Assembly (NCBI RefSeq): GCF_013409345.1
Contig: NZ_JACCBB010000001.1
Coordinates: 4,340,001-4,404,000, forward strand
Direction: 5' to 3'
Length of the DNA stretch: 64,000 nt
From: Kineococcus aurantiacus
GTDB lineage: Bacteria > Actinomycetota > Actinomycetes > Actinomycetales > Kineococcaceae
Shown here: in pieces, positions 1 to 64,000 of the stretch
How positions within the stretch are numbered: the first letter of the stretch is position 1
How the letters are laid out: each line of letters opens with the position of its first letter
The notes under the pieces: generated by a model
Database searches by the model: none
What the model was told of the DNA's origin: nothing
The model's input: only the letters and a program-made list of their open reading frames with translations
Program-made: the position numbers and the translations under genes

Positions 1-1533
1 ATGTCGAACCAGCAGGTGCTGGTCAGCGGTTGCTACATCGTCAAGGACGAGGAGGACGTGCTGGCGGCCTCGCTGCAGGCGCTGGGCCCCTTCGTGGACG
101 AGGTCGTGGTCTACGACACCGGGAGCTCGGACCGCACGCGTGAGATCGCGCGGGAGTTCGGTGCGGTGGTGGTGGAGGGTTTCTGGGACGACGACTTCGG
201 GGCGGCGCGCAACCGGGCGCTGGAGCACTGCCGGGGTCGGTGGGTCTTCGCCGTCGACGCCGACGAGGTCGCCACGGGTGACCCCCGCGCCTTCCGGCGC
301 TGCCTCCAGCGCTCGGACGCCACGGCCCTCAGCGTGCCGCTGACCTCCGACACGTGGGACGGCGTGACGGGGACGCTCAGCTTCCCCCTGGTCCGGGTCT
401 TCCTGCGGCGGCTGTGCCACTGGGAGGGTGCGCTGCACGAACAGCTGATGACGACCCAGGGCGCTCCCGCTGCCCAGCCCACCACCGGTGTCGGGCTTCA
501 GCACAGCGGGTACACCACCGTCCGCCAGCACCAGCGGGGCAAGGGCGAGCGCAACCTGCGGCTGGCCCGGCGCAGCGTCGAGGAGTCCCGCCCGCACGGG
601 TCTCCCCGCCTCGACACCCACCTCATCGACCTGGGTCGGTCAGCGCTCATGGCCGGGGCCCTGGAGGAGGCCGCCGCGGCCTTCGCCGAGGTCGACCGCC
701 GGGTCCTGACCTCCGCTCAGGGCGTGGTGGCTGCGCACAACGCCATCGCGGCCGCCACGGGGACCGGGGACCTGGAGGCGGCTCGCGAGTGGCTGACCGC
801 CGCTGCCGGTTGGGGCGAGACCCAGCCGGTGCTGGCGGGCCTGGAGGCCCGGATCGCCCTGGCCGCCGGTGACGCGGCTCGGGCCGTGGAGCTGCTGCAG
901 GACCAGGAGCACCTTCCCCAGGTCGACGGGGTCGTGTTCCGGGGACTGACGTTCGCCGAAGTGCACGTCAACGCCCTCCTCAAGCAGGAACGTCTGGAGG
1001 AGGCGGTCAGCCTGCTCTTGCGGCACGTGGCCGGGGGGCGCCTGAGCACCAGCTACGCGGGTTCCCTGCTCGTGCTGTCCCAGCTCGACGGCGGGGTGCG
1101 CCGGTTCGCCGAGGCTCTCCCGGCCGAGCTCGTCGTGCCCTGCCTGGGGCAGCTGGAGGTCAGCGACCCGCGCCTCGTGGACGAGCTCCTCGAAGCGCTC
1201 TGGGTCCGCGGTGGGTCCACGGCAGCTGTCCTGGCCAGCGCCAGCCGCCGGTGGCTCCAGCTCCCCTTCGAGCGCGCCCTCGTGTGGTCGTTGCGCCTGA
1301 GGGAAGCCGGCTTCCCCGACGAGTGCCCGCTGCGGCGCATCGTCGCATCCCCGGAACGGGACGCCCGCACGCGCGTGCTCAGCGGCGCTGTCCTCGTCGA
1401 GATCGGCGAGGGCGAGGTCCTGGCTGTCCTGGAGCCGCTCCTGGAGCAGCTCGACGAGAGTGAGGTCCCGGCACTGCTGGCCGAGCTGCGGGCCGTCGCA
1501 CCCGCCTTCGCCGCCGCCCTCGTCCCGGCCTGA
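1..1533 (+). CDS. Family 2 glycosyltransferase with helical repeat tail (copy 1 of tandem pair)
   Basis: A 510-residue protein that should transfer a sugar from a nucleotide-sugar donor; the acceptor cannot be read from sequence. The N-terminal GT-A fold shows KDEEDV near residues 15-20, YDTGSSD at 38-44 and the metal/nucleotide-binding acidic motif DADE at 86-89. The remaining 300+ residues are Ala/Leu-rich helices resembling TPR-like repeats, as in other GT2 enzymes that modify surface glycans or proteins. The ATG is base 1 of the window, so an upstream start cannot be excluded. Twelve bases separate it from a second copy whose first 253 bases are nearly identical. The setting is a glycosylation island next to flagellar genes. 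There is no signal peptide, so it is likely cytoplasmic. Confidence 0.85.
   Translation: MSNQQVLVSGCYIVKDEEDVLAASLQALGPFVDEVVVYDTGSSDRTREIAREFGAVVVEGFWDDDFGAARNRALEHCRGRWVFAVDADEVATGDPRAFRRCLQRSDATALSVPLTSDTWDGVTGTLSFPLVRVFLRRLCHWEGALHEQLMTTQGAPAAQPTTGVGLQHSGYTTVRQHQRGKGERNLRLARRSVEESRPHGSPRLDTHLIDLGRSALMAGALEEAAAAFAEVDRRVLTSAQGVVAAHNAIAAATGTGDLEAAREWLTAAAGWGETQPVLAGLEARIALAAGDAARAVELLQDQEHLPQVDGVVFRGLTFAEVHVNALLKQERLEEAVSLLLRHVAGGRLSTSYAGSLLVLSQLDGGVRRFAEALPAELVVPCLGQLEVSDPRLVDELLEALWVRGGSTAAVLASASRRWLQLPFERALVWSLRLREAGFPDECPLRRIVASPERDARTRVLSGAVLVEIGEGEVLAVLEPLLEQLDESEVPALLAELRAVAPAFAAALVPA
16..268 (+). repeat. Near-identical 253-bp duplication, unit 1
   Basis: Bases 16-268 and 1546-1798 (offset 1530) match by eye with only three differences, at 69, 103 and 181 of the first copy. 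The match starts exactly at the GTG used as start by the second gene and stops just after the DADE codons, where the two genes become clearly diverged. That pattern suggests recent duplication or gene conversion limited to the catalytic domain. Confidence 0.9.
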
Positions 1534-1545
1534 TCCGGGGTCGCC

Positions 1546-1798
1546 GTGCTGGTCAGCGGTTGCTACATCGTCAAGGACGAGGAGGACGTGCTGGCGGCTT
1601 CGCTGCAGGCGCTGGGCCCCTTCGTGGACGAGATCGTGGTCTACGACACCGGGAGCTCGGACCGCACGCGTGAGATCGCGCGGGAGTTCGGTGCGGTGGT
1701 GGTGGAGGGTCTCTGGGACGACGACTTCGGGGCGGCGCGCAACCGGGCGCTGGAGCACTGCCGGGGTCGGTGGGTCTTCGCCGTCGACGCCGACGAGC
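1546..1798 (+). repeat. Near-identical 253-bp duplication, unit 2
   Basis: Second copy of the segment at 16-268, with three base differences seen by eye. Two of them change residues (V to I and F to L) and one is silent. It encodes the catalytic half of the second glycosyltransferase. Confidence 0.9.
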
Positions 1799-3075
1799 TG
1801 GTCCGCGGTGACGCAGGGGCCTTCCGCGACGCGTTGCGCGCGAGCACGGTGGACTGGCTCCACGTCGCGCAGGTGTCGGAGGTCATCGCCGGCACCGGCC
1901 GGTCCGTGGAGTGCTTCGTCCCCCGTCTCCTGCGGCCGGCCACGTGCCGCTGGGAGGGTGCGATCCACGAGCAGATCGTGGCGATCGGCGCTCCCGTCCG
2001 TGGAGCGGGGACGACCGAGCTCCTGCTGGAGCACAGCGGTCTGGATCCCGCGCGCCGCCGCGCGCAGGGGAAGGACGACCGCAACCTGCGGGTGGCCGAG
2101 CAGGCCCTGGCCCGCGCGCGCCGCGACGGGGAGGACACCGGTCCGCACCTGGTCGAGGTCACCCGCGCGGCGTGGGCGGCGGGGCAGCCGTCGCGGGCTG
2201 CGGTGGCTCTGGCGGAGGCCGACCCCGGATCGCTGTCCGGGCACCTGGGTCTGCGGGCCGCGCACGTCGCCGTCGACGTCGCCGTGGCCGTGGGGGAGCC
2301 GAGCCTCGCCGCGCCCTGGCTCGGCCGACTGCGGGAGTGGGGCGAGACCGACGCCGTGCGCGACGGCCTCGCCGCCCGGCTCGCGCTGAGCACCGGGGAC
2401 GCTGCCAGCGCAGTGGCGCTGCTGGCGAGGCAGGCGCGGACCGTGCGGGTGGACAGCGCCATCGCCGCGGGTCTCACCTTCGCCGACACCCTGATCGACG
2501 CCCTCACCCGGCTCGCCCGCTTCGACGAGGCGGTCGACCTGCTGGTCGAGCACGTGGCGGCCAGCACCTTCGTGGTGTCCCCGGTCCGGGCGGTCCTACT
2601 GGCCGGTCGCGCGCCCGGCGGCCCGGGCCGGCTGGCGCGTGCCGTGCCCGAAGCCCTGCTCGTGCCGTGGATCGGTGAGCTCGCCCCGCACGGAGCGGAG
2701 GTCACCTGCGCGTTCTTCGAGGGGCTGTGGGCGGCTGATCGCTGCCGTCCCGCGGTGCTGGCTGCGGCGGCTGGCCAGTGGGCCACGTTGCCCTTCGACG
2801 AGGCGCTCACCTGGTCGCTGCGGTTGCGGGAGGCCGGCCTGGCCGGGCACTGCCCGCTGCGGCGCGTCCTCACGGGTGGGGAGCGCGACCTCGTCACGCG
2901 CGTGCTCAGCGGCGCGGTGCTCGTGGAGATCGGGGAGCACGCGGCGCTGCGGCACCTCGAGCCGCTGCTGGCGGCCATCGACGAGGAGACCGCGGCCCGG
3001 CTGCTGCCCCGGCTCCGCCGAGTGGCACCGCGGTTCACCGCAGCTCTCCTACCCGCTTCGACTGAACGTGTGTGA
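1546..3075 (+). CDS. Family 2 glycosyltransferase with helical repeat tail (copy 2 of tandem pair)
   Basis: A 509-residue paralogue of the preceding gene with the same layout: KDEEDV, YDTGSSD and DADE motifs, then a long helical domain. The C-terminal block also matches copy 1 (both read TRVLSGAVLVEIGE). The central part is quite different, so acceptor choice may differ. The GTG start is taken because homology to copy 1 begins there; it lacks the first five residues of copy 1 and only a weak GGGG lies upstream. It starts 12 nt after copy 1 stops, so the two are probably co-transcribed. Donor and acceptor are unknown. Confidence 0.85.
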   Translation: MLVSGCYIVKDEEDVLAASLQALGPFVDEIVVYDTGSSDRTREIAREFGAVVVEGLWDDDFGAARNRALEHCRGRWVFAVDADELVRGDAGAFRDALRASTVDWLHVAQVSEVIAGTGRSVECFVPRLLRPATCRWEGAIHEQIVAIGAPVRGAGTTELLLEHSGLDPARRRAQGKDDRNLRVAEQALARARRDGEDTGPHLVEVTRAAWAAGQPSRAAVALAEADPGSLSGHLGLRAAHVAVDVAVAVGEPSLAAPWLGRLREWGETDAVRDGLAARLALSTGDAASAVALLARQARTVRVDSAIAAGLTFADTLIDALTRLARFDEAVDLLVEHVAASTFVVSPVRAVLLAGRAPGGPGRLARAVPEALLVPWIGELAPHGAEVTCAFFEGLWAADRCRPAVLAAAAGQWATLPFDEALTWSLRLREAGLAGHCPLRRVLTGGERDLVTRVLSGAVLVEIGEHAALRHLEPLLAAIDEETAARLLPRLRRVAPRFTAALLPASTERV

Positions 3076-3090
3076 CGTGTGACATAGAGT
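3064..3090 (+). promoter_or_regulatory. Candidate promoter of the leader ORF and glycosyltransferase-methyltransferase gene
   Basis: GAACGTGTGTGACGTG overlaps the end of the preceding gene and is followed by TAGAGT (3085-3090), a TANNNT-type -10 box, seven bases before an ATG at 3098. A very similar string, GAACGTGTGACGTGCGAAAC, stands at 13862 ahead of another glycosyltransferase-like gene. A shared promoter or operator is inferred, not shown. Confidence 0.4.
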
Positions 3091-3097
3091 GATACCC

Positions 3098-3160
3098 ATG
3101 AGGTTCCAGCCCGGCCCGCGGACCGCTCCCCCTTCCTCGTCGCCGGAAGGTGGCCGGTGA
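3098..3160 (+). CDS. 20-codon candidate leader peptide, translationally coupled to the next gene
   Basis: ATG-initiated 20-residue ORF (MRFQPGPRTAP then PSSSPEGGR) ending at TGA 3158-3160. Its stop overlaps the GTG start of the next gene as GTGA, the coupling arrangement used repeatedly in this genome. The ATG sits 7 nt after a TAGAGT box, so the mRNA could begin at this start codon. The peptide is Pro/Ser-rich with no Trp, His or Leu run that would suggest classic attenuation. It may simply bring ribosomes to the downstream GTG. Coding status is unproven because the ORF is very short. Confidence 0.4.
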   Translation: MRFQPGPRTAPPSSSPEGGR

Positions 3161-4563
3161 TCGCCTTCGGTGTCTGCATCGGCACCGAGCAGAAGTTCCG
3201 GGACTTCGCCGCCGCCGGGATCGCCCGCCACGGCGAACCGGACGCACCGATCGCCGAGTCCCGCGACAACGACTCCATCTTCACGGCCTACAACGAGATC
3301 CTCGACGCCTTCGGCGATGCTGAGGGCCTCGAAGCGCTCGTCCTGCTGCACGAGGACACCGAGATCCGCGACCCGGACTTCTGCGTCAAGGTGCGTACCG
3401 CGCTGGCCGACCCCGAGGTCGCCGTGGTCGGGACCGTCGGAGCCCGGGGGGTGACGTCGCTCGCCTGGTGGCAGGCCGAAGGGCTCGGCCGGTGCACCGA
3501 GACCCGGGGAACCGTCGACTTCGGCGGCGGCGAGCACGACGCCGACAGCGTGGACGGGTTGCTCATGGTGCTCTCACCCTGGGCAGTGCGGAACCTGCGC
3601 TTCGACGCCGACCGCTACACCGGCTTCCACGGCTACGACGTGGACTTCTGCTTCGCCGCGCGTGCGGCCGGCAAGCGTGTCCGGGTAGTGGAGTTCGACC
3701 TCTTCCACCACACCAAGGGAGGTCTGGGGGACGAGGACAACTACCATCGCTGCGACGCGGAGTTCCGGGCGAAGTGGTTCCCGGCGTCCCCCGTCCGCGA
3801 GGCGGCCTGCCCTTGCTGCACCAACCCGGTCCGCGCCACTGCCGACGGCGCGCCCGAGCTCGTGACGTGCACCGAGTGCGGCACGGCGGTCACCTTCCCC
3901 GTCCCCGGAGGGACAGAGGGTCGCGAAGGCGCGTGGATGAGTCCCGCCGGGCGTGAGCAACGACGACGTGAGGCGCGCATCCGGGTCGATTGGCTGGAGA
4001 CGCACCGCCCCCAGGGCGCCCTGCTGGAAGTGGGGGCCGGCACGGGGGAGTTCGCCCGCGCCGCGCAGGACGACGGGTACACCGTCGTCGCTCTGGAGTC
4101 CGACGCGCGGGCCGCGCGCGAGTGCGAGCAGCTGGGTCTGGCGACCCTGGCCGGTTCGATCGCCGACCTGCGCGTCTCGTTGCGCGACAACACCCTCGAC
4201 GCCGTCGCGGCCTGGCACGTCCTGCCCCGGCTACCGGAGCCGGCGGAGTTCCTCCGGCACGTCCGCGCCCTGCTCAAGACCGGGGGGCACCTCCTCCTGG
4301 AGGTCCCCAACGGCGAGGCGTGGACAGCCCGACGTGACCCGGCTCGTTGGCTCGCTGAGCACCCCGGCCACCTCCACCACTTCTCCGAGCGCGGCCTGCG
4401 TGCGCTGCTGGAGCAGGAGGGTTTCCGCGTCGTCACCTCCCTGCCCTTCACGACGCGCGTCTACGACGCAGCGTCCACCTGGGACCTGCGGACGCGGGAG
4501 TGGCGGCGGGCCGGCGGGGAACCGCCGCTGGAACTCCTGCGCGTGGTCGCCGTCGTCGTCTGA
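3157..4563 (+). CDS. Glycosyltransferase-like domain fused to zinc ribbon and SAM methyltransferase
   Basis: A 468-residue fusion. Residues 1-210 resemble the StrF-type family of small GT-A glycosyltransferase-like domains: FGVCIGTE at the start, SRDNDSIFTAYNEIL, LLHEDTEI with an acidic pair, and GFHGYDVDFCFAARAAGK. Next comes a probable zinc ribbon (CPCC, then CTEC about 20 residues on). Residues 270-440 are a class I SAM-dependent methyltransferase with the glycine-rich motif LLEVGAGTGEFA, an acidic residue after VVALES, and the late motif HHFSERGLRALLEQEGF. Such fusions suggest addition of a sugar followed by O-methylation of the glycan. The GTG start follows GGAAGG and overlaps the stop of the leader ORF. 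Substrates are unknown. Confidence 0.75.
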   Translation: MIAFGVCIGTEQKFRDFAAAGIARHGEPDAPIAESRDNDSIFTAYNEILDAFGDAEGLEALVLLHEDTEIRDPDFCVKVRTALADPEVAVVGTVGARGVTSLAWWQAEGLGRCTETRGTVDFGGGEHDADSVDGLLMVLSPWAVRNLRFDADRYTGFHGYDVDFCFAARAAGKRVRVVEFDLFHHTKGGLGDEDNYHRCDAEFRAKWFPASPVREAACPCCTNPVRATADGAPELVTCTECGTAVTFPVPGGTEGREGAWMSPAGREQRRREARIRVDWLETHRPQGALLEVGAGTGEFARAAQDDGYTVVALESDARAARECEQLGLATLAGSIADLRVSLRDNTLDAVAAWHVLPRLPEPAEFLRHVRALLKTGGHLLLEVPNGEAWTARRDPARWLAEHPGHLHHFSERGLRALLEQEGFRVVTSLPFTTRVYDAASTWDLRTREWRRAGGEPPLELLRVVAVVV

Positions 4564-4593
4564 GCAGCCCTGGCATCCGGTCGGTGCCGTTCT

Positions 4594-6030
4594 TCACTCG
4601 GCGTAGCGGCCGAACGTCTGGCCCGCCGCCATCCCTAGGCTGCGCTGGGTGGGGGAGCAGGGGGTCTTGCGCAGTACGACTCGTGCGGCGGGAGGCGAGC
4701 CGGCTGGAGTCCCCGGGGTGGCTGGTACTGCCGAAGCGTGCATCAGGGCGAGCAGGTGCCTCGGGTCCTCGTGAAGCCACAGCTCCTGCAGAGCGGATTC
4801 CAGGACCTCCACCGGTGCGCCGCCGGGCCACACCAAGGACACCGCCCCGTTCTCCGCGAGCAGGTGCAGCGCCCAGCGCAGCACGGCGTCCAGTCGTACC
4901 GGGTGCGGGTCGACCTCGCCGAGCTCCACCACGTCGGCCTCGCCGCCCACGACACCGACCGGACCCCACCGCTCGGTGGCGACGGTGAGCTCGCCGCGGT
5001 CGCTGAATGCGGGCAGCAGCCAGTCGGGGCGTCGTTCGGGGCGGGTGCTCACGTTGACCCAGCCGGGGCGGTACCCCTCGGGTGCGTCGAGGACCACGCG
5101 GACCGGTGAGCCGTCGCGCGCGGCGGCCTCACGCAGTGACGGCACCGGCATGGTCGGCACCGGGGAGACCTTCGCCCAGCTCGCCAGTTCGTCGTACACC
5201 CCAGCCGCGGGAGCGGGTGTCCGGGCGAACTCCTCCAACATGGCGTGCGAGCGCGCTGCGAACTCGGGTGAGCGGAAGAACTCCAGGAACGCCTCCGGCG
5301 CCTCCGGGTCGAACCAGTGCACCGTCGAGGTGTAGACGCCGACGTCGTCACCGGGTGGGCGCACCTCGCTGACGAGAGGGGTTCCGCACGAGAGCACCAC
5401 CGAGGCGCGGACCTGCTCGAACCGGCCGCTGCCGTAGTGACCGACGTTGACCACGGCCTTCGCCTGGCGCACGAGATCGTCCCGGTCGGCCCCGTAGACG
5501 CCGAAGGGTGCGGTGAAGACGTTCGCCCCTGCCCGCTGGAGGCGTTCGAGGACGGTCTTGCGGCGCTCGTTGAAGCTTCCGAAGAACAGCAGGTCGAGCG
5601 GGCGTTCCTCGATCGGCACCGGGTCGGCAGGTGCCAGGTAGGGGGCGTAACCGAACGAGAGCAGGGGTGCCGCGGCGTGAGCGGGCCCGAGGTGCTCACG
5701 GTGCGCGGGGTCGTAGTCCACGACGCGGTTCTCCCGCAGCAGCTGCAGGTACCGGTTCGAGAGGGCTGCCCCGGAGGGGCCCAGCTGCTCGAGGTTCACG
5801 AAGACGCAGTCGAACTGCTCGCACCAACGGCGGTCGAAGCCCAGGTGGGCTCCGAAGACGAAGTTGACCTCCCCGGCGGTGAGCCGGTTCTTCACGACCT
5901 GCACGCGGACCCCGCGTCGGCGCAACTGCTCCTGCAGGTACAAGGCCGGGTCCAGCAGGACGAGGGAGTGCACGTACCCGCGCGGCTGCACGATGGAGAT
6001 CGTGGCCCGCCGGGTCGTCGACGCGGTCAC
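4594..6030 (-). CDS. Glycosyltransferase, GT-B/family 4-like
   Basis: A 478-residue protein. The N-terminal half starts TISIVQPRGYVHS and has a Rossmann-like pattern. The second half has DLLFFGSFNERRKTVLERL, VVNVGHYGSGRFEQVR and LSCGTPLVSEVRPPGDD, typical of the nucleotide-sugar-binding lobe of glycosyltransferases that scan and select a donor. The open frame extends upstream, but the GTG at 6030 is chosen because it overlaps the TGA of the preceding gene (GTGA), the habitual coupling in this genome. Donor and acceptor are unknown. It converges on the methyltransferase fusion with a 30-nt gap. Confidence 0.7.
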   Translation of the reverse strand: MTASTTRRATISIVQPRGYVHSLVLLDPALYLQEQLRRRGVRVQVVKNRLTAGEVNFVFGAHLGFDRRWCEQFDCVFVNLEQLGPSGAALSNRYLQLLRENRVVDYDPAHREHLGPAHAAAPLLSFGYAPYLAPADPVPIEERPLDLLFFGSFNERRKTVLERLQRAGANVFTAPFGVYGADRDDLVRQAKAVVNVGHYGSGRFEQVRASVVLSCGTPLVSEVRPPGDDVGVYTSTVHWFDPEAPEAFLEFFRSPEFAARSHAMLEEFARTPAPAAGVYDELASWAKVSPVPTMPVPSLREAAARDGSPVRVVLDAPEGYRPGWVNVSTRPERRPDWLLPAFSDRGELTVATERWGPVGVVGGEADVVELGEVDPHPVRLDAVLRWALHLLAENGAVSLVWPGGAPVEVLESALQELWLHEDPRHLLALMHASAVPATPGTPAGSPPAARVVLRKTPCSPTQRSLGMAAGQTFGRYAE

Positions 6031-6551
6031 CTCACCCACTGCGTCGCGGACAGGTGCTTCACCTCCTGCTGCGACACCAGGTCGAAGACCTGCTGGTTCA
6101 GCACCGTCGGCCCGGCGTCCGCCTCCAGCCTGGCGAAGGTGCACCCGCGGCTGGACAGGTACTGCTGCGCCTGGGAGTCCGCGGCGAGGTGCGTGAAGAC
6201 GGTCCCGTGCACCAGGGGCACCAACCCGGGCCCCAACCCCTGGTCCTGTGCCGCGCGCTCCAGGTCCGCGGGGAAGTCGAGGACCTCCACCCACCAGATC
6301 GCTACCACGCAGAGCCTGATGTCCAGAACGGCCAGCACGTCTTCGTTGCGCACGAGGACGAGCGCGTCCGGTGCGTCGGGGAAGTCGGTGACGGTGCTGG
6401 ACGCTGACGCCGCCTCGCACGTGGCGCCGTCTACCGCCGAGTGGACGACGGCGGCCTCGTAAGCCAGGGCGGCGGCGGACTCGACCACGCGGTGCACTTG
6501 TTGCGCTCCGGCGAGATCCTCCTGACCGGGGCAGAGGGCGAACAACCGCAT
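6027..6551 (-). CDS. Conserved-looking hypothetical protein upstream of glycosyltransferase
   Basis: A 174-residue protein that I do not recognise. It opens MRLFALCPGQEDLAGAQ and alternates short hydrophobic strands with helices, with no signal peptide or membrane segment. The order of elements could fit a small GT-A-like or nucleotide-binding fold, but no diagnostic motif is visible. The ATG lies 6 nt after TAGGGT, so leaderless translation is likely. The gene is translationally coupled to the glycosyltransferase at 6030, so a role in the same glycan pathway is inferred. Confidence 0.6.
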   Translation of the reverse strand: MRLFALCPGQEDLAGAQQVHRVVESAAALAYEAAVVHSAVDGATCEAASASSTVTDFPDAPDALVLVRNEDVLAVLDIRLCVVAIWWVEVLDFPADLERAAQDQGLGPGLVPLVHGTVFTHLAADSQAQQYLSSRGCTFARLEADAGPTVLNQQVFDLVSQQEVKHLSATQWVR

Positions 6552-6635
6552 GGCAGCACCCTATGCGCTCATCGTTGCGGAAGGGAAGCGAGTGACTACT
6601 GAGCGCAATGGCCGGTCGTCCGCCAGAATGGTGTG
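6552..6635. promoter_or_regulatory. Divergent promoter region with two leaderless-type -10 boxes
   Basis: An 80-nt divergent spacer. On the minus strand TAGGGT stands 6 nt before the ATG at 6551. On the plus strand CAGAAT (6624-6629) stands 6 nt before the GTG at 6636. Both fit transcription starting on the start codon. The -35 boxes are not obvious. Confidence 0.45.
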
Positions 6636-7712
6636 GTGACCGCTCGACCGGCTCGTGCGCCCTTCCTCAGCGCGGTGCTCATCGTCCGCGACGAGGTGCA
6701 CCGGGTCGGTGAGTGCCTCGACGCTCTGCCCGGCTTGGCCGACGAGATCGTCGTGCACGACACCGGTTCCACTGACGGCACGCTCGAGGAGCTGCACCGG
6801 CGGGACGTCGTCCTGGTCGAGGGGGCCTGGCGAGACGACTTCGCCGCCGCGCGCAACACCGCGCTCGCCGCTGCTCGGGGCGAATGGGTCCTCAGCCTGG
6901 ACGCCGACGAAGTCGTGAGCGCCGATCCTCGCGCCCTGCGGGCTCACCTGGACAGCGGTGGTCCTCCGCGACGGCTCGTCACCATTCTCAACGAGGAAGT
7001 CCCACCCGCCGGGGGTTACTCCTTCACCGCGGTGCGCCTCTTCAGGAGGGATGGAGCCAGGTGGAACGGGCGGCTCCACGAGCGGATCCTGCACGAGCGT
7101 GACCCGGAGGCTGAACCCGCACTCGTGCCCCCTGCCGTGCTCAGTCTCCACCACTCGGGTTACTCGACCCCGGAGGCGCTTCGACGCAAAGGAGAGCGCA
7201 ACGCCGTCCTGGCTCGACGGGCCCTCGACGAACTGCTCGTCACGCCGGGAGTCGATCCTCGTGCGGTAGCTGACGTGGCCCTCGACCTGGGACGTGCGCA
7301 CATGGGGGCGGGGCAGTTGCAACGAGCGGTCGAGGTGTTCGAAGCAGTGCGCGACGCCGAGGCCGACGGACGCTCCTGGCAGCGGGCCACCGACTACCTG
7401 GCCCGGCTTCTGCTCGGTGCAGGGCAGCCGGATCTCGCGCTCGGCCTCGCGGAGCAACTGCGAGCGCGGGGAGCGGGAACGAAGCACTGCGACTGGCTGC
7501 GTGCGCAGGCGCTGGCGCAGCTGCGACGCCCTGGTGAGGCGCTGGAGGCTTTGGCCCACGTCGACCAGCTCGTCGATCTGGACGGCCGGATTCGCGGGAC
7601 CGAGGCGGTCCGTGAACTGCGTTCACTCTGTCGTGAGATGCAGCTGGCTCTGCAGCGTGCGGCGGGCGCTCCGGTCACCCATCGAGTGAGTCCTCCCGTT
7701 CAAGAACCTTAG
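6636..7712 (+). CDS. Family 2 glycosyltransferase
   Basis: A 358-residue GT2 enzyme with AVLIVRDEVHRV, HDTGSTDGTLEEL and the acidic motif DADEVV after GEWVLS, and an R-L-H-E (GRLHERILH) element as in the tandem pair at the left edge. It is shorter than those, with a reduced helical tail. The GTG at 6636 is preferred over the in-frame GTG at 6633 because it sits 6 nt after CAGAAT. No ribosome-binding site is visible. It is followed after 10 nt by a second glycosyltransferase in the same direction, so an operon is likely. Substrates are unknown. Confidence 0.8.
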   Translation: MTARPARAPFLSAVLIVRDEVHRVGECLDALPGLADEIVVHDTGSTDGTLEELHRRDVVLVEGAWRDDFAAARNTALAAARGEWVLSLDADEVVSADPRALRAHLDSGGPPRRLVTILNEEVPPAGGYSFTAVRLFRRDGARWNGRLHERILHERDPEAEPALVPPAVLSLHHSGYSTPEALRRKGERNAVLARRALDELLVTPGVDPRAVADVALDLGRAHMGAGQLQRAVEVFEAVRDAEADGRSWQRATDYLARLLLGAGQPDLALGLAEQLRARGAGTKHCDWLRAQALAQLRRPGEALEALAHVDQLVDLDGRIRGTEAVRELRSLCREMQLALQRAAGAPVTHRVSPPVQEP

Positions 7713-7722
7713 GAGTGCAGTC

Positions 7723-9810
7723 GTGAACTTCTCCCCGCGCGACACCGGTCCCGGCCTCCGGCTCCCAGGCGGCTTCCCGGCTCTGGCCGAACGCGCCGCC
7801 CGTCGCAGGCGGCGTCTGGAGTCTCAGGCTGGTGCCGCCATTGCAGCCGGTGACGTCGAGGCTGGCTTGGGGTTGTTGACCGCGGCCGCCGAAGTCGGGT
7901 GGTTGGACCACAGCGGGGACTTCGTCAGCGCCGAGATGGAGGAGCTGCTCACCGTAGCCGGGGAGGCTGCTGGTGCCTGGCCTGCTGGTCGCCCGGTCCC
8001 TGGTGCCCCTCGTCGTGTGCTGCACGTTCTCACGGAGGCGTACGCGGTCGGCGGTCACACGCGGTTGACCTGGCGCTGGATCGAGCAGCAGGCCGGGATC
8101 CGTCACGACGTCGTCCTCACCCAGCACGCAGGTGCGGTGCCGGCGCAGCTTGTGGCAGCCGTCGAGGCCTGCGGCGGCGAGGTCGTCCGTCTGAACGGCA
8201 CACGCCTCGGGCGCCTGCGCGCTCTCCGGGCTGCTGCGGCCCGTGCCGACACGGTGGTCCTCAACGTCCACCCCTTCGACGTCCTGTCGATCTCAGCGGT
8301 CGCGCACCCGCACCGCACCGTGCCGGTCCTTCTCCTGAACCACGCCGACCACGTCTTCTGGCCCGGGGTCACCGCTGCGGACAAGGTGGTCTGCCTGCGG
8401 CAGAGCGGGCTCGACCTGTCCATGACCCGGCGCGGGGTCCACCCGGGGCGTCTCACGCTGCTGCCGATCCCACTGTCGCCTCAACTACCCCAACTACCCC
8501 AAGTACCCCAAGTACCCCAAGTGCCCCAAGTGCCCACGGGGCGTCGGTCCGAACCGGCCACGCGACACGTGATGACCGTCGCGAGTCCGCACAAGTTCGT
8601 CCCCTTCCAAGGTGAGACCCTGGTGTCGCTCGTCGGCATGCTGCTGGACGCGGAGCCGACGGTGACCTTCACAGCGATCGGCCCTCGGCCGCACGACCGC
8701 ACCTGGGCGCCGTTGGTGAAGGCTCACGGAGCTCGGCTCCACCTCCGTGGGCACGTGGACACGGACCTGCGCACCTTCGCCGGAGCGACCGCCTACGTGG
8801 ACTCCTACCCCCTCGCCAGTTACACCTCCTGGCTCGACGCTGCGTCGGCCGGAGTTCCGGTGGTTTCCTACCGCCCCGCGTGGGTGAGTGGCAGCACGCT
8901 CGCCGCCGATGACCCGGCCGAGACCCACCTCCTGGTTGCCAGCGATCCGTCGGCATGGCTGAGCGCCGTGCGAGCCCTGCTGGTCGATCCGGCCGCGGCG
9001 GCACAGCGCGGTGCCCTTCTCCGTCAGGACATCCTCGACGCGCACTGCCACCAGTGGCCCGCAGCGGTGGATCAGCTCCTCGACAGCGCCGAGGTGACGA
9101 CCCCTGAGGAGCGGGCGCTCACGCAGGTGCAGACCAGTCCTGGCCTCACCGACGCAGTCGTCGCTCGAGGGCACCGGGTGAGCGGACTGGTCCGCCCGCT
9201 GATCGAGGTCCTTCGGGACCGTTCGAAGGTCGAGGTGTTCGATCCAACGCATGCGGCGAGCGCCGTCGCACCCGAGGAACTACGTCCCCCCGACCTGTCC
9301 GTCCTGCTCGTCCTCTCCGGAGGGCGTGCCGAGGTGGAACGTGGATTGAGCACGGTGGAAACCGCTTTCAAGGGGTGGGGCCGTCTCGAGGTCCACGTCG
9401 TCCTCGGTGATCTGCGTCCCGAGGGGATCGCCCACGTCGAAGAAGCTGCAGTCGACGAGCGGTGCTCCCCATCGACGTTCGGGGACCTGGCAGACGTGGG
9501 GACATCGATGCAGCTGAGCTGGGAACGAGCTCTCGGGCGAGCTGTTGCCCCTTGGCTCGTCGCTCTGTCCGACGACGTCCGGTTGACTGCAACCACAGCT
9601 GCGGCGTGCATGTCCCACCTGTTGGACCTGGGTGGAGCAAAAGCGGTGGTGCCCCGCCTCGTCGACGCCACGGGTGTGGAACGCGTCCATGGCGCGATCG
9701 GGAGCACGCACGACGTCTGCCTCTTCGCGCACCGCGAGCGTCTACTCGCAGGGGAGGTGCGTGAAGCTGCCACGGCGCCGGGCACGTCCGTGGAGGTGGA
9801 CGTGCTCTGA
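7723..9810 (+). CDS. Two-domain glycosyltransferase: GT4-like lobe plus degenerate GT2-like C-terminus
   Basis: A 695-residue protein started at GTG 7723 behind AGGAG. Residues about 105-460 look like a GT-B enzyme: RRVLHVLTEAYAVGGHTRLT opens the first lobe, and MTVASPHKFVPFQGETLV, LRGHVDT and the donor-site region DSYPLASYTSWLDAASAGVP make the second. The C-terminal 180 residues (SVLLVLSGGRAEVERGL, WLVALSDDVRL) resemble a GT2 fold without a clear catalytic DxD. An in-frame 9-bp repeat encodes Pro-Gln-Leu/Val units between the two lobes of the GT-B domain and probably varies in length between strains. The acceptor is unknown; the glycan island is the only context. Confidence 0.7.
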   Translation: MNFSPRDTGPGLRLPGGFPALAERAARRRRRLESQAGAAIAAGDVEAGLGLLTAAAEVGWLDHSGDFVSAEMEELLTVAGEAAGAWPAGRPVPGAPRRVLHVLTEAYAVGGHTRLTWRWIEQQAGIRHDVVLTQHAGAVPAQLVAAVEACGGEVVRLNGTRLGRLRALRAAAARADTVVLNVHPFDVLSISAVAHPHRTVPVLLLNHADHVFWPGVTAADKVVCLRQSGLDLSMTRRGVHPGRLTLLPIPLSPQLPQLPQVPQVPQVPQVPTGRRSEPATRHVMTVASPHKFVPFQGETLVSLVGMLLDAEPTVTFTAIGPRPHDRTWAPLVKAHGARLHLRGHVDTDLRTFAGATAYVDSYPLASYTSWLDAASAGVPVVSYRPAWVSGSTLAADDPAETHLLVASDPSAWLSAVRALLVDPAAAAQRGALLRQDILDAHCHQWPAAVDQLLDSAEVTTPEERALTQVQTSPGLTDAVVARGHRVSGLVRPLIEVLRDRSKVEVFDPTHAASAVAPEELRPPDLSVLLVLSGGRAEVERGLSTVETAFKGWGRLEVHVVLGDLRPEGIAHVEEAAVDERCSPSTFGDLADVGTSMQLSWERALGRAVAPWLVALSDDVRLTATTAAACMSHLLDLGGAKAVVPRLVDATGVERVHGAIGSTHDVCLFAHRERLLAGEVREAATAPGTSVEVDVL
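8479..8532 (+). repeat. Six tandem 9-bp units inside the glycosyltransferase gene
   Basis: Six consecutive 9-bp units of the type CCCCAAGTA, varying at two or three bases, encode Pro-Gln-Leu or Pro-Gln-Val. Because the unit is a multiple of three, slippage would change linker length and not switch the gene off. Confidence 0.85.
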
Positions 9811-9843
9811 CGTCCGGCGCCGGGGAAACGGTGCGTGGACGAT

Positions 9844-11013
9844 CTAGGTCCGGGTGCGCTCCAGCGCGCTGATGAGACCGCTGGCCACGCGTTCCACGCT
9901 GCGCCGGCTCATGTGCAGGTGCAGGGGTAGGGTCAGCAGCGCGTCAGTCGCCCAATCGGAGTTGGGGAAGTCCCCGGGAAGCTTTTCCTGGTAGTACGGG
10001 TGCTGGTTGACGCCAACGTAGTGCACCGCCGCGCCGATGTTCTGACCGCGAAGCTCATCGAGGACCTGGTCACGGCGCCCGGTGGGTCCCTCGATGATCA
10101 CTTGGTAGAGGTGCAGGGCGTGACGGTGGTTCATCGTCGGCCGGCCGCGATCGACGATCCGGACGCCTGGGAGATCGCTGATGAGTTCGTCGTAGCAGTC
10201 GGCGAGGAACTCCCGGCCGGCGAGGAAGCCCTCCAGCTTGTGCAGCTGGCCGAGGGCGATGGAAGCCTGGAGGTCGGTGAAGTTGTACTTGAATCCCGGG
10301 TAGGTCGCCAGGGTGGGCTGGAAGGTTCGAGTCCGGTACCTGGCCCAGGCGTCGCCGTCGAGTCCGTGCAGTCGGAGCGACTTCAAGCGCTGTGCGGTCT
10401 CGGGATCGGCCAGTGAGATCGCCCCTCCTTCGGCAGTGGCCAGGTTCTTGTTGGGGTAGAAGCTGAAGCACGTCAAAGAACGGGGATTTTGGGCGTTGCC
10501 CACCCGCGCTCCGTCATGCACCGCACCCAGTGCGTGAGCGGCGTCTTCGACGACGACCAGGTCGTGCTCCTCCGCCAGCCGGTAGATCTCGCTGAGCCCT
10601 GCAGCGCGCCCTGCGAAGTGGACCGGCACCACGGCGCGGGTTCGGCTGGTGAGAGCGCCCTCGATCGATTCTGCCGAGATGGAGAAAGTGTCGCGGTCGA
10701 TGTCCACGAGGACCGGGGTGGCGCCCGCGTGTTCGATGGCGTTGACGGTGGCGACGAAGGTGAACGGCGTGGTGATGACCTCGTCACCCGGACCAACACC
10801 CATCGCCACCAGAGCCAGGTGGAGGGAGGCGGTGCAGGAACTGGTGGCCACGACGTGTGGTGATCCCAGGTACTGGGCGAGTTCCTCTTCGAAACGCTGT
10901 ACCAGGGGACCCTGGCCGATCCACCCGCTACGAAGGGTCTGCACGAGGAGTTCTTCCTCCTCGTGGTCGAACCAGGGCTGCCCGAAGATGATCGGCGAGG
11001 GGTGGTACGTCAC
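9844..11013 (-). CDS. DegT/DnrJ/EryC1-type sugar aminotransferase (PLP)
   Basis: A 389-residue PLP enzyme of the family that aminates keto-deoxy nucleotide sugars. Visible features are IIFGQPWFDHEEEELLVQTL at the start, SGWIGQGPLVQRFEEELA, the cofactor region ATSSCTASLHLAL, VVEDAAHALGA with the pyridine-nitrogen Asp, and FSFYPNKNLATAEGGAIS carrying the Schiff-base lysine. The length is normal. The GTG start overlaps the stop of the formyltransferase gene (GTGA), so it is translated second in a two-gene operon. Aminotransferase plus N-formyltransferase is the pairing that makes formamido-deoxy sugars for O-antigens and flagellar glycans. The exact sugar is not determinable. A longer open frame to 11118 is rejected. 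Confidence 0.88.
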   Translation of the reverse strand: MTYHPSPIIFGQPWFDHEEEELLVQTLRSGWIGQGPLVQRFEEELAQYLGSPHVVATSSCTASLHLALVAMGVGPGDEVITTPFTFVATVNAIEHAGATPVLVDIDRDTFSISAESIEGALTSRTRAVVPVHFAGRAAGLSEIYRLAEEHDLVVVEDAAHALGAVHDGARVGNAQNPRSLTCFSFYPNKNLATAEGGAISLADPETAQRLKSLRLHGLDGDAWARYRTRTFQPTLATYPGFKYNFTDLQASIALGQLHKLEGFLAGREFLADCYDELISDLPGVRIVDRGRPTMNHRHALHLYQVIIEGPTGRRDQVLDELRGQNIGAAVHYVGVNQHPYYQEKLPGDFPNSDWATDALLTLPLHLHMSRRSVERVASGLISALERTRT

Positions 11014-11960
11014 CGCAACATCATCCCTTCGTGGAGGAAGCGCTTCATTTCTTCCCCTGAGCGCATGGCATCCCCGTCCCTCCACGTCTCGATGCGCAAC
11101 AGCCCCGTGGAGGTCCACACGAGTGGCCCTTTGCCGTGGGGTAGCTCCACGCTGCCGGGCGGACGGCTGCCGAGGTCGGCCGATGGCTCCACGGACTGCA
11201 CGCGTTCCAAGATCACGCGTTCGGCGCCCGCGATCACGTACGCTCCCGGGAACGGGTGGGCAAGTGCCCGGACGATGTTGCGGATCCGGTGGCTGGAATC
11301 CTTCCAGTTCAGGTGGTTCAACCGCGCGTCCGCGCGGCCGTGGTAGCTCGGTTCATGGTGCCCGACCTCCTGGTTCGGGAGGGGGCGGCCCGTGAGGAGG
11401 TCGTTCAGGAGGTCGGCTGCCATGCGGTGCACCAGGCGGGTCGCCTTGCGGTGCAGGTCGAAACCGGTGTCCTCGTGGTGGATGGGGAAGGGCTTCCGGG
11501 CGATGGGGGCACCGGTGTCGATGCCCTCGTCGATGTGGTGCGCGGTGACTCCCGCCATGGCGTCACCCGAAACGATCGCCCAGATGAGCGGAGCAGTACC
11601 TCGGTGCCGCGGCAGGAGGGCCGGGTGGAAGTTGATCTTGGGCCCTCTGATGGCAGCGAGGAAGGGTGCTTTGAAGATCTGCGTGTAGTAGACGGACAGG
11701 AGGAGATCGGCGTCGTGCTCGCGCACTGCGGCGATGGTGGACGGGTCGTTCACGTCTGCAGGTTGCAGGCACCGCACGCCGGCTGCGTGGGCCGCGTCAG
11801 CCAGAGAAGGTTGCCACTCGTGCTTCGAGCCTTCAGTGGGAGCGACCGCGAGCACGGACCCCGCGTCCAGGCGTTCCAGGAGGAGGCGCAGCACCTCGAT
11901 GGCTGGGCTGTTGTTACCCGCCAGGACGACCTTACGGCCCGTAAAAGCCATGTTACGCAC
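11010..11960 (-). CDS. Formyltransferase family protein, probably sugar N-formyltransferase
   Basis: A 316-residue member of the methionyl-tRNA/GART formyltransferase fold. The catalytic signature is present: INFHPALLPRHRGTAPLIWA gives the Asn and His, and HHIDEGIDTGAPI gives the Asp. Because it is coupled to a DegT aminotransferase, N-formylation of an amino sugar from 10-formyl-tetrahydrofolate is more likely than fMet-tRNA synthesis. The C-terminal part (HLNWKDSSHRIRNIVRAL) matches the OB-fold region of ArnA/Fmt-type enzymes. Start choice: GTG 11960 lies 6 nt after CAATCT (leaderless type); ATG 11951 is the alternative. No ribosome-binding site is seen for either. Confidence 0.83.
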   Translation of the reverse strand: MRNMAFTGRKVVLAGNNSPAIEVLRLLLERLDAGSVLAVAPTEGSKHEWQPSLADAAHAAGVRCLQPADVNDPSTIAAVREHDADLLLSVYYTQIFKAPFLAAIRGPKINFHPALLPRHRGTAPLIWAIVSGDAMAGVTAHHIDEGIDTGAPIARKPFPIHHEDTGFDLHRKATRLVHRMAADLLNDLLTGRPLPNQEVGHHEPSYHGRADARLNHLNWKDSSHRIRNIVRALAHPFPGAYVIAGAERVILERVQSVEPSADLGSRPPGSVELPHGKGPLVWTSTGLLRIETWRDGDAMRSGEEMKRFLHEGMMLR

Positions 11961-12168
11961 GGTAGCAGATTGAATCGTGGGGTGGACGTGGTGAGAGTCC
12001 GTTCCTCAGCATCAGCGGCAACGACCACTTGATCCCGAGCTACGACGCCGTCGACCACCGAAGCTAGCTCGCGCGCCAGGTGCTGCACCTCGGCGCTGCT
12101 CCAGTACCAGCGGCGCCACTCGCTCTCCTGCGCGGGACGCGTGGCGAGCGGCCGCTTACGATCGACAC
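11961..12168. other. Divergent spacer with an open frame of unknown meaning
   Basis: A 208-nt region between divergent genes. On the minus strand a frame stays open across it and reads [20 protein letters not shown] before running into the formyltransferase gene out of frame. The aromatic-rich composition looks more like coding remnant than spacer, but there is no credible start. On the plus strand TACGAT (12157-12162) is 6 nt before the GTG of the acyltransferase gene, a leaderless-type promoter. Confidence 0.35.
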
Positions 12169-13320
12169 GTGGAATGCGCCGTCGTCCTCGTCGCGGACAC
12201 GCCTATCGAAACCGTCGTGGCGTCGATCACGGCGCTAGCGGAGGCGATCGACGTCCTGGAAGAGGAGCGCCACGCAGTCACCACGGTCATCGTCGACACG
12301 TCCGCCGACCCGCGTGTCACAGGCTTCCTCGACAGGCTCGAAGGTGCGCGCGTGCTCCGGCTCCCTGGAGCCACCCGAGCCCAGGCCCTCATCGCTGGTG
12401 CGGAGGTCGCCCGAGGCGAGGTCGTCTGGTTGGGGGTGAGCGATTCAGCCCCCAGGCCCTCCGCGCTGTCGGTCCTCGTGGACGCCGTGGGGCGCGGCTT
12501 GAGCATGGCCCTGGCAGCCTCCTCGGATCCTGCCCCCTACGCCGCCCTGGCGGCGGACGCCCTCCCGCTCCTCGAGAAGCTGAGCCTCGAGGCGACGATT
12601 GACACCGACGCTGTGCCCGAGCTCGTCACGCGGTGCCTCCGAGCGGATCTCGCAGTCGCTCGAGTTGCCGGCGCGGGGTGCGTCAGTGCGCGGTCCCGAA
12701 CGCCGCGGGACATCGGCGCGAGCATGCAGGTGGTGCCCGGGAAGTTCACTGCGGGGCCAGGCTCCTACAGCAGCCCCAGTACGCTGATCAAGTCCTACGC
12801 GCCGCTCGATGAGATCGAAGTGGGGGCGTACTGCTCCATCGCGGACGAAGCGCGGATCATCTTGCCCGGCGGGCGAGTCTTCGCGGCTGACGGCCGCGAG
12901 ATCCCTCTCGTGCAACGGGGGGTGCACCGCATGCGGTCCGCCTCCACCTTCCCCATCGGCATCCTGGTGCCGGACGTCCCCTACGACGATCCCCCGGATG
13001 GCGCCGTGGGCGAGCGGCTGGTCGTCGGGGACGACGTCTGGATCGGGTACGGCGCCCGGATCATGGGGAACGTCGTGATCGGGACAGGGGCGGTCATCGG
13101 TGCAGGGGCGCTGGTCGTCAGGGACGTTCCCCCCTATACGGTCGTCGGAGGAGTTCCCGCCCGGGTGCTGCGACCACGGTTCGACGACGCGACGGTCCAG
13201 CGCCTCCTCGCCGTCTCGTGGTGGAACTGGCTGCAACCGTTCGTGACGGGGGCTCACCAGTGGTTCCGGCGTGACGTCGCGGACTTCTTGCGGCACTTCG
13301 ACCCGGCGGGTGAGTCGTAG
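12169..13320 (+). CDS. Degenerate GT2 domain fused to left-handed beta-helix acyltransferase
   Basis: A 383-residue fusion. The C-terminal 200 residues are a hexapeptide-repeat O- or N-acyltransferase of the xenobiotic acetyltransferase/CatB type: [52 protein letters not shown] and [12 protein letters not shown]. Insertions near a Met/Arg/Phe-rich loop fit the trimeric active site. The N-terminal 150 residues follow a GT2 outline ([19 protein letters not shown], then [16 protein letters not shown]) but lack the DxD, so they probably bind and do not transfer. Acetylation of the amino sugar made by the neighbouring aminotransferase is a plausible role. The GTG start lies 6 nt after TACGAT with no ribosome-binding site. 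Confidence 0.75.
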
Positions 13321-13944
13321 CTCTGCGCCAATGACCTCACCCACCGCGGAACCGGAACATCCGGTGGCTGTCCAACGGCGACCACGAAGACCCCTCGTCC
13401 CCGTCGGCGCTGTGCGGGGACAGCGGAGGCGGGCGATGGTGACCTCGGGAAGTCGTCCCCGCTCGTGCGTTCCAGGTGACTGTTGAGGCGGGTGGTCAAC
13501 GCCCGTGTTCCTCGAGGACAGTGTCGGCGGGAACGAGGGAGTGGACCCTCACCCTGGTGTCGACGTCTCTCCAGTGTGTCAGGCGGATCCGACGGCAGAG
13601 TGCTGCAGAACCGCGCGGGCCGACCGATCGAGCGCGCCTCAGGGGTGAGCCCTCGACCGTGAGAGGGTGCGGTCCGCCGCAGCAGCTGCGTGCCGACCGC
13701 GTCGACGGTCACTTCGCCGGCGGCTCTCGGTCGCCTGCACGCGCCGGTCATCTTCCGCGGTCGGGATCACCGGTCTTCCAGAAGGGCCGCCTGAGGTCTT
13801 CGGCGTGAGTCCGAGCCTGGCGGCCGTCGCGCACCCGCAGGTGTGGTCAACACCGTGTTAAGAACGTGTGACGTGCGAAACACTCCGGCCCTCCCGGTCG
13901 ATGGACCGTCAGGAGCGCGGACGGGGCGCTCCCCGAACGACGGG
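13321..13944. other. 624-nt stretch with no recognised gene
   Basis: Frames here translate to Arg/Ser/Pro-rich sequence without motifs, and none has a convincing start with a ribosome-binding site. The only notable element is GAACGTGTGACGTGCGAAAC at 13862-13881, nearly the same as a string at 3064 upstream of another glycosyltransferase-like gene. Decayed coding sequence is possible but I cannot support it. Confidence 0.5.
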
Positions 13945-14493
13945 ATGATCATGGCTGACGCCGCTCGCACCACCCTCGCCGCGTGCCTCGTCCTCCAGGG
14001 CACCCCCGACACCGCGACCCTCGCCCCGGCGCTGGAGCAGGACCTGCGCGGTCTGGTCGACGTCGCGGACGAGGTCGTCGTCTACGACACGGCCGACCAC
14101 CTCACCCCCGGCACGGCGGCGTTCGACGCGACGCTGCACCCGGCAGTGACGGTCGTCTCGGGCTTCTGGGCCGACGACCAGGCGCGGGCCCGGGAGGCCG
14201 CGCTGGCGCACGTGGAGGCGGACTGGGCGCTGTGCGTGCTGGCGGGGGAGCGCGTCACCGCTGCTCCGGAGGAGCTGCGGGAGCTGCTGCGCGCGGCCGC
14301 GGACCTGCCGGCGTTGTCGGTGCGGGTGGACGACGTGGTGCGCGGGACGCACCGCTCGGCGCGGCTGGTGCACCAGGGGGACGGGTTCACCGGCCCGGTC
14401 GCCGAGGTGCCCAGCTCGGTGCTGACGGTGTGCCAGCCGGTGGCGACGACGGCGAGGGTCCCCTCGCAGCGGGGCGTGTTCGGCCGGGTCTGA
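13945..14493 (+). CDS. Shrunken GT2 paralogue lacking the catalytic acidic motif
   Basis: A 182-residue protein that aligns over its whole length with the N-terminal domain of the GT2 enzymes at the left edge: ADEVVVYDTADHLTPG (residues 41-56) replaces DEVVVYDTGSSDRT, GFWADDQARAREAAL replaces GFWDDDFGAARNRAL, and CVLAGE (97-102) replaces the catalytic AVDADE. The helical tail is absent. Loss of the nucleotide/metal motif argues that it is catalytically dead. It may be a binding subunit or a decaying copy, though the frame is intact. The start is ATG 13945 or ATG 13951; the GTG at 13843 lies before the candidate promoter and is rejected. Confidence 0.6.
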   Translation: MIMADAARTTLAACLVLQGTPDTATLAPALEQDLRGLVDVADEVVVYDTADHLTPGTAAFDATLHPAVTVVSGFWADDQARAREAALAHVEADWALCVLAGERVTAAPEELRELLRAAADLPALSVRVDDVVRGTHRSARLVHQGDGFTGPVAEVPSSVLTVCQPVATTARVPSQRGVFGRV

Positions 14494-14495
14494 CC

Positions 14496-14717
14496 TCAGT
14501 CCTCGTCGCGGCCGGGCCGGGCCGGGCGGGTGCCGCTGGTCGGGGGGACCGGCAGCCGCCGCGGCTGGAACCCGCGCACGCGGCGGCGCACCCAGGCGGC
14601 GTGCCGGGCCGCGAGCAGGGCGGCGCGGCGCGCGGCCCGCTCGGTGTCCTGCCGCTCGGGGAGCCCGGGCTCGGGGAGCCCGGGCTCGGGGAGCCCTGGT
14701 TCCGGGGTCGCGCTCAC
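14496..14717 (-). CDS. Small basic protein with EPGLP repeats
   Basis: A 73-residue protein that I do not recognise. It starts MSATPEPGLPEPGLPE, containing three EPGLP units from a 15-bp tandem DNA repeat (about 14663-14700). Next is an Arg/Ala-rich helix (ERAARRAALLAARHAAWVRR) and a basic Pro/Arg-rich tail. The GTG start overlaps the stop of the small membrane protein upstream (GTGA), so the two are translationally coupled. No function is assigned. Confidence 0.45.
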   Translation of the reverse strand: MSATPEPGLPEPGLPEPGLPERQDTERAARRAALLAARHAAWVRRRVRGFQPRRLPVPPTSGTRPARPGRDED

Positions 14718-14878
14718 GGGGCGGGGACCCCCTGCGGGACCGCCTCCTCCCGCGGGCCGGGGACGGCCGGGGGGCGCGCGGCGGTGGTGGGGCCCGGCCC
14801 GAACCAGGCCGCCTCCATCCGCAGCGCGGCGACGAAGCCCGCGACGACGAGGGCGAGGCACGACAGCACGACCAGCAA
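14714..14878 (-). CDS. Small single-pass membrane protein
   Basis: A 54-residue ORF with one strong hydrophobic segment, LLVVLSCLALVVAGFVAAL (allowing for the start), followed by a Pro-rich hydrophilic tail ending VPQGVPAP. The TTG at 14878 is chosen because GGAAGGA stands about 10 nt upstream; GTG codons a few residues on are alternatives. It is coupled to the small basic protein downstream. The frame overlapping it on the same strand is Arg/Gly-rich and less credible. Function is unknown. Confidence 0.4.
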   Translation of the reverse strand: MLVVLSCLALVVAGFVAALRMEAAWFGPGPTTAARPPAVPGPREEAVPQGVPAP

Positions 14879-15057
14879 CTTCGTTCGGTCCTTCCGTGGA
14901 CGGTGGTGCTCCTGTGCCCGACACCGTGCCGCTGCTGCCCGCCGCCCGCACCCCGAAACGGGACCCGGCACCGGGGGGTGCGCGAGCAGGGACTCAGCGT
15001 TAACGTCAGGCCCGGTCGAGACGCGGCTGCTCTCCCGCTCGTCACCTGGAGCTGCAC

Positions 15058-15477
15058 GTGGCCCGAGATCCGCTCGAATCCCTGACCGCCGACCTGGTGG
15101 AGCACTTGCGGGAGTGCTTCGCCGGGTACTCCGAGGTCGACGTGAGCGTCCCCACCGACGACGACCAGTTCGGGCGCTGGCTGGGCACCCCCGCCACGCG
15201 GCCCGCGGCGCTGTCGGTGGGCATCTGCTCGCGCGAGGCCCTGGACGGACCGCTGGCCCACGCGGTGGACCGGGTCCGCGAGCGCCGGGCGGTGTTGGTG
15301 GTGTGCGGGTGCGGCCGGGAGCCGCTGCCCGGCGTCCCCGACCACGTGGACCTGGTGCAGGTCGAGCGCGCCTCGCAGATCGCCGGGGCGGTCGCCGAGG
15401 CCAGCGCCGGGGACGTCCCGCTGGTCGTCGACGTCCGGCTCAGCGCGGAGGACGCCACCCGGCTGCTGCGCGGCTGA
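15058..15477 (+). CDS. Hypothetical protein
   Basis: A 139-residue soluble protein that I do not recognise. It opens ARDPLESLTADLVEHLRECF and alternates helices with short strands (RRAVLVVCGCGREPLPG, DVPLVVDVRLSAEDATRL), like a small alpha/beta domain. There is no signal peptide or metal motif beyond an isolated CGC. The GTG start has GGAG six bases upstream. It ends 5 nt before the convergent M15 peptidase gene. Context gives no clear role. Confidence 0.55.
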   Translation: MARDPLESLTADLVEHLRECFAGYSEVDVSVPTDDDQFGRWLGTPATRPAALSVGICSREALDGPLAHAVDRVRERRAVLVVCGCGREPLPGVPDHVDLVQVERASQIAGAVAEASAGDVPLVVDVRLSAEDATRLLRG

Positions 15478-15482
15478 GCCCC

Positions 15483-16145
15483 TCAGTCGCCCGAGACGGA
15501 GAAGTGCTGGTAGTCCTTCAGGGAGCTCCAGTCCCCGCCCCAGGAGAACCCGTGCTGGGCGAAGGCCTGCACGACGGCGTCCCCCGCGAGGACGACGCCG
15601 GGGGCGGGCCTGCGGTCGGTGAACGCGCGCCCGGCCGCGGGCAGCACCGTGGTGCCCTTCACGTAGGGGTTCTCCACGGGGTTGAGGTCGATGGCGGTGC
15701 CGTAGGAGTGCTCGGAGAACCCCGACCCGCCGGTGGTGGCGCGGCAGTTGAAGGCCGAGGTGTTGTCGGCGGCCATCGACGCGTCGTCGGAGCCGCCGTA
15801 GGCCTCGACGGGGACCATCCGCGCGACCGGGAACCGCAGCGCGTACAGGCGGGCGAAGACGGCGACCACGGCGTCGGCGACGTCGGCGTGCACCACGAGG
15901 CGGCCGGTGGCGGGGTGGCCGGCGAGGTCGACGTGGGTGACCGCGACCGTCCGCAGCTGCTCGGGAGGCACGGGGCACCCCGGGCGCCAGGACGCCGACA
16001 GCTCCGCGGCGCTGACGGGGGAGACCGTGGACGTGAACGTCGGCAGCGGCGGGTCGGACACGTCGCGGGTGCGCCGGTCCAGGACCGGGGCGGCCGCCAG
16101 CAGGACGGGCAGCAACGCGAGCGCGACGGAGCGTGAGCGCCTCAT
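15483..16145 (-). CDS. M15-family D-alanyl-D-alanine carboxypeptidase, secreted
   Basis: A 220-residue peptidase of the VanY/M15 group, which trims the terminal D-Ala or cross-links of peptidoglycan. Zinc ligands are visible in SEHSYGTAIDLNP (His and Asp of the SxHxxGxAxD motif) and in DYQHFS (third ligand) near the C-terminus, with GGDWSSLKD just before it. The N-terminus MRRSRSVALALLPVLLAAAP is a signal peptide or anchor. The ATG overlaps the stop of cydDC (ATGA), so it is the last gene of the cyd operon. The metabolic link to oxidase assembly is unclear. Confidence 0.85.
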   Translation of the reverse strand: MRRSRSVALALLPVLLAAAPVLDRRTRDVSDPPLPTFTSTVSPVSAAELSASWRPGCPVPPEQLRTVAVTHVDLAGHPATGRLVVHADVADAVVAVFARLYALRFPVARMVPVEAYGGSDDASMAADNTSAFNCRATTGGSGFSEHSYGTAIDLNPVENPYVKGTTVLPAAGRAFTDRRPAPGVVLAGDAVVQAFAQHGFSWGGDWSSLKDYQHFSVSGD

Positions 16146-19100
16146 GACCGCACGGTAGTCCCCCCGCGCTGCGGGAGGGGTGCAGGCACGAGCCGGCCGT
16201 CGAGCAGGTCGTACACCCGGCCCGCCCGGTCCACGCCCTCGACGCGGTGCGCCAGCAGCAGCACGGCCTGGTCCCCGCGGGCGTCGAGGAGGTCGCCCAC
16301 CAGCCGGGCGCCGGTCACCTCGTCCAGCCCCTCGGAGGGCTCGTCGAGCACCAGCACCCGCACGTCGGCCAGCAGGGCCCGGGCCATCGCCAGGCGCCGC
16401 CGCTCCCCGCCGGACAGCGGCGCGCCACCGTCGCCGAGGCGGGAGTCCAGGCCGTGCGGCAGCGCCGCGAACCACTCGCCGAGGCGCACCCGGTGCAGCA
16501 CCGCGACGAGGGCGTCGTCGGCGGTGCCGGGCGCGGCCAGCAGCAGGTTCTCCCGCAGCGAGGTGGCGAAGACGTGCTCGTCGTCGCCGACGCGGCCCAC
16601 GACCGAGCGCACGTCGTCCCCGGCCAGGGACGTGACGGGCACCCCGTCGAGCAGGACCTGCCCGGCGGCGGGGTCCAGGAAGCGCTGCAGCAGCGCGGCC
16701 AGCGTCGACTTGCCCGCGCCGGAGGGGCCGCGGACGGCGACGACGTCCCCGGCGGCCAGGTCCAGGTCCAGGTGGCGCAGGGTGGGCCCGTCCCAGCCGG
16801 CCGTGACGTCGCGCAGCCGCAGGACCGTGCGCGTCGGCGCCGGCAGCGGCTGCGGCGCGGCCGGTTCGACCGCGGCGACCGGGGTGGCGAGCAGCGCTGA
16901 GGCCCGGGCGGCGGCCCGGCGGGCGCGCTCGCGGGCGCGGGCGGCGTCGGGCAGGGCGCGCGTGGCGTCGGCGACGGTGACCGCGGCCAGCACGGCGGCG
17001 CACACCCAGGCCAGCGGGGCGGGGGAGCCGCCGGCGGCCACGGCCGGGCCCAGGACGGCCAGGCCCGTCCCGGCGCTGGTCAGCCCCGCCGTCCACGCCG
17101 CGGCCCGGGCGCGCCGGCGCTCGGCGCGGGCCAGCGCGGCCTGCCGGCGCTGCACGGCGCGCAGGGGGTGGACCGACCGCAGGGTCTGCAGGTCCTCCAC
17201 GGCGTCGAGGGTCTCCACGGTGGCGGCCGACAGGGCCCCGACGTCCTCGCGGTGGGCGTCCTCGCCCCGCTCGGCGCGCCCGGCGACGACGGGGGCCACG
17301 ACGAGGGCCACGAGCAGCCCGGGCAGCGCGGCCAGGGCCAGGCGCGGGGACAGGACCGCGGCCGCGGCCAGGGCGAGCGCGACGGCGATCACCGTCACCG
17401 TCACGGGGTGGCGGTACCGCAGGGTGCCGTCGACGCGGGCGTCGACGTCGTCGACGAGCTGGACCAGCAGTTGCCCCGAGCGGCCCGACCGCTGCCGCGT
17501 CAGCCGTCCCGGCAGCCGGGGCACGAGGGCCGCGACGACGTCGGAGCGCCAGCGGGCCAGGCGGGAGAAGGCGACGTCGTGGCTGAGCAGGCGCTCGGCG
17601 TAGACGAGCAGCGGGCGGGCGGTGGCGCTGGCGCGCACGACGACGGCGGCCACCGACAGCGTCAGCACAGGTGGACGGCCGGCGGCGGTGACGAGCAGCC
17701 AGGTGGCGGCCGCGGTCAGGGTCGTGGCGGCCAGGACGGCGGCCACGCCCGTCGCGACGGCCAGCGCCCCGGCCCAGCGGCCCCGCACCCGGGGGGCTCC
17801 GAGCACGGTCCGGGCCCCCGCGACGGGGGGTTGGGGGGCCCTAACCGTGCTTCGAGCGGGAGTCGCGGCGGGTTCGGTGGGCGCGAGGGGCGCGGGGGGT
17901 TCGGGGGGAGTAGCGGGGGCGGGGCGGGTGAGGGTGGTGGTGCGGTCGGCGGCGGCCGGCAGCGCGGGGCGGTGGGCGACGGCCAGCACGGCGCAGCCCT
18001 CCTCGTGCGCGAGCCGGCGCAGCGTCGCCACGACGGCCGCCTCCCCGGCGGGGTCGAGGTGGGCGGTGGGCTCGTCCAGGACCAGCACCCGCGCGCCGAG
18101 GCGGACGGACAGGAACGTGCGGGCCAGGGCCACGCGCTGGCGCTGCCCCGCGGACAGGCCCCCGGCGTCCTCCCCGAGCGCGCCCGCGGGGTCCAGCTCA
18201 CCGGCCCCGGCGTCCCGCAGGGCCCGGGCGACGAGCTCGTCGGGGACGTCTCGGCCGGCGCGGACGGCCTCGGCGACGGTGGTGGCGTGCGGGAACCCCG
18301 GCCGCTGGGGCAGGTGGGCCACGGCGCCCGGGTCGTGCTCCACGGTCCCGGCGTCGGGGACGAGGACGCCCGCGGCGACGCGGGCGGCGGTCGTCTTGCC
18401 CGCCCCGCTGGGGCCGGCCAGGACGTGCAGCCGCCCGGGCGCGACGTCGAGGTCGAACCCGGTCAGGACCGCGGACCCGTCGGGGCGGCGCACCTCGACC
18501 CCGCGCAGGCGGATCCCCTCGGTGTGCCCCCCGGCGGCCCGGACGGCCGGGGTGGCCGGGGCCGGGGCGGTGAGGACCTCGTCGACGTCGGCGACGACGG
18601 CCGCGGCGTCGGCGGAGTCGTGGAAGCGGGCGCCGACCTCGCGCAGCGGCCGGTAGGCCTCGGGGGCCAGCAGGATGACCAGGAGGGCGGTGTGCAGGTC
18701 CAGGGTGCCGCCGGCCAGCCGCATGCCCGCGGTGACCGCGACCAGGCCGACCGACAGCGTCCCGACGAGGTCGAGGGCGGTGGAGGACAGGAACGCGACC
18801 CGCAGCACCGACAGGGTGGCGCGGCGGGAGGCGTCGGTGGTGGCGGCCACGACGGCGACCTGGCGCGCGGCGCGGCGGTGGGCGCGCAGGGTCGGCAGGC
18901 CGCGGACGGTGTCGAGGAAGTGGGCGGCCAGGGCGCGCTGGGTGCGCCACTGGCGGTCGGCGCGCGCCTGGGTGGCCTTGCCGAGCAGGACCGCGAACAC
19001 GGGCACCAGCGGCAGGGTCAGCGCGACCGTGAGGGCCGACTCCAGGTCGGTGAGGGCCAGCAGCAGCAGGACCGCCGGGGGGAGCAGGACGCCGGGGACC

Positions 19101-19546
19101 AGGGCCGGCAGGTAGCGGGTGAACCAGCCGTCCAGGGACGGCAGGCCCTGGGTGAGGACGGCGGCCAGCCGGGCCCGGCCGAACCGCTCCACCCAGGCCG
19201 GGCCCAGCTCCAGGGCCCGGGCCAGGACCCGGGTGCGCAGGTCGTCGCGGACGGCGGTGGCGGTGCGCTGGGCCAGGTGCGCGGCGGCCCAGGCGGTCAC
19301 GACCCGCCCGGCGACGGTCCCGGCGAGCAGACCCAGGCCGGCGACCCGGCCCTGCCACAGGCCGGTGACGAGGTCGGCCAGGGCGAGGGCCTGCAGGACG
19401 GCGAGCGCGGCCTGGACGACCTCGACGGCCGCGGTGGCGGCGATCCCGGCGCGCGCGGGCCGGGCGTGCCGCAGCAGGCGGGGGTCGACCGGACCCCGCG
19501 GCCGGGCCGCCCGGCCGCTCACGGGACCGCTCCCCGGACCGCTCAC
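16142..19546 (-). CDS. cydDC: Fused CydD-CydC ABC exporter
   Basis: A 1134-residue single chain equal to CydD followed by CydC, the thiol/haem-related ABC exporter needed to assemble cytochrome bd oxidase. Each half has about six membrane segments and an ATPase: Walker A GPSGAGKTT and GPSGAGKST, signature LSAGQRQRVALAR and LSGGERRRLAMARAL, Walker B VLVLDEPTAHLD and VLVLDEPSEGLD. A Pro/Ala-rich linker of about 60 residues joins the halves. The GTG overlaps the cydB stop (GTGA). The longer open frame to 20389 is a shadow of cydB. Fused CydDC proteins are known in actinobacteria. Confidence 0.92.
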   Translation of the reverse strand: MSGPGSGPVSGRAARPRGPVDPRLLRHARPARAGIAATAAVEVVQAALAVLQALALADLVTGLWQGRVAGLGLLAGTVAGRVVTAWAAAHLAQRTATAVRDDLRTRVLARALELGPAWVERFGRARLAAVLTQGLPSLDGWFTRYLPALVPGVLLPPAVLLLLALTDLESALTVALTLPLVPVFAVLLGKATQARADRQWRTQRALAAHFLDTVRGLPTLRAHRRAARQVAVVAATTDASRRATLSVLRVAFLSSTALDLVGTLSVGLVAVTAGMRLAGGTLDLHTALLVILLAPEAYRPLREVGARFHDSADAAAVVADVDEVLTAPAPATPAVRAAGGHTEGIRLRGVEVRRPDGSAVLTGFDLDVAPGRLHVLAGPSGAGKTTAARVAAGVLVPDAGTVEHDPGAVAHLPQRPGFPHATTVAEAVRAGRDVPDELVARALRDAGAGELDPAGALGEDAGGLSAGQRQRVALARTFLSVRLGARVLVLDEPTAHLDPAGEAAVVATLRRLAHEEGCAVLAVAHRPALPAAADRTTTLTRPAPATPPEPPAPLAPTEPAATPARSTVRAPQPPVAGARTVLGAPRVRGRWAGALAVATGVAAVLAATTLTAAATWLLVTAAGRPPVLTLSVAAVVVRASATARPLLVYAERLLSHDVAFSRLARWRSDVVAALVPRLPGRLTRQRSGRSGQLLVQLVDDVDARVDGTLRYRHPVTVTVIAVALALAAAAVLSPRLALAALPGLLVALVVAPVVAGRAERGEDAHREDVGALSAATVETLDAVEDLQTLRSVHPLRAVQRRQAALARAERRRARAAAWTAGLTSAGTGLAVLGPAVAAGGSPAPLAWVCAAVLAAVTVADATRALPDAARARERARRAAARASALLATPVAAVEPAAPQPLPAPTRTVLRLRDVTAGWDGPTLRHLDLDLAAGDVVAVRGPSGAGKSTLAALLQRFLDPAAGQVLLDGVPVTSLAGDDVRSVVGRVGDDEHVFATSLRENLLLAAPGTADDALVAVLHRVRLGEWFAALPHGLDSRLGDGGAPLSGGERRRLAMARALLADVRVLVLDEPSEGLDEVTGARLVGDLLDARGDQAVLLLAHRVEGVDRAGRVYDLLDGRLVPAPLPQRGGTTVRS

Positions 19547-20568
19547 CGGGCGACGCGGACCCGCGGCTCGCGCGCGAACCCGGTGGCGACCCGGCGGCGG
19601 AACACCCAGTACGACCACGCCTGGTAGGCCACGACGGCGGGCAGGACGACGACCCCGGCGACGGTGATGAGGTGCAGCGCCCCGTCGGAGGCCGCGGCCG
19701 CGCGCAGCGTCACGTCCCCGGCGGGGGACAGCGTGGACCGCAGCAGGACCTGCGACCCCTCGGCCAGGTGCGCGGTGAACACCGCCACGACGGTACCGGC
19801 GACGGCCGCGGTGGTGGCGGCGAAGGCCAGGGCCTCGGCCCGGCGCCAGGCGGCGACCGCGGCCAGGGCCAGCAGGGCCGCGGCGGCGGCCACGACGGCG
19901 TGCCCGGCGGCGATGAACAGGGCCAGGGCGATGACGACGAGGGCGGGGGCGGCGGCGACGGTCAGCCGGCGGGCCCGCACCCGCAGGACGCCGGTGGTGC
20001 GCAGCGACAGGAAGGTGGCGCCGTGGACGGTGGCCAGCAGGACGCCGGCGAAACCGCCCAGGACGGCCCACGGCCCGAGCACCGGGGCCAGCGAGCGGGT
20101 GAGGCCGCCGCCGTGCACCTCCCCGTCGGGCGACAGCGCCAGGCCCGAGACCAGGACGCCCAGGACCGCGCCCCAGGTCCCGGCCAGCAGCAGCGAGCTG
20201 GTGGCCAGGGCCGCGTCGCAGCCGTCGCGCCAGCGGGCGGTGTCGTGCTTGCCGCGGAACTCGATGGCCACGCCGCGCACGGCCAGCAGGAGCAGCAGGG
20301 CGATCATCGGCAGGTACAGGCCGGACAGCAGGGCGGCGTACCAGTCGGGGAAGGCGGCGAAGGTCACGCCGACCGCGGCGACGAGCCACACCTCGTTGCC
20401 GTCCCAGACGGGGCCGACGGTGCGCACGGCGGCGCCGCGCTCGGCCTCGGTGCGGCCCAGCAGCGGCCCGAGGAACCCGACGCCGAAGTCGAAGCCCTCC
20501 AGGACGAAGAACAGCACCCAGGCCAGGACGGTGACGCCGTACCAGAGGACGGGCAGGTCCACGGTCAT
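19543..20568 (-). CDS. cydB: Cytochrome bd ubiquinol/menaquinol oxidase subunit II
   Basis: A 341-residue membrane protein with eight or so hydrophobic segments. The CydB hallmarks GFDFGVG near residue 25 and VWDGNEVWLV near 53 are intact. It partners CydA in the quinol oxidase that reduces oxygen at low concentrations. It starts 19 nt after the cydA stop and overlaps cydDC by four bases, all in one operon. Confidence 0.95.
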   Translation of the reverse strand: MTVDLPVLWYGVTVLAWVLFFVLEGFDFGVGFLGPLLGRTEAERGAAVRTVGPVWDGNEVWLVAAVGVTFAAFPDWYAALLSGLYLPMIALLLLLAVRGVAIEFRGKHDTARWRDGCDAALATSSLLLAGTWGAVLGVLVSGLALSPDGEVHGGGLTRSLAPVLGPWAVLGGFAGVLLATVHGATFLSLRTTGVLRVRARRLTVAAAPALVVIALALFIAAGHAVVAAAAALLALAAVAAWRRAEALAFAATTAAVAGTVVAVFTAHLAEGSQVLLRSTLSPAGDVTLRAAAASDGALHLITVAGVVVLPAVVAYQAWSYWVFRRRVATGFAREPRVRVAR

Positions 20569-20587
20569 CTCTCCAGGGGTCTCGGGG

Positions 20588-22024
20588 TCAGTAGCTCGGG
20601 GTGAGCTCGTCGTCGGCGGGCTCGGGCGCCGGGGCCGGAAGCTCGGGCAGCCCCCGGCGCACCAGCCGGACCGCGAGCTTGACCCAGACGAGGGCCAGCG
20701 CGCCGTAGACGAGGGTGAAGGCGACGAGGCTGGTGGCGACCTCGGCGAAGCTGAGGCCGGGGGAGACGCCCTCGGAGGTCTTGAACAGGCCGAAGACGAG
20801 CCAGGGCTGGCGGGCGGTCTCGGTGAAGATCCAGCCGAAGGAGTTGGCGAACAGCGGCAGCAGGGGCAGCAGGCCGACCGACCACAGCAGCCCCTGGGCC
20901 AGCCGGGGGTCGGGGTCGAGCGTGCGGGACCGCCGCGTGACCCACAGGTGGACGAGCGCGACGACCGCGGCGAACATCCCGACGCCGATCATGAGCCGGA
21001 AGCTCCAGAACGCCACCGGGATCGAGGGCGTGTAGTCGCCGGGGCCGAACTGCGCGGCGTAGGCGTCCTGCAGGTCCTTCAGGCCCAGGACCTGCGCGGT
21101 GAAGGACCCCTTGGCCAGGAAGGACAGGAAGCCGGGCACCTCGACGGAGAACGTCGGGTCGTCGCTGCCCAGGGGGGCGTAGGAGAAGATCGAGAACGGC
21201 GCGCCGGTCGTGGTCCGGTACAGCGCCTCGGCGGCGGCCATCTTCATCGGCTGGACCTCGGTGATGACCTTGCCCAGCAGGTCGCCGCTGATCGAGACGA
21301 GGGCGCCGCCGGCGAGGGTGGCCCAGGCGCCGAACCGCGACAGCGTGCGGAAGGCGGCGAACTCGGGGGTGCCGTGGGCGTACTGCCCGCGCAGCAGGTG
21401 CCACACGCCGACGGCCATGACCAGGGCGCCGCCGGCCATGACGGCCCCGGCGTAGGTGTGCGGGAAGGCCGCGAGGTTGAGCTCGTTGAGCAGCAGGTCC
21501 CGGAAGCTGCCGAGGCGGGCGCGGCCGGTGGCGGCGTCGACGGTGTAGGCCACGGGGTTCTGCATGAAGGAGTTGGCGGCGAGGATGACGAAGGCGCTGA
21601 TGGCCGTGCCGACCGCGACGACCCAGATGGTGGCCAGGTGCACCAGCACCGGCAGCCGGTCGCGCCCGAACCACCACAGCCCCAGGAAGGTGGCCTCCAG
21701 GAAGAAGGCGAGCATGCCCTCCACGGCCAGGGTGGGGCCGAAGACGTCGCCGTAGAAGCGGGCGAAGGCGCTCCAGGACAGGCCGAACTGGAACTCCTGG
21801 ACCAGGCCGGTGACGACGCCGACGGCGAAGGTGGTCATGAGCAGCTTGCCGACGAGCAGGGAGAGCCGGCCGTAGCGGTCGTCGCCGGTGCGGGCCACGT
21901 GCCGCACGTGGGCGGTCTGCAGGACGGCGGTGAACAGCGCGAGGCTGATCGACAGCGGCACGAAGAGGTAGTGGTACAGCGTCGTCACGGCGAACTGCAG
22001 ACGGGTGAGCGCCTCGATGGTCAC
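20588..22024 (-). CDS. cydA: Cytochrome bd oxidase subunit I
   Basis: A 478-residue haem-binding subunit. Visible hallmarks are LTRLQFAVTTLYHYLFVPLS at the N-terminus with a haem-ligand His, GLVQEFQFG, FWSFRLMIGVGM with the haem-ligand Met, and TETARQPW, the bd-type GRQPW-like motif. The length fits the short Q-loop form. The GTG at 22024 follows GGAAGGACC by about nine bases. An open frame further upstream is Arg/Thr-rich and rejected. It is the first gene of cydA-cydB-cydDC-M15. Its upstream region holds BlaI-like half-sites shared with the divergent blaI. Confidence 0.95.
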   Translation of the reverse strand: MTIEALTRLQFAVTTLYHYLFVPLSISLALFTAVLQTAHVRHVARTGDDRYGRLSLLVGKLLMTTFAVGVVTGLVQEFQFGLSWSAFARFYGDVFGPTLAVEGMLAFFLEATFLGLWWFGRDRLPVLVHLATIWVVAVGTAISAFVILAANSFMQNPVAYTVDAATGRARLGSFRDLLLNELNLAAFPHTYAGAVMAGGALVMAVGVWHLLRGQYAHGTPEFAAFRTLSRFGAWATLAGGALVSISGDLLGKVITEVQPMKMAAAEALYRTTTGAPFSIFSYAPLGSDDPTFSVEVPGFLSFLAKGSFTAQVLGLKDLQDAYAAQFGPGDYTPSIPVAFWSFRLMIGVGMFAAVVALVHLWVTRRSRTLDPDPRLAQGLLWSVGLLPLLPLFANSFGWIFTETARQPWLVFGLFKTSEGVSPGLSFAEVATSLVAFTLVYGALALVWVKLAVRLVRRGLPELPAPAPEPADDELTPSY

Positions 22025-22047
22025 AGCGGGTCCGGTCCTTCCGGGGC

Positions 22048-22102
22048 TACTACGACGGTGCGTCGTACTACGACTAAGCGTAGTACGCCCATCGGTAGTA
22101 CG
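22048..22102. promoter_or_regulatory. Cluster of BlaI-type half-sites between cydA and blaI
   Basis: TACTACG at 22048, TACTACG at 22066 paired with CGTAGTA at 22079 (a perfect 7+7 inverted repeat with six-base spacer ACTAAG), and GGTAGTA at 22094. TACTAC/GTAGTA half-sites are the known recognition core of BlaI/MecI repressors. A second inverted pair, TACGAC at 22051 and GTCGTA at 22062, overlaps the first. Placement between the divergent starts suggests control of both cydA and blaI. Confidence 0.75.
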
Positions 22103-22131
22103 ACGGCTCGCGTTCACCGGTGTGGTTGACG

Positions 22132-22137
22132 TAACAT
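22132..22137 (+). promoter_or_regulatory. -10 box of blaI, leaderless layout
   Basis: TAACAT sits 6 nt before the GTG start of blaI, so transcription probably begins on the start codon. No ribosome-binding site is visible. Confidence 0.55.
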
Positions 22138-22143
22138 CCCCGC

Positions 22144-22536
22144 GTGGGCCTGGGAGAACTCGAACGCGACGTCATGGACCGGCTGTGGGCGGCCCCCGGG
22201 CCGCTGACCGTGCGCGAGGTCCACGAGCAGCTGGCCGAGCACCGCAAGATCGCCTACACGACCGTCATGACGGTGCTGGACCGCCTCGCCAAGAAGCACG
22301 TCGTGCGCCAGGAGCGCGAGGGCCGCGCCTTCCGCTACACCCCGGCCGCCTCGCGCGAGCAGATGGTCGCCGAGCTCATGCTCGACGCCCTCGGCGGCGT
22401 GCCCACCGTCGACGACCGCCAGGCCGCCCTCGTCCACTTCATCGGCGGTGTCTCGCCCGCCGAGGCCGCCGCCCTGCGCGAGGCCCTCGACCAGATCGCC
22501 GCCGGCGGCCCGGGGGACGCGGCCCCCACCGCCTGA
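22144..22536 (+). CDS. blaI: BlaI/MecI-family transcriptional repressor
   Basis: A 130-residue winged-helix protein that opens GLGELERDVMDRLWAAPGPL and carries TVREVHEQLAE and IAYTTVMTVLDRLAKK, the BlaI recognition-helix region, then RAFRYTPAASREQMVAEL with a dimerisation helix. In beta-lactam-sensing systems the M56 partner triggers inactivation of the repressor. Here the M56 gene follows 22 nt downstream, and the operator-like sites lie between this gene and cydA. A role in autoregulation and in control of the bd oxidase is inferred. The GTG start is placed by the TAACAT box and by family homology from the first residues. Confidence 0.92.
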   Translation: MGLGELERDVMDRLWAAPGPLTVREVHEQLAEHRKIAYTTVMTVLDRLAKKHVVRQEREGRAFRYTPAASREQMVAELMLDALGGVPTVDDRQAALVHFIGGVSPAEAAALREALDQIAAGGPGDAAPTA

Positions 22537-22546
22537 CCGGACCCCG

Positions 22547-22552
22547 TAGGTT
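22547..22552 (+). promoter_or_regulatory. -10-like box of the M56 peptidase gene
   Basis: TAGGTT lies 6 nt before the GTG at 22559, the same spacing as the box before blaI. It suggests an additional promoter giving a leaderless transcript. Confidence 0.4.
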
Positions 22553-22558
22553 CTCCGG

Positions 22559-23500
22559 GTGACCGCCGTCTGGTTCGCAGCACTGGCGCTGCTCCTGGCC
22601 GGACCCGTCCCGGCCCTGCTGGCCCGCGCCCGCTGGACCTGGCAGGTGCCGCGCGCCGCCCTCGTGCTGTGGCAGTCCATCGCCCTGGCCGCCGTCCTGG
22701 CGACCCTCGGCGCCGGGCTGGCCTCCCTGTCTCTGCTGTTCACCGAGGAACCCGGCTTCCCCTTCCTCGAACGGCACGGCCCCGTCCAGACGACCCTCAT
22801 CGGGCTCGGCTCGACCCTCGTCGCCGTCGTCACCGTCCGCTTCTGGGTCGTGGCCACCCTCGTCGGCATCCGCACCCGCCGCCGCCGCAACCGCCACCGC
22901 GAGATGGTCGACCTGCTGCACCGCAAGGAGTCCACCTCCGAGGTCGACGCCGCCCTGCTGGCCCAGACCGGTGTCCGCGTCCTGACCGGCCCCGGCCGCG
23001 TCGCCTACTGCGTCCCCGGCGTGCGCGCCCGCGTCGTCGTCTCCGACGCCATGCTCGACTCCCTGACCCCCGAGGAGGTCCGCGCCGTCCTGGCCCACGA
23101 GCGGGCCCACCTGCGCGCCCGCCACGACCTCGTGCTGGAGGGCTTCACCGCCCTGCACGCCGCCTTCCCCCGCGTCGTCTCCAGCCAGGCCGCCCTCGAC
23201 TCGGTGCGGCTGCTCGTGGAGATGCTCGCCGACGACTCCGCCCGCCGGCGCACCGGCTCCCTGCCGCTGGCCCGCGCCCTGGTCGCCCTCGCGGGCCAGC
23301 CCGACGCGGGCGGCGGGGTGGAGTCGGAGATGCCCGTGGGCTCGGCGGCCCTGGCCCGCGTGCGCCGCCTGGCCGCCCGGCCCGCCCCCCGGGGGTTGTC
23401 GGTGGCCGTCTACGCCGCCGCCGCCGTCGTCCTGGGCGGGCCCACCCTGGCCGTCGCCGTGCCCTGGCTGCAGGCCAGCTACCGCGCGCTGGCGGGCTGA
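22559..23500 (+). CDS. M56-family membrane metallopeptidase (BlaR1/MecR1-like, no sensor domain)
   Basis: A 313-residue integral membrane protease with three or four N-terminal hydrophobic segments, a cytosolic zinc-protease domain with HERAH at residues 180-184, and a C-terminal hydrophobic segment ending WLQASYRALAG. It lacks the extracellular penicillin-binding domain of BlaR1, as is usual for actinobacterial homologues, so the signal it senses is unknown. It is paired with BlaI just upstream, the expected repressor target. Its end overlaps the convergent GNAT gene by 22 bp. Confidence 0.88.
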   Translation: MTAVWFAALALLLAGPVPALLARARWTWQVPRAALVLWQSIALAAVLATLGAGLASLSLLFTEEPGFPFLERHGPVQTTLIGLGSTLVAVVTVRFWVVATLVGIRTRRRRNRHREMVDLLHRKESTSEVDAALLAQTGVRVLTGPGRVAYCVPGVRARVVVSDAMLDSLTPEEVRAVLAHERAHLRARHDLVLEGFTALHAAFPRVVSSQAALDSVRLLVEMLADDSARRRTGSLPLARALVALAGQPDAGGGVESEMPVGSAALARVRRLAARPAPRGLSVAVYAAAAVVLGGPTLAVAVPWLQASYRALAG

Positions 23501-24543
23501 GGCACCCGGCGCGCACCCACCGGCGGGACCCGGTCCGGCGCCGGCCGGTCCAGGCACAGGCGCGACTCGAAGCGGCTCACCGCGAGCAGCGTCTCCGGGG
23601 CCACCCCCGTCATCCAGTCCACGACCTGCACCCCCGGGCTGGCGAAGGCGTGCTCCAGCACCGCGTGCTCCAGCAGCCGGCCGGGGGAGTACCGCGCCCA
23701 GCGCGTCACGAACCGGCCCTCGAAGATCCCGTAGCGGGGGCCCCCGGGCACGCCGACGACGTACGCGGCCAGCTCCCCGTCCAGGCGCAGCTCGGCCAGC
23801 TCCCGGCGGCCCAGCTCACCCAGCGCCTCCAGGCGCGAGCGCCACGTGCGCCGGCCCTGCGGGGTGTCCAGCGCGCACGCGATGCCGTGGACGGTGTCGC
23901 GGTCGCGGTAGGCCACCTCCAGCTCCGGCACCGCCGCTGCGAAGGCCGCCGGGTCGGTGCTGATGCGCAGCTCGACGTCCACGCCGTCGGTGCGCAGCCG
24001 GTTGGCCGTCTTGCGCAGGTTCTTGCGCATCCCGGCGCTGACCAGCGCCTCGCCCTCACCGGGGCGCACGACGACCGGCACCGGGTCCAGCGCGCGCACC
24101 CGCGCGCCCGCGCCGGCGGCCAGCGCCCGGACCAGCGGGTCGTCGGGCAGGTCCTCCAGCCGCAGCGCCGTGCCCCGGCGGTCGGCCTGCGCGGCCAGGG
24201 CGGCCCCCAGCGCGCGGGCCGCCCTCGGGGAGGCGGCCAGGACACCGGCCTCGTAGCCGTCGCCACCGGTGAGCAGCCGCGTGGAGGTCCCGTCGTCGTG
24301 GACGTCGTCGCGCAGGACGGCCAGCGCCTCCACCCGCCCGGCGCTGCGCAGCTGCACCGCCCACAGCGAGGCCGGTGGTGCCCCGGCCGAGGCCGCGCGC
24401 ACCCAGGCCGGGGAGGCGGTCGCCGCGGTCGGCGAGGGGGCACCGGACGCGTGCACGGCCTCGCGCACGGCCTCGGGGCCGGTCAGGACGTGCACGTCGC
24501 GCTGGGCGGGCACGGTCGGGGTCAGGGTCCAGGTGAGGTTCAC
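23479..24543 (-). CDS. GNAT-family acetyltransferase (Acetyltransf_6/CelD-like)
   Basis: A 354-residue protein with a double GNAT-like fold. The C-terminal half shows KNLRKTANRLRTDGVDVE, YRDRDTVHGIACA, LRLDGELAAYVVGV and RYSPGRLLEHAVLEHAF, a pattern shared with the CelD/BcsL and FemAB-like acyltransferase group. Substrate unknown; polysaccharide or cell-wall modification is the common theme of that group. The GTG start overlaps the stop of the GGDEF-EAL gene (GTGA), so the product is probably made together with a c-di-GMP enzyme. Confidence 0.72.
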   Translation of the reverse strand: MNLTWTLTPTVPAQRDVHVLTGPEAVREAVHASGAPSPTAATASPAWVRAASAGAPPASLWAVQLRSAGRVEALAVLRDDVHDDGTSTRLLTGGDGYEAGVLAASPRAARALGAALAAQADRRGTALRLEDLPDDPLVRALAAGAGARVRALDPVPVVVRPGEGEALVSAGMRKNLRKTANRLRTDGVDVELRISTDPAAFAAAVPELEVAYRDRDTVHGIACALDTPQGRRTWRSRLEALGELGRRELAELRLDGELAAYVVGVPGGPRYGIFEGRFVTRWARYSPGRLLEHAVLEHAFASPGVQVVDWMTGVAPETLLAVSRFESRLCLDRPAPDRVPPVGARRVPQPASAR

Positions 24544-26882
24544 GAGAGAGGTCCAGGCGTCGCAGGGGCGGGGACGAGAGCGGGAACGGGATCGGGGACG
24601 GGAGCGGGGACGAGGGCGGGGACGGGGACGTGCTCGAGCAGCCAGCGGTCCAGCGCGTCGGCGGGCAGCGCCTTGGCGTACAGCCAGCCCTGCAGGACGT
24701 CGCAGCCGGCCGCGGCCAGCTCCCGGCTGGTCTCCTCGTCCTCGACGCCCTCGGCGACCAGGCGCAGGCCCAGGGAGTGGGCCAGCACGATCGTCGAGCG
24801 GACGATGGCCAGGGCCCGCGGGTCGCCCACGAGGTCGGTGAGGAAGGACTTGTCGAGCTTGAGGTCGTCCAGGGGGAGCTGGCGCAGGTAGGCCAGCGAG
24901 GAGTAGCCGGTCCCGTAGTCGTCCACGGCCACCCGCACTCCGCGCCGGCGCAGGCCCTCGAGGATCACCTGGGCGCGCTCGCGGTCGGCCATGAGGAAGT
25001 CCTCGGTGATCTCGATCTCGAGCAGGTGGGCGGGCAGGCCGCGGGCGGTGAGCAGGTCCTGGACGCGGTCGGGCAACCGGGCGTCGCCCAGGGAGGAGGC
25101 CGACAGGTTGACCGCGACCGCCAGCGGGCGGCCGGCGCGCCACCACCGGGCGGCCTGGTCCAGGGCCTGCTCCAGCACGGCGCGGGTGAGGTCCTCCATC
25201 AGCCCGGCGGCCTCGACGACGGGGAGGAAGGCGTCGGGGAACAGCAGGCCCCGCCGGGGGTGCTCCCAGCGCACGAGCGCCTCGACGCCGTGCACGAGGC
25301 CGGTCGCGACGTCCACCTTGGGCTGGTAGTGCAGCAGCATCCGCCGCGCGGCGATGTCGGAGCGCAGCAGCTCGGCGGTCTCCAGGCGCTCCCCGGAGGC
25401 GAACTCGTCGACGTCGGGGGAGTAGGCGAAGCTGCCCAGCTGCCGCGCCTTGGCGTGGTACATGGCCACGTCGGCCTGGCGCAGCAGCGTGGTCAGCTCC
25501 GCGGTCCCCACCGGCAGCACCGAGACGCCGATGCTGCCGCGGGTGCGGACGTGGACACCCTCGAGGTCGTAGGGCTGGTGCAGGGCCTCGTGCAGCGCCG
25601 TGGCCAGCTCCAGCGCCTCGTCCGTGCCCACGCCCGCGCGGACGACGGCGAACTCGTCGCCGCCCAGGCGCACGACGACGCTGCGCGGGCTGTGGGCGAT
25701 CTCCCGCAGGCGGCGGGCGACGTCGCGCAGCAGGGCGTCCCCGGCGTGGTGCCCGAGGCTGTCGTTGACCTCCTTGAACCCGTCGAGGTCCAGCAGCAGC
25801 AGAGCCACGTGGTCGTCCCCGTCTGACCCCGCCAGCAGCTGCGGCGTGCGGCCGTACAGGGCGCGGCGGTTGCCCAGCCCCGTGAGCTCGTCGGTCTGCG
25901 CCAGCTCGCGCTGCTCGGCCAGGCGCGTGACCTCGCGCAGGGTGAACAGGAGCCGGGCCAGCGCGCTGAGCACGGTGGCCGCGGCGACCGCGATGGCGAC
26001 CGGGTGCAGCGGGTAGCGGTGGTCGACGACCAGGACGCCCAGGGCGGCCGCGGTGGCCAGCACGGGGATGGACAGCAGCGCCCAGGCCGGCAGCCGCGGC
26101 CCGGTCGGCGCCGAGGTCCAGCCGGGCGTCAAGCCCATGAGCACCACCCCGGTGACCCAGACGCCGTCGGTGAGCCCGCCGGAGACGTAGGTGCCGGTGG
26201 CCGTGGAGAACAGGTACGCCACGTCGGCGACGACGAAGACGACCAGCCCGGCGGCCAGCAGCCACAGCCCCTTGGGGGGGCGCCAGCCGAACAGGGCCAG
26301 CACGGCCGCCAGGACCATGAGCAGCACCAGGTCCAGGGCCGGGTAGGCGGTGGTGGTGGCGACCGCGGCCCAGGAACCGGTCGTGGCGACGATGGGGCCG
26401 ATGACCGCGGCGGCGGCGACCGCCCCGACCGCCAGCGCCCCCACGACGCCGTCGAGCCACAGGCTGCGGGCGTGGCGGGCGTCGCGGCCCTTGGCCAGCA
26501 GGATGAGGGCCACGAAGACGAGCGGGTAGAAGAGCAGGAAGCCCACGTCCGCCCCGGAGGGGTAGGGCTGGTCGGGCAGCGGCCGCACGAAGGCGGTCCA
26601 GAACACGTTGCCGGAGCCGTAGACCGCCAGCGCGGCGGTCAGCAGGTACCCGCCGCGGCGCGGGCCGTCGTGGCCCAGCGTGCGGACCAGGCACAGCGCG
26701 GCGGCGGCTTCGTAGGCGAGGTTGTTCAGCAGGCCGTCCAGCGCGAAGGAGTACCCCGCGTGCGGGCGCACGCCCGGCAGCGTCGAGAGCACGAAGGCCG
26801 CCGGGAACAGCAGCAGCAGCACGTGCGCCGCGCGCTGGGCGCGCGCGGGCAGCACCAGACGGTGCTGTGCGGTCGGTTCCAC
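24540..26882 (-). CDS. Membrane GGDEF-EAL protein (c-di-GMP turnover)
   Basis: A 780-residue protein. Residues 1-320 contain about eight to ten hydrophobic segments. A diguanylate cyclase domain follows, with TDELTGLGNRRAL, DLDGFKEVNDSLGH and an intact RLGGDEFAVV near residue 405. The phosphodiesterase domain then has EALVRWEHP near 530, EITEDF, DDYGTGYSSLAYLR and AEGVEDEE. Both catalytic cores look complete, so the net activity cannot be predicted. A Pro/Val/Ala repeat tail ends the protein. GTG 26882 is chosen because GGAGG lies five bases upstream. The frame upstream to 27911 overlaps the EamA gene and is rejected. Confidence 0.88.
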   Translation of the reverse strand: MEPTAQHRLVLPARAQRAAHVLLLLFPAAFVLSTLPGVRPHAGYSFALDGLLNNLAYEAAAALCLVRTLGHDGPRRGGYLLTAALAVYGSGNVFWTAFVRPLPDQPYPSGADVGFLLFYPLVFVALILLAKGRDARHARSLWLDGVVGALAVGAVAAAAVIGPIVATTGSWAAVATTTAYPALDLVLLMVLAAVLALFGWRPPKGLWLLAAGLVVFVVADVAYLFSTATGTYVSGGLTDGVWVTGVVLMGLTPGWTSAPTGPRLPAWALLSIPVLATAAALGVLVVDHRYPLHPVAIAVAAATVLSALARLLFTLREVTRLAEQRELAQTDELTGLGNRRALYGRTPQLLAGSDGDDHVALLLLDLDGFKEVNDSLGHHAGDALLRDVARRLREIAHSPRSVVVRLGGDEFAVVRAGVGTDEALELATALHEALHQPYDLEGVHVRTRGSIGVSVLPVGTAELTTLLRQADVAMYHAKARQLGSFAYSPDVDEFASGERLETAELLRSDIAARRMLLHYQPKVDVATGLVHGVEALVRWEHPRRGLLFPDAFLPVVEAAGLMEDLTRAVLEQALDQAARWWRAGRPLAVAVNLSASSLGDARLPDRVQDLLTARGLPAHLLEIEITEDFLMADRERAQVILEGLRRRGVRVAVDDYGTGYSSLAYLRQLPLDDLKLDKSFLTDLVGDPRALAIVRSTIVLAHSLGLRLVAEGVEDEETSRELAAAGCDVLQGWLYAKALPADALDRWLLEHVPVPALVPAPVPDPVPALVPAPATPGPLS

Positions 26883-26959
26883 GTCCACCTCCAAGGTCAC
26901 AGGAGGGATCGGTTGCGCTGAGCCAACGCTCGACCCGCCGAACGGGTGGTGGGCGTTCC

Positions 26960-27799
26960 TCAGAGCGCGGTCAGGACGGCGCCGACGAGCACGAGGCAGA
27001 CCGCCACGACCTGCACCCGGGTCAGCCGCTCGCCGTGGAAGCGCCGCGCCAGCAGCACCGTGACGGCCGGGTACAGGGACGCCAGGACGGACACGACGCT
27101 GACCATCCCGCTCCCGGAGGCCACGGCGAACGCCGCGGTGGCGGCGAGGTCGAGGAAGCCCAGGGCCAGCAGGACCGGCAGGTCCCGGGCCTGGACGGGG
27201 CCGCTGCCGCGGCGCCCCGCGACGGCGGCGGCGACGACGAGGACCACCGACGTCAGGCGCATCGCCAGCAGCGACCCGGCGACCGAGGACTCGCTGCCGC
27301 GGGCCAGGGCGAAGATCTCCACGCCGAACAGCAGCGCGGCCAGCAGGGCCAGCCACACCGCCGACGAGGGCTGCTTCGCGGTGGGCGACAGCTCCGGGCC
27401 GGCCACCCCGACGACCCCGACCAGCGCGAGCGCGGCGCCGAGGACCGCGAGCGCGCCGGGCCGCTCGCCCAGGGCGAGCCCGGCGGCGAAGGGCACGAGC
27501 ATCCCGCAGGAGGCGATGGGCGCGACCACGCCCATGGTGCCGCGGGCCAGCGCCGTGTAGAGGGCGGCCATCGCCCCGGCCCACGTCACCCCGGCGAGCA
27601 CCGACCAGCCCAGCCAGCCGCCGGCCGGCAGCCGGCCCAGCTGACCGGAGCCCGCGAGGACGGCCAGCAGCACGAGGGCCGACAGCACCTGGGAGACGGC
27701 GAGGACCTGCACGGCGCGCAGGCGCCGGCTGACGCTGCCGCCGAGGAAGTCCGAGGACCCCCACAGGACGCTGGCCAGCAGGGCCAGCCCGGCGCTCAC
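26960..27799 (-). CDS. EamA/DMT-family transporter
   Basis: A 279-residue membrane protein with about ten hydrophobic segments in two similar halves, opening SAGLALLASVLWGSSDFLGG, as in drug/metabolite exporters of the EamA type. The substrate is unknown. The GTG start is preceded by GGGAG. It lies upstream of the GGDEF-EAL gene with about 75 nt between, possibly the same transcript. Confidence 0.85.
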   Translation of the reverse strand: MSAGLALLASVLWGSSDFLGGSVSRRLRAVQVLAVSQVLSALVLLAVLAGSGQLGRLPAGGWLGWSVLAGVTWAGAMAALYTALARGTMGVVAPIASCGMLVPFAAGLALGERPGALAVLGAALALVGVVGVAGPELSPTAKQPSSAVWLALLAALLFGVEIFALARGSESSVAGSLLAMRLTSVVLVVAAAVAGRRGSGPVQARDLPVLLALGFLDLAATAAFAVASGSGMVSVVSVLASLYPAVTVLLARRFHGERLTRVQVVAVCLVLVGAVLTAL

Positions 27800-27882
27800 G
27801 CCCGGCTCCCGGGCGTGGCCGTGGGCACGGACGCGGGCACGGGCGGGTGGACGGGGGCGGGACCGGGGACCGGAACGAAGCA

Positions 27883-27924
27883 GGGGGCGCGCACGGGGTC
27901 TCCTCGACCACCGCGCGCGCCCCC
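27883..27924 (-). terminator. GC-rich hairpin downstream of the MotB-like gene
   Basis: GGGGGCGCGC (27883-27892) and GCGCGCCCCC (27915-27924) form a perfect 10-bp stem with a 22-nt loop. It lies 33 nt after the stop of the minus-strand MotB-like gene and before the EamA gene. It could end the two-gene transcript. Confidence 0.5.
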
Positions 27925-27956
27925 TTGAGGACCTTCCGCCACCTGTGTGGATCTCG

Positions 27957-28541
27957 CTACTGCTGCAACAGGTACAGCTCCAGCTGCACGACCCCGGCCT
28001 GCGGGGACTGGGCGTTGACCGCGCGCCAGAAGTCGCGCTTGGCCGAGCCGGTGAAGACCCCCGGCGCCGCCACGTCGAGCTGGGCGTTGACGCGGCGGGC
28101 CAGGGCGGTCCCGCTGCCGGGGTCGCCGGAGGTCCCGAAGGTCAGGACGAACGCGGCGTGCCGGCCCTGGGCGGCCAGGTCCTGCACGGCGGCGGCGACC
28201 GAGGCGCGGATCGCCTCGTCGGAGGAGCTGTCCACGTCGACCTGCAGCACCACGGGGGCCTGCGCGACGCCCGCGGGCATCGAGGGCACCGGCGCGGGGG
28301 CGGTGACCGTCACCGTCGGGACGGGCGTGGGGCTCGGGACGGGGGCCGGGGCGGTGGGGGCCACGGTGGCCGCGACGGCCCTCTGGTCGTCGGCGCCGGC
28401 GTGCACGGCCCCGCCGGCCGCCAGCCCGATGATCGTCAGGGCCAGCAGCGCGTCGGCGAAGACCCAGCCGGCCAGGCCGACGGTGGCGTTCTCCCGGCGG
28501 CCGCCGAGCGCGCCGCGGACGCGGACCGCGGGGCGCCTCAC
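27957..28541 (-). CDS. Small MotB-like protein with Asp-bearing membrane helix
   Basis: A 194-residue protein. One membrane helix near residues 22-42 carries an Asp at position 30 in VFADALLALTIIGLAA, which resembles the proton-channel helix of MotB (in this window YADMLTVLMAL with Asp at 29). A Pro/Thr/Val linker of about 50 residues follows, then a periplasmic alpha/beta domain containing TFGTSGDPGSGTALARRVNA and ending VVQLELYLLQQ. This loosely recalls an OmpA-like fold, but the peptidoglycan-binding residues are not recognisable. The GTG overlaps the stop of the coiled-coil gene (GTGA). I infer a stator-like partner; no characterised family is assigned. Confidence 0.6.
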   Translation of the reverse strand: MRRPAVRVRGALGGRRENATVGLAGWVFADALLALTIIGLAAGGAVHAGADDQRAVAATVAPTAPAPVPSPTPVPTVTVTAPAPVPSMPAGVAQAPVVLQVDVDSSSDEAIRASVAAAVQDLAAQGRHAAFVLTFGTSGDPGSGTALARRVNAQLDVAAPGVFTGSAKRDFWRAVNAQSPQAGVVQLELYLLQQ

Positions 28542-30646
28542 TGGCCGACCCGGGCGTAGCGGCGGGCGGCCAGGTCCTGCAGGGTGCGGGGCGCGACGGC
28601 CACGAACTGCTCCTCGACCTCGGGTTCGGGGCGGGCCTCGGGGCGGGGCTCGGGGGCGCGGACCACGCGCCGGGCGGGTTCGGGCCGCACGTCCTGGCGC
28701 ACGTCCTGGCGCACCTCGGCGCGGGCCTCGGGCCGGGGTTCGGGGCGCGGGTCGGGGCGGCGCTGGGGGGCGACGGGGGCCGTGCGCTGCTGCTGACGGG
28801 CCGAGGCGATCGCGATGCGCTCGGGCAGCGTGTCGACCTGGTGCGAGAGCTGGCCCATGACCTGGTCGACCACGGTGCCCAGCTCGTGGCCCAGGGTCTG
28901 GGTCAGGTCCTGGGTCAGGGTGCGGGAGGCGTCGCGGTAGGCCCGGTTGACCTGCCGGACGTGGTCCTCACCGGCCATGGCCAGGGTCTGCGCCACGACC
29001 GCGGAGACGTCCTCGCGCAGCGTCGAGCCGATGCTGCGCAGCGCGCGGCCGGTGGCGTCGGCGTGCTCGTGCTGGACCTTCTCCAGCCAGCGCGGCACCG
29101 AGCGCATGTCGTGCGCGGCCTCGACCAGGCGGTTCTCGATGCCCCGCCAGGAGTCCAGGACCTCGTTCTGGGTGGCCAGCAGGTCGGCCAGGCGCTCCTC
29201 GTGCCGCACGCGGCGGTCGGCGGCCTCGGCCGCGGTGGCCAGGACGTGGGTCGCGGTGCCCAGGGCGGCCTCGGCCGCCTCGGAGGTGCGGGCGACGTCG
29301 CGGCGCAGCGTCTCCATGGTCTGCGCGGCGTGCTCGGCCGAGGCCGAGACGTGCTCGCTGAACGCCTCCCCGGTCATCGTGGTGACCTGCTGGACGCTCT
29401 CGACGACGGTGGCGTGCATCGTCTCCACCGACTCCCGGGCCGTCGTCGACAGCGCCGCGACGTGACCGGTGACGGCCTCGCCGAAGTCGGCGGAGTGCCG
29501 GCTCATGGTCGCCGCCGCGGTGGACAGCTCGGTGATGGACTCGCGGGTCTGGGTGGACAGGGCCTCGACCGCCGAGGAGACGCCCTCGACGGCGGACAGG
29601 ACCCGGTCGCGGCCCTGCAGGCCCTCGCGCAGCGCCTCGGCGGTGCCGGCGCGGACCTGCTCCAGGTGCTCGCTGAGGGTCGCGGTGGACTCGGCCAGGG
29701 TGCGGGTGTGCTGCTCGCGGTCGGCGGCGATGAGCGCGCCGTGGGTGCTGACGGCCTCGGTGACGGCGCCCTGCAGCTGCGTCGCGGCGCGCGCCACGTC
29801 GGCGCCGCCGGTGTTGGCCAGCTCGGCGGCGGTGATGGCGTGCTGGGCCGAGGCCCGCACGGTCGCGACGAGCTCGCTGGTGTCGGCGTGCAGCCGGATC
29901 GTCTCGGAGACCAGGCGCCCCAGCTCGGTCAGGCCGCGCTCGAAGTGCGCGCCCAGCTGCTCGGCGGCGTTGCTGCGGAAGGGCGCCAGCGCCAGCGTGG
30001 CGCGGGCGGCGAAGGCGCGCAGGACGGTCCGGTGGGACTCGTCGGCGTGCGCGGCGGCGAGGTCGTCGACGCGCTGGCGGCGGTCGGTGGCCACGGCCGC
30101 GACGATGGCCGCGGAGATCAGCAGGACCGCCAGCTCGGCGACGCGGTCCAGGGAGAAGAAGGTGCGCCCGCCGAAGCCGTCGAGCCACAGCTGCAGGAAC
30201 GACTCGCCGCCGTCGGCCTCACCGGCGCGGCTCATCGCCCCGTAGGCGCGGCCGGCGAACAGCAGGCCGATCCAGGTGACCATGATCGGGGCGAAGACCA
30301 GGACGGTGCGCAGCGACCCCGAGCGCAGGAGGCTGCGGCGCTGCTCCAGCGGCGCCGTGGCGGCGTCGGTGTCCAGCAGCTGGAACAGGTCCGCGTCGGC
30401 CCACCGGCCCAGCCGCCCGTCCTCGCCGTCGGCCTCGGCCCGCACGGAGCCGGCCAGCTCGCGCAGCACGTCGGCGCGGTGCGCGCACGGTTCGCCCGCG
30501 GCGAGCCGCTCGGCCTCGGCGGCCAGCCGGGGCAGCTCGCCCGGGGTCACCGGCGTGGTCCCCGGCGTGGTCCCCGGGTCGGTGGAACGTTCGGCGTCGT
30601 CCATGGTGGCGGCGGTGTCCTTCTCGTCAGGCGTCTCGTCGGTCAT
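28538..30646 (-). CDS. Membrane-anchored long coiled-coil protein, partner of the MotB-like protein
   Basis: A 702-residue protein. The acidic N-terminus is followed by two hydrophobic segments at about 112-133 (TVLVFAPIMVTWIGLLFAG) and 168-187 (VAELAVLLISAAIVAAV). About 400 residues of Ala/Glu/Thr-rich heptad-like helix come next, resembling a chemoreceptor signalling stalk or the cytoplasmic tail of ZorA. The C-terminus has an Arg-Pro-Glu repeat. There is no methyl-accepting hairpin tip motif. A sigma-28-like promoter stands at 30703-30678, so the GTG at 30673 would lie before the RNA start; ATG 30646 is preferred. Function is unknown; co-regulation with flagellar genes is inferred. Confidence 0.6.
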   Translation of the reverse strand: MTDETPDEKDTAATMDDAERSTDPGTTPGTTPVTPGELPRLAAEAERLAAGEPCAHRADVLRELAGSVRAEADGEDGRLGRWADADLFQLLDTDAATAPLEQRRSLLRSGSLRTVLVFAPIMVTWIGLLFAGRAYGAMSRAGEADGGESFLQLWLDGFGGRTFFSLDRVAELAVLLISAAIVAAVATDRRQRVDDLAAAHADESHRTVLRAFAARATLALAPFRSNAAEQLGAHFERGLTELGRLVSETIRLHADTSELVATVRASAQHAITAAELANTGGADVARAATQLQGAVTEAVSTHGALIAADREQHTRTLAESTATLSEHLEQVRAGTAEALREGLQGRDRVLSAVEGVSSAVEALSTQTRESITELSTAAATMSRHSADFGEAVTGHVAALSTTARESVETMHATVVESVQQVTTMTGEAFSEHVSASAEHAAQTMETLRRDVARTSEAAEAALGTATHVLATAAEAADRRVRHEERLADLLATQNEVLDSWRGIENRLVEAAHDMRSVPRWLEKVQHEHADATGRALRSIGSTLREDVSAVVAQTLAMAGEDHVRQVNRAYRDASRTLTQDLTQTLGHELGTVVDQVMGQLSHQVDTLPERIAIASARQQQRTAPVAPQRRPDPRPEPRPEARAEVRQDVRQDVRPEPARRVVRAPEPRPEARPEPEVEEQFVAVAPRTLQDLAARRYARVGQ

Positions 30647-30677
30647 CCGGTGGGACGGGTGGATCGCTGCCACCTAC

Positions 30678-30703
30678 CTCGGCGGGACCGGCCGGGACCT
30701 TGA
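30678..30703 (-). promoter_or_regulatory. Sigma-28-like promoter of the coiled-coil/MotB-like pair
   Basis: On the minus strand TCAA (30703-30700), 16 bases, then GCCGAG (30683-30678), with CTCAAGG around the -35 exactly as in the flagellar promoters of this window. Transcription would start near 30668, leaving a leader of about 22 nt before ATG 30646. Confidence 0.6.
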
Positions 30704-30965
30704 GGGCCTGGATGGGCCGGCCGTGGGTCACCCGTCCGGCCCAACCGGTGGACGCGCGGTGAGCGGCGCGGCCGCGGCCGCGGGCGCGCGCCGGACGCCG
30801 GCGGGGGACCGGACGGGGGAGGGGACGGTGCCGTCCCCGCCCGCGAGGGGCAGCCGGCGCTGACCCTGCGTGAGGTCCGGCCGGCCGGTACCGCCGTCCG
30901 GGTGACGGTGGTGACCGCGACGGGGGGATCGCCGCCGAACCGTGCTGCTGCGCACCGGTCGGGGC

Positions 30966-30991
30966 TCAAGGACCCACCCCCGTGGGCCGAA
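30966..30991 (+). promoter_or_regulatory. Sigma-28-like promoter of the flgB operon
   Basis: TCAA (30966-30969), 16 bases, GCCGAA (30986-30991). The predicted leader to flgB is about 85 nt. It probably drives flgB through fliK. Confidence 0.65.
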
Positions 30992-31086
30992 GGAGTGTCT
31001 GAGCCTCAAGGACCCCGGTCCGCACCAGCCAGCACCCAGCAGATCCCCGCCAGATCCCCTAGTTCGAAACCCCGGAGGGTGGCCTC

Positions 31087-31437
31087 GTGTCCGATCTCAC
31101 CAGCGTCGCGCTGCACACCGCGTTGAACGGTCTGCAGGCGCGCCAGCGGGCCATCGCCGACAACATCGCCAACATCAACACCAAGGGCTACCTGGCCAAC
31201 AAGGTGCAGTTCGAGGACGCCCTCGCCAGCGCCGTCGCCGGCGGTGACGCCCGGGCGGCCGCGAGCACCGGCATCGCCACGAGGAAGTCGCTGGAGCCGA
31301 CCCGCGAGGACGGCAACAACGTCAACCTCGACGAGGAGACGATCTCCAACATCTCGACCAACCTCAGCTACCAGACGGTGCTGGGCGCGCTGAACTCCAA
31401 GTACTCGATGCTGCGCACCGCGATGAGCAGCCAATGA
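31087..31437 (+). CDS. flgB: Flagellar basal-body rod protein FlgB
   Basis: A 116-residue proximal rod subunit with the N-terminal rod motif NIANINTKGYLANKVQFEDAL and a C-terminal amphipathic helix. GTG start behind GGAGGGTGG. It is first in a long operon (flgC, fliE, fliF and onward) behind a sigma-28-like promoter. It has no Sec signal, as expected for a substrate of the flagellar export apparatus. Confidence 0.95.
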   Translation: MSDLTSVALHTALNGLQARQRAIADNIANINTKGYLANKVQFEDALASAVAGGDARAAASTGIATRKSLEPTREDGNNVNLDEETISNISTNLSYQTVLGALNSKYSMLRTAMSSQ

Positions 31438-31493
31438 CGGGGACGCACCCCTCCTGATCCCCGCCCCCTGACCTGACATCCGGAGCGAAACCC

Positions 31494-31889
31494 ATGAGCA
31501 TCTTCGACGCGATCGGCATCGCCGGCACCGGCGTCACCGTGAACCGCAAGTGGATGGACGCCGTCAGCGACAACCTGGCGAACATCAACACCGCGACCCG
31601 CACGTCCGACCCGGCCTACGAGGCCAAGTACGTCGTGGCCGCCGAGGCCGCCGACGGCAAGGGCACCCAGGTCGCCGGCATCGTCACCGGCAGCGCCGAG
31701 GGCCGGCGGGTGTACGAGCCCACCCACCCCCTCGCCGACGAGCAGGGGTACGTGAAGTACCCCGACATCGACATGAGCAGCCAGATGACGAGCCTGATGA
31801 TGGCCCAGCGCGCCTACCAGGCGAACCTGCAGACCATCACCACGGCCAAGGAGGCCTACTCCTCCGCCCTGCAGCTCGGGAAGGGGTGA
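31494..31889 (+). CDS. flgC: Flagellar basal-body rod protein FlgC
   Basis: A 131-residue rod subunit: N-terminal DNLANINTATRT and C-terminal DMSSQMTSLMMAQRAYQANL are the standard rod/hook end motifs. ATG start behind CGGAGCG. It lies 56 nt after flgB and 5 nt before fliE in the same operon. Confidence 0.95.
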   Translation: MSIFDAIGIAGTGVTVNRKWMDAVSDNLANINTATRTSDPAYEAKYVVAAEAADGKGTQVAGIVTGSAEGRRVYEPTHPLADEQGYVKYPDIDMSSQMTSLMMAQRAYQANLQTITTAKEAYSSALQLGKG

Positions 31890-31894
31890 GCTAG

Positions 31895-32332
31895 GTGAGC
31901 ATCGAGTCGATCGGTGGCGTCGGCGACGTCGCCAACACCCTGGGCACGCTGGCCACCGGCTACGGCCAGGGGATCGCCGACACCGACAACGCGCAGATGA
32001 CCAGCGCGATCGGCGGCGGCAGCGGGGTCTCCTACACCGGCAGCGTCGCGCCCGTCACGGTCACCGGCACCGCGGGCGTCGGGGCGAGCACCCCGGTGGG
32101 CGGCAGCTCGGGCACGGACTTCGCGTCCCTGCTCTCGGGCGGCCTGGACAAGCTCCAGGGCCTGCAGTCCACCTCGGACGACCTGGCCCTCAAGGCGGCC
32201 ACCGGTGACCTCACCAACGTCCACGACTACATGATCGCCAGCAACGAAGCGCAGCTGGCCACTCAGCTCACCGTCGCTGTCCGCAACAAGGCGGTCGACG
32301 CCTTCAACGAGATCATGAGGATGCAGGTCTGA
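31895..32332 (+). CDS. fliE: Flagellar hook-basal body protein FliE
   Basis: A 145-residue protein with the FliE C-terminal region, NVHDYMIASNEAQLATQLTV followed by VRNKAVDAFNEIMRMQV. The N-terminal half is Gly/Ser/Thr-rich and longer than usual. FliE joins the MS-ring to the rod. GTG start; its stop overlaps fliF by one base. Confidence 0.93.
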   Translation: MSIESIGGVGDVANTLGTLATGYGQGIADTDNAQMTSAIGGGSGVSYTGSVAPVTVTGTAGVGASTPVGGSSGTDFASLLSGGLDKLQGLQSTSDDLALKAATGDLTNVHDYMIASNEAQLATQLTVAVRNKAVDAFNEIMRMQV

Positions 32333-33951
32333 TGGCCAAGGCCAAGGGAAGCGCGGCGATCGTCGAGAACGCCAAGAACTTCGTCTCCGGTTTCCGGACC
32401 TTCTCGACGGGCCAGAAGGCCGTCGTCATCGCGGTGGTCGCCGCCCTCGTCGCCGGCGCGGTCGTCTTCTCCCAGTGGGCGTCCAAGCCGACGTTCGCGC
32501 CGGTGTTCACGAACCTGTCGGGCACCGACGCCAGCGCCATCACCGACAAGCTCACCGCCGACGGCGTGGAGTTCGAGCTGGCCGACGGCGGCAAGACCGT
32601 CCTCGTGCCGGCCGACCGGGTCGACGCCGAGCGCCTGGCCATGGCCGGCGCGGGCCTGCCCGCCGACACCGGCTCGGGGTACACGCTGCTGGAGGACTCC
32701 GGGGTCACCACCTCCGAGTTCATGCAGCAGAAGAAGTACCAGATCGCGCTGCAGGACGTCCTGGGCACCACGATCTCCTCGATCGACGGCGTGCAGAAGG
32801 CCGTCGTGAACCTGGCCGTCCCGCAGAAGGACGTCTTCCTCGACGAGCAGGACCCGACCACCGCGTCGGTGCTGCTCAAGCTCAAGCCGGGCACGACGCT
32901 GACCAACGACAACGTCACCGCGATCGTCAACCTCGTCGCCGGCGGCGTCGAGGGCATGGACCCGAAGAACGTCTCCGTGGTCGACGACCAGGGCAACACG
33001 CTGTCCACCGACGGCACCGGCTCCAGCGCGCAGAACGAGAAGACCAGCGACTACAACGCCTCGGCCTCCTCGGACCTGCAGACGTACCTGGAGAGCATCT
33101 ACGGCAAGGGCAACGTCAAGGCGACCGTCAAGGCGACCCTGGACTTCGACGACAAGACCGTCCAGTCCAAGGAGTACACCCAGCCGAACAGGATCGACCC
33201 GCTGGCGCAGTCCAAGAGCACCGAGACCTACGAGGGCTCCGGGGCCGGTACCGCCGCCACCGGCGTCCTGGGCCCGGACAACATCGCGGTCCCCGGCACC
33301 ACGGGCACCACCGGTGGCGGTGGTTACGCCAAGGACGACACGACCAGCAACAACGCGATCAACGAGACCAACACGGTCATCAAGCAGGCCCCCGGCAAGG
33401 TCACCAAGCAGACCGTCTCGGTCGTGCTGAACGCCGGCGCCAAGGGTGCCGCGGGCGCCGCGGACGTCAACCAGGTCACCCAGATCGCCACCCAGGCCGC
33501 CGGCGTGGACGCGACCCGCGGGGACCAGATCACGGTCGTCAAGACCGCGTTCGACACCACCGCCGCCGCCAGCGCCGCCGAGGAGCTGGCCGAGGCCGAG
33601 AAGGCCGACCAGCAGGCGCAGCTCATCGGGTACGGCAAGACCGCGGCCCTGGCCCTGCTCGTCCTGATCATGCTGATCGTCATCCTCGTCGCCTTCCGCC
33701 GCCGCAAGGTGGAGACGGTCGACGTCCTGGACGTCGACCCCCTCCAGCTCGGCGACATCACCGCCCCGGGCGAGGACCTCAAGGAGATCGCCCCGGCGGT
33801 CGAGAAGCCTGTGGCGCTCGAAGCAGCACCGGTGGACCCGGCCCTGGAGGCCGCGGCCGCCCGCCGCACCGAGGTCGTCGAACTCGTCTCCCGCCAGCCC
33901 GAGGAAGTCGCGGAACTGCTCCGCGGCTGGCTCGCCGATCGGAGGTCCTGA
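32332..33951 (+). CDS. fliF: Flagellar MS-ring protein FliF
   Basis: A 539-residue MS-ring subunit with an N-terminal membrane helix (VVIAVVAALVAGAVVF), RBM-type ring domains including MQQKKYQIALQDVLGTTISS and VNLAVPQKDVFL, a Gly/Thr-rich loop near 300, a second membrane helix near 440 (TAALALLVLIMLIVILVAF), and a cytoplasmic tail whose end SRQPEEVAELLRGWLADR is the FliG-binding segment. Normal length and gene order. Confidence 0.96.
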   Translation: MAKAKGSAAIVENAKNFVSGFRTFSTGQKAVVIAVVAALVAGAVVFSQWASKPTFAPVFTNLSGTDASAITDKLTADGVEFELADGGKTVLVPADRVDAERLAMAGAGLPADTGSGYTLLEDSGVTTSEFMQQKKYQIALQDVLGTTISSIDGVQKAVVNLAVPQKDVFLDEQDPTTASVLLKLKPGTTLTNDNVTAIVNLVAGGVEGMDPKNVSVVDDQGNTLSTDGTGSSAQNEKTSDYNASASSDLQTYLESIYGKGNVKATVKATLDFDDKTVQSKEYTQPNRIDPLAQSKSTETYEGSGAGTAATGVLGPDNIAVPGTTGTTGGGGYAKDDTTSNNAINETNTVIKQAPGKVTKQTVSVVLNAGAKGAAGAADVNQVTQIATQAAGVDATRGDQITVVKTAFDTTAAASAAEELAEAEKADQQAQLIGYGKTAALALLVLIMLIVILVAFRRRKVETVDVLDVDPLQLGDITAPGEDLKEIAPAVEKPVALEAAPVDPALEAAAARRTEVVELVSRQPEEVAELLRGWLADRRS

Positions 33952-33954
33952 CCC

Positions 33955-34980
33955 GTGGTGTCCACCGAGCTCGAGGTCGCTCCCCTGACGGGGGCGCAGA
34001 AGGCCGCCGTCCTGCTGCTGCAGGTCGGTCAGGAGAACGCCGCGAAGGTGCTGGGTCACCTTCGCCCCGCGGAGATCGAGGAGCTGACCGCCGAGATCCT
34101 GCGCCTGCGCTCGGTCAGCCCCGAGGTCGCCGGCGTGGTCCTGGAGGAGTTCCACTCCATGATCGCCTCGCCGCTGCGCGGCGGGCTCGGTGGGCTCGAC
34201 TACGCCCAGTCCCTCCTGGAGGGGGCGCTGGGCGCGGACGGGGCCGCGGAGGTCCTGGGCCGGGTCGCCGAGGCCGCGGTCGTGCAGCCGTTCCAGTTCC
34301 TGCACCAGGCCGACCCGCAGCAGATCCTCACCTTCCTCACCGGTGAGCACCCGCAGACCATCGCCCTGGTCGTGGCGCACCTGCGCCCGGACCAGGCCTC
34401 GATGATCCTCGGCGGGCTGTCCTCGGAGATGCAGGCCGACATCGCGCTGCGCATCGCGACGATGGAGGCGACCAGCTCCGAGTACGTCCGCCTCGTCGAG
34501 GACGTCGTCCAGCGCCGCACCTCCACGGTGCTGCAGGCCAAGACGAACACCGCCGTCGGCGGCGTCCAGCCCCTGGTCGACATCATCAACCGCGCCGACC
34601 GCGGCACCGAGCGCTCCATCCTGGAGGGCCTGGCGGCCAAGGACGCGGCGCTGGCCGAGGAGATCCGCGGCCTCATGTTCGTCTTCGAGGACATCACCAC
34701 CCTCGACGACCGCGCCATCCAGCTGGTGCTGCGCGGGGTGGAGACGGCCGACCTGGCCACCGCTCTCAAGGGCGTCACCGAGACGGTCCGGGACAAGATC
34801 CTCAAGAACGTCTCCGAGCGCGCCCGCGAGAACCTCCTCGACGAGATCGAGCTCATGGGCCCGGTCCGCATGTCCGCCGTCGAGGAGTCGCAGCAGAAGG
34901 TGGTCGCGATCATCCGCCAGCTCGAGGAGTCCGGCCAGATCGTGCTGACGCGCGGTGGTGACGATGACTTCGTCGCGTAG
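33955..34980 (+). CDS. fliG: Flagellar motor switch protein FliG
   Basis: A 341-residue switch protein linking the MS-ring to the rotor C-ring and to the MotA stator. Motifs: LTGAQKAAVLLLQVGQENAA at the N-terminus, GEHPQTIALVVAHL in the middle domain, and the charged C-terminal torque helix LDDRAIQLVLRGVETADLAT. It starts at GTG three bases after the fliF stop (a second GTG follows directly). It overlaps fliH by 17 nt. Confidence 0.96.
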   Translation: MVSTELEVAPLTGAQKAAVLLLQVGQENAAKVLGHLRPAEIEELTAEILRLRSVSPEVAGVVLEEFHSMIASPLRGGLGGLDYAQSLLEGALGADGAAEVLGRVAEAAVVQPFQFLHQADPQQILTFLTGEHPQTIALVVAHLRPDQASMILGGLSSEMQADIALRIATMEATSSEYVRLVEDVVQRRTSTVLQAKTNTAVGGVQPLVDIINRADRGTERSILEGLAAKDAALAEEIRGLMFVFEDITTLDDRAIQLVLRGVETADLATALKGVTETVRDKILKNVSERARENLLDEIELMGPVRMSAVEESQQKVVAIIRQLEESGQIVLTRGGDDDFVA

Positions 34981-35713
34981 CTTCCAGCTCGCCGACTCCC
35001 GGCCCGCCACGGGCCGGGAGCCCCGGGTGTTCGTCGCGGTCCCGGCCGCGACGAGCACCTCGGCCCGCGGTTTCGTGGGCCTCGACCTCGCCCAGCGCGA
35101 GGAGACCGAGGAGCTCGCGGCGCGCCGCGAGCGGGCCCGCGCCGAGGGCTACGCCGCCGGCTGGGCCGCCGGCATGCGGCAGGCGGCGGAGAAGGCCGCC
35201 GCCGAGCTGGAGGCCCAGAAGGAGGCCGCGCACACCGCGGCCCGGCTGGACCGCGACGAGCGCCGCGCGGTCCGCACCCGGGCCGAGGAGGCCCTGCTGG
35301 CCGCCGGCGACGCCCTGCGCGCCGAGCGGGAACCGGCCGTCGGCGCCCTGGCCGACACCGTCCTGGAGCTGGCCCTGGAGCTCGCCGGGGCCGTCCTGGA
35401 CCGCGAGGTCCAGCTCATGGACTCCCAGGTCGGGGAGGCCGTGCGCCGCGCCCTGAAGCCCCTGGACGGGGAGAAGCCCGTCACCGTGCGCGTCAACCCC
35501 GAGGACTTGATGGCCCTGACGGGTGACGCCCTCAAGGGGAAGCACTCGCTGTCCGACACAGAACTCGTGAGCTTCCTCCCCGACCCCACCGTCGCACCGG
35601 GTGACGCCGTCGCCCGCCAGGGTGACACCGAGGTGGACGCCGGCCTGCGGGCCAGCGTCTCCCGCGCCCTGGCTGCCCTCGTCGGAGAGGGCACGAACGG
35701 AGTCCTGGCGTGA
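34964..35713 (+). CDS. fliH: Flagellar export stator protein FliH
   Basis: A 249-residue FliH. The glycine-zipper-like coil GYAAGWAAGMRQAAEKAAA and the C-terminal domain (VLELALELAGAVLDREVQL, VTVRVNPEDLMAL) fit the negative regulator and stator of the FliI ATPase. The ATG at 34964 is preferred to the in-frame GTGs at 34955 and 34958. It lies within the fliG end and overlaps fliI by four bases. Confidence 0.92.
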   Translation: MTSSRSFQLADSRPATGREPRVFVAVPAATSTSARGFVGLDLAQREETEELAARRERARAEGYAAGWAAGMRQAAEKAAAELEAQKEAAHTAARLDRDERRAVRTRAEEALLAAGDALRAEREPAVGALADTVLELALELAGAVLDREVQLMDSQVGEAVRRALKPLDGEKPVTVRVNPEDLMALTGDALKGKHSLSDTELVSFLPDPTVAPGDAVARQGDTEVDAGLRASVSRALAALVGEGTNGVLA

Positions 35714-37068
35714 CCCAGCTGGTGTCCCACCGCCTCGCCGCCGGCGTGCGCGAGCTCCTGGCCCCCCAGGTCGCCCGCGCCGCCACGGCCGCGGCCCCGC
35801 AGATCACCGGCCGCGTCAGCGCCATCGTCGGGCTGTCCGTCGAGGTCACCGGCCTCGAAGCCGCCGTGGGGGAGACGATCCTCCTCGGCCGCGGGCAGCA
35901 CGGCATCCCCGCCGAGGTCGTCGCCGCGGAGGGCCGCACCCTGCGGTGCCTGCCGCTGGGCCACCTCACCGGCCTGGCCGCCGGCGCCCCCGCCGTCGCC
36001 ACCCGCCGCCCCTCCGACGTCCCCGTCGGCCCCTCGCTGCTCGGCCGCGTCGTCGACGCCCTGGGCAACCCCCTCGACGGCGGTGCGCCCTTCACCGCCG
36101 CCCCGCGCGCCGCGCTGCACAACAGCCCGCCGCCGGCCCTGAGCCGCGGCCGCGTCGACACCCCGCTGAGCCTGGGCGTGCGCGCCCTGGACACCCTCGT
36201 GCCCGCCGGGCGCGGGCAGCGCTTCGGCATCTTCGCCGGCTCCGGCGTCGGCAAGTCCTCGCTGCTGTCCATGATCGCCCGCGGCACGTCCGCCGACGTG
36301 TCCGTCCTCGCCCTCATCGGCGAGCGTGGCCGGGAGGTCCGCGAGTTCCTCGAGGACGACCTGGGCCCCGAGGGCCTGGCCCGCTCCGTCGTCGTCGTCG
36401 CCACCTCCGACGAGGCGCCCGTGCTGCGCCTGCGCGCCTCCCTGACGGCCACCGCGATCGCCGAGTCGTTCCGCGACCTCGGCGCCGACGCGGTCCTCAT
36501 GATGGACTCCCTCACGCGCGTGTCCATGGCCCAGCGCGAGATCGGCCTGTCCGTCGGCGAGCCCCCCGCCACCCGCGGGTACCCGCCGAGCGTCTTCGCC
36601 CTCATGCCCCGCCTGCTCGAGCGCGCCGGGCCCGGCGTCACCGGCTCCATCACCGGGATCTACACGGTCCTGGTCGACGGGGACGACCACAACGAGCCCA
36701 TCGCCGACGCCGCCCGTTCCATCCTCGACGGCCACGTCGTCCTGGACCGGCGCCTGGCCACCGCCGGGCACTTCCCGACCATCGACGTGCTCGAGTCGGT
36801 CTCCCGCGTCGCCGGCCGCGTCACCACCCCCGACCAGAAGGCCGCCGCGACGGCCCTGCGACGGGTCATGGCCGCCCACCGCGACGCCAAGGAGCTCATC
36901 GACGTCGGCGCCTACCAGCCCGGCGCCAACCCGGAGGTCGACGCGGCCGTGGCCCACCTGCCCGCCATCAACGCCTTCCTGCGCCAGGACATCCACGACA
37001 TCACCCCCGCCGCCCGGGCGTGGGCCCAGCTGCAGCAGCTGGCGAGCAGCTTCGGAGGAGTGCGGTGA
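35710..37068 (+). CDS. fliI: Flagellum-specific ATPase FliI
   Basis: A 452-residue F1-like ATPase energising flagellar type III export. Walker A GSGVGKSS lies near residues 178-185, the Walker B region is DAVLMMDSLTRVSMAQREI, and the catalytic GEPPATRGYPPSVF follows. GTG start in GTGA overlap with fliH, and its own stop overlaps fliJ. Confidence 0.97.
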   Translation: MTQLVSHRLAAGVRELLAPQVARAATAAAPQITGRVSAIVGLSVEVTGLEAAVGETILLGRGQHGIPAEVVAAEGRTLRCLPLGHLTGLAAGAPAVATRRPSDVPVGPSLLGRVVDALGNPLDGGAPFTAAPRAALHNSPPPALSRGRVDTPLSLGVRALDTLVPAGRGQRFGIFAGSGVGKSSLLSMIARGTSADVSVLALIGERGREVREFLEDDLGPEGLARSVVVVATSDEAPVLRLRASLTATAIAESFRDLGADAVLMMDSLTRVSMAQREIGLSVGEPPATRGYPPSVFALMPRLLERAGPGVTGSITGIYTVLVDGDDHNEPIADAARSILDGHVVLDRRLATAGHFPTIDVLESVSRVAGRVTTPDQKAAATALRRVMAAHRDAKELIDVGAYQPGANPEVDAAVAHLPAINAFLRQDIHDITPAARAWAQLQQLASSFGGVR

Positions 37069-37517
37069 GCGCCACCAAGGCCATCCTGGCCCTGCTGAAG
37101 CTGCGCAAGGTGCAGGCCGACCAGATCAAGGTCGACGTCGCGGCCGCCAACGCCGTGCTGCGCAACGAGCAGCGGCGCGCCGCCCGCGTCCGCCGCGAGC
37201 TGGGCGAGGCGCACCTGACCGACGAGACCATGGCCGCCTGGACCGCGGCCGTGGCCCGCCGCTCCGCCCTCGTGGCCGACCTCGACAACGCCCGCGCCCT
37301 CGTGGCCCGCGCCGAGGCCGACCTGGGGGAGAAGCAGGCCTCCTGGGCCCGCGCCCGCCGCGCCGAGCGGTCCCTGGAGCGCATCGTCGAACGGCACGAG
37401 CTCGCCCAGGAGGAGGCGGCGCTGCGCGCCGACCAGAAGGCCCTCGACGACCGCACCGTCGCCGAGTTCGCCGCCCGCGCCCGTCGCCGGGCCCAGCAGG
37501 GAGGGGACCAGCCGTGA
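37065..37517 (+). CDS. fliJ: Flagellar export chaperone-like protein FliJ
   Basis: A 150-residue, highly charged all-helical coiled-coil protein (LLKLRKVQADQIKVDVAAAN at the start, SLERIVERHELAQEEAALRA later) in the FliJ position directly after fliI. Sequence conservation of FliJ is low, so the assignment rests on helix pattern, size and synteny. Four-base overlaps on both sides. Confidence 0.82.
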   Translation: MSATKAILALLKLRKVQADQIKVDVAAANAVLRNEQRRAARVRRELGEAHLTDETMAAWTAAVARRSALVADLDNARALVARAEADLGEKQASWARARRAERSLERIVERHELAQEEAALRADQKALDDRTVAEFAARARRRAQQGGDQP

Positions 37518-38644
37518 GCCTCGTCGAGGACGTCCAGTCCCGCATCAGCGACATCCAGTCCCGCATCGCCCAGCTCTCCGGCCAGGTCCCGGGGCAGGTC
37601 ACCGGGCAGGTGCTCAGCGCCGCCTCGACCGCCTCGACCGCCGCGGCGAAGGTCGCCGGCACCTCCACCGGCTTCGCCGACGCGCTGTCCAGCGCCGGGT
37701 CCCGCGCCGCCGGCACCGTCACGCGGGGCCTGCGCACCCTGGCCGACCCCAGCACCGGCACCGGCACCGGGGCCGGCACCGGCGCCAGCACCGGGGCCAA
37801 GCTCCTGTCGGTCGCCCAGCAGTACCTGGGCACGCCGTACGAGTGGGGCGGGGCGACCCCCGGCGGCTTCGACTGCTCCGGCCTCATCCAGTACGCCGGC
37901 AAGCAGCTCGGCCTCAGCCTGCCCCGCACCGCGGCCCAGCAGGCCAAGGTCGGCACCGCGGTCCCCGGCCTCGCCCAGGCCCAGCCCGGCGACCTCGTCG
38001 TCCTGGAGAACGGCCACCACATCGGGATCTACGTCGGCGACGGGAAGATGCTCCACGCGCCGAAGACGGGTGACGTCGTGAAGATCTCGAAGGTCTGGGA
38101 GACCCCGATGACCATCCGCCGCCTGGGGACCACGGCCGCGACCGCCGCGGCCGGCACCGCCGTGGCCGCCAGCCTGCTCACGGGCCTCAGCGGCCTCACC
38201 GGCACCAGCGGCACCGGCACCGCCTCCTACGTGCGGCCCGCCGCGCTGTCCAGCACGACGTCGAAGTCCGCCCCGTACGAGGCGGCCTTCACCGCGGCCG
38301 AGCAGCAGTACGGCCTGCCGGCCGGCCTGCTCAAGGCCGTCGCCAAGCAGGAGTCGGGCTTCAACCCCGCCGCCCGCAGCCGCGCCGGGGCCGTCGGGCT
38401 CATGCAGTTCATGCCCGCCACCGCCCGCGGCCTGGGCCTCGACCCGACCGACCCCTTCGCCTCCATCGACGCCGCGGGCAAGTACCTCTCGCAGCACCTG
38501 AAGACCTTCGGGTCGGTGTCCCTGGCGCTGGCCGCCTACAACGCCGGCGCGGGCAACGTGAAGAAGTACGGCGGGGTCCCGCCGTTCCGCGAGACCCAGG
38601 ACTACGTCAAGAAGATCACCGCCGACCTCGGGAGTGCCGCGTGA
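37514..38644 (+). CDS. NlpC/P60 endopeptidase fused to lytic transglycosylase, flagellar
   Basis: A 376-residue peptidoglycan hydrolase with two catalytic domains. An NlpC/P60 cysteine peptidase covers about residues 95-200 (Cys121 in GGFDCSGL, His in NGHHIGIYVG, third residue in MLHAPKTGD). A soluble lytic transglycosylase covers about 255-372 (Glu280 in AKQESGFNPAARS, GLMQFMPATARGLG, AYNAGAGNVKKYGG). There is no Sec signal peptide: the first 80 residues are a polar coiled, Gly/Thr-rich segment. Placement between fliJ and fliK, with four-base overlaps on each side, argues that it is exported by the flagellar apparatus and opens the wall for the rod, doing the job of FlgJ. Confidence 0.88.
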   Translation: MSLVEDVQSRISDIQSRIAQLSGQVPGQVTGQVLSAASTASTAAAKVAGTSTGFADALSSAGSRAAGTVTRGLRTLADPSTGTGTGAGTGASTGAKLLSVAQQYLGTPYEWGGATPGGFDCSGLIQYAGKQLGLSLPRTAAQQAKVGTAVPGLAQAQPGDLVVLENGHHIGIYVGDGKMLHAPKTGDVVKISKVWETPMTIRRLGTTAATAAAGTAVAASLLTGLSGLTGTSGTGTASYVRPAALSSTTSKSAPYEAAFTAAEQQYGLPAGLLKAVAKQESGFNPAARSRAGAVGLMQFMPATARGLGLDPTDPFASIDAAGKYLSQHLKTFGSVSLALAAYNAGAGNVKKYGGVPPFRETQDYVKKITADLGSAA

Positions 38645-40527
38645 GCACCAACCTGTCCGTGACGACGCTGCCCTGCGCGCCGACCGCCCGCGACACCGTC
38701 CGCTCCACGTCCTCCACCGGCTCCGCCGCCGACTTCGCCGACTCCTTCGGGCAGGCCGTGCAGGAGCTGCGGACCTCCGCGCGCGAGGACCGGCCCGCCC
38801 CCCGGGACGAGACCCGCCCCGAGACCCGGCCCGAGACCCGGCCCGAGGACCGCGCCGCCGAGCGCCCGGCCGCCCCGCACGCCCACCCGCACAAGGCCAC
38901 CGACCGGGTCGAGCACGGCGCCGAGGGGCCCGCGGCCCAGCGCGGCGGGCCGGGCCGCGAGGGCCCCGCCGAGGGCGGGACGGAGCCGGCCGACGGCACC
39001 GGTCCCCAGGACGCCGGAGCCGCCGCCGCGCAGCTGCCGACCGTGCCCGTCGACCCCTCCCTGCTCGGCCTGCCCGCCGCGCTGCGCGCCGCCCTGACGC
39101 CCACCGCCCCCACCGCGCCCACCGACCCGGCCGCCGGGGGTCAGGCGCCCGTCGGGGGCGTCGCCGCGACGCAGCCGGTCCCCGCGGCCGCCACCGGCAC
39201 CACGGGCCCGGCCGCCGGTCCCAGCGCGGCCCCCGCCGCGACCGACCTGCCCGCCGCGTCGGCGCAGACCACCGCCCAGGGCCCCGCCCTGGCGACCGCG
39301 CCGGCCACCGCGCCGTCGTCCGCGCAGCCCACCGCGCCGACGCCCGGCCAGGCGTCCGTCGCCACCGGCCCGGCCCCGAGCGCGCAGGGCCCCCTGAGCC
39401 CCGTCGACGCGGCGCTCGCGGCCGCGACGGTCACCTCCACCCCGGCCGGCCCGGCGACGTCCGCGCCCGCCGCGGCCGTGCAGACCGTCCTGACCGGCCT
39501 GCCGCGGCACGTCGCGCAGCCGTCCGCCGAGGCCGCGCCGGCCGCCGTGCCCGGGCAGGGCCAGGTGCCCGCCGCCCCGGCCGTCGCCGGTGCGGCGCAG
39601 CAGGTCGCGGCCCAGGCCGCCCCGGTGGCCCCGACCGGCGCGGGCACCGCCCAGCCGGTCGCCGCGGCGCCGGCCGAGCCGACCACGCCCGCCGCGGCCA
39701 CGCCCGTCGTGACCACCGGGCAGACGGGTCAGCAGACCGGCCAGCAGACGGGCCAGCAGACCGGGCAGCAGCCGGGCCAGAACCCGGCCGCGCCGCCGCA
39801 GCCGGCCGTCGTGGCCCCGCCGCGCGCCGCGGCGGGGGAGACCCCGGCGCAGCCGCTGCCGACCGTCCTGGCCGCCAGCCCCGCCGTCACCCAGCCGATC
39901 GCCCCGCCGGTCACGGCCGCGGCCACCGGCCGGCCCGCCGACCTCGACCCGGCCGCGGCCGTGGTGCCCGCGCTGCCCCCGACCGTCACCGGGGCCGGCA
40001 CCGTCACCGCGCCCGCCGTGGCGACCGCGTCCACCCCGCCGGCCCCGCTGCCCCTGACCAACCCCGCCGCCTTCGCGCACGGGGTCGCGGGCAGGGTCGA
40101 GGAGCTGCCGGCCGGCGACGCCGTGCACCGCATGAGCGTCGAGGTCACCCCCCAGGGGCTGGGGCCGGTGCGGATCACCGCCGAGGTCACCGGGGGAGCG
40201 CTGCACGTCTCCCTCGCCGGGGCCTCCGAGGCGGCCCGGCACGCGCTGAAGGCCGCCGTCGGCGACCTGCAGCGGGAGCTGGCGACCACGAGCTTCACCC
40301 AGACCACCGTCGACGTGCGCGCCGACTCCGGGTCCTCGCAGCAGCAGCGCTCGGCCGACGCGCAGTCCGGCGCCGGTCAGCAGGGCTCGTCGGGCCGCCA
40401 GGGCTCCACCGCGCAGCAGGACGCCGGGCAGAGCGCCCGGTCGGCGTTCTCGGCCGCCGCGGCCGAGCGCCGCACGGCCCGCCAGGCCGCCGCCGCGGCC
40501 GACGGCCGGCTGGACCTGAGCGTCTGA
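38641..40527 (+). CDS. fliK: Flagellar hook-length control protein FliK
   Basis: A 628-residue protein. The first 440 residues are an Ala/Pro/Thr-rich disordered ruler region, including QTGQQTGQQTGQQ from a 12-bp repeat near 39720-39780. The C-terminal FliK domain is recognisable in MSVEVTPQGLGPVRITAEV and HVSLAGASEAARHALKAAV. FliK measures the hook and switches export specificity through FlhB. GTG start in GTGA overlap. Frames of similar length on the other strand here are shadows caused by the composition. Confidence 0.88.
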   Translation: MSTNLSVTTLPCAPTARDTVRSTSSTGSAADFADSFGQAVQELRTSAREDRPAPRDETRPETRPETRPEDRAAERPAAPHAHPHKATDRVEHGAEGPAAQRGGPGREGPAEGGTEPADGTGPQDAGAAAAQLPTVPVDPSLLGLPAALRAALTPTAPTAPTDPAAGGQAPVGGVAATQPVPAAATGTTGPAAGPSAAPAATDLPAASAQTTAQGPALATAPATAPSSAQPTAPTPGQASVATGPAPSAQGPLSPVDAALAAATVTSTPAGPATSAPAAAVQTVLTGLPRHVAQPSAEAAPAAVPGQGQVPAAPAVAGAAQQVAAQAAPVAPTGAGTAQPVAAAPAEPTTPAAATPVVTTGQTGQQTGQQTGQQTGQQPGQNPAAPPQPAVVAPPRAAAGETPAQPLPTVLAASPAVTQPIAPPVTAAATGRPADLDPAAAVVPALPPTVTGAGTVTAPAVATASTPPAPLPLTNPAAFAHGVAGRVEELPAGDAVHRMSVEVTPQGLGPVRITAEVTGGALHVSLAGASEAARHALKAAVGDLQRELATTSFTQTTVDVRADSGSSQQQRSADAQSGAGQQGSSGRQGSTAQQDAGQSARSAFSAAAAERRTARQAAAAADGRLDLSV

Positions 40528-40582
40528 CCCGTCCCGGGCGGGACGTTCACCTGGCTGGACGCTGTGAACACCTCGTTCGGGC

Positions 40583-40608
40583 TACAGACCCTCACCCGTT
40601 CCGCCGAA
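40583..40608 (+). promoter_or_regulatory. Sigma-28-like promoter of flgD, leaderless layout
   Basis: TACA (40583-40586), 16 bases, GCCGAA (40603-40608). The flgD ATG at 40618 is exactly 15 nt after the first G of GCCGAA, where the RNA should start. AAGGAG overlaps the -10 and would therefore not be in the mRNA made from this promoter; it could serve only read-through transcripts from fliK. Confidence 0.6.
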
Positions 40609-40617
40609 GGAGTATGC

Positions 40618-41397
40618 ATGACGATCGATGCGGCCAGCGGCTCGAGCAGCTACTACGCCCAGCTCAGCGCCAACTCGGACGCGCTGGCCGCGGCGAGCGC
40701 CACGAGGACCGCCAACGCGACCGACACGTCCGCGGCGGCCAGGGCGAAGACCAAGGACGACAAGGACATGTTCCTCAAGCTCCTGGTCGCCCAGCTGCGG
40801 TACCAGGACCCGTCCAAGCCGGCCGACACCACGGCCTTCATGGCCCAGACGGCGCAGTTCTCGGCGCTGGAGGCCATGCAGGACGTCGCCACGCAGTCCA
40901 GCACCATGGTGGCGGCGCAGAACAAGCTGCAGGCCAGCACGATGGTCGGCCAGACGGTCTCCTACACCGACGAGAACGGCCAGGTCGTGACCGGCGAGGT
41001 CAAGTCGGTCTCCTTCTCCCAGGGCTCGGTCGGTGGCACCAACGGTGAACCGGTCCTGAACGTGAACGGCGTCAGCGTCGTCCTGTCCAAGGTCACCGGG
41101 GTCGGCTCGATCGACGCCTCCGCGCTCAACGCGGCGGCGGCGAAGGCCGCCGCGGAGGCCACGGCGACGGCCGAGGGGGGGACCGCGGCCCCGGCGACCA
41201 CCGCCCCGGCCACGACCGCCCCCGCCTCGTCCACCGCGTCCTCCGGAACCCCGGGCACCACCGGTGCCACGGGGACCTCCGGAGCCACGGGAACCCCTCA
41301 GACCACGGGAACCACCCCGGCCACCGCGTCTGACACCACCCCGAACTCCGGAACCACCGGAACCCCGGGTCCGACGGCCTCCTCGCCGTCCGCCTGA
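40618..41397 (+). CDS. flgD: Flagellar hook assembly scaffold FlgD
   Basis: A 259-residue hook cap protein. The conserved N-terminal region is DMFLKLLVAQLRYQDPSKPA, then FMAQTAQFSALEAMQDVA. The C-terminal 90 residues are Thr/Gly/Ala-rich low complexity. The ATG at 40618 is used; the upstream in-frame GTG at 40564 lies before the promoter and gives no family sequence. flgE follows 51 nt downstream. Confidence 0.93.
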   Translation: MTIDAASGSSSYYAQLSANSDALAAASATRTANATDTSAAARAKTKDDKDMFLKLLVAQLRYQDPSKPADTTAFMAQTAQFSALEAMQDVATQSSTMVAAQNKLQASTMVGQTVSYTDENGQVVTGEVKSVSFSQGSVGGTNGEPVLNVNGVSVVLSKVTGVGSIDASALNAAAAKAAAEATATAEGGTAAPATTAPATTAPASSTASSGTPGTTGATGTSGATGTPQTTGTTPATASDTTPNSGTTGTPGPTASSPSA

Positions 41398-41448
41398 CCT
41401 CCGCTCGCCCCTCCAGTTCCCCGTCAGCCCCCTCGAAAGGTCTGAAGC

Positions 41449-42825
41449 ATGCTCCGCTCCATGTTCTCCGGTGTCAGCGGCCTCCGTTCGCACCAGACGA
41501 TGATGGACGTCGTCGGCAACAACATCGCCAACGTCAACACGACCGGCTACAAGAGCTCCAGCGTCGTCTTCGCCGACACCCTGTCCCAGCTCACCAAGGC
41601 CGCCGGCGCCCCGACCAACTCCAGCGGCGGGACCAACCCGTCCCAGGTCGGTCTGGGTGTGCGTGTCAACGCGATCACGCAGAACATGACGCAGGGTTCG
41701 GCGCAGGCCACGGGCAAGTCGACCGACCTCATGCTGCAGGGCGAGGGCATGTTCGCCGTCCAGCAGGGCGAGGGCACGTTCTACTCCCGCAACGGGTCGT
41801 TCACCCTCGACGCCAACGGCTCCATCGTCACCAACGACGGCGGGTACGTCATGGGCTGGAAGGCCGACGCCCAGGGCGCCATCAACACCAACGCCCAGAT
41901 CGGCAAGCTGGTCATCCCCTCCGACGCGGTCATGCCGGCCGTCGCGACGACGTCCAGCACCCTCAAGGGCAACATCGACCGCACGTTCAAGACGCCCACG
42001 GCCGTGCCGACCGCCGACCCGACCCTGCCGGGCACGGCGCCCGCCGGCACCACCAAGGTCCCCGGGACGGTCGTCACGACGGCGGTCAACGCCTACGACG
42101 CCCAGGGCATCCTGACCAAGTACACGGTGACCTTCACCAACACCGTCTTCCACACCCCGGCCAGCGGGGCCACCCCGGACAAGTACCAGCCGAGCAACGA
42201 CTGGAAGATGGTCGTCACCGACGCCAACGGCACCGTCGTGCCGTCCACGACCACCGCCGGCAGTGCGGGGACCGCCACCGCGACCGACCAGGCGCTGAGC
42301 TTCGACCCCAGCGGCACCTCGGTCGACGCGGCCCACAAGAAGGTCTTCGTCGCCGCCCCGGGCAGCCCGGCCGGCCGTGAGCTGACCATCGACCTGTCGG
42401 CCCTGACCGCCTACGTCGGGTCCTCCGGCGCCAGCAACATCAACCCGAGCACCGACGGCGCCCCCATCGGCACCCTGACGAGCTACGCGTTCGGCACCGA
42501 CGGCGTCATCACCGGCAACTACTCCAACGGGTACAAGCAGACCCTGGGGCAGATCGCCATCGCGTCGTTCAACAACGTCGCGGGTCTGCGCAAGGAGGGC
42601 AACTCCCTCTACAGCGTCTCGACGAACTCGGGCAACCCCGTCTACGGCATCGCCGGCCAGGCCGGCCGCGGTGGCCTGCTCGCCGGGTCGCTGGAGATGT
42701 CCAACGTCGACCTGTCGGCCGAGTTCACCAGCCTCATCCTCGCCCAGCGCGGTTTCCAGGCGAACTCGAAGGTCATCACGTCCTCGGACGAGATCCTGCA
42801 GGACCTGGTCAACCTCAAGCGCTGA
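41449..42825 (+). CDS. flgE: Flagellar hook protein FlgE
   Basis: A 458-residue hook subunit. The N-terminal motif MLRSMFSGVSGLRSHQTMMD and NNIANVNTTGYKSS, the central variable domain, and the C-terminal VDLSAEFTSLILAQRGFQAN are all standard. Start ATG behind GAAAGG. It ends upstream of a very strong 17-bp terminator hairpin. Confidence 0.96.
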   Translation: MLRSMFSGVSGLRSHQTMMDVVGNNIANVNTTGYKSSSVVFADTLSQLTKAAGAPTNSSGGTNPSQVGLGVRVNAITQNMTQGSAQATGKSTDLMLQGEGMFAVQQGEGTFYSRNGSFTLDANGSIVTNDGGYVMGWKADAQGAINTNAQIGKLVIPSDAVMPAVATTSSTLKGNIDRTFKTPTAVPTADPTLPGTAPAGTTKVPGTVVTTAVNAYDAQGILTKYTVTFTNTVFHTPASGATPDKYQPSNDWKMVVTDANGTVVPSTTTAGSAGTATATDQALSFDPSGTSVDAAHKKVFVAAPGSPAGRELTIDLSALTAYVGSSGASNINPSTDGAPIGTLTSYAFGTDGVITGNYSNGYKQTLGQIAIASFNNVAGLRKEGNSLYSVSTNSGNPVYGIAGQAGRGGLLAGSLEMSNVDLSAEFTSLILAQRGFQANSKVITSSDEILQDLVNLKR

Positions 42826-42865
42826 CCCTGAGCGGCCGGCCCCCCGGCCGCTGACCCGGGCCCGT

Positions 42866-42891
42866 TCAAGGGCTGGCCCGGAGCTGCCGAA
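42866..42891 (+). promoter_or_regulatory. Sigma-28-like promoter of flbD-motA-motB-fliL, overlapping the flgE terminator
   Basis: TCAA (42866-42869), 16 bases, GCCGAA (42886-42891). The last three bases of the -10 are also the first bases of the flgE terminator stem. RNA started near 42901 would lack the left arm of the hairpin, so new transcripts escape the terminator while read-through from flgE is stopped. The leader to flbD would be about 190 nt. Confidence 0.6.
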
Positions 42892-42926
42892 CACCCTCCC
42901 GGAGCACCTGCTCCGGGAGGGTGTTC
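42889..42926 (+). terminator. flgE terminator, 17-bp perfect stem
   Basis: GAACACCCTCCCGGAGC (42889-42905) pairs perfectly with GCTCCGGGAGGGTGTTC (42910-42926) across a four-base loop. No U-tract follows, as is common in high-GC actinobacteria. Confidence 0.85.
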
Positions 42927-43092
42927 TGCGTCCAGGGTGGTTGCAGAGCGTGACGGAAACCGGTGCGTTAGCACGAACGGGTGCACCCTGCAACCCCCTC
43001 TCAGGTCGAACCCCGCCGGGCCGATGGACTGGGTGGAACCACCCAGCCCACGGACGGGCGCCCCCGCCTCCACCGCCAAGGACGGACCACAC

Positions 43093-43404
43093 GTGATCCT
43101 CGTGACTCGCCTCAACGGGTCGGTGTTCGCCGTGAACCCCGATCTGATCCAGCGCGTCGACTCGACCCCCGACACCGTCATCACCCTCGTCGACGGCGCG
43201 AAGTTCGTCGTCACCGAGCCGTTGGCGCAGATCGTCGAGCGCGTCATGGCCTTCCGCGCGCGCGTCGTCGCGACCGCGCACTCGCTGGAGGAGACGGGGA
43301 CGGCCGACGTCCTCGAGCTGCCGACCCACACCGACACCCAGACCACCAGCGACACCGACGGCGACCTGCCGGCCCCGGTGCAGCTGCACCGCAGGAGGCC
43401 GTGA
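43093..43404 (+). CDS. flbD: Flagellar protein FlbD (SwrD-like)
   Basis: A 103-residue protein whose first 65 residues match the FlbD/SwrD family that sits next to motA and supports stator power: LVTRLNGSVFAVNPDLIQRV, TVITLVDGAKFVVTEPLAQI. An extra Thr/Asp-rich tail follows. The GTG at 43093 is used because family homology begins there. An open frame extends upstream to 42937 without homology. motA begins 4 nt downstream. Confidence 0.88.
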   Translation: MILVTRLNGSVFAVNPDLIQRVDSTPDTVITLVDGAKFVVTEPLAQIVERVMAFRARVVATAHSLEETGTADVLELPTHTDTQTTSDTDGDLPAPVQLHRRRP

Positions 43405-43407
43405 GCC

Positions 43408-44181
43408 ATGGACTTCGCAACCCTCGGCGGCCTCATCATCGCCGCCGCCGCCATCCTCTGGGCGCAGAACCACGAGGGCGGTGCGGTCACCGACATCCTG
43501 CTGCCCGGCCCCCTCGTCCTCGTCTTCGTCGGCACCATCGGCGTCGGCTTCATGGGCGGGATCCTCAAGGACGGCCTCGGCTCGATCAAGCAGCTGCAGA
43601 AGGCGTTCCTGGGCAAGCCGAAGAACTCCGCGGAGACCGTCTCCGTCATCGTCAAGATGGCCGAGCGCGCCCGCCGCGAGGGCCTGCTGGCCCTGGAGGA
43701 CGCCATCAAGGAGGTCGACGACCAGTTCCTGCGCGACGGCCTGCAGACCGCCATCGACGGCACCGACCCCGACGAGCTGTACGAGATCCTCACCGCCCAG
43801 ATCCAGGCGAAGAAGGCCGCTGACAAGCAGGCCGCGAAGATCTTCGGCGACATGGGTGGCTACGCCCCCACCGTCGGCATCTGCGGCACCGTCATCTCCC
43901 TCACCGTCGTCCTGGCAAACCTGTCCGACGCCGCGGCCCTGGGCCCGATGATCGCCGGCGCGTTCGTCGCGACCCTGTGGGGCGTGGCCGCCGCCAACTT
44001 CTTCTTCCTGCCCGTCCAGTCCCGCCTGCAGCGCCTCTCGGGCCTGGAGACCGCGCAGATGGAGCTCGTCGTCGAGGGCATCCTCGCCATCCAGGCCGGC
44101 TCCAACCCGCGCTCGGTGGCCAAGAAGCTCGAGAGCCTGCTGCCCCCGGGCACCGCGGTCCCGGACAAGAAGGCGGCCTGA
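43408..44181 (+). CDS. motA: Flagellar stator protein MotA
   Basis: A 257-residue four-helix membrane protein that with MotB forms the ion-driven stator. Visible: N-terminal helix FATLGGLIIAAAAILWAQ, cytoplasmic loop with DAIKEVDDQFLRDGLQ, and helices 3-4 from GGYAPTVGICGTVISLTVV to FFFLPVQSRLQRL. ATG start, stop overlapping motB by one base. Confidence 0.95.
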   Translation: MDFATLGGLIIAAAAILWAQNHEGGAVTDILLPGPLVLVFVGTIGVGFMGGILKDGLGSIKQLQKAFLGKPKNSAETVSVIVKMAERARREGLLALEDAIKEVDDQFLRDGLQTAIDGTDPDELYEILTAQIQAKKAADKQAAKIFGDMGGYAPTVGICGTVISLTVVLANLSDAAALGPMIAGAFVATLWGVAAANFFFLPVQSRLQRLSGLETAQMELVVEGILAIQAGSNPRSVAKKLESLLPPGTAVPDKKAA

Positions 44182-45218
44182 TGTCCGCAGCGCACAAGCG
44201 GCGCCACAAGCACGAGGAGCACGAGGAGCACGTCAACCACGAGCGGTGGCTGGTCTCCTACGCCGACATGCTGACGGTCCTCATGGCGCTGTTCATCGTC
44301 CTGTTCGCCCTCAGCCAGATCGACCAGCTGAAGTTCGCCCAGTTCAAGGACGGTCTCAGCAAGGGGACCCCCGACAGCAACCAGGCGGTCTCCGGCGCCT
44401 CCGGCGTCATGGACGTCACCAACGGCAACTCGGTCGTCCAGGTCTCGCCGTACTCCACCGGTGAGCAGCTGAACACCTCCTCCGAGCAGGTGCAGCAGAT
44501 CCTGCAGTCGGCGCAGACCGCGCAGAAGGCCAAGGACCTCAACGCCGCCAAGGAGGAGGTCCAGGACTACCGCGAGATCGAGAAGAAGATCGACGCGGCC
44601 CTGACCGAGAAGGGCCAGCAGAACCAGGTGACCTACCGGATCACCGCCGACGGCCTGGTCGTGGGCCTGGTGGCCGACAACGTCTTCTTCGCCAACGCCT
44701 CCGCCGACGTGGAGACGACGGGCCAGGAGGTCCTGGACACCATCGCGCCGATCCTGGCGCAGCTGCCCAACGACATCGCCGTGCAGGGTCACACCAACAA
44801 CCTGGCCCTCAACGGCAACGCCCGGTACCGCGACAACTGGGACCTGTCCTCGGCCCGGGCCAACACCGTGGTGACGCGGTTCATCTCCCACGGCATCGCC
44901 CCGGTCCGGCTGTCCGGCACCGGCTACGCCGACTCCCGGCCGCTGTACCCGGACGAGGACCCCAAGGCCCTGACCGGCAACCGCCGCGTCGACCTGGTCG
45001 TCGCCTCGCCCAGCTCCGACGCCGTCAAGGCCCTGCTGCCGGAGGTCGCGCAGCAGACCGCCACCGGCGACGGGCCGGCGGAGCTCACCGGCACCACCGA
45101 CACGCACACCGACGGCACCACCACCGGCACCGACAGCACCACCGACGGCGCCGGAGCAGCGACCAGCGACCTCTCGGCCGGCATCGCGCCGGACCTGGCG
45201 AGCAACGTCGCCCACTGA
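44181..45218 (+). CDS. motB: Flagellar stator protein MotB
   Basis: A 345-residue protein with the ion-carrying Asp29 in SYADMLTVLMALFIVLFAL, a plug/linker region, and a C-terminal OmpA-like peptidoglycan-binding domain (NDIAVQGHTNNLALNGNA, RVDLVVASPS). A Thr/Gly/Asp-rich tail closes it. It anchors the stator to the wall. Start ATG overlaps the motA stop. Confidence 0.95.
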   Translation: MSAAHKRRHKHEEHEEHVNHERWLVSYADMLTVLMALFIVLFALSQIDQLKFAQFKDGLSKGTPDSNQAVSGASGVMDVTNGNSVVQVSPYSTGEQLNTSSEQVQQILQSAQTAQKAKDLNAAKEEVQDYREIEKKIDAALTEKGQQNQVTYRITADGLVVGLVADNVFFANASADVETTGQEVLDTIAPILAQLPNDIAVQGHTNNLALNGNARYRDNWDLSSARANTVVTRFISHGIAPVRLSGTGYADSRPLYPDEDPKALTGNRRVDLVVASPSSDAVKALLPEVAQQTATGDGPAELTGTTDTHTDGTTTGTDSTTDGAGAATSDLSAGIAPDLASNVAH

Positions 45219-45252
45219 CCTGACTGACCCACGAACCCGTAAGGAGGCCACC

Positions 45253-45759
45253 ATGGCCAAGAAGGACAAGGGCGACGGCGAGGCCAAGCCCGGCGGCGCG
45301 AAGAAGCTCATCATCATCGGCGCGGCCGCGGCCGTGCTGCTGGCCGGCGGCACCGGCGGTGGCGTCTTCCTGCTCACCAAGGGCGACTCCGCCTCGGCGG
45401 CCGAGGCCGCCCCGACGCCCACCCTGACCCCCGGCACCGTCACCGCGCTGGACCCCATCAGCGTCAACCTGGCCGACGGGCACTACCTGAAGATCGGCGT
45501 GGGCCTGCAGGGCGTGGCCTCCGAGGGCGGCGGGCACGGCGGCGGCGGCGACGCCCTCGACGGCTCCAAGGCCTACGACCTGATCATCTCCGAGTTCTCC
45601 AACCTGTCGATGGCCGACCTGCAGAACGCCGAGCAGCGCGCCCACCACAAGGAGGTGCTCCAGGAGAAGATCGTCGAGGCGTACAAGACGCACGACGAGA
45701 AGGGCGAGGAGGTCGACTCCGTCATGGGGATCTACCTGACGAGTTTTGTGATGCAGTAG
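45253..45759 (+). CDS. fliL: Flagellar basal-body associated protein FliL
   Basis: A 168-residue single-pass membrane protein: a Lys-rich start, helix LIIIGAAAAVLLAGGTGGGV, and a periplasmic FliL domain (LDPISVNLADGHYLKIGVGL, then KEVLQEKIVEAY and IYLTSFVMQ). It supports stator function. Strong ribosome-binding site AAGGAGG upstream. A terminator hairpin follows the stop. Confidence 0.93.
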   Translation: MAKKDKGDGEAKPGGAKKLIIIGAAAAVLLAGGTGGGVFLLTKGDSASAAEAAPTPTLTPGTVTALDPISVNLADGHYLKIGVGLQGVASEGGGHGGGGDALDGSKAYDLIISEFSNLSMADLQNAEQRAHHKEVLQEKIVEAYKTHDEKGEEVDSVMGIYLTSFVMQ

Positions 45760-45782
45760 CAGGACCACCAGCACGCACCGAG

Positions 45783-45807
45783 CACCCCGGGCTGACCGCC
45801 CGGGGTG
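45783..45807 (+). terminator. Terminator after fliL
   Basis: CACCCCGGGC (45783-45792) pairs with GCCCGGGGTG (45798-45807), a perfect 10-bp stem with five-base loop, 24 nt after the fliL stop; TT follows. Confidence 0.8.
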
Positions 45808-45836
45808 TTCGCGTTCCCGGCCCCGGGGAACCCGTT

Positions 45837-45862
45837 TCAAGGGATCCGGCCGTCCTGCCGAC
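45837..45862 (+). promoter_or_regulatory. Sigma-28-like promoter of the mprF-like gene, leaderless layout
   Basis: TCAA (45837-45840) within TTTCAAGGG, 16 bases, GCCGAC (45857-45862). The GTG start at 45872 is exactly 15 nt after the first G. No ribosome-binding site is present, which fits leaderless translation. Confidence 0.6.
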
Positions 45863-45871
45863 CCTCTAACC

Positions 45872-48418
45872 GTGAGTTCCCCCACCGCCGCGCAGGCCGC
45901 CCCCGGACGCCGCTTCCCCGTGCGGGCCGCGATCGGCGGCGGCGTCGCGGTCGCCGCCGTCGTCGTCGCCGTCGCCGTGCTGCACCGCACCTTCGGCCAC
46001 CTGTCCGCCGCCGACGTCGCCGACGCCCTGCGCGCGGTCGGACCCGCGGGACTGCTGCTCGCGCTGGCCGCCACGGCCTGCTCGCACCTGGCGATGACCG
46101 GCTACGACGCCCTCGCGCTGCGGCACGTCGGGCACCGGATGCCCTTCCGCCGCTACGGGACCGCCGCCTTCGTCGCCACCGCCTTCGGCAACTCCCTGGG
46201 CGCCTCCGCCGTCGTCGGTGCCGTGCTGCGCGCGCGGTTCCACACCTCCTGGGGCGTCTCGCGCACCGACGTGGCCCGCGTCGTGGGGCTCAACCTGCTG
46301 ACCCTGACGCTGGGCGCGGCGGTGCTCGTCGGCGGCGGGGCGCTGCTGGACCCCACCGGCGTCGCCGCGGCGCTGCACGTGTCGCCGGCCGCGGCCACCA
46401 CCGTCGGTGCCGTCCTGGCCGCCGGTGTCCTGGGCTACCTGCTGTGGACCGCCGCCGGCCCGGCGTCGGTGGGCCTGCGCGGCCGGCGCCTGCACCGCCC
46501 CGCGTTCGGGACCGCGCTGGCGCAGGTCGTCCTGTCGAGCGTCGAGTGGCTGGCCATGGCCGCGGTCCTGTTCGTGCTGCTGCCCCCGGCCGACAGGCCG
46601 CCCTTCCTCACCTTCGCCGTCGCCTTCGCCACCGCCACCGTCGCCGGCCTGCTCAGCAGCACCCCCGGCGGCGTCGGCGTCTTCGAGTCCACGCTGCTGC
46701 TGCTCACGGGCCCGCTCACGTCACCGGCCCAGTTCGCCGCCGCCCTCGTCGGCTACCGCCTGTGCTACTTCCTCGTCCCGATGCTGCCGGCGGTGGTGCT
46801 GCTGCTGCGGCACGAGCTGCGGCGGCTGCCGGCCCTGGAGCTGCCCACGGCGCGCGCGGTCGGGCTGCCGACGTGGCTGGCCCTGGGGGTCGGGACGGCC
46901 GGTGCGGCCGTCGTGGTCGCCGGGGACGTGCCCGGTCGCGCGGTGGACACCTCGCACGTCACGACCGGCCTGATCGGCCTGGCGACCGTGCTGCTCGCGT
47001 GGGGCCTGCACCGGCGGCTGCGGGCGGCCTGGACGGCGGCGGTCGCGGCCCTGCTCGGGCTCGCCGCGGCCGCCGCCCTCCGCGACGACCTCCCGGCCGC
47101 CGCCGTGACGGCGCTGCTCGCGGCCGGGCTCCTGCCCGCGCGGCCGGCGTTCCACCGCGGCGGGTCCCTCCTGCGGCCCCTGCTGCAGCTCCTCGCGCCG
47201 CGCGCCTGGCGGGCGCAGGACCTGCTGCTGCCGTTGACCGCCGCCGCCCTCGTCGGGCCGGCGCTGTGGTGGCACGAGGTCAGCGGCCACGCCGGCGGGC
47301 CCGGCCGCGGCTGGGACGTGCTCGCCGTCGCCGCCGGTGCCGCCGGGCTCCTCGTGGGAGGCCGCTGGGTCTCGCGGGGCGTGGCCGTCGGCCCGCGCGT
47401 CGAGCCCGCGGACCTGGCCGGGGAGGAGGTGGCGCGCGCCGCCGACATCGTCACCCGCTCCGGCCGCTGCCTGTCCCACCTCGCCTTCACCGGGGACAAG
47501 CTCTTCCACTTCAACCCCGCCGGCACCGCCTTCCTCATGTACCAGGTCCAGGGCCGCAGCTGGGTCGTCATGGGCGACCCCGTCGGGGAGCCGGCCGACG
47601 TGCGCGAGCTGGTCACCGGCTTCGTCGCCGAGGTCGACCGCCGCGGGGGCCGGCCGGTGTTCTACAACGTCGCCCCCGACCACGCCGACCTCTACCGCGC
47701 GTGCGGGCTGAGCCTGGCCAAGCTGGGGGAGGAGGCCGTGGTGCCGCTGGAGGGGTTCACCCTGGCCGGCAAGGCCCGGATGGGGTTGCGCAACTGCCGC
47801 AACAAGTCCCAGAAGTCGGGGATGTCGGTGGAGTTCGTCCCCGCGCACGAGGTGGAGCCGCTGCTGCCGCACCTGCGGGAGGTCTCCGACGCGTGGCTGA
47901 CCCACCGCAACGGCCGGGAGAAGCGTTTCTCCCTCGGCGCCTTCGACGAGGACTACGTCCGCCGCTTCCCGCTGGTCCTGGTCCGGCACGAGGGGCGCGT
48001 CACCGCCTTCGCGACGCTGTGGACCAGCGCCGACGGCCGCGACGTGCAGGTCGACCTCATGCGCCGGCTGCCCGAGGGCCCCCGCACCGTCATGACGTAC
48101 CTGTTCGTCGAGTGCATCCTGTGGGCGCAGGAGAACGGCTACGCCACGTTCAACATGGGCATGGCCCCCCTGTCGGGGCTGCTCACCAGCGCCTCCCGCT
48201 GCCCCGGGGCCCTGGCCTGGGAGCGGCTGGGGCACCTGGTGTGGACCCACGGCGAGCGCTTCTACAACTTCCAGGGCCTGCGCACCTTCAAGCAGGGGTT
48301 CGCCCCGCAGTGGCGGTCCTGCTACGTCGCCGCGCCCGGCGGCCCGGCGCTGCCGACGGCCATGGCCGGGGTCGCCACCCTCGTCGGCGGCGGCGTGCGG
48401 GGGCTGCTGCGCGGCTGA
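45872..48418 (+). CDS. MprF-like bifunctional aminoacyl-phosphatidylglycerol synthase/flippase
   Basis: An 848-residue protein. The first about 500 residues hold about 12-14 hydrophobic segments, with the flippase-type GNSLGASAVVGAVLRARF and SSTPGGVGVFESTLLLL. The C-terminal 330 residues are the DUF2156 lysyl/alanyl-transferase domain (DKLFHFNPAGTAFLMYQVQG, MGDPVGEPADVRELV, FNMGMAPLSGLL, NFQGLRTFKQGFAPQW). Such proteins transfer an amino acid from tRNA to phosphatidylglycerol, reducing negative surface charge. The amino acid cannot be told. It lies inside the flagellar cluster behind a flagellar-type promoter, which is unexpected for a housekeeping lipid enzyme. Confidence 0.87.
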   Translation: MSSPTAAQAAPGRRFPVRAAIGGGVAVAAVVVAVAVLHRTFGHLSAADVADALRAVGPAGLLLALAATACSHLAMTGYDALALRHVGHRMPFRRYGTAAFVATAFGNSLGASAVVGAVLRARFHTSWGVSRTDVARVVGLNLLTLTLGAAVLVGGGALLDPTGVAAALHVSPAAATTVGAVLAAGVLGYLLWTAAGPASVGLRGRRLHRPAFGTALAQVVLSSVEWLAMAAVLFVLLPPADRPPFLTFAVAFATATVAGLLSSTPGGVGVFESTLLLLTGPLTSPAQFAAALVGYRLCYFLVPMLPAVVLLLRHELRRLPALELPTARAVGLPTWLALGVGTAGAAVVVAGDVPGRAVDTSHVTTGLIGLATVLLAWGLHRRLRAAWTAAVAALLGLAAAAALRDDLPAAAVTALLAAGLLPARPAFHRGGSLLRPLLQLLAPRAWRAQDLLLPLTAAALVGPALWWHEVSGHAGGPGRGWDVLAVAAGAAGLLVGGRWVSRGVAVGPRVEPADLAGEEVARAADIVTRSGRCLSHLAFTGDKLFHFNPAGTAFLMYQVQGRSWVVMGDPVGEPADVRELVTGFVAEVDRRGGRPVFYNVAPDHADLYRACGLSLAKLGEEAVVPLEGFTLAGKARMGLRNCRNKSQKSGMSVEFVPAHEVEPLLPHLREVSDAWLTHRNGREKRFSLGAFDEDYVRRFPLVLVRHEGRVTAFATLWTSADGRDVQVDLMRRLPEGPRTVMTYLFVECILWAQENGYATFNMGMAPLSGLLTSASRCPGALAWERLGHLVWTHGERFYNFQGLRTFKQGFAPQWRSCYVAAPGGPALPTAMAGVATLVGGGVRGLLRG

Positions 48419-48536
48419 CCCGCGCCCGGTCACCCCCCACCCCGGGGCCCTCACCAGCCCCTCCACGGCTCCCTCGTCGCACGCGGCGGGGGAGCCGTCG
48501 GCGTCCGCGCCCGGGACCACCGCCGCGGTGCGGCGT

Positions 48537-49079
48537 TCACGCCCTCCACAGCGGCGGCACGTCGACCACGGTCCCCGCGAGGGCACCGCCGGTGATCTCC
48601 ACCCGCTCCCCGCCCTGCCCCGCCGGCTCGTAGCGCCCCTCGACCAGGGTGAACGCGTACAGGCACCGGTCGCCGTGGTCGAGGATCCAGTAGTTCGCGG
48701 CGCCGTAGCGGGCGTAGTCGCGCAGGTTGCGGACCCAGTCCTTCGCGGCGTTCGACGGCGAGGTGACCTCCACGACCAGGACCGGCGGCTCCTCGGTGAA
48801 GTGCGCGTCCGGGTCGAGACCGGCCAGGAGCATGACGTCCGGCTGGTACTCGCGCGCGGCACCCGCCGGCCGCCACGCCCACTCGCTCAGCGCGACCCCC
48901 TCGAAGCCGCGCAGCAGCTCGCGGACGTTGGCGACGGCGAGCTGGTGGCGGGCCGTGCCGCGGGGGCTCACGACGAGCGCCCCGTCGACGTACTCACCGC
49001 GGACGTCCTCCGCCAGCTCACCGAACTCCTCCCAGGACATGGGTACCGCCTGGGGAGTCTCGCTCACCTCAGCTGCCAC
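48537..49079 (-). CDS. Uma2-family (DUF820) restriction-endonuclease-like protein
   Basis: A 180-residue protein with the PD-(D/E)xK-like core of the Uma2 family: EFGELAEDVRGEYVDGALVV, YQPDVMLLAG, PVLVVEVTSPSN and NLRDYARYGAANYWILD. The biological role of this family is not established. It interrupts the flagellar run on the opposite strand. The GTG start stands 6 nt after TACGCT (leaderless layout), with no ribosome-binding site. Confidence 0.82.
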   Translation of the reverse strand: MAAEVSETPQAVPMSWEEFGELAEDVRGEYVDGALVVSPRGTARHQLAVANVRELLRGFEGVALSEWAWRPAGAAREYQPDVMLLAGLDPDAHFTEEPPVLVVEVTSPSNAAKDWVRNLRDYARYGAANYWILDHGDRCLYAFTLVEGRYEPAGQGGERVEITGGALAGTVVDVPPLWRA

Positions 49080-49168
49080 GTCCCCAGCGTACGCGGGCGC
49101 CCCGGCCCGTCCCGGGCTCTCGCCGACCTTGAGCCGCAGCGTCCAGGACCACCCGTTCGGGCTCGCGC

Positions 49169-49196
49169 TAAAGGGTGACGGCCGTTCGTGCCGATA
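49169..49196 (+). promoter_or_regulatory. Sigma-28-like promoter of fliM, leaderless layout
   Basis: TAAA (49169-49172), 17 bases, GCCGATA (49190-49196), the closest match to the classical TAAA/GCCGATA consensus in the window. The GTG at 49205, in frame with FliM, is exactly 15 nt after the first G. Confidence 0.68.
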
Positions 49197-49204
49197 GACA
49201 GCTC

Positions 49205-50149
49205 GTGGCAGCCGAGACCCCCAGCACCGCAGAGCGGACAGGCACCCGTCGCTCCCGGCGACGTGGCGTCCCCGTCCCGTACGACTTCCGACGGCCGACC
49301 AAGCTGTCGCGCCAGCACGCCCGCGTGCTGGAGATCACCTACGAGGGCTTCTGCCGCCAGTGGGCGACGCTGCTGTCCTCGACCCTGCGCACCACCGTGC
49401 AGGTCGAGCTGGACGGCATCCAGCAGTACAGCTACGACGAGTACGCGGCCTCCCTGCCGATGCCGACCGTCATGGCCGTGTTCGACCCCGAGCCCCTCGT
49501 GGGCGCGGCGGTCCTGCACGTCGACATCGGCTTCGTGCTCTCCAGCATCGAGCGGATGCTCGGCGGGACCGGGACCAACGCCCAGCCCAGCCGGCAGCTG
49601 ACCGACATCGAGGCCGTCCTGGCCCGCGGTCTGGTCGAGCGCACCCTCGTGGAGCTGTCCTCCTCGCTGGCCACGGTCACCGACCTCAAGCCCAAGCTGA
49701 CGGCGATCGACCAGAACCCCGCGTTCGCGCAGGCCGCCGCGGCCACCGACGTGATGATCGTCTCCGCGTTCCACCTGCAGATCGAGGGCGTCACGGGCAC
49801 CGCGACCCTGGCCATGCCGCTGGACCCGCTGTCGGCGGCGCTGACGGCCGCCGAGCTGCGCGTGGCGAGCCCCGAGGAGCTGCGGGTCCGCCGCCTCATG
49901 CGCGACCGCCTCGACGACCACCTGGAGAACATCCCGGTCGACGTCTCGGTGCGCATGAAGGCCGCCCAGATGCGTCCCGACGAGATCCTCTCCCTCATCC
50001 CCGGAGACGTGCTGCGTCTGCCGCACCGCGCCGACGAGCCCCTCGAGGTCGTCGCCCAGGGCGCTTCCGTGGCCTCCGCCGTCGCCGGAACGCGCGGCGC
50101 CAAACTCGCCTGCCTGATCGTCCCGACCCCCGAGGAGAACGCACGATGA
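49205..50149 (+). CDS. fliM: Flagellar motor switch protein FliM
   Basis: A 314-residue C-ring protein. Family sequence begins with [18 protein letters not shown], then [40 protein letters not shown], and a C-terminal SpoA domain ([19 protein letters not shown]). The EIDALL-type CheY-binding start is not visible, which is unusual. The GTG at 49205 is chosen by promoter geometry; an earlier GTG at 49175 lies within the promoter. The stop overlaps fliN (ATGA). Confidence 0.94.
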
Positions 50150-50898
50150 GCACCGCCACCCACGCCGACCTCATGTCCACGCTGCGCGAGGCCGCCCAGG
50201 CTGCGCTCGCCGTCCTGCCCCTGTCGGCGCCCGGGACCATCTCCAGCGTCCTCGCGGTCGCTCAGGCCCCCGACCTCGGCGACGAGGGCACCGCCGTGTC
50301 GGCGAACTTCGCCGGCGCCTCCAACGGCCGCGTCACCGTCATCGTAGGGGAGGAGACGCTGAACACGCTCCTCATGAGCCCCGAGGGCGCCCTGGACCCC
50401 GTCGACGCCCTGCGCCCGGCGCTGGAGACCGTCGTGCACGCCCTGGGCCAGTGCGTCCTGGAGGCCGGTGTCGAGGGCGACCCCGCCCAGGCCCTGCGCC
50501 AGCTCGACGGGGGCGCGGTCGCGGTCGTCGACGCGGCGGGGGAGACCCTGGCCCTCATCGGCCTGACCCTCACCGCGCAGACCGAGGCCCCGGCCCCGGC
50601 GCCCTCGGCGGCGGCGTTCGCCGGTGCGTCCCCGGCCGCCGCCGGCCCGCGCCGCACGATGGACCTGCTGCGCGACGTGCAGATGGACGTCACGGTCGAG
50701 CTGGGCCGCACCTCGATGACGGTGCAGGACCTGCTGGCCCTGACGCCGGGCTCGGTCGTGGAGCTGGACCGCGCGGCGGGCTCGCCCGCCGACATCCTGG
50801 TCAACGGCCAGCTCATCGCCCGCGGTGAGGTCGTCGTCGTGGACGAGGACTACGCCATCCGCATCACCGAGATCGTCACCCCGGAGGCCGGCGCCTGA
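50146..50898 (+). CDS. fliN: Flagellar motor switch protein FliN (long, FliY-like)
   Basis: A 250-residue protein, much longer than the about 130 residues of E. coli FliN. Residues about 165-245 are the SpoA domain ([34 protein letters not shown]). The N-terminal 145 residues, with [14 protein letters not shown] and [14 protein letters not shown], resemble a CheC-type domain as in FliY, though the catalytic residues of CheC phosphatases are not obvious. Overlaps fliM by four bases and fliO by one. Confidence 0.9.
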
Positions 50899-51416
50899 TG
50901 GACGCCGTCGCCGCGATCGCGCGGACGAGCATCTCGCTGGTCGCGGTGCTCGGCCTGGTGTACCTGATCTCCCGCTGGCTGCGCCGCCGTCAGGGCGCCG
51001 CGGCCGGCGGGGCTGACTTCGCCGTCCTGGCCAAGCAGAGCCTGGGTGCGAAGGCCGCCGTCGCGCTGGTCAAGGTCGGCGACAAGGCCCTGGTCGTCGG
51101 GGTCTCCGACGCCGGGGTGAGCCTGCTGGGGGAGACCGACGTCGAGGCCGTGTTCAAGCCCTCGGCCGAAGCTGTCGAAGAGGTCGGCGGCACCGCCACG
51201 GACGCGGCGGAGCGCACGAACGGCACGGACGCCGACGACGCACCGGACGTCCCGGCCCCCGCGGTGGGGGAGCGGTACGTCCGCAAGGCCGGCGAGACGA
51301 TCGCCGTGAAGGCCCCCGCCCGGTACACCGCCCCCGGTGTGAGCGGTTCGGCCCTGTCCCCGGCCACCTGGTCCAAGGCAGTCGACGTTCTGCGTGAGAG
51401 GACGACCCGCAGGTGA
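50898..51416 (+). CDS. fliO: Flagellar export scaffold FliO
   Basis: A 172-residue single-pass membrane protein: helix SISLVAVLGLVYLISRWL then the FliO-type soluble strand pattern (LAKQSLGAKAAVALVKVGDK, LVVGVSDAGVSLL) and a charged tail. It sits immediately before fliP with a four-base overlap, the usual position. It assists FliP ring assembly. Confidence 0.85.
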   Translation: MDAVAAIARTSISLVAVLGLVYLISRWLRRRQGAAAGGADFAVLAKQSLGAKAAVALVKVGDKALVVGVSDAGVSLLGETDVEAVFKPSAEAVEEVGGTATDAAERTNGTDADDAPDVPAPAVGERYVRKAGETIAVKAPARYTAPGVSGSALSPATWSKAVDVLRERTTRR

Positions 51417-52306
51417 TGGAGTCCCGAGCCACCCGCCGCGCCCCCCGCCGGGCGCGGAGCCTGGCCGCCGCGCTGGTGCTCTCCGGCGGCCTGGTCGTCG
51501 GGGGCGCCCTCAGCGCCCAGGCGTCGGCCCCCGCGAGCGCCCCCGCCGTGGCCGCCGCGCCCGCCGCCATGAGCACCGCGCTGGGCGCGGGCGTGCAGGC
51601 CCCCACGGCACCGGCGGCCCCGGCCGCGCCGACCGGGCCCGTCTCGGGGTCGGTGACGATCAACGGCCTGGACGGCAAGCCCAGCCAGTCGATCACCGTC
51701 ATCATCGCCCTGACCCTGCTGTCGGTGGCCCCCGCGCTGCTGCTGCTCACGACGAGCTTCACCAAGATCCTCATCGTCCTGGGCCTGACCCGCAACGCCC
51801 TGGGCCTGCAGGGGACCCCGCCGAACCAGGTCCTGGCCGGTCTGGCGCTGTTCCTGACGATGTTCGTCATGGCGCCGACGTTCAGCGCCGTCAACGACGC
51901 CGCGATCCAGCCCTACCTCAAGGGCGAGAAGACCGCGACGGTCGCCTTCACGGACGGTTCGCAGCCGATGAAGGAGTTCATGCTCAAGCAGACGCGCCCG
52001 GAGGAGCTGGCGCTGATGACCAAGGCCGCCAAGCGGGACCTGCCCGAGACCCGCGAGGAGACGCCGCTGACGACGCTCGTGCCGGCGTTCGCCCTGTCGG
52101 AGCTGCGCAGCGCGTTCATCATCGGGTTCGTCATCTTCATCCCCTTCCTGGTGATCGACATCGTCGTCTCCGGGGCGCTGATGAGCCTGGGCATGATGAT
52201 GCTGCCCCCGGTCACGGTGTCCCTGCCGTTCAAGCTGCTGCTGTTCGTGATGGTCGACGGCTGGGGCCTGGTCATCAAGTCCCTCGTCGCCTCCTACGCC
52301 GGCTGA
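51413..52306 (+). CDS. fliP: Flagellar export gate protein FliP
   Basis: A 297-residue membrane protein with a cleavable-type N-terminal signal (RSLAAALVLSGGLVVGGALS) and the FliP core: LLSVAPALLLLTTSFTKILI, LGLTRNALGLQGTPPNQVLA, FALSELRSAFIIGFVIFIPF and GMMMLPPVTVSLPFKLLLF. It forms the export gate with FliQ and FliR. The start is GTG 51413 or ATG 51416. It is followed by two hairpins and a new promoter before fliQ. Confidence 0.95.
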   Translation: MMESRATRRAPRRARSLAAALVLSGGLVVGGALSAQASAPASAPAVAAAPAAMSTALGAGVQAPTAPAAPAAPTGPVSGSVTINGLDGKPSQSITVIIALTLLSVAPALLLLTTSFTKILIVLGLTRNALGLQGTPPNQVLAGLALFLTMFVMAPTFSAVNDAAIQPYLKGEKTATVAFTDGSQPMKEFMLKQTRPEELALMTKAAKRDLPETREETPLTTLVPAFALSELRSAFIIGFVIFIPFLVIDIVVSGALMSLGMMMLPPVTVSLPFKLLLFVMVDGWGLVIKSLVASYAG

Positions 52307-52338
52307 CCCGCTGCGCCGCAGGCGCTGCCACCACCCGA

Positions 52339-52382
52339 ACGCCGCGCCGCGGTCCCGACCGCCCGGGGCCGCGGCGCGGCGT
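52339..52382 (+). terminator. Hairpin after fliP
   Basis: ACGCCGCGCCGCGG (52339-52352) pairs perfectly with CCGCGGCGCGGCGT (52369-52382), loop 16 nt, 32 nt after the fliP stop. Confidence 0.65.
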
Positions 52383-52409
52383 CGTGCGTCCCGGCCCCTC
52401 CCACCCCCT

Positions 52410-52491
52410 CCCCGCGGTGATCAAGCACTTCGGTGATCAAGCACTCCTGTCCACGAGTGCTCGATCACCGAAGTGCTTGATCACCGCGGGG
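52410..52491. repeat. 37-bp near-perfect inverted repeat with internal direct repeats
   Basis: The arms at 52410-52446 and 52455-52491 pair over 37 bp with a single mismatch (52439 against 52462) and an 8-nt loop. Each arm contains two copies of GTGATCAAGCACT (the right arm in reverse, one with GATCGAG), so the element is a doubled palindrome. GATC occurs four times. It lies between the fliP hairpin and the fliQ promoter and encodes nothing evident. Candidates are a mobile palindromic element, a protein-binding site or a strong bidirectional terminator. Confidence 0.85.
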
Positions 52492-52536
52492 TGGGGAGGT
52501 GAGGGACGGGCGCCGCGGGCGCTGACCCGTTCGGGC

Positions 52537-52562
52537 TCAAGGGTTTCACCCGTACGGCCGAA
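52537..52562 (+). promoter_or_regulatory. Sigma-28-like promoter of fliQ-fliR-flhB
   Basis: TCAA (52537-52540) within CGGGCTCAAGGG, 16 bases, GCCGAA (52557-52562). The leader to fliQ would be about 30 nt and includes the ribosome-binding site GGAAGG. Confidence 0.65.
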
Positions 52563-52602
52563 ACAGTCTGCAGAACACCCCCGCGACCGGAAGGCGAAGC
52601 TG

Positions 52603-52881
52603 ATGACCGACGTGACCGTCATCCACCTGGGGATGACCGCTCTCGTCCTCGCCGCCAAGCTCTGCGCCCCCATGCTCCTGACGGCCCTGGCGGTCGGTTT
52701 CGGCATCTCGCTGTTCCAGAGCGTCACCCAGCTGCAGGAGCAGACGATCTCCTTCGTCCCCAAGGCCCTCGCGGTCGGTGCGGCCATCGTCATCTGCGGC
52801 AAGTGGATGCTCGGGGAGCTCACCAGCTTCACCACCGCGCTGTACGAGCAGATCCCCGCCCTGCTGACCCACGGCGGCTGA
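52603..52881 (+). CDS. fliQ: Flagellar export gate protein FliQ
   Basis: A 92-residue protein with two membrane helices: LGMTALVLAAKLCAPMLLTA then FGISLFQSVTQLQEQTISFV and KALAVGAAIVICGKWMLGEL, the FliQ pattern. ATG start behind GGAAGG. fliR starts five bases after its stop. Confidence 0.94.
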   Translation: MTDVTVIHLGMTALVLAAKLCAPMLLTALAVGFGISLFQSVTQLQEQTISFVPKALAVGAAIVICGKWMLGELTSFTTALYEQIPALLTHGG

Positions 52882-52886
52882 GCCGC

Positions 52887-53678
52887 GTGGAAGGCCTCCC
52901 GAACGTCCCCCTCGACCTGCTCGTGGCGGTCCTGCTGGCCTCGGTGCGCGCCGCCGCCTTCGTGGTGCTCGCCCCGCCGTTCGCCAACAAGGCCGTCAAC
53001 GGCCGCGTCAAGGCCATGCTGTCGGTCGCCATCGCGCTGCCGCTGGCCCAGGGGCTGCGCGGCACCGTCCCCGCCGTGGAGCCGGCCGCCCTCATCACCG
53101 CCGTCGTCCAGCAGGCCCTCGTCGGCGTCGTCATGGGCGCCTTCGTCGCGCTCGTGTTCGCCGCCGTGCAGGCCGCCGGGGACATGCTCGACCTCTTCGG
53201 CGGCTTCCAGCTCGCCAGCGCCTACGACCCGCTCATGCAGACCCAGACGGCCATCTTCGGCAAGCTCTACGCGTGGACCACGACGGCGCTGCTCGTCGTC
53301 ACCGGCGGCCACCTGCTCATCCTGCAGGGGTTCTTCCGCTCCTTCGACGTCCTGCCGCTGAACGCCGGCGTCGACGCCGGCACCGTCGCGAGGGTCTTCA
53401 CCGAGGGCGTCGGCCAGCTCGCGCTGTCCGCCCTGCAGATCGCCGCGCCCCTCATCGCCGTCCTGTTCATCACCGACATCGGGCTGGGCCTGCTGTCGCG
53501 CGTCGCCCCGGCCCTCAACGTCTTCGCCATGAGCTTCCCCGTGAAGATCCTCATCTGCCTCACCCTGGCCGGCTTCACCTTCTCCCTGCTGCCCGGCGTC
53601 GTCTCCGACATGGCCGACACCGCCCGCGAGACCGTCGTGCGGATGGTCACCCCCGTGGTCGGGGGTGGGACCGGGTGA
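52887..53678 (+). CDS. fliR: Flagellar export gate protein FliR
   Basis: A 263-residue membrane protein with about six hydrophobic segments. Typical parts are FVVLAPPFANKAVNGRVKAM, AAGDMLDLFGGFQLASAYDP and LNVFAMSFPVKILICLTLAG. The GTG at 52887 is chosen because it gives the right N-terminus just after fliQ; upstream frame is shadow. Its stop overlaps flhB (GTGA). Confidence 0.94.
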   Translation: MEGLPNVPLDLLVAVLLASVRAAAFVVLAPPFANKAVNGRVKAMLSVAIALPLAQGLRGTVPAVEPAALITAVVQQALVGVVMGAFVALVFAAVQAAGDMLDLFGGFQLASAYDPLMQTQTAIFGKLYAWTTTALLVVTGGHLLILQGFFRSFDVLPLNAGVDAGTVARVFTEGVGQLALSALQIAAPLIAVLFITDIGLGLLSRVAPALNVFAMSFPVKILICLTLAGFTFSLLPGVVSDMADTARETVVRMVTPVVGGGTG

Positions 53679-54757
53679 GCGGGGAGAAGACCGAGAAGCC
53701 GACCGCCAAGCGCCTCAAGGAGGCGCGCGACGAGGGCAACATCCCGTTCTCCCGGGACGTCGGGGCCTGGCTGTCCACCGGTGCCGGCGCCGTGGCCATC
53801 CCGCACACCATCGAGGCCGGCAAGGTCCTGGGCCAGCGCACCCTGGGCCGCATCGCCGAGGTCGCCGCCGACCCCGAACCCGGGCGGGCCCTGAGCGTGC
53901 TCACCGACACCTTCGCCGGGATCCCCGGCGTCCTGGGGCCGCTGGCCGTCGCCACCGTCCTGGCCGTCGTGGTCGCCGGCGCGGTCCAGGGCACCCTGCG
54001 GCCGGCGCCGAAGAAGCTGAAGCCGAAGTTCTCCAACCTCAACCCCGTCAACGGCTTCAAGCAGCACTGGGGCCCGCAGGCGCTGTGGGAGGGCGTCAAG
54101 TCGCTGCTGAAGACCGTCCTCATCGGCGTCGCGGTGTGGCTGGTCGTCAAGAACCTCGCCCCCGAGCTCATCGGCCAGGGCCTCATGCCGACCGGCGCGG
54201 TCCTGTCGATGACCGGCGCGGCCGTCGTGAAGATGATCGTCGTCACCATCGTCGTGGGTCTGCTCATCGCCGCCGCCGACTACGCCATGAGCCGGCGCCG
54301 CGTCATGGGCAAGCTGAAGATGAGCAAGCAGGACATCAAGCAGGAGCACAAGAACGCCGAGGGCGACCCGCTGCTCAAGGGCGCCATCCGCTCCAAGCAG
54401 ATGGCCATGTCCCGCAACCGCATGATGGCCGACGTCGCCAAGGCCGACGTCGTGCTGGTCAACCCCACCCACATCGCCATCGCCCTGCGCTACGAGCCGG
54501 GCACCGGCGCGCCCAAGGTCGTGGCCCGGGGCGCCGGCGCCATCGCCTCCAAGATCCGCGAGAAGGCCAAGGAGCACGACGTGCCCCTCGTCAAGGACGT
54601 CGAGCTGGCCCGCGCCATGTACAAGGGCGTCAAGGTCGGCCAGGAGATCCCCCCGGAGTTCTTCGCCGCCGTCGCCAAGGTCCTGGCCTTCGTCATGAGC
54701 CTGCGCACGCGCGGTTCGCTCACGGCGTTCGGCGAGGCCCACACGGTCCCGGCCTGA
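53675..54757 (+). CDS. flhB: Flagellar export switch protein FlhB
   Basis: A 360-residue protein with the N-terminal EKTEKPTAKRLKEARDEGNI signature, four membrane helices, and a cytoplasmic domain with the self-cleavage motif Asn-Pro-Thr-His at 263-266 (VLVNPTHIAIALRY). It switches export from rod/hook to filament substrates together with FliK. GTG start overlapping fliR. Confidence 0.96.
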   Translation: MSGEKTEKPTAKRLKEARDEGNIPFSRDVGAWLSTGAGAVAIPHTIEAGKVLGQRTLGRIAEVAADPEPGRALSVLTDTFAGIPGVLGPLAVATVLAVVVAGAVQGTLRPAPKKLKPKFSNLNPVNGFKQHWGPQALWEGVKSLLKTVLIGVAVWLVVKNLAPELIGQGLMPTGAVLSMTGAAVVKMIVVTIVVGLLIAAADYAMSRRRVMGKLKMSKQDIKQEHKNAEGDPLLKGAIRSKQMAMSRNRMMADVAKADVVLVNPTHIAIALRYEPGTGAPKVVARGAGAIASKIREKAKEHDVPLVKDVELARAMYKGVKVGQEIPPEFFAAVAKVLAFVMSLRTRGSLTAFGEAHTVPA

Positions 54758-54802
54758 GCCGGGCGGGCGCCCGCGGTGGGGGAGTCCCGCGGGCGAGGGG
54801 GT

Positions 54803-54828
54803 TCAAGGTGGCGGACCTCGGGGCCGAT
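54803..54828 (+). promoter_or_regulatory. Sigma-28-like promoter of the histidine kinase operon, leaderless layout
   Basis: TCAA (54803-54806) within GTTCAAGG, 16 bases, GCCGAT (54823-54828). GTG 54838, in frame with the kinase, is exactly 15 nt after the first G. Confidence 0.62.
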
Positions 54829-54837
54829 GGTGCACAC

Positions 54838-57063
54838 GTGGGCCGAACGGGTGATGGTGACGACGCGCGACGCGCGCCGGGCGGGCACGCCCCGCGCCCC
54901 GCGCCCGGTGCCCGCACCACCCGCGGCGCCTCCGTCGCCGCCCGCCTGACCCGCGTCCTCGGCGGCGTCGTCGCCCTCCTGCTGCTCGTCGGCGTCACCG
55001 GCGCCGGCGGCCTGCTGCTGACCGGCGCCTCCCGCGACCGCGAGACCCAGCTGCGCGGCCTCGAAGCCGCCAACGCCACGGTGCAGCTGACCCTCGCCGA
55101 CGCCGACGCCGCCGTCCGCGACTACCGCGACAGCGGCCAGCCCGCGCGCCTGCGCACCTACACCGACGCCGTGGCCGCCCTGCCCGCCCTGCGCGGCCGC
55201 GTCCAGTCCCTGCTCACCGACCCGTTGCAGCGCAGCCTGTTCACCGAGCAGTCCCGGCTCATCGACGTCTGGCTGGCCAGCACCGACCCCGACCGCGGGG
55301 CCGCCGACACCGCCGGGGCCGCCGCCGAGGTCGCCGCGTACGCCGCGGCGCGCGACGCCAACACCCGCCTGGACGCCCTGGCCCGCCACCAGCGCCGCGA
55401 CGCGACGAGCACCGAGAACCTGGTCCGCTACGGCGCCCTGGCCGGCACCGGCCTGACCCTCCTCGCGGCGCTCGCCGTCGTCGCCACCGCCGGCGCCCGC
55501 ACCCGCCGGGCCCTCGTGGACCCCCTGCGCGCCCTGGTGGACGTCCTCGACGCCCTCGGCCGCGGTGACCGCCGCGCCCAGGCCGACCCCGCCGGCGGGC
55601 CCGCGGAGGTCCGCACGGTCGCGCTGGCCGTCAACGACCTGGCCCGGGAGAACCGCCGGCTGCTGGAGGCCGCCGAGCGCTCCGCCCACCTGCACCGGGT
55701 GGCCGGCGACATCGGCCGCGAGGTGCGCGACCAGCTCGTCGCCCGCGACGCCCTGCAGGTCGCGGTGACCCGCCTGGGCCATGAGCTCGACGTCAGCCGC
55801 GCGTGGGTGCGCATGCTCCGCGACCCCCGGGACCCCGAGGGTCCCGTGGGTCCCGGCGGCACCGGGCTGGGGCCGGTGGCCGGGGAGTGGGCCCGCGACC
55901 CCCTGCTGCCGCTGGCCGAGGAGGTCTTCACCGACGCCCCCGGCGAGGTCCCCGGTGAGGTCCCCGGCGAGGTCCCCGGCGACGCCCGCGCCTGGCTGGC
56001 CGGGCTGCACGCCGCCGGGGACGTCCACGCCGTCGCCGACACCCGCGCCGCGCGCGGCCGCTCGGCGGTCCCCGACGCGTTCGTGCGCGGCACCGACGCC
56101 CGCGCGGTGCTGCTGGTGCCCATCGGGGTGGGGGAGAACCCGCACGGGCTGCTCACCCTGGTGTGCGGCCGCGGTCCCCGCGACTGGAGCGCCGAGGAGG
56201 TCGAGCTGGCCCGGTCGGTGGCCGTGGACCTGGCCCGCGCCCTCGTCCTGGCCGGCCTGTACCGCGCCCAGGAACGGCTGCTGGGGGAGCTGCGCGATGT
56301 CGAGTCGGTCAAGTCCGACCTCCTGGCGACCGTCTCCCACGAGCTGCGCACGCCCCTGACCTCCATCGCCGGCTACCTGGAACTGCTGCGCGACGGGGCC
56401 CTGGGACCGGTCGGCGACGACGTCGCCGCCGTGCTCGCCATCGTCGAGCGCAACACCGAGCGGCTGCGCGCCCTCATCGAGGACCTCCTGCTGCTGTCCC
56501 GCGTGGAGTCCGCGGCCCCCGGCCGGGGCACCACGGAGCTCGCCGACCTCGTCGGCAGCGTCCTGGCGACCGTCGCCGCCGGCCCGGCCCGCGGCGGCAC
56601 CGTGCGCTGCACCAGCGCCCCCGACGAGCTCGCCGGGCTGAGCGTGCCCGGCGACCGCGACCACCTGCACCGGGCCCTGCTGGCCGTCGTCGACAACGCC
56701 GTGAAGTTCTCCCCGGCCGGGTCCCTCGTCCGCCTGCGCGTCGAACGCCACCCGGACGCGGTGCGGATCGTCGTGCAGGACAACGGGATGGGCATCCCCG
56801 CCGGGGAGGTCGCCGGGGTCTTCGACCGCTTCGCGCGCGGCTCGAACGCCGCCCTGCAGCAGGTCCCCGGCACCGGCCTGGGCCTGACCGTGGCCCGCGA
56901 CCTGCTCCGCCTGCACGGCGGGCGGGTCGAGCTGGACTCCGTCGAGGACCGGGGGACCACCGCCGTCCTTACCCTGCCCCTGCGGTCCGGGGAGCTCACC
57001 GCGCCCCCCGGGCCCCCGCCCGCCCGCGAACCCCTCGACCTCGGCGCAGGAGGTGCCCGATGA
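54838..57063 (+). CDS. Membrane sensor histidine kinase (HAMP-GAF-HisKA-HATPase)
   Basis: A 741-residue kinase. A membrane helix near residues 40-65 is followed by an extracytoplasmic helical sensor region to about 200 (CHASE3-like pattern), a second helix near 205-225, a HAMP-like segment (RRALVDPLRALVDVLDALGR), a GAF domain, then HisKA with His501 in VSHELRTPLTSIAGYLELL and an ATPase domain (DNAVKFSPAG, DNGMGIP, GTGLGLTVARDLL). A 12-bp DNA repeat near 55940-55980 gives GEVPGEVPGEVPGD in the GAF domain. The GTG start is set by promoter geometry. It is coupled to a second kinase, so both probably act on the response regulator downstream. Confidence 0.87.
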   Translation: MGRTGDGDDARRAPGGHAPRPAPGARTTRGASVAARLTRVLGGVVALLLLVGVTGAGGLLLTGASRDRETQLRGLEAANATVQLTLADADAAVRDYRDSGQPARLRTYTDAVAALPALRGRVQSLLTDPLQRSLFTEQSRLIDVWLASTDPDRGAADTAGAAAEVAAYAAARDANTRLDALARHQRRDATSTENLVRYGALAGTGLTLLAALAVVATAGARTRRALVDPLRALVDVLDALGRGDRRAQADPAGGPAEVRTVALAVNDLARENRRLLEAAERSAHLHRVAGDIGREVRDQLVARDALQVAVTRLGHELDVSRAWVRMLRDPRDPEGPVGPGGTGLGPVAGEWARDPLLPLAEEVFTDAPGEVPGEVPGEVPGDARAWLAGLHAAGDVHAVADTRAARGRSAVPDAFVRGTDARAVLLVPIGVGENPHGLLTLVCGRGPRDWSAEEVELARSVAVDLARALVLAGLYRAQERLLGELRDVESVKSDLLATVSHELRTPLTSIAGYLELLRDGALGPVGDDVAAVLAIVERNTERLRALIEDLLLLSRVESAAPGRGTTELADLVGSVLATVAAGPARGGTVRCTSAPDELAGLSVPGDRDHLHRALLAVVDNAVKFSPAGSLVRLRVERHPDAVRIVVQDNGMGIPAGEVAGVFDRFARGSNAALQQVPGTGLGLTVARDLLRLHGGRVELDSVEDRGTTAVLTLPLRSGELTAPPGPPPAREPLDLGAGGAR

Positions 57064-58880
57064 CCACCGTCCCCACGTCCCCCGCCCCCGCACCCGTGCC
57101 CGCCGGCGGCCCCCGGCCGCTGCCCCCGCACCGGGAGGCCCAGCGGGTCGCCGCGCTGCGCGGCTACGGCCTGCTCGACCGCCCCGGCGACCCCGAGCTC
57201 GACGCCGTGGTCCGCATCGCCGCCTCCCTCGCCGGGGTGCCCACCGCGACCGTCAACCTCATCGACGCCCACCGCCAGTGCCAGCTGTCGGCCGTCGGCT
57301 TCCGCGGCGCCGCCTCGGACCGCCTGGAGTCGCTGTGCGCCCGCAACCTCGGCGACCCCGACGTCGTCGTCGTCCCCGACGCCCGCGCCGACGCCCGCTA
57401 CCGCGACTCCGCCTGGGTCGACGGCCGCCTCGCCGACGTCGTCTTCTACGCCTCCGCGCCCCTGGTCAGCCCCGAGGGGCACCACCTGGGCAGCCTGTGC
57501 GTCTTCGACACCGTCCGCCACGACCTGACCGGTGAGCAGGTCCAGCGGCTGCGCGACCTCGCCGGCGTCGTCGTGGCCCTGCTCGAGCGCCACCGGCGCC
57601 ACCGCGAGCAGGCCGTCCTGGCCGCCGAGGTCGAGGAGCAGCGCGAGCTGGCCCAGCTGACCCTGGCCGAGCTGGAGCGCCGCGAGGAGTTCACCCTCGC
57701 CCTACTGGACTCCGTCGACGTCGCCGTCGTGGCGTGCGACGCCACGGGCCGGCTCACCGTCTTCAACCCCACCGCCCGCCGCCTGCACGGCCTCGTCCAC
57801 GGCCCCGACGGCTCCTCCGGCGCCGCGCACCGGCTCCTGGCCGTCGACGGCACCCCGCTGGCCGACGGCGAGGTCCCCCTGCGCCGCGCCCTGGCCGGGG
57901 AGGCCGTGCGCGGCGTGGAGGTGCTCATCGCCCCCCGCGACGGCGACCCCGTGCGGGTGGTCTGCACCGGCCGCGCGCTGCACGACGCGGCCGGCACCGT
58001 CATCGGCGCCGTCGTGGCCATGCAGGACGTCACCGCCGACCGGGCCCACGTCGAGGCCCTCGAACGGGCCGGGGAGCAGCTGCGGCGCTCCAACGACGAG
58101 CTGGCCAACCTCGCCGCCGTCGCCAGCCACGACCTGGCCGCCCCCCTGACCGCCGTCGTCGGCTACCTCGAGCTCCTGCTGGACGTCCACACCACCACCC
58201 TGGGCCCCGAGGGCGCGCAGTGGGCCGGCACCGCCCTGCGCGCCGCGCAGCGCATGCAGGGGCTCATCGAGGCCGTCCTGGAGCACGCGCGCGCCGACTC
58301 CACCGGCCTGGTCCTGCAGCCCGTCGCGGTCCGCGACGTCCTGTCCCACGTCGTGGAGGACCTCGGCACCGCGGCCGCGCCCTCGCGCATCACCTACGCC
58401 GAGCGCGGCGCCGGTCCCGGCGGCGCGCCCGCCCACGTGCGGGCCGACCCGGTCCTGCTGCGCCAGCTGCTGCAGAACCTCGTCGGCAACGCCGTGCGCT
58501 ACCGCGACCCCGCGCGCGCCAGCCACGTCGAGGTCGCCGTGCGGGACCTGCCCACCGGCGGCTGGGAGCTGACCGTGGCCGACAACGGCCGCGGCATCCC
58601 CGCCGCCCAGCGCGAGCAGGTCTTCGCCATGTTCGCCGTCGCCGGCACCGGCGGGGAGGGCACCGGCGCCCAGCGCCGCCCCGGGCACGGCATCGGGCTG
58701 GCCACCTGCCAGCGCATCGTCGAGCGCCACGGCGGGCGCATCGCCGCCGAGCCGACCCCCGGCGGCGGCGCGACGCTGCGCGCCACCTTCCCCGCCGTCG
58801 GCCAGACTGGGGACCGGGCCGGCGTCCAGCCCGGGGCCGGTGCGGTGGGCGGGACCACCGCGCCGCTCAGGTCGGCCTGA
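57060..58880 (+). CDS. Cytosolic GAF-PAS sensor histidine kinase
   Basis: A 606-residue kinase without membrane segments. A GAF domain (about 40-185; RYRDSAWVDGRLADVVFYAS) is followed by a coiled linker, a PAS domain (about 215-330; ALLDSVDVAVVACDATGRL), HisKA with His357 in VASHDLAAPLTAVVGYLEL, and the ATPase (LLQNLVGNAVRYRDP, DNGRGIP, GHGIGLATCQRI). The layout recalls bacterial phytochrome-like kinases but lacks the bilin-binding features. Start ATG behind AGGAGGTG overlaps the stop of the first kinase. Tandem kinases and a CheY-like regulator behind a flagellar promoter suggest control of motility. Confidence 0.87.
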   Translation: MTTVPTSPAPAPVPAGGPRPLPPHREAQRVAALRGYGLLDRPGDPELDAVVRIAASLAGVPTATVNLIDAHRQCQLSAVGFRGAASDRLESLCARNLGDPDVVVVPDARADARYRDSAWVDGRLADVVFYASAPLVSPEGHHLGSLCVFDTVRHDLTGEQVQRLRDLAGVVVALLERHRRHREQAVLAAEVEEQRELAQLTLAELERREEFTLALLDSVDVAVVACDATGRLTVFNPTARRLHGLVHGPDGSSGAAHRLLAVDGTPLADGEVPLRRALAGEAVRGVEVLIAPRDGDPVRVVCTGRALHDAAGTVIGAVVAMQDVTADRAHVEALERAGEQLRRSNDELANLAAVASHDLAAPLTAVVGYLELLLDVHTTTLGPEGAQWAGTALRAAQRMQGLIEAVLEHARADSTGLVLQPVAVRDVLSHVVEDLGTAAAPSRITYAERGAGPGGAPAHVRADPVLLRQLLQNLVGNAVRYRDPARASHVEVAVRDLPTGGWELTVADNGRGIPAAQREQVFAMFAVAGTGGEGTGAQRRPGHGIGLATCQRIVERHGGRIAAEPTPGGGATLRATFPAVGQTGDRAGVQPGAGAVGGTTAPLRSA

Positions 58881-58891
58881 ACCCGGCCGAA
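58867..58891 (+). promoter_or_regulatory. Weak sigma-28-like candidate before the response regulator
   Basis: TCAG (58867-58870), 15 bases, GCCGAA (58886-58891). The -35 match and spacing are worse than the others, and the operon could be read through from upstream. Confidence 0.25.
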
Positions 58892-58942
58892 CAGGCCGGA
58901 CGAGAACCCCCACGCCCCTTCCAGGTCCAGGAGGACCCCGCC

Positions 58943-59332
58943 ATGGCTCGAGTGCTGGTCGTCGAGGACGACCCCGACATCCGCCAGCTCGTCGAGCTGC
59001 GGCTGCGGGGGCTGGGCCACCGCGTCGTCTCGGCGGCCTCCGGCCCGGAGGCCCTGACGGTCATCGCCGAGCGCGGCACCCCCGAGGTCGTCGTCCTGGA
59101 CGTCGCCATGCCCGGGATGACCGGCCTGGAGCTGCTGCACAACCTGCGCGCCCAGCCCGAGCACGCCGAGCTGCCCGCCATCTTCCTGTCCGCGCGGGTG
59201 CGCCCCGAGGACATCGCCGCCGGGGAGGCGCTGGGGGCGACCTACCTGACCAAGCCGTTCGTCGTCAGCGCGCTGGCCGCCGCCATCGACAAGGCCCTCG
59301 CCGGGGCCGGGCAGGCCGCCGCCGGCTGGTGA
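58943..59332 (+). CDS. Single-domain CheY-like response regulator
   Basis: A 129-residue receiver domain with no output domain: RVLVVEDDPDIRQLV (acidic pocket), phospho-accepting Asp53 in VVLDVAMPG, the switch region FLSARV and Lys in YLTKPF. It probably receives phosphate from one or both upstream kinases and acts by protein contact, as CheY does at the motor or as SpoIIAA-type partners elsewhere. ATG behind GGAGG. A 12-bp repeat (ACCACCCCGCCG type) begins at its stop. Confidence 0.9.
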   Translation: MARVLVVEDDPDIRQLVELRLRGLGHRVVSAASGPEALTVIAERGTPEVVVLDVAMPGMTGLELLHNLRAQPEHAELPAIFLSARVRPEDIAAGEALGATYLTKPFVVSALAAAIDKALAGAGQAAAGW

Positions 59333-59370
59333 CCACCCCGCCGACCACCCCGCCGACCACCCCGCCGGCC
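59332..59370 (+). repeat. Short 12-bp tandem repeat after the response regulator
   Basis: Three consecutive copies of a unit like ACCACCCCGCCG directly follow the stop codon and precede the terminator. Likely non-coding slippage product. Confidence 0.7.
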
Positions 59371-59395
59371 GTCACCCACCACCGCTGACCGGCCG

Positions 59396-59433
59396 CGACA
59401 GCCCCGCCCCCGACCCCGGGAGCGGGGCTGTCG
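59396..59433. terminator. Terminator shared by the response regulator and the convergent phosphotriesterase gene
   Basis: CGACAGCCCCGC (59396-59407) pairs perfectly with GCGGGGCTGTCG (59422-59433), a 12-bp stem with 14-nt loop, placed between two convergent genes. Confidence 0.8.
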
Positions 59434-59452
59434 TGCTCGCGGGGGGCGCGGC

Positions 59453-60406
59453 TCACCGCGCGAAGGCGCGGAACGGGTTGCGGACGCAGAGCTCGTCGAG
59501 GACCCCGGCCCCGACCCCCGCGGCCCGCAGCGCCGGCAGGAACGAGCCGGTCAGGTCCGTGAACGGCCGCGGGGTGCCGCCACCGGGCAGGGCCGGGTCG
59601 AACCAGCCCGCGTCGTGGGACAGCAGGACCCGGCCGGTCTGCCCCGCCGCGAGGCTGTCGAGCACCAGCTCCAGCGTCCGGGCGTCCCCGTCCCGACCGC
59701 CCTGCCCGACGTCGTCGAACTCGATCCACGCACCGCGGTCGACGATCGCCTGCCGCAGACCCGGGTCGGTGATGGTCTGCGTGTGGATCGACAGGAAGCG
59801 GTCCGGGGCCAGGCCCTCGGCCACGGCGAGGTCGATCTGCCCCAGCACCACGCGCCCGTCCGTGGTGTGGGACCCCACCAGCGCCCCGGTGCGCGCCGCG
59901 GCCCGGGCCGCCGCGCGCACGACGCGCTCCTCGACCGGCCGGATGCCGTCCTCGGCCGCCGAGATCTTGATGAACCCCGCCAGGACGCCGGAGCCCTCGA
60001 CGCCCTCGGTCAGCTCCCGGTGCATCCACGCCTCGAGCTCGTCGTCGCTCGCGCCGTACACCCAGTCCGGCACCCACGGTTCCCGGTAGACCCCGGTCGC
60101 GACCACCACGGGCAGGCCCGTGCGGCGGCTGGCGTCGAGGACGAGGTCGACGCGCCGCCCGAGGCCGGGGGGCGTGCACTCGACGAGCGCGGTGACCCCG
60201 GCCGCGGCGGCCCCGGCCAGCAGCGGGTCCACGACGGAGGCGAACACGGCCGGGTCGGCCCGGGCGAAGCCGGGGGAGCCGGCGGGCCGGAAGTCGACGA
60301 GGAGGTGCTCGTGCGGCAGGACGAGGCCCACGTCCTGCGCGCCGAGGGCGCCGAGCGTCGTGTGCAGGCGTCGTCCCCGCGCGGCGGTGTCGGTCGGCTC
60401 GGTCAC
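59453..60406 (-). CDS. Phosphotriesterase-family metal hydrolase
   Basis: A 317-residue amidohydrolase-fold enzyme of the phosphotriesterase/lactonase group. Metal ligands are visible: HEHLLVD near residue 32, the bridging Lys in GFIKISAAEDG, His in GSHTTDGR and SIHTQTI, and the late Asp in LSHDAGW. Lactone or phosphotriester hydrolysis is typical; the natural substrate is unknown. The GTG start has GGGAG upstream, and TAGGAT (60457-60452) is a possible -10. It is a non-flagellar insert on the opposite strand between two flagellar operons. Confidence 0.85.
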   Translation of the reverse strand: MTEPTDTAARGRRLHTTLGALGAQDVGLVLPHEHLLVDFRPAGSPGFARADPAVFASVVDPLLAGAAAAGVTALVECTPPGLGRRVDLVLDASRRTGLPVVVATGVYREPWVPDWVYGASDDELEAWMHRELTEGVEGSGVLAGFIKISAAEDGIRPVEERVVRAAARAAARTGALVGSHTTDGRVVLGQIDLAVAEGLAPDRFLSIHTQTITDPGLRQAIVDRGAWIEFDDVGQGGRDGDARTLELVLDSLAAGQTGRVLLSHDAGWFDPALPGGGTPRPFTDLTGSFLPALRAAGVGAGVLDELCVRNPFRAFAR

Positions 60407-60451
60407 GTCGTCTCCCGGCGGCGGTGGGTGGACCTCGGTCCAGGGCCCGAC

Positions 60452-60457
60452 ATCCTA
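60452..60457 (-). promoter_or_regulatory. -10-like box of the phosphotriesterase-family gene
   Basis: TAGGAT on the minus strand about 46 nt upstream of the GTG start, leaving a leader that contains the ribosome-binding site GGGAG. Confidence 0.35.
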
Positions 60458-60557
60458 GGAGCGCCGTCGCCCCGCTCCGCCACCCCCGGGCCGGAGGTCA
60501 CGCGGCGCGCGCCGCCCGCGGGGGCGGGTGCACCCGGACGGGTGAGGCCGGGCCGGT

Positions 60558-60583
60558 TAAAGGTCGCGGTGCCGCGTGCCGAA
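60558..60583 (+). promoter_or_regulatory. Sigma-28-like promoter of flhA-flhF
   Basis: TAAA (60558-60561) within GGTTAAAGG, 16 bases, GCCGAA (60578-60583). The leader to flhA is about 83 nt. Confidence 0.65.
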
Positions 60584-60675
60584 GGAGGGCGTAGCCAGGA
60601 AGGCTGAAGCGAGGCCCTGGACGGGCCGCTGGACGAGGGACACCCGAACGGGTCCCGAGATCGACAGGCGGTGCA

Positions 60676-62730
60676 GTGAGACTCCCCAACCTCTCGCAAC
60701 TGGTGGTCCCCGCGGGGGTCGTCAGCATCGTCCTGCTGCTCGTCGTGCCCCTGCCGGCGGCGCTGCTGGACTTCCTCATCGCCCTCAACATCACGCTCTC
60801 GCTCATCGCGCTGCTGATGACGATGTTCGTCAAGCGGGTCCTGGACTTCTCGGTCTTCCCCTCGCTCATCCTGGTGCTCACGCTCTTCCGGCTGGGCCTG
60901 AACGTCGCCTCCACGCGGCTGGTCCTGTCCAACGGCTACGCCGGCAAGGTCATCGAGGCCTTCGGCCACTTCGTGATCTCCGGGTCGCTGGTCATCGGCC
61001 TGGTGATCTTCCTGATCCTCATCGTCATCCAGTTCGTCGTCATCACCAAGGGCGCCGAGCGCGTCGCCGAGGTCGGGGCCCGCTTCACCCTGGACGCCAT
61101 GCCCGGCAAGCAGATGGCCATCGACGCCGACCTGAACGCCGGTCTGATCGACGAGGCCACCGCCCGCCAGCGCCGCGCCGACGTCAGCGCCGAGGCGGAC
61201 TTCTACGGCGCCATGGACGGTGGCTCGAAGTTCGTCAAGGGCGACGCCATCGCCGGCATCATCATCGTGCTGATCAACCTCATCGGCGGCTTCGCCATCG
61301 GGATGGTCCAGCACGGCCTGGGCCCGGCCGAGTCGATCCAGAAGTACGCGCTGCTGAGCATCGGCGACGGCCTCGTCTCCCAGGTGCCCGCGCTGCTGCT
61401 GTCGGTGGCCACCGGCCTCATCGTCACCCGCTCCACGAGCACCGGGGACATGGGCTCGGAGGCGATCAAGCAGCTGTCCTCGCAGAAGCTGGCCTTCCAG
61501 ATCGCCGGCGGTGCGCTCATCGTCCTGGCGCTCATCCCGAGCATGCCCAAGCTGCCGTTCCTCGTCATCGGCGGCGCGGCGATCTTCGCCTCCACCCGCA
61601 TCGCCAAGCGGGACAAGGAGACCGCCCGCCAGGCCGCGCTGGCCGAGCTGGCCCCCGCGCCCGTCAACCCCGGCGAGGCCGCCGAGAACCTCCTCGAGGA
61701 GATGCGCGTCGACCCCCTCGAGGTGGTCCTGGCCCCCGACCTCGTCGACCTCGTCGACACCTCCGGCGGTGGCGACCTGCTCGAGCGCGTCCGCGCCCTG
61801 CGCCGCAAGATCGCCCTGGAGCTGGGCCTCGTCGTGCCCCCGGTCCGCACCCGCGACTCCCTCGACCTGCCCGTGTCCACCTACGCGGTGCGCATCTCCG
61901 GCGTCGAGGTCGCCCGCGGCATGGCCCCGCCCGGGCAGGTCCTGGCCCTGGGCGACAACCTCGACGGCCTGCCCGGCCGCACCACGGTCGAGCCCGTCTT
62001 CGGCCTGGCCGGCAAGTGGATCCCCGCCGAGCTGCGCCACCAGGCCCAGCTCACCGGCGCCACCGTCGTCGACCGCGCCAGCGTGCTCATCACCCACCTC
62101 GGTGAGCTCGTGCGGACCCACGCCCCGCGCCTGCTGTCCCGCGAGGACGTGCGCTCCCTGGTCGAGGCGCTCAAGCGCACCCACCCCGCCGTCGTCGACG
62201 AGCTCACCCCCGCGGTGCTCACCCTCGGCGAGGTCCAGCGCGTCCTGCAGGCCATGCTCGACGAGGCTGTCCCGATCCGGGACCTGGCCCGCATCTTCGA
62301 GGCGCTCTCGCTGCGCGCCAAGGCCGGCTCCGACCTCGACGGCCTCGTGGAGGCCTCCCGCCGCGCCCTGGGCCCGGCCGTGGCGGCCGTCCACGAGCAG
62401 GACGGCGTCCTGCACGTCATCACGCTGGACCCGGTGCTGGAGCAGCAGCTGGCCGAGTCCCTGCGACCCGGTGAGCACGGCGCCAGCCTCGCCCTGGACG
62501 CCCTGACCGCCGAGCACCTGGTGACCGGCTCAAGTTCCTGCCTCGAACGTGCCGAAGGGCAGGGCATCAGCGCGGTCCTGGTGTGCGCACCCCCCCTGCG
62601 GGCGCCCCTGCGACGTCTGCTGAAGGTGGCCGTGGGCCGCCTGCACGTCCTGTCCTACGACGACGTGAGCAACCACCCCCGGATCGAGACGGTTGGATCG
62701 GTGAGCGGTGTCCATGCACTTGCTTCTTGA
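60676..62730 (+). CDS. flhA: Flagellar export gate protein FlhA
   Basis: A 684-residue export gate. Eight membrane helices span the first about 320 residues. The strongly conserved FHIPEP-region equivalents are VLTLFRLGLNVASTRLVLSN, GARFTLDAMPGKQMAIDADL and DGGSKFVKGDAIAGIIIVLI. The cytoplasmic ring domain includes RDLARIFEALSLRAK. GTG start at 60676 behind AGGCGG. Its 3' end overlaps flhF by 17 nt and contains a second promoter candidate. Confidence 0.96.
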   Translation: MRLPNLSQLVVPAGVVSIVLLLVVPLPAALLDFLIALNITLSLIALLMTMFVKRVLDFSVFPSLILVLTLFRLGLNVASTRLVLSNGYAGKVIEAFGHFVISGSLVIGLVIFLILIVIQFVVITKGAERVAEVGARFTLDAMPGKQMAIDADLNAGLIDEATARQRRADVSAEADFYGAMDGGSKFVKGDAIAGIIIVLINLIGGFAIGMVQHGLGPAESIQKYALLSIGDGLVSQVPALLLSVATGLIVTRSTSTGDMGSEAIKQLSSQKLAFQIAGGALIVLALIPSMPKLPFLVIGGAAIFASTRIAKRDKETARQAALAELAPAPVNPGEAAENLLEEMRVDPLEVVLAPDLVDLVDTSGGGDLLERVRALRRKIALELGLVVPPVRTRDSLDLPVSTYAVRISGVEVARGMAPPGQVLALGDNLDGLPGRTTVEPVFGLAGKWIPAELRHQAQLTGATVVDRASVLITHLGELVRTHAPRLLSREDVRSLVEALKRTHPAVVDELTPAVLTLGEVQRVLQAMLDEAVPIRDLARIFEALSLRAKAGSDLDGLVEASRRALGPAVAAVHEQDGVLHVITLDPVLEQQLAESLRPGEHGASLALDALTAEHLVTGSSSCLERAEGQGISAVLVCAPPLRAPLRRLLKVAVGRLHVLSYDDVSNHPRIETVGSVSGVHALAS
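62530..62556 (+). promoter_or_regulatory. Internal sigma-28-like candidate ahead of flhF
   Basis: TCAA (62530-62533) within GGCTCAAG, 17 bases, GCCGAA (62551-62556), inside the end of flhA. The same 17-base spacing is seen at the fliM promoter. The leader to flhF would be about 148 nt. Confidence 0.4.
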
Positions 62731-64000
62731 AGGCTCTGACCTGCAGGACCTCCTGAAGGAGGTCCGCGAGCAGCACGGCCCCGCAGCCCGCGTCGTCCGC
62801 GCCGAGCGCATCCGTTCCGGAGGCGTCGCCGGCTTCTTCAGCAAGGAACGCTACGAGGTGACCGTCGAGATGGACGGCCCGGCCGACGGCAGCACAGGAG
62901 ACGCCTTGACCGACCCCGCACCCCGTACCTCCGTCCCCGCCGAGGGGGAGGAGCAGCGCGAGGCCCTCGACTTCGAGGCCCTGCTGGCCGCCGCCGACGC
63001 CGCCGAGAGCACCGCCCTCAGCGCCCCGGCCGCCGCGCCCGCTGCGGCGATCGCCGTCGCCGAGGCCCCCGCGCAGGAGTTCGAGGCCGCCCGGGCGGGT
63101 CTGCTGGAGATGCTGCGCGCCAGCGGTGGCGCGGCCGGCGAGGACGTCCGGGACCAGGTGCAGGACCAGGTGCAGGACCAGGTGCAGGACGAGGCGCAGG
63201 ACGAGGTGCGGGAGGCGCTCAAGGTTCCCGCCGCCGGTGCCGAGGACCACCTCGTGATCGCGCAAACGGGTGACACCGCTCCGGCGGAGTCCGACGAGGA
63301 GACCGCCGAGCAGGCCGTCGCCGCGTTCGAGGAGGAGCTGCTCGAGCAGGCGCGCGCCGAGGTCGAGCGCGCCGAAGCCGAGCGTGTGCAGGCTGAACGC
63401 GCCGAGGCCGAGCGCGTGCTGGCCGAGCGGGCCGCCGCCGAGCGCGCCGAGGCCGAGCGGGCCGCCGCCGAGCGGGCCGAGGCCGAGCGCGTCGCCCGTC
63501 AGCGTGGAGCCGCCGAACGTGCCCTGGAAGAGGAGCGGATGCAGCAGCAGATGATCGAGCGCCGGGACAGGGAGCGGGCCGAGCTGGAGCGCCAGCGCGA
63601 GCTGCGCACCGCCGAGGTCCGCCGCCGCCAGGCCGCGCGCGTCGCGGAGCGGCCCGCGCCGACCGCGCCGCGGTCCCTGGGGGAGGTGCTGGCCGCGGCC
63701 GACGCCGTGGACGGCACCGACCGCCTGGGCGCCATGTTCGCCGCCGGCCAGGGCGCCGCCGAGCGTCCCGCGCAGGCCCCCGCCCCGACCCGGGCGCAGA
63801 CCCCCGTCCAGCGCCCGGTGCAGCGTCCCGCGCAGCGCCCGGTCCCGGCGCAGGCCGCGGCCGAGCGCCCGGTCCGCCCGCACCGGCCGATCTCGACCGA
63901 GAGCGACTCCTTCGCCCGCACGATGGCCGCGATGCGGTCGGGCGCCACGCGAACTCCTGCGACTGGAGTAACGGCTGATGTACGCTCCGTGACGACGTCG
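62714..64000 (+). CDS. flhF: Flagellar biosynthesis GTPase FlhF, N-terminal part (runs off the window)
   Basis: The first 429 codons of an ORF open to the window edge. The N-terminal B domain is recognisable: DLQDLLKEVREQHGPAARVV, then RSGGVAGFFSKERYEVTVE. A long low-complexity insert follows, with VQDQVQDQVQDE from a 12-bp repeat (about 63157-63190) and a highly charged Glu/Ala/Arg helix (AERAEAERV units, about 63350-63500). The SRP-type GTPase domain should lie beyond the window. FlhF sets flagellar number and placement. ATG 62714 overlaps the flhA end. Confidence 0.85.
   Translation, partial: MHLLLEGSDLQDLLKEVREQHGPAARVVRAERIRSGGVAGFFSKERYEVTVEMDGPADGSTGDALTDPAPRTSVPAEGEEQREALDFEALLAAADAAESTALSAPAAAPAAAIAVAEAPAQEFEAARAGLLEMLRASGGAAGEDVRDQVQDQVQDQVQDEAQDEVREALKVPAAGAEDHLVIAQTGDTAPAESDEETAEQAVAAFEEELLEQARAEVERAEAERVQAERAEAERVLAERAAAERAEAERAAAERAEAERVARQRGAAERALEEERMQQQMIERRDRERAELERQRELRTAEVRRRQAARVAERPAPTAPRSLGEVLAAADAVDGTDRLGAMFAAGQGAAERPAQAPAPTRAQTPVQRPVQRPAQRPVPAQAAAERPVRPHRPISTESDSFARTMAAMRSGATRTPATGVTADVRSVTTS

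What the first reader, a model, noticed from the sequence alone, without database searches (positions are those of the whole stretch)
27957..30703. Possible new stator-like module: long coiled-coil membrane protein plus small Asp-helix MotB-like protein under a flagellar promoter
Two genes overlap by four bases. The first has two membrane helices and about 400 residues of coiled coil. The second has one membrane helix with Asp30 in VFADALLALT, matching the YADMLTVLMAL helix of MotB in position and pattern, then a periplasmic domain. This is the design of MotAB, ExbBD and the ZorAB part of Zorya, but no ZorC/D/E genes are near and a sigma-28-like promoter stands ahead. A proton-driven device with a long cytoplasmic tail that is expressed with flagella would be new.
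Basis: partly seen in the sequence, partly recalled or inferred. Interest (0 to 1): 0.72.

Follow-up and report, generated by a model that had tools for sequence, protein, structure and literature searches.

The report
Zorya-like membrane pair in flagellar regulon
Kineococcus bacteria carry, next to their flagellum genes and under the flagellum's own on-switch, a two-protein membrane device that resembles ion-driven motors and whose relatives elsewhere sit mainly among anti-virus genes, so a defence-type machine seems to have been recruited to the swimming stage.

Summary
Two minus-strand genes overlapping by 4 bp (A, 28538-30646; B, 27957-28541) encode a two-helix membrane protein with a ~370-residue helical cytoplasmic tail, and a one-helix protein with Asp30 inside the helix. 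No Pfam family recognises them. Nine of 11 Kineococcus genomes have the pair, always divergent from flgB. A CTCAAG-N15-GCCGA promoter stands on both sides of that intergenic region (A side 8/9 exact, flgB side 9/9); the same motif precedes fliA, a fliC copy, fliQ and chemoreceptors, so the sigma-28 claim is supported. Twelve distant actinobacterial loci and one Chloroflexi MAG carry the same A-B order with the helix Asp invariant. B's profile aligns this Asp with those of TolR/ExbD and MotB. All 12 non-Kineococcus actinobacterial carriers lack FlhA, and 8 of 12 lie beside conflict or defence genes (BREX, DISARM, Hma, GAP1-N2/DO-GTPase, vWA-PP2C-kinase). So the family is not flagellar in origin: it is a Zorya-like, probably ion-driven pair recruited into the motility regulon in Kineococcus. 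A is not shown homologous to MotA/ExbB, structure models were poor, and ion flow, 5:2 stoichiometry and function remain inferred.

The parts
28538..30646 (-). Gene A: two-TM membrane protein (702 aa from ATG 30646; 711 aa if GTG 30673) with an N-terminal cytoplasmic helical region, TM hairpin carrying the FxPxxxTW motif, long helical/coiled-coil cytoplasmic tail and Pro/Arg-rich C-terminal end
27957..28541 (-). Gene B: single-TM protein (194 aa), AGWVFAD30ALLALTIIGLA helix, Pro-rich linker, C-terminal alpha/beta domain (93-194)
28538..28541 (-). 4-bp GTGA overlap of A stop and B start (suggests translational coupling)
   Evidence: overlap or close adjacency kept in the distant loci
30679..30704 (-). 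Sigma-28 (FliA)-type promoter CTCAAG-N15-GCCGA of the A-B operon
   Evidence: (8/9 genomes exact, 1/9 TTCAAG)
30965..30990 (+). Divergent sigma-28-type promoter upstream of flgB
   Evidence: 9/9 exact
31087..31437 (+). flgB, first gene of the flagellar operon, divergent from A-B
   Evidence: PF00460; synteny in all carriers
43408..45218 (+). Canonical motA (43408-44181) and motB (44181-45218): the regular stator, a positive control for the family searches
   Evidence: PF01618, PF13677, PF00691

Best explanation
A-B is a divergent, so far unnamed actinobacterial membrane pair built like the ion-driven MotAB/ExbBD/ZorAB machines. Several A subunits (five by analogy) would form a membrane ring whose long helical tails bundle into a cytoplasmic rod. 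Two B helices would sit in the ring with Asp30 as the ion-binding site, and B's outer domain would hold the cell wall. Ion flow would turn or tilt the A tail and pass force or a signal to a cytoplasmic partner. Elsewhere the pair belongs mainly to conflict/defence gene clusters. In Kineococcus it stands under the flagellar sigma factor, divergent from flgB, so it is made with the motility apparatus (in K. radiotolerans, that of motile zoospores). SHOWN: gene pair, overlap, topology pattern, invariant Asp, promoter conservation, synteny, lack of FlhA in the other carriers, defence contexts. INFERRED: ion flow, 5:2 assembly, wall binding, movement of the tail, and the role in the motile stage (motility accessory or a guard against phage).
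For: Pair order A then B is kept in all 9 Kineococcus carriers, 12 distant actinobacterial loci and a Chloroflexi MAG. In 17 aligned B proteins six of the ten invariant columns (A24 G25 W26 A29 D30 L33) lie in the membrane helix. B vs TolR/ExbD P 1e-4 and vs MotB P 2.4e-3 with the Asp in register; reversed controls 0.07-0.1. A keeps a Pro and a Thr inside TM1 (F-x-P-x3-T-W) in 16 diverse sequences, a candidate for the Ser/Thr ring described around ZorB's Asp (PMC11890865). Conserved sigma-28-type promoter in 9/9 carriers and the same motif at fliA, fliC, fliQ, MCPs; FliA-type sigma present. 0/12 other carriers have FlhA against 11/11 Kineococcus. Neighbours: BrxHI, BrxD, PglZ-tail, DrmD, DrmMI (L042); BrxHI, BrxD, PP2C, vWA, HmaA (L044); HmaA plus helicase (L048); GAP1-N2 and DO-GTPase2 (L046), DO-GTPase2 (L053); vWA and PP2C (L047, L043, the latter with kinase and Hsp70).
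Against: No significant sequence match of A to MotA/ExbB/ZorA membrane parts. ZorA HMM hits lie in the coiled coil only, where composition can explain them. B has no Pfam MotB_plug, ExbD or OmpA hit. AF2 models are of low confidence (pLDDT 48 and 51) and Foldseek found nothing significant. No complex prediction or co-variation test was possible. Four loci from small (1.3-1.5 Mb) genomes show no defence neighbour. Two Kineococcus genomes (G002, G009) have FlhA but no detected pair, so it is not essential for having flagella.
Confidence: 0.6

Rival explanations
1. A-B is a phage-defence device (Zorya-like) that Kineococcus makes only in the motile stage, for instance against phages that use the flagellum or pilus as receptor; its nuclease partner is encoded elsewhere or is not needed.
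For: Relatives sit among BREX, DISARM, Hma and GTPase-centric conflict genes; the Kineococcus A clade groups with the defence-linked f35/f37 proteins (97/97); long coiled-coil tail as in ZorA; sigma-28-type control ties it to flagella and pili.
Against: No helicase or nuclease gene recognised near it in the window; vertical conservation and fixed synteny in all 9 carriers, unlike the patchy turnover of defence genes; not found on phage or plasmid records.
Confidence: 0.25
2. A-B is an accessory or second stator that drives or brakes the flagellum itself.
For: Sigma-28-type promoter and position divergent from flgB in all carriers; Asp helix in register with MotB.
Against: Canonical motA-motB are present; A lacks the MotA_ExbB domain; two flagellated Kineococcus genomes lack the pair; 12 of 12 other carriers have no FlhA.
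Confidence: 0.25
3. A-B is a passive membrane scaffold: A is a coiled-coil organiser and B an anchor, without ion flow.
For: Only B's helix shows a profile match to known proton-channel families; A has none; the GldL tail has been proposed to anchor to the cytoskeleton (PMC9389320).
Against: An invariant acidic residue within the membrane helix, in the most conserved part of the protein over two phyla, is not expected of a plain anchor.
Confidence: 0.15

Closest known systems
Zorya ZorAB (type I/II)
   Same: Two genes A-B; B with one helix, an Asp and a C-terminal outer domain; A with a long coiled-coil cytoplasmic tail; distant members lie beside helicases, methylases and other defence genes
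   Different: No detectable homology in the membrane part of A; ZorA HMMs match only the tail; no ZorC/D/E recognised beside the Kineococcus pair; sigma-28-type control; A predicted with two TM helices
Flagellar stator MotAB
   Same: Asp in the B helix in register with MotB D32, [FY]AD motif; outer domain after a linker; expressed with flagella in Kineococcus
   Different: No MotA_ExbB, MotB_plug or OmpA domain by Pfam; A has two TMs instead of four and a long tail; the same genome has canonical motAB; other carriers lack flagella
ExbBD / TolQR
   Same: Best profile match of B's helix (P 1e-4, Asp aligned); A upstream of B
   Different: Actinobacteria have no Gram-negative outer membrane system to drive; A not detectably homologous to ExbB/TolQ; long tail
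GldLM (gliding / type 9 secretion)
   Same: Precedent for a 5:2 motor without obvious sequence homology to MotAB, with a long cytoplasmic tail on the A-type subunit (PMC9389320)
   Different: Bacteroidota; GldM has four periplasmic domains; no sequence comparison made here
GAP1-N2 / DO-GTPase conflict systems (Kaur et al. 2020, PMC7159879)
   Same: Homologous pairs sit inside or beside such clusters (GAP1-N2, DO-GTPase2, vWA-PP2C-kinase, Hsp70)
   Different: The paper's text names TM-bearing components but no MotA- or proton-channel-like pair; Kineococcus has the pair without these partners

Membership tests
MotA/TolQ/ExbB (PF01618) for A | Pfam MotA_ExbB domain | tested here: not met
   Not among the hits at E<=1 of 16 members; the window's real MotA hits at 3e-27
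MotA/TolQ/ExbB (PF01618) for A | Profile similarity of the TM region | tested here: not met
   hhalign P 0.3 (TolQ/ExbB), 0.42 (MotA); reversed controls 0.08 and 0.49; only two-sequence reference profiles were used
MotB/ExbD/TolR for B | Membrane-helix Asp as ion site | tested here: met
   Asp30 invariant in 17/17 plus L041; aligned with TolR D23/ExbD and MotB D32. Ion binding itself not testable
MotB/ExbD/TolR for B | Pfam MotB_plug, ExbD or OmpA domain | tested here: not met
   Not among the hits at E<=1 of 17 members; the window's MotB hits both MotB_plug and OmpA
MotB/ExbD/TolR for B | Peptidoglycan-binding (OmpA-like) fold of the outer domain | tested here: inconclusive
   AF2 strand-helix-helix-strand model at pLDDT ~48; Foldseek lists SiiA and MotB periplasmic domains but at E 1.9-6
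Zorya | ZorA/ZorB homology in the membrane core | tested here: not met
   PADLOC ZorA hits only to the coiled coil; no ZorB hit
Zorya | ZorC/D/E effectors adjacent | tested here: not met
   No such hits among ten window genes tested; the genes right of A-B are flagellar
Zorya | Long coiled-coil cytoplasmic tail on the A subunit | tested here: met
   ~370 residues with helical periodicity, helical in the partial AF2 model
5:2 ion-driven motors (works like) | Five A around two B | not testable with these tools
   No complex prediction on hand
Sigma-28 (FliA) regulon | Promoter motif shared with known flagellar and chemotaxis genes and conserved across species | tested here: met
   FliA_WhiG sigma over cut-off

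The most novel reading that the evidence does not exclude
A defence-type, ion-driven membrane motor family, unrecognised by current domain libraries, was recruited once into a flagellar regulon and now works with the motility machinery of actinobacterial zoospores (as a force transducer, brake or stage-specific guard), an evolutionary bridge between Zorya-like defence motors and motility.
Probability: 0.4. Interest if true: 0.82.

Novelty: new variant of a known kind. Interest (0 to 1): 0.66.

Why it matters
If true, ion-driven membrane motors are wider than the MotAB, ExbBD/TolQR, GldLM and ZorAB set, and a family found mainly in conflict clusters has been taken over by the flagellar sigma factor in one genus. 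That gives a natural test of what a Zorya-type tail does when no nuclease is beside it, and a lead to an unknown component of actinobacterial motility. It also supplies an unannotated membrane module for several actinobacterial conflict systems (BREX/DISARM neighbours, Hma, GAP1-N2 GTPase systems).

Tried and rejected
Pfam, NCBIfam and PADLOC scans of the pair: nothing significant beyond the ZorA coiled coil; weak fvmX2 hits (best E 3e-5, 3 of 16 A fragments; below that family's cut-off for the window fragment) were not taken as membership. First protein hits outside the genus (L010-L016) were Pro/Thr-rich false positives and discarded. PDB sequence search: nothing. AF2 of A core and B with only 4-5 sequences: low confidence; Foldseek results not used as evidence. 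Loci from the genome search/get_from_genomes were not handed to the structure tool because its stated rule does not list them. Viral contigs, phage and plasmid collections: no relatives. A phylum-wide search with A5 found no new carriers (only six candidates per genome were scored, so sensitivity was limited). Two genome-search requests failed. The motif with N16 and one mismatch is not above chance in the window; N15 is the informative spacing. The genome-wide motif count in the window's own genome (25 against 19 for the backward control) is not a strong excess; the argument rests on position and cross-species conservation.

Full report
OBSERVATION. Gene A (window 28538-30646, minus strand; the upstream GTG at 30673 gives 711 aa) and gene B (27957-28541, minus) overlap by GTGA. 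A has two strongly hydrophobic stretches (about 121-145 and 174-197) and B one (20-46). Arg-rich ends predict N-in/C-out for B and both ends inside for A (direct reading of the sequence). A's tail from about 240 to 610 has very few Pro and helical hydrophobic periodicity; a Pro/Arg-rich end follows.

CONSERVATION IN THE GENUS. The pair occurs in 9 of 11 Kineococcus genomes (genus name from the record titles). In all of them A-B is divergent from flgB, followed (as far as the contigs reach) by flgC, fliE, fliF and fliG. B's helix AGWVFADALLA(L/M)TIIGLAAGGAV is invariant apart from one Leu/Met in the eight full-length B proteins. G002 and G009 have FlhA but no pair was detected in them; both are draft assemblies. 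The K. radiotolerans genome paper lists flgB as Krad1647 in its table of motility genes and lists nothing from 1629 to 1646, so the pair's position is passed over there (PMC2587704).

PROMOTER. CTCAA-N14-18-GCCGA occurs 5 times in the window against 0.54 expected. In 9/9 carriers CTCAAG-N15-GCCGA (one A-side TTCAAG) precedes both A and flgB, with unlike spacer sequences. The same motif with 14-16 bp spacing precedes the FliA-type sigma gene and one fliC copy, fliQ in the window, two chemoreceptors, a PilT gene, a prepilin-like gene and GGDEF/EAL-type genes. The genome encodes FliA/WhiG-type sigma factors over the curated cut-off.

DISTANT RELATIVES. A profile of A's core found 12 loci in four other families of the class and one in a Chloroflexi MAG. 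In each, a B-like gene directly follows A. Over 17 B proteins the invariant columns are A24 G25 W26 A29 D30 L33 P82 G136 A148 F163; with L041 added the Asp stays invariant. Over 16 A cores, F, P, T and W of an FxPxxxTW motif in TM1 are invariant. The A tail varies from a few tens of residues in some small f44 genomes to about 370 in Kineococcus.

RELATION TO KNOWN MOTORS. B's profile matches TolR/ExbD (P 1e-4) and MotB (P 2.4e-3), with Asp on Asp; reversed controls give 0.07-0.1. A gives no significant match, and no relevant Pfam domain is hit, while the window's own MotA and MotB are recognised. PADLOC ZorA hits are confined to the tail. AF2 with 4-5 sequences was poor (pLDDT 48 and 51) but shows, for A, a TM hairpin whose second helix runs straight into the cytoplasm and, for B, a helix followed by an alpha/beta domain. 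Foldseek gave nothing significant. So 'works like' is plausible; membership is not shown for A and only helix-deep for B. GldLM is a precedent for a 5:2 motor without obvious sequence homology (PMC9389320). Work on ZorAB shows that the Asp packs against Ser/Thr residues of the ring and that the tail is needed for function (PMC11890865).

CONTEXT ELSEWHERE. FlhA is absent from all 12 other actinobacterial carriers. Neighbours within 10 kb: L042 BrxHI, BrxD, a PglZ-like tail, DrmD, DrmMI; L044 BrxHI, BrxD, PP2C, vWA, HmaA; L043 vWA, PP2C, kinase, two Hsp70; L045 methylase and UvrD-type helicase; L046 GAP1-N2 and DO-GTPase2; L047 vWA and PP2C; L048 HmaA and a DrmD/DpdE-type helicase; L053 DO-GTPase2 and a type I restriction system. 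These match the GTPase-centric conflict systems and BREX/DISARM-type islands of the literature; the eLife 2020 text contains no mention of MotA or proton channels (PMC7159879). The four small-genome loci (L049-L052) show no such neighbours. In a tree of A cores the Kineococcus clade groups with the f35/f37 proteins (97/97).

CONCLUSION. The best reading is an unnamed, Zorya-like, probably ion-driven A-B pair whose family lives mainly in conflict clusters and which Kineococcus holds in its flagellar regulon. Shown: anatomy, Asp conservation, promoter, synteny, FlhA absence elsewhere, contexts. Inferred: ion flow, 5:2 assembly, wall anchoring, force or signal output and the role in the motile (zoospore) stage. 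Whether that role is motility proper or a stage-specific defence is open; I weigh them about equally.

Noticed in passing
L107, L108, L119 and window 30704-30679: The sigma-28-type motif also precedes type IV pilus genes (PilT, a prepilin-like gene) and GGDEF/EAL-type genes, so flagella, pili and c-di-GMP genes seem to share one regulon in Kineococcus.
   Followed up: partly
L132:13581-16451: Three tandem, nearly identical flagellin genes; an exact CTCAAG-N14-GCCGA motif was found only before the third.
   Followed up: no
window 1-13320: A run of glycosyltransferase-like and sugar aminotransferase-like genes, with two near-identical copies at 1-1533 and 1546-3075, lies between the fliC-fliS group and flgB; possibly flagellin glycosylation.
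   Followed up: no
L044 and L048: A-B homologues lie close to HmaA-type SNF2 helicases, and in L044 also BrxD/BrxHI and vWA-PP2C genes: a candidate unannotated membrane module of these conflict systems.
   Followed up: partly
L049-L052: Small genomes (1.3-1.5 Mb, about 46-50% GC) keep a mostly short-tailed A-B pair, in L050 and L052 near a response regulator and a histidine-kinase-like gene, without flagella or defence neighbours.
   Followed up: no
L024 / L040 (K. indalonis draft contig) 2558-5599: A and B are joined in one frame without B's membrane helix; probably an assembly collapse in a 1060-contig draft, not a true fusion.
   Followed up: no
window 23479-27799: GNAT, GGDEF-EAL and EamA genes lie between B and the next conserved genes in only some Kineococcus species, so this spot is variable while A-B and flgB are fixed.
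   Followed up: no
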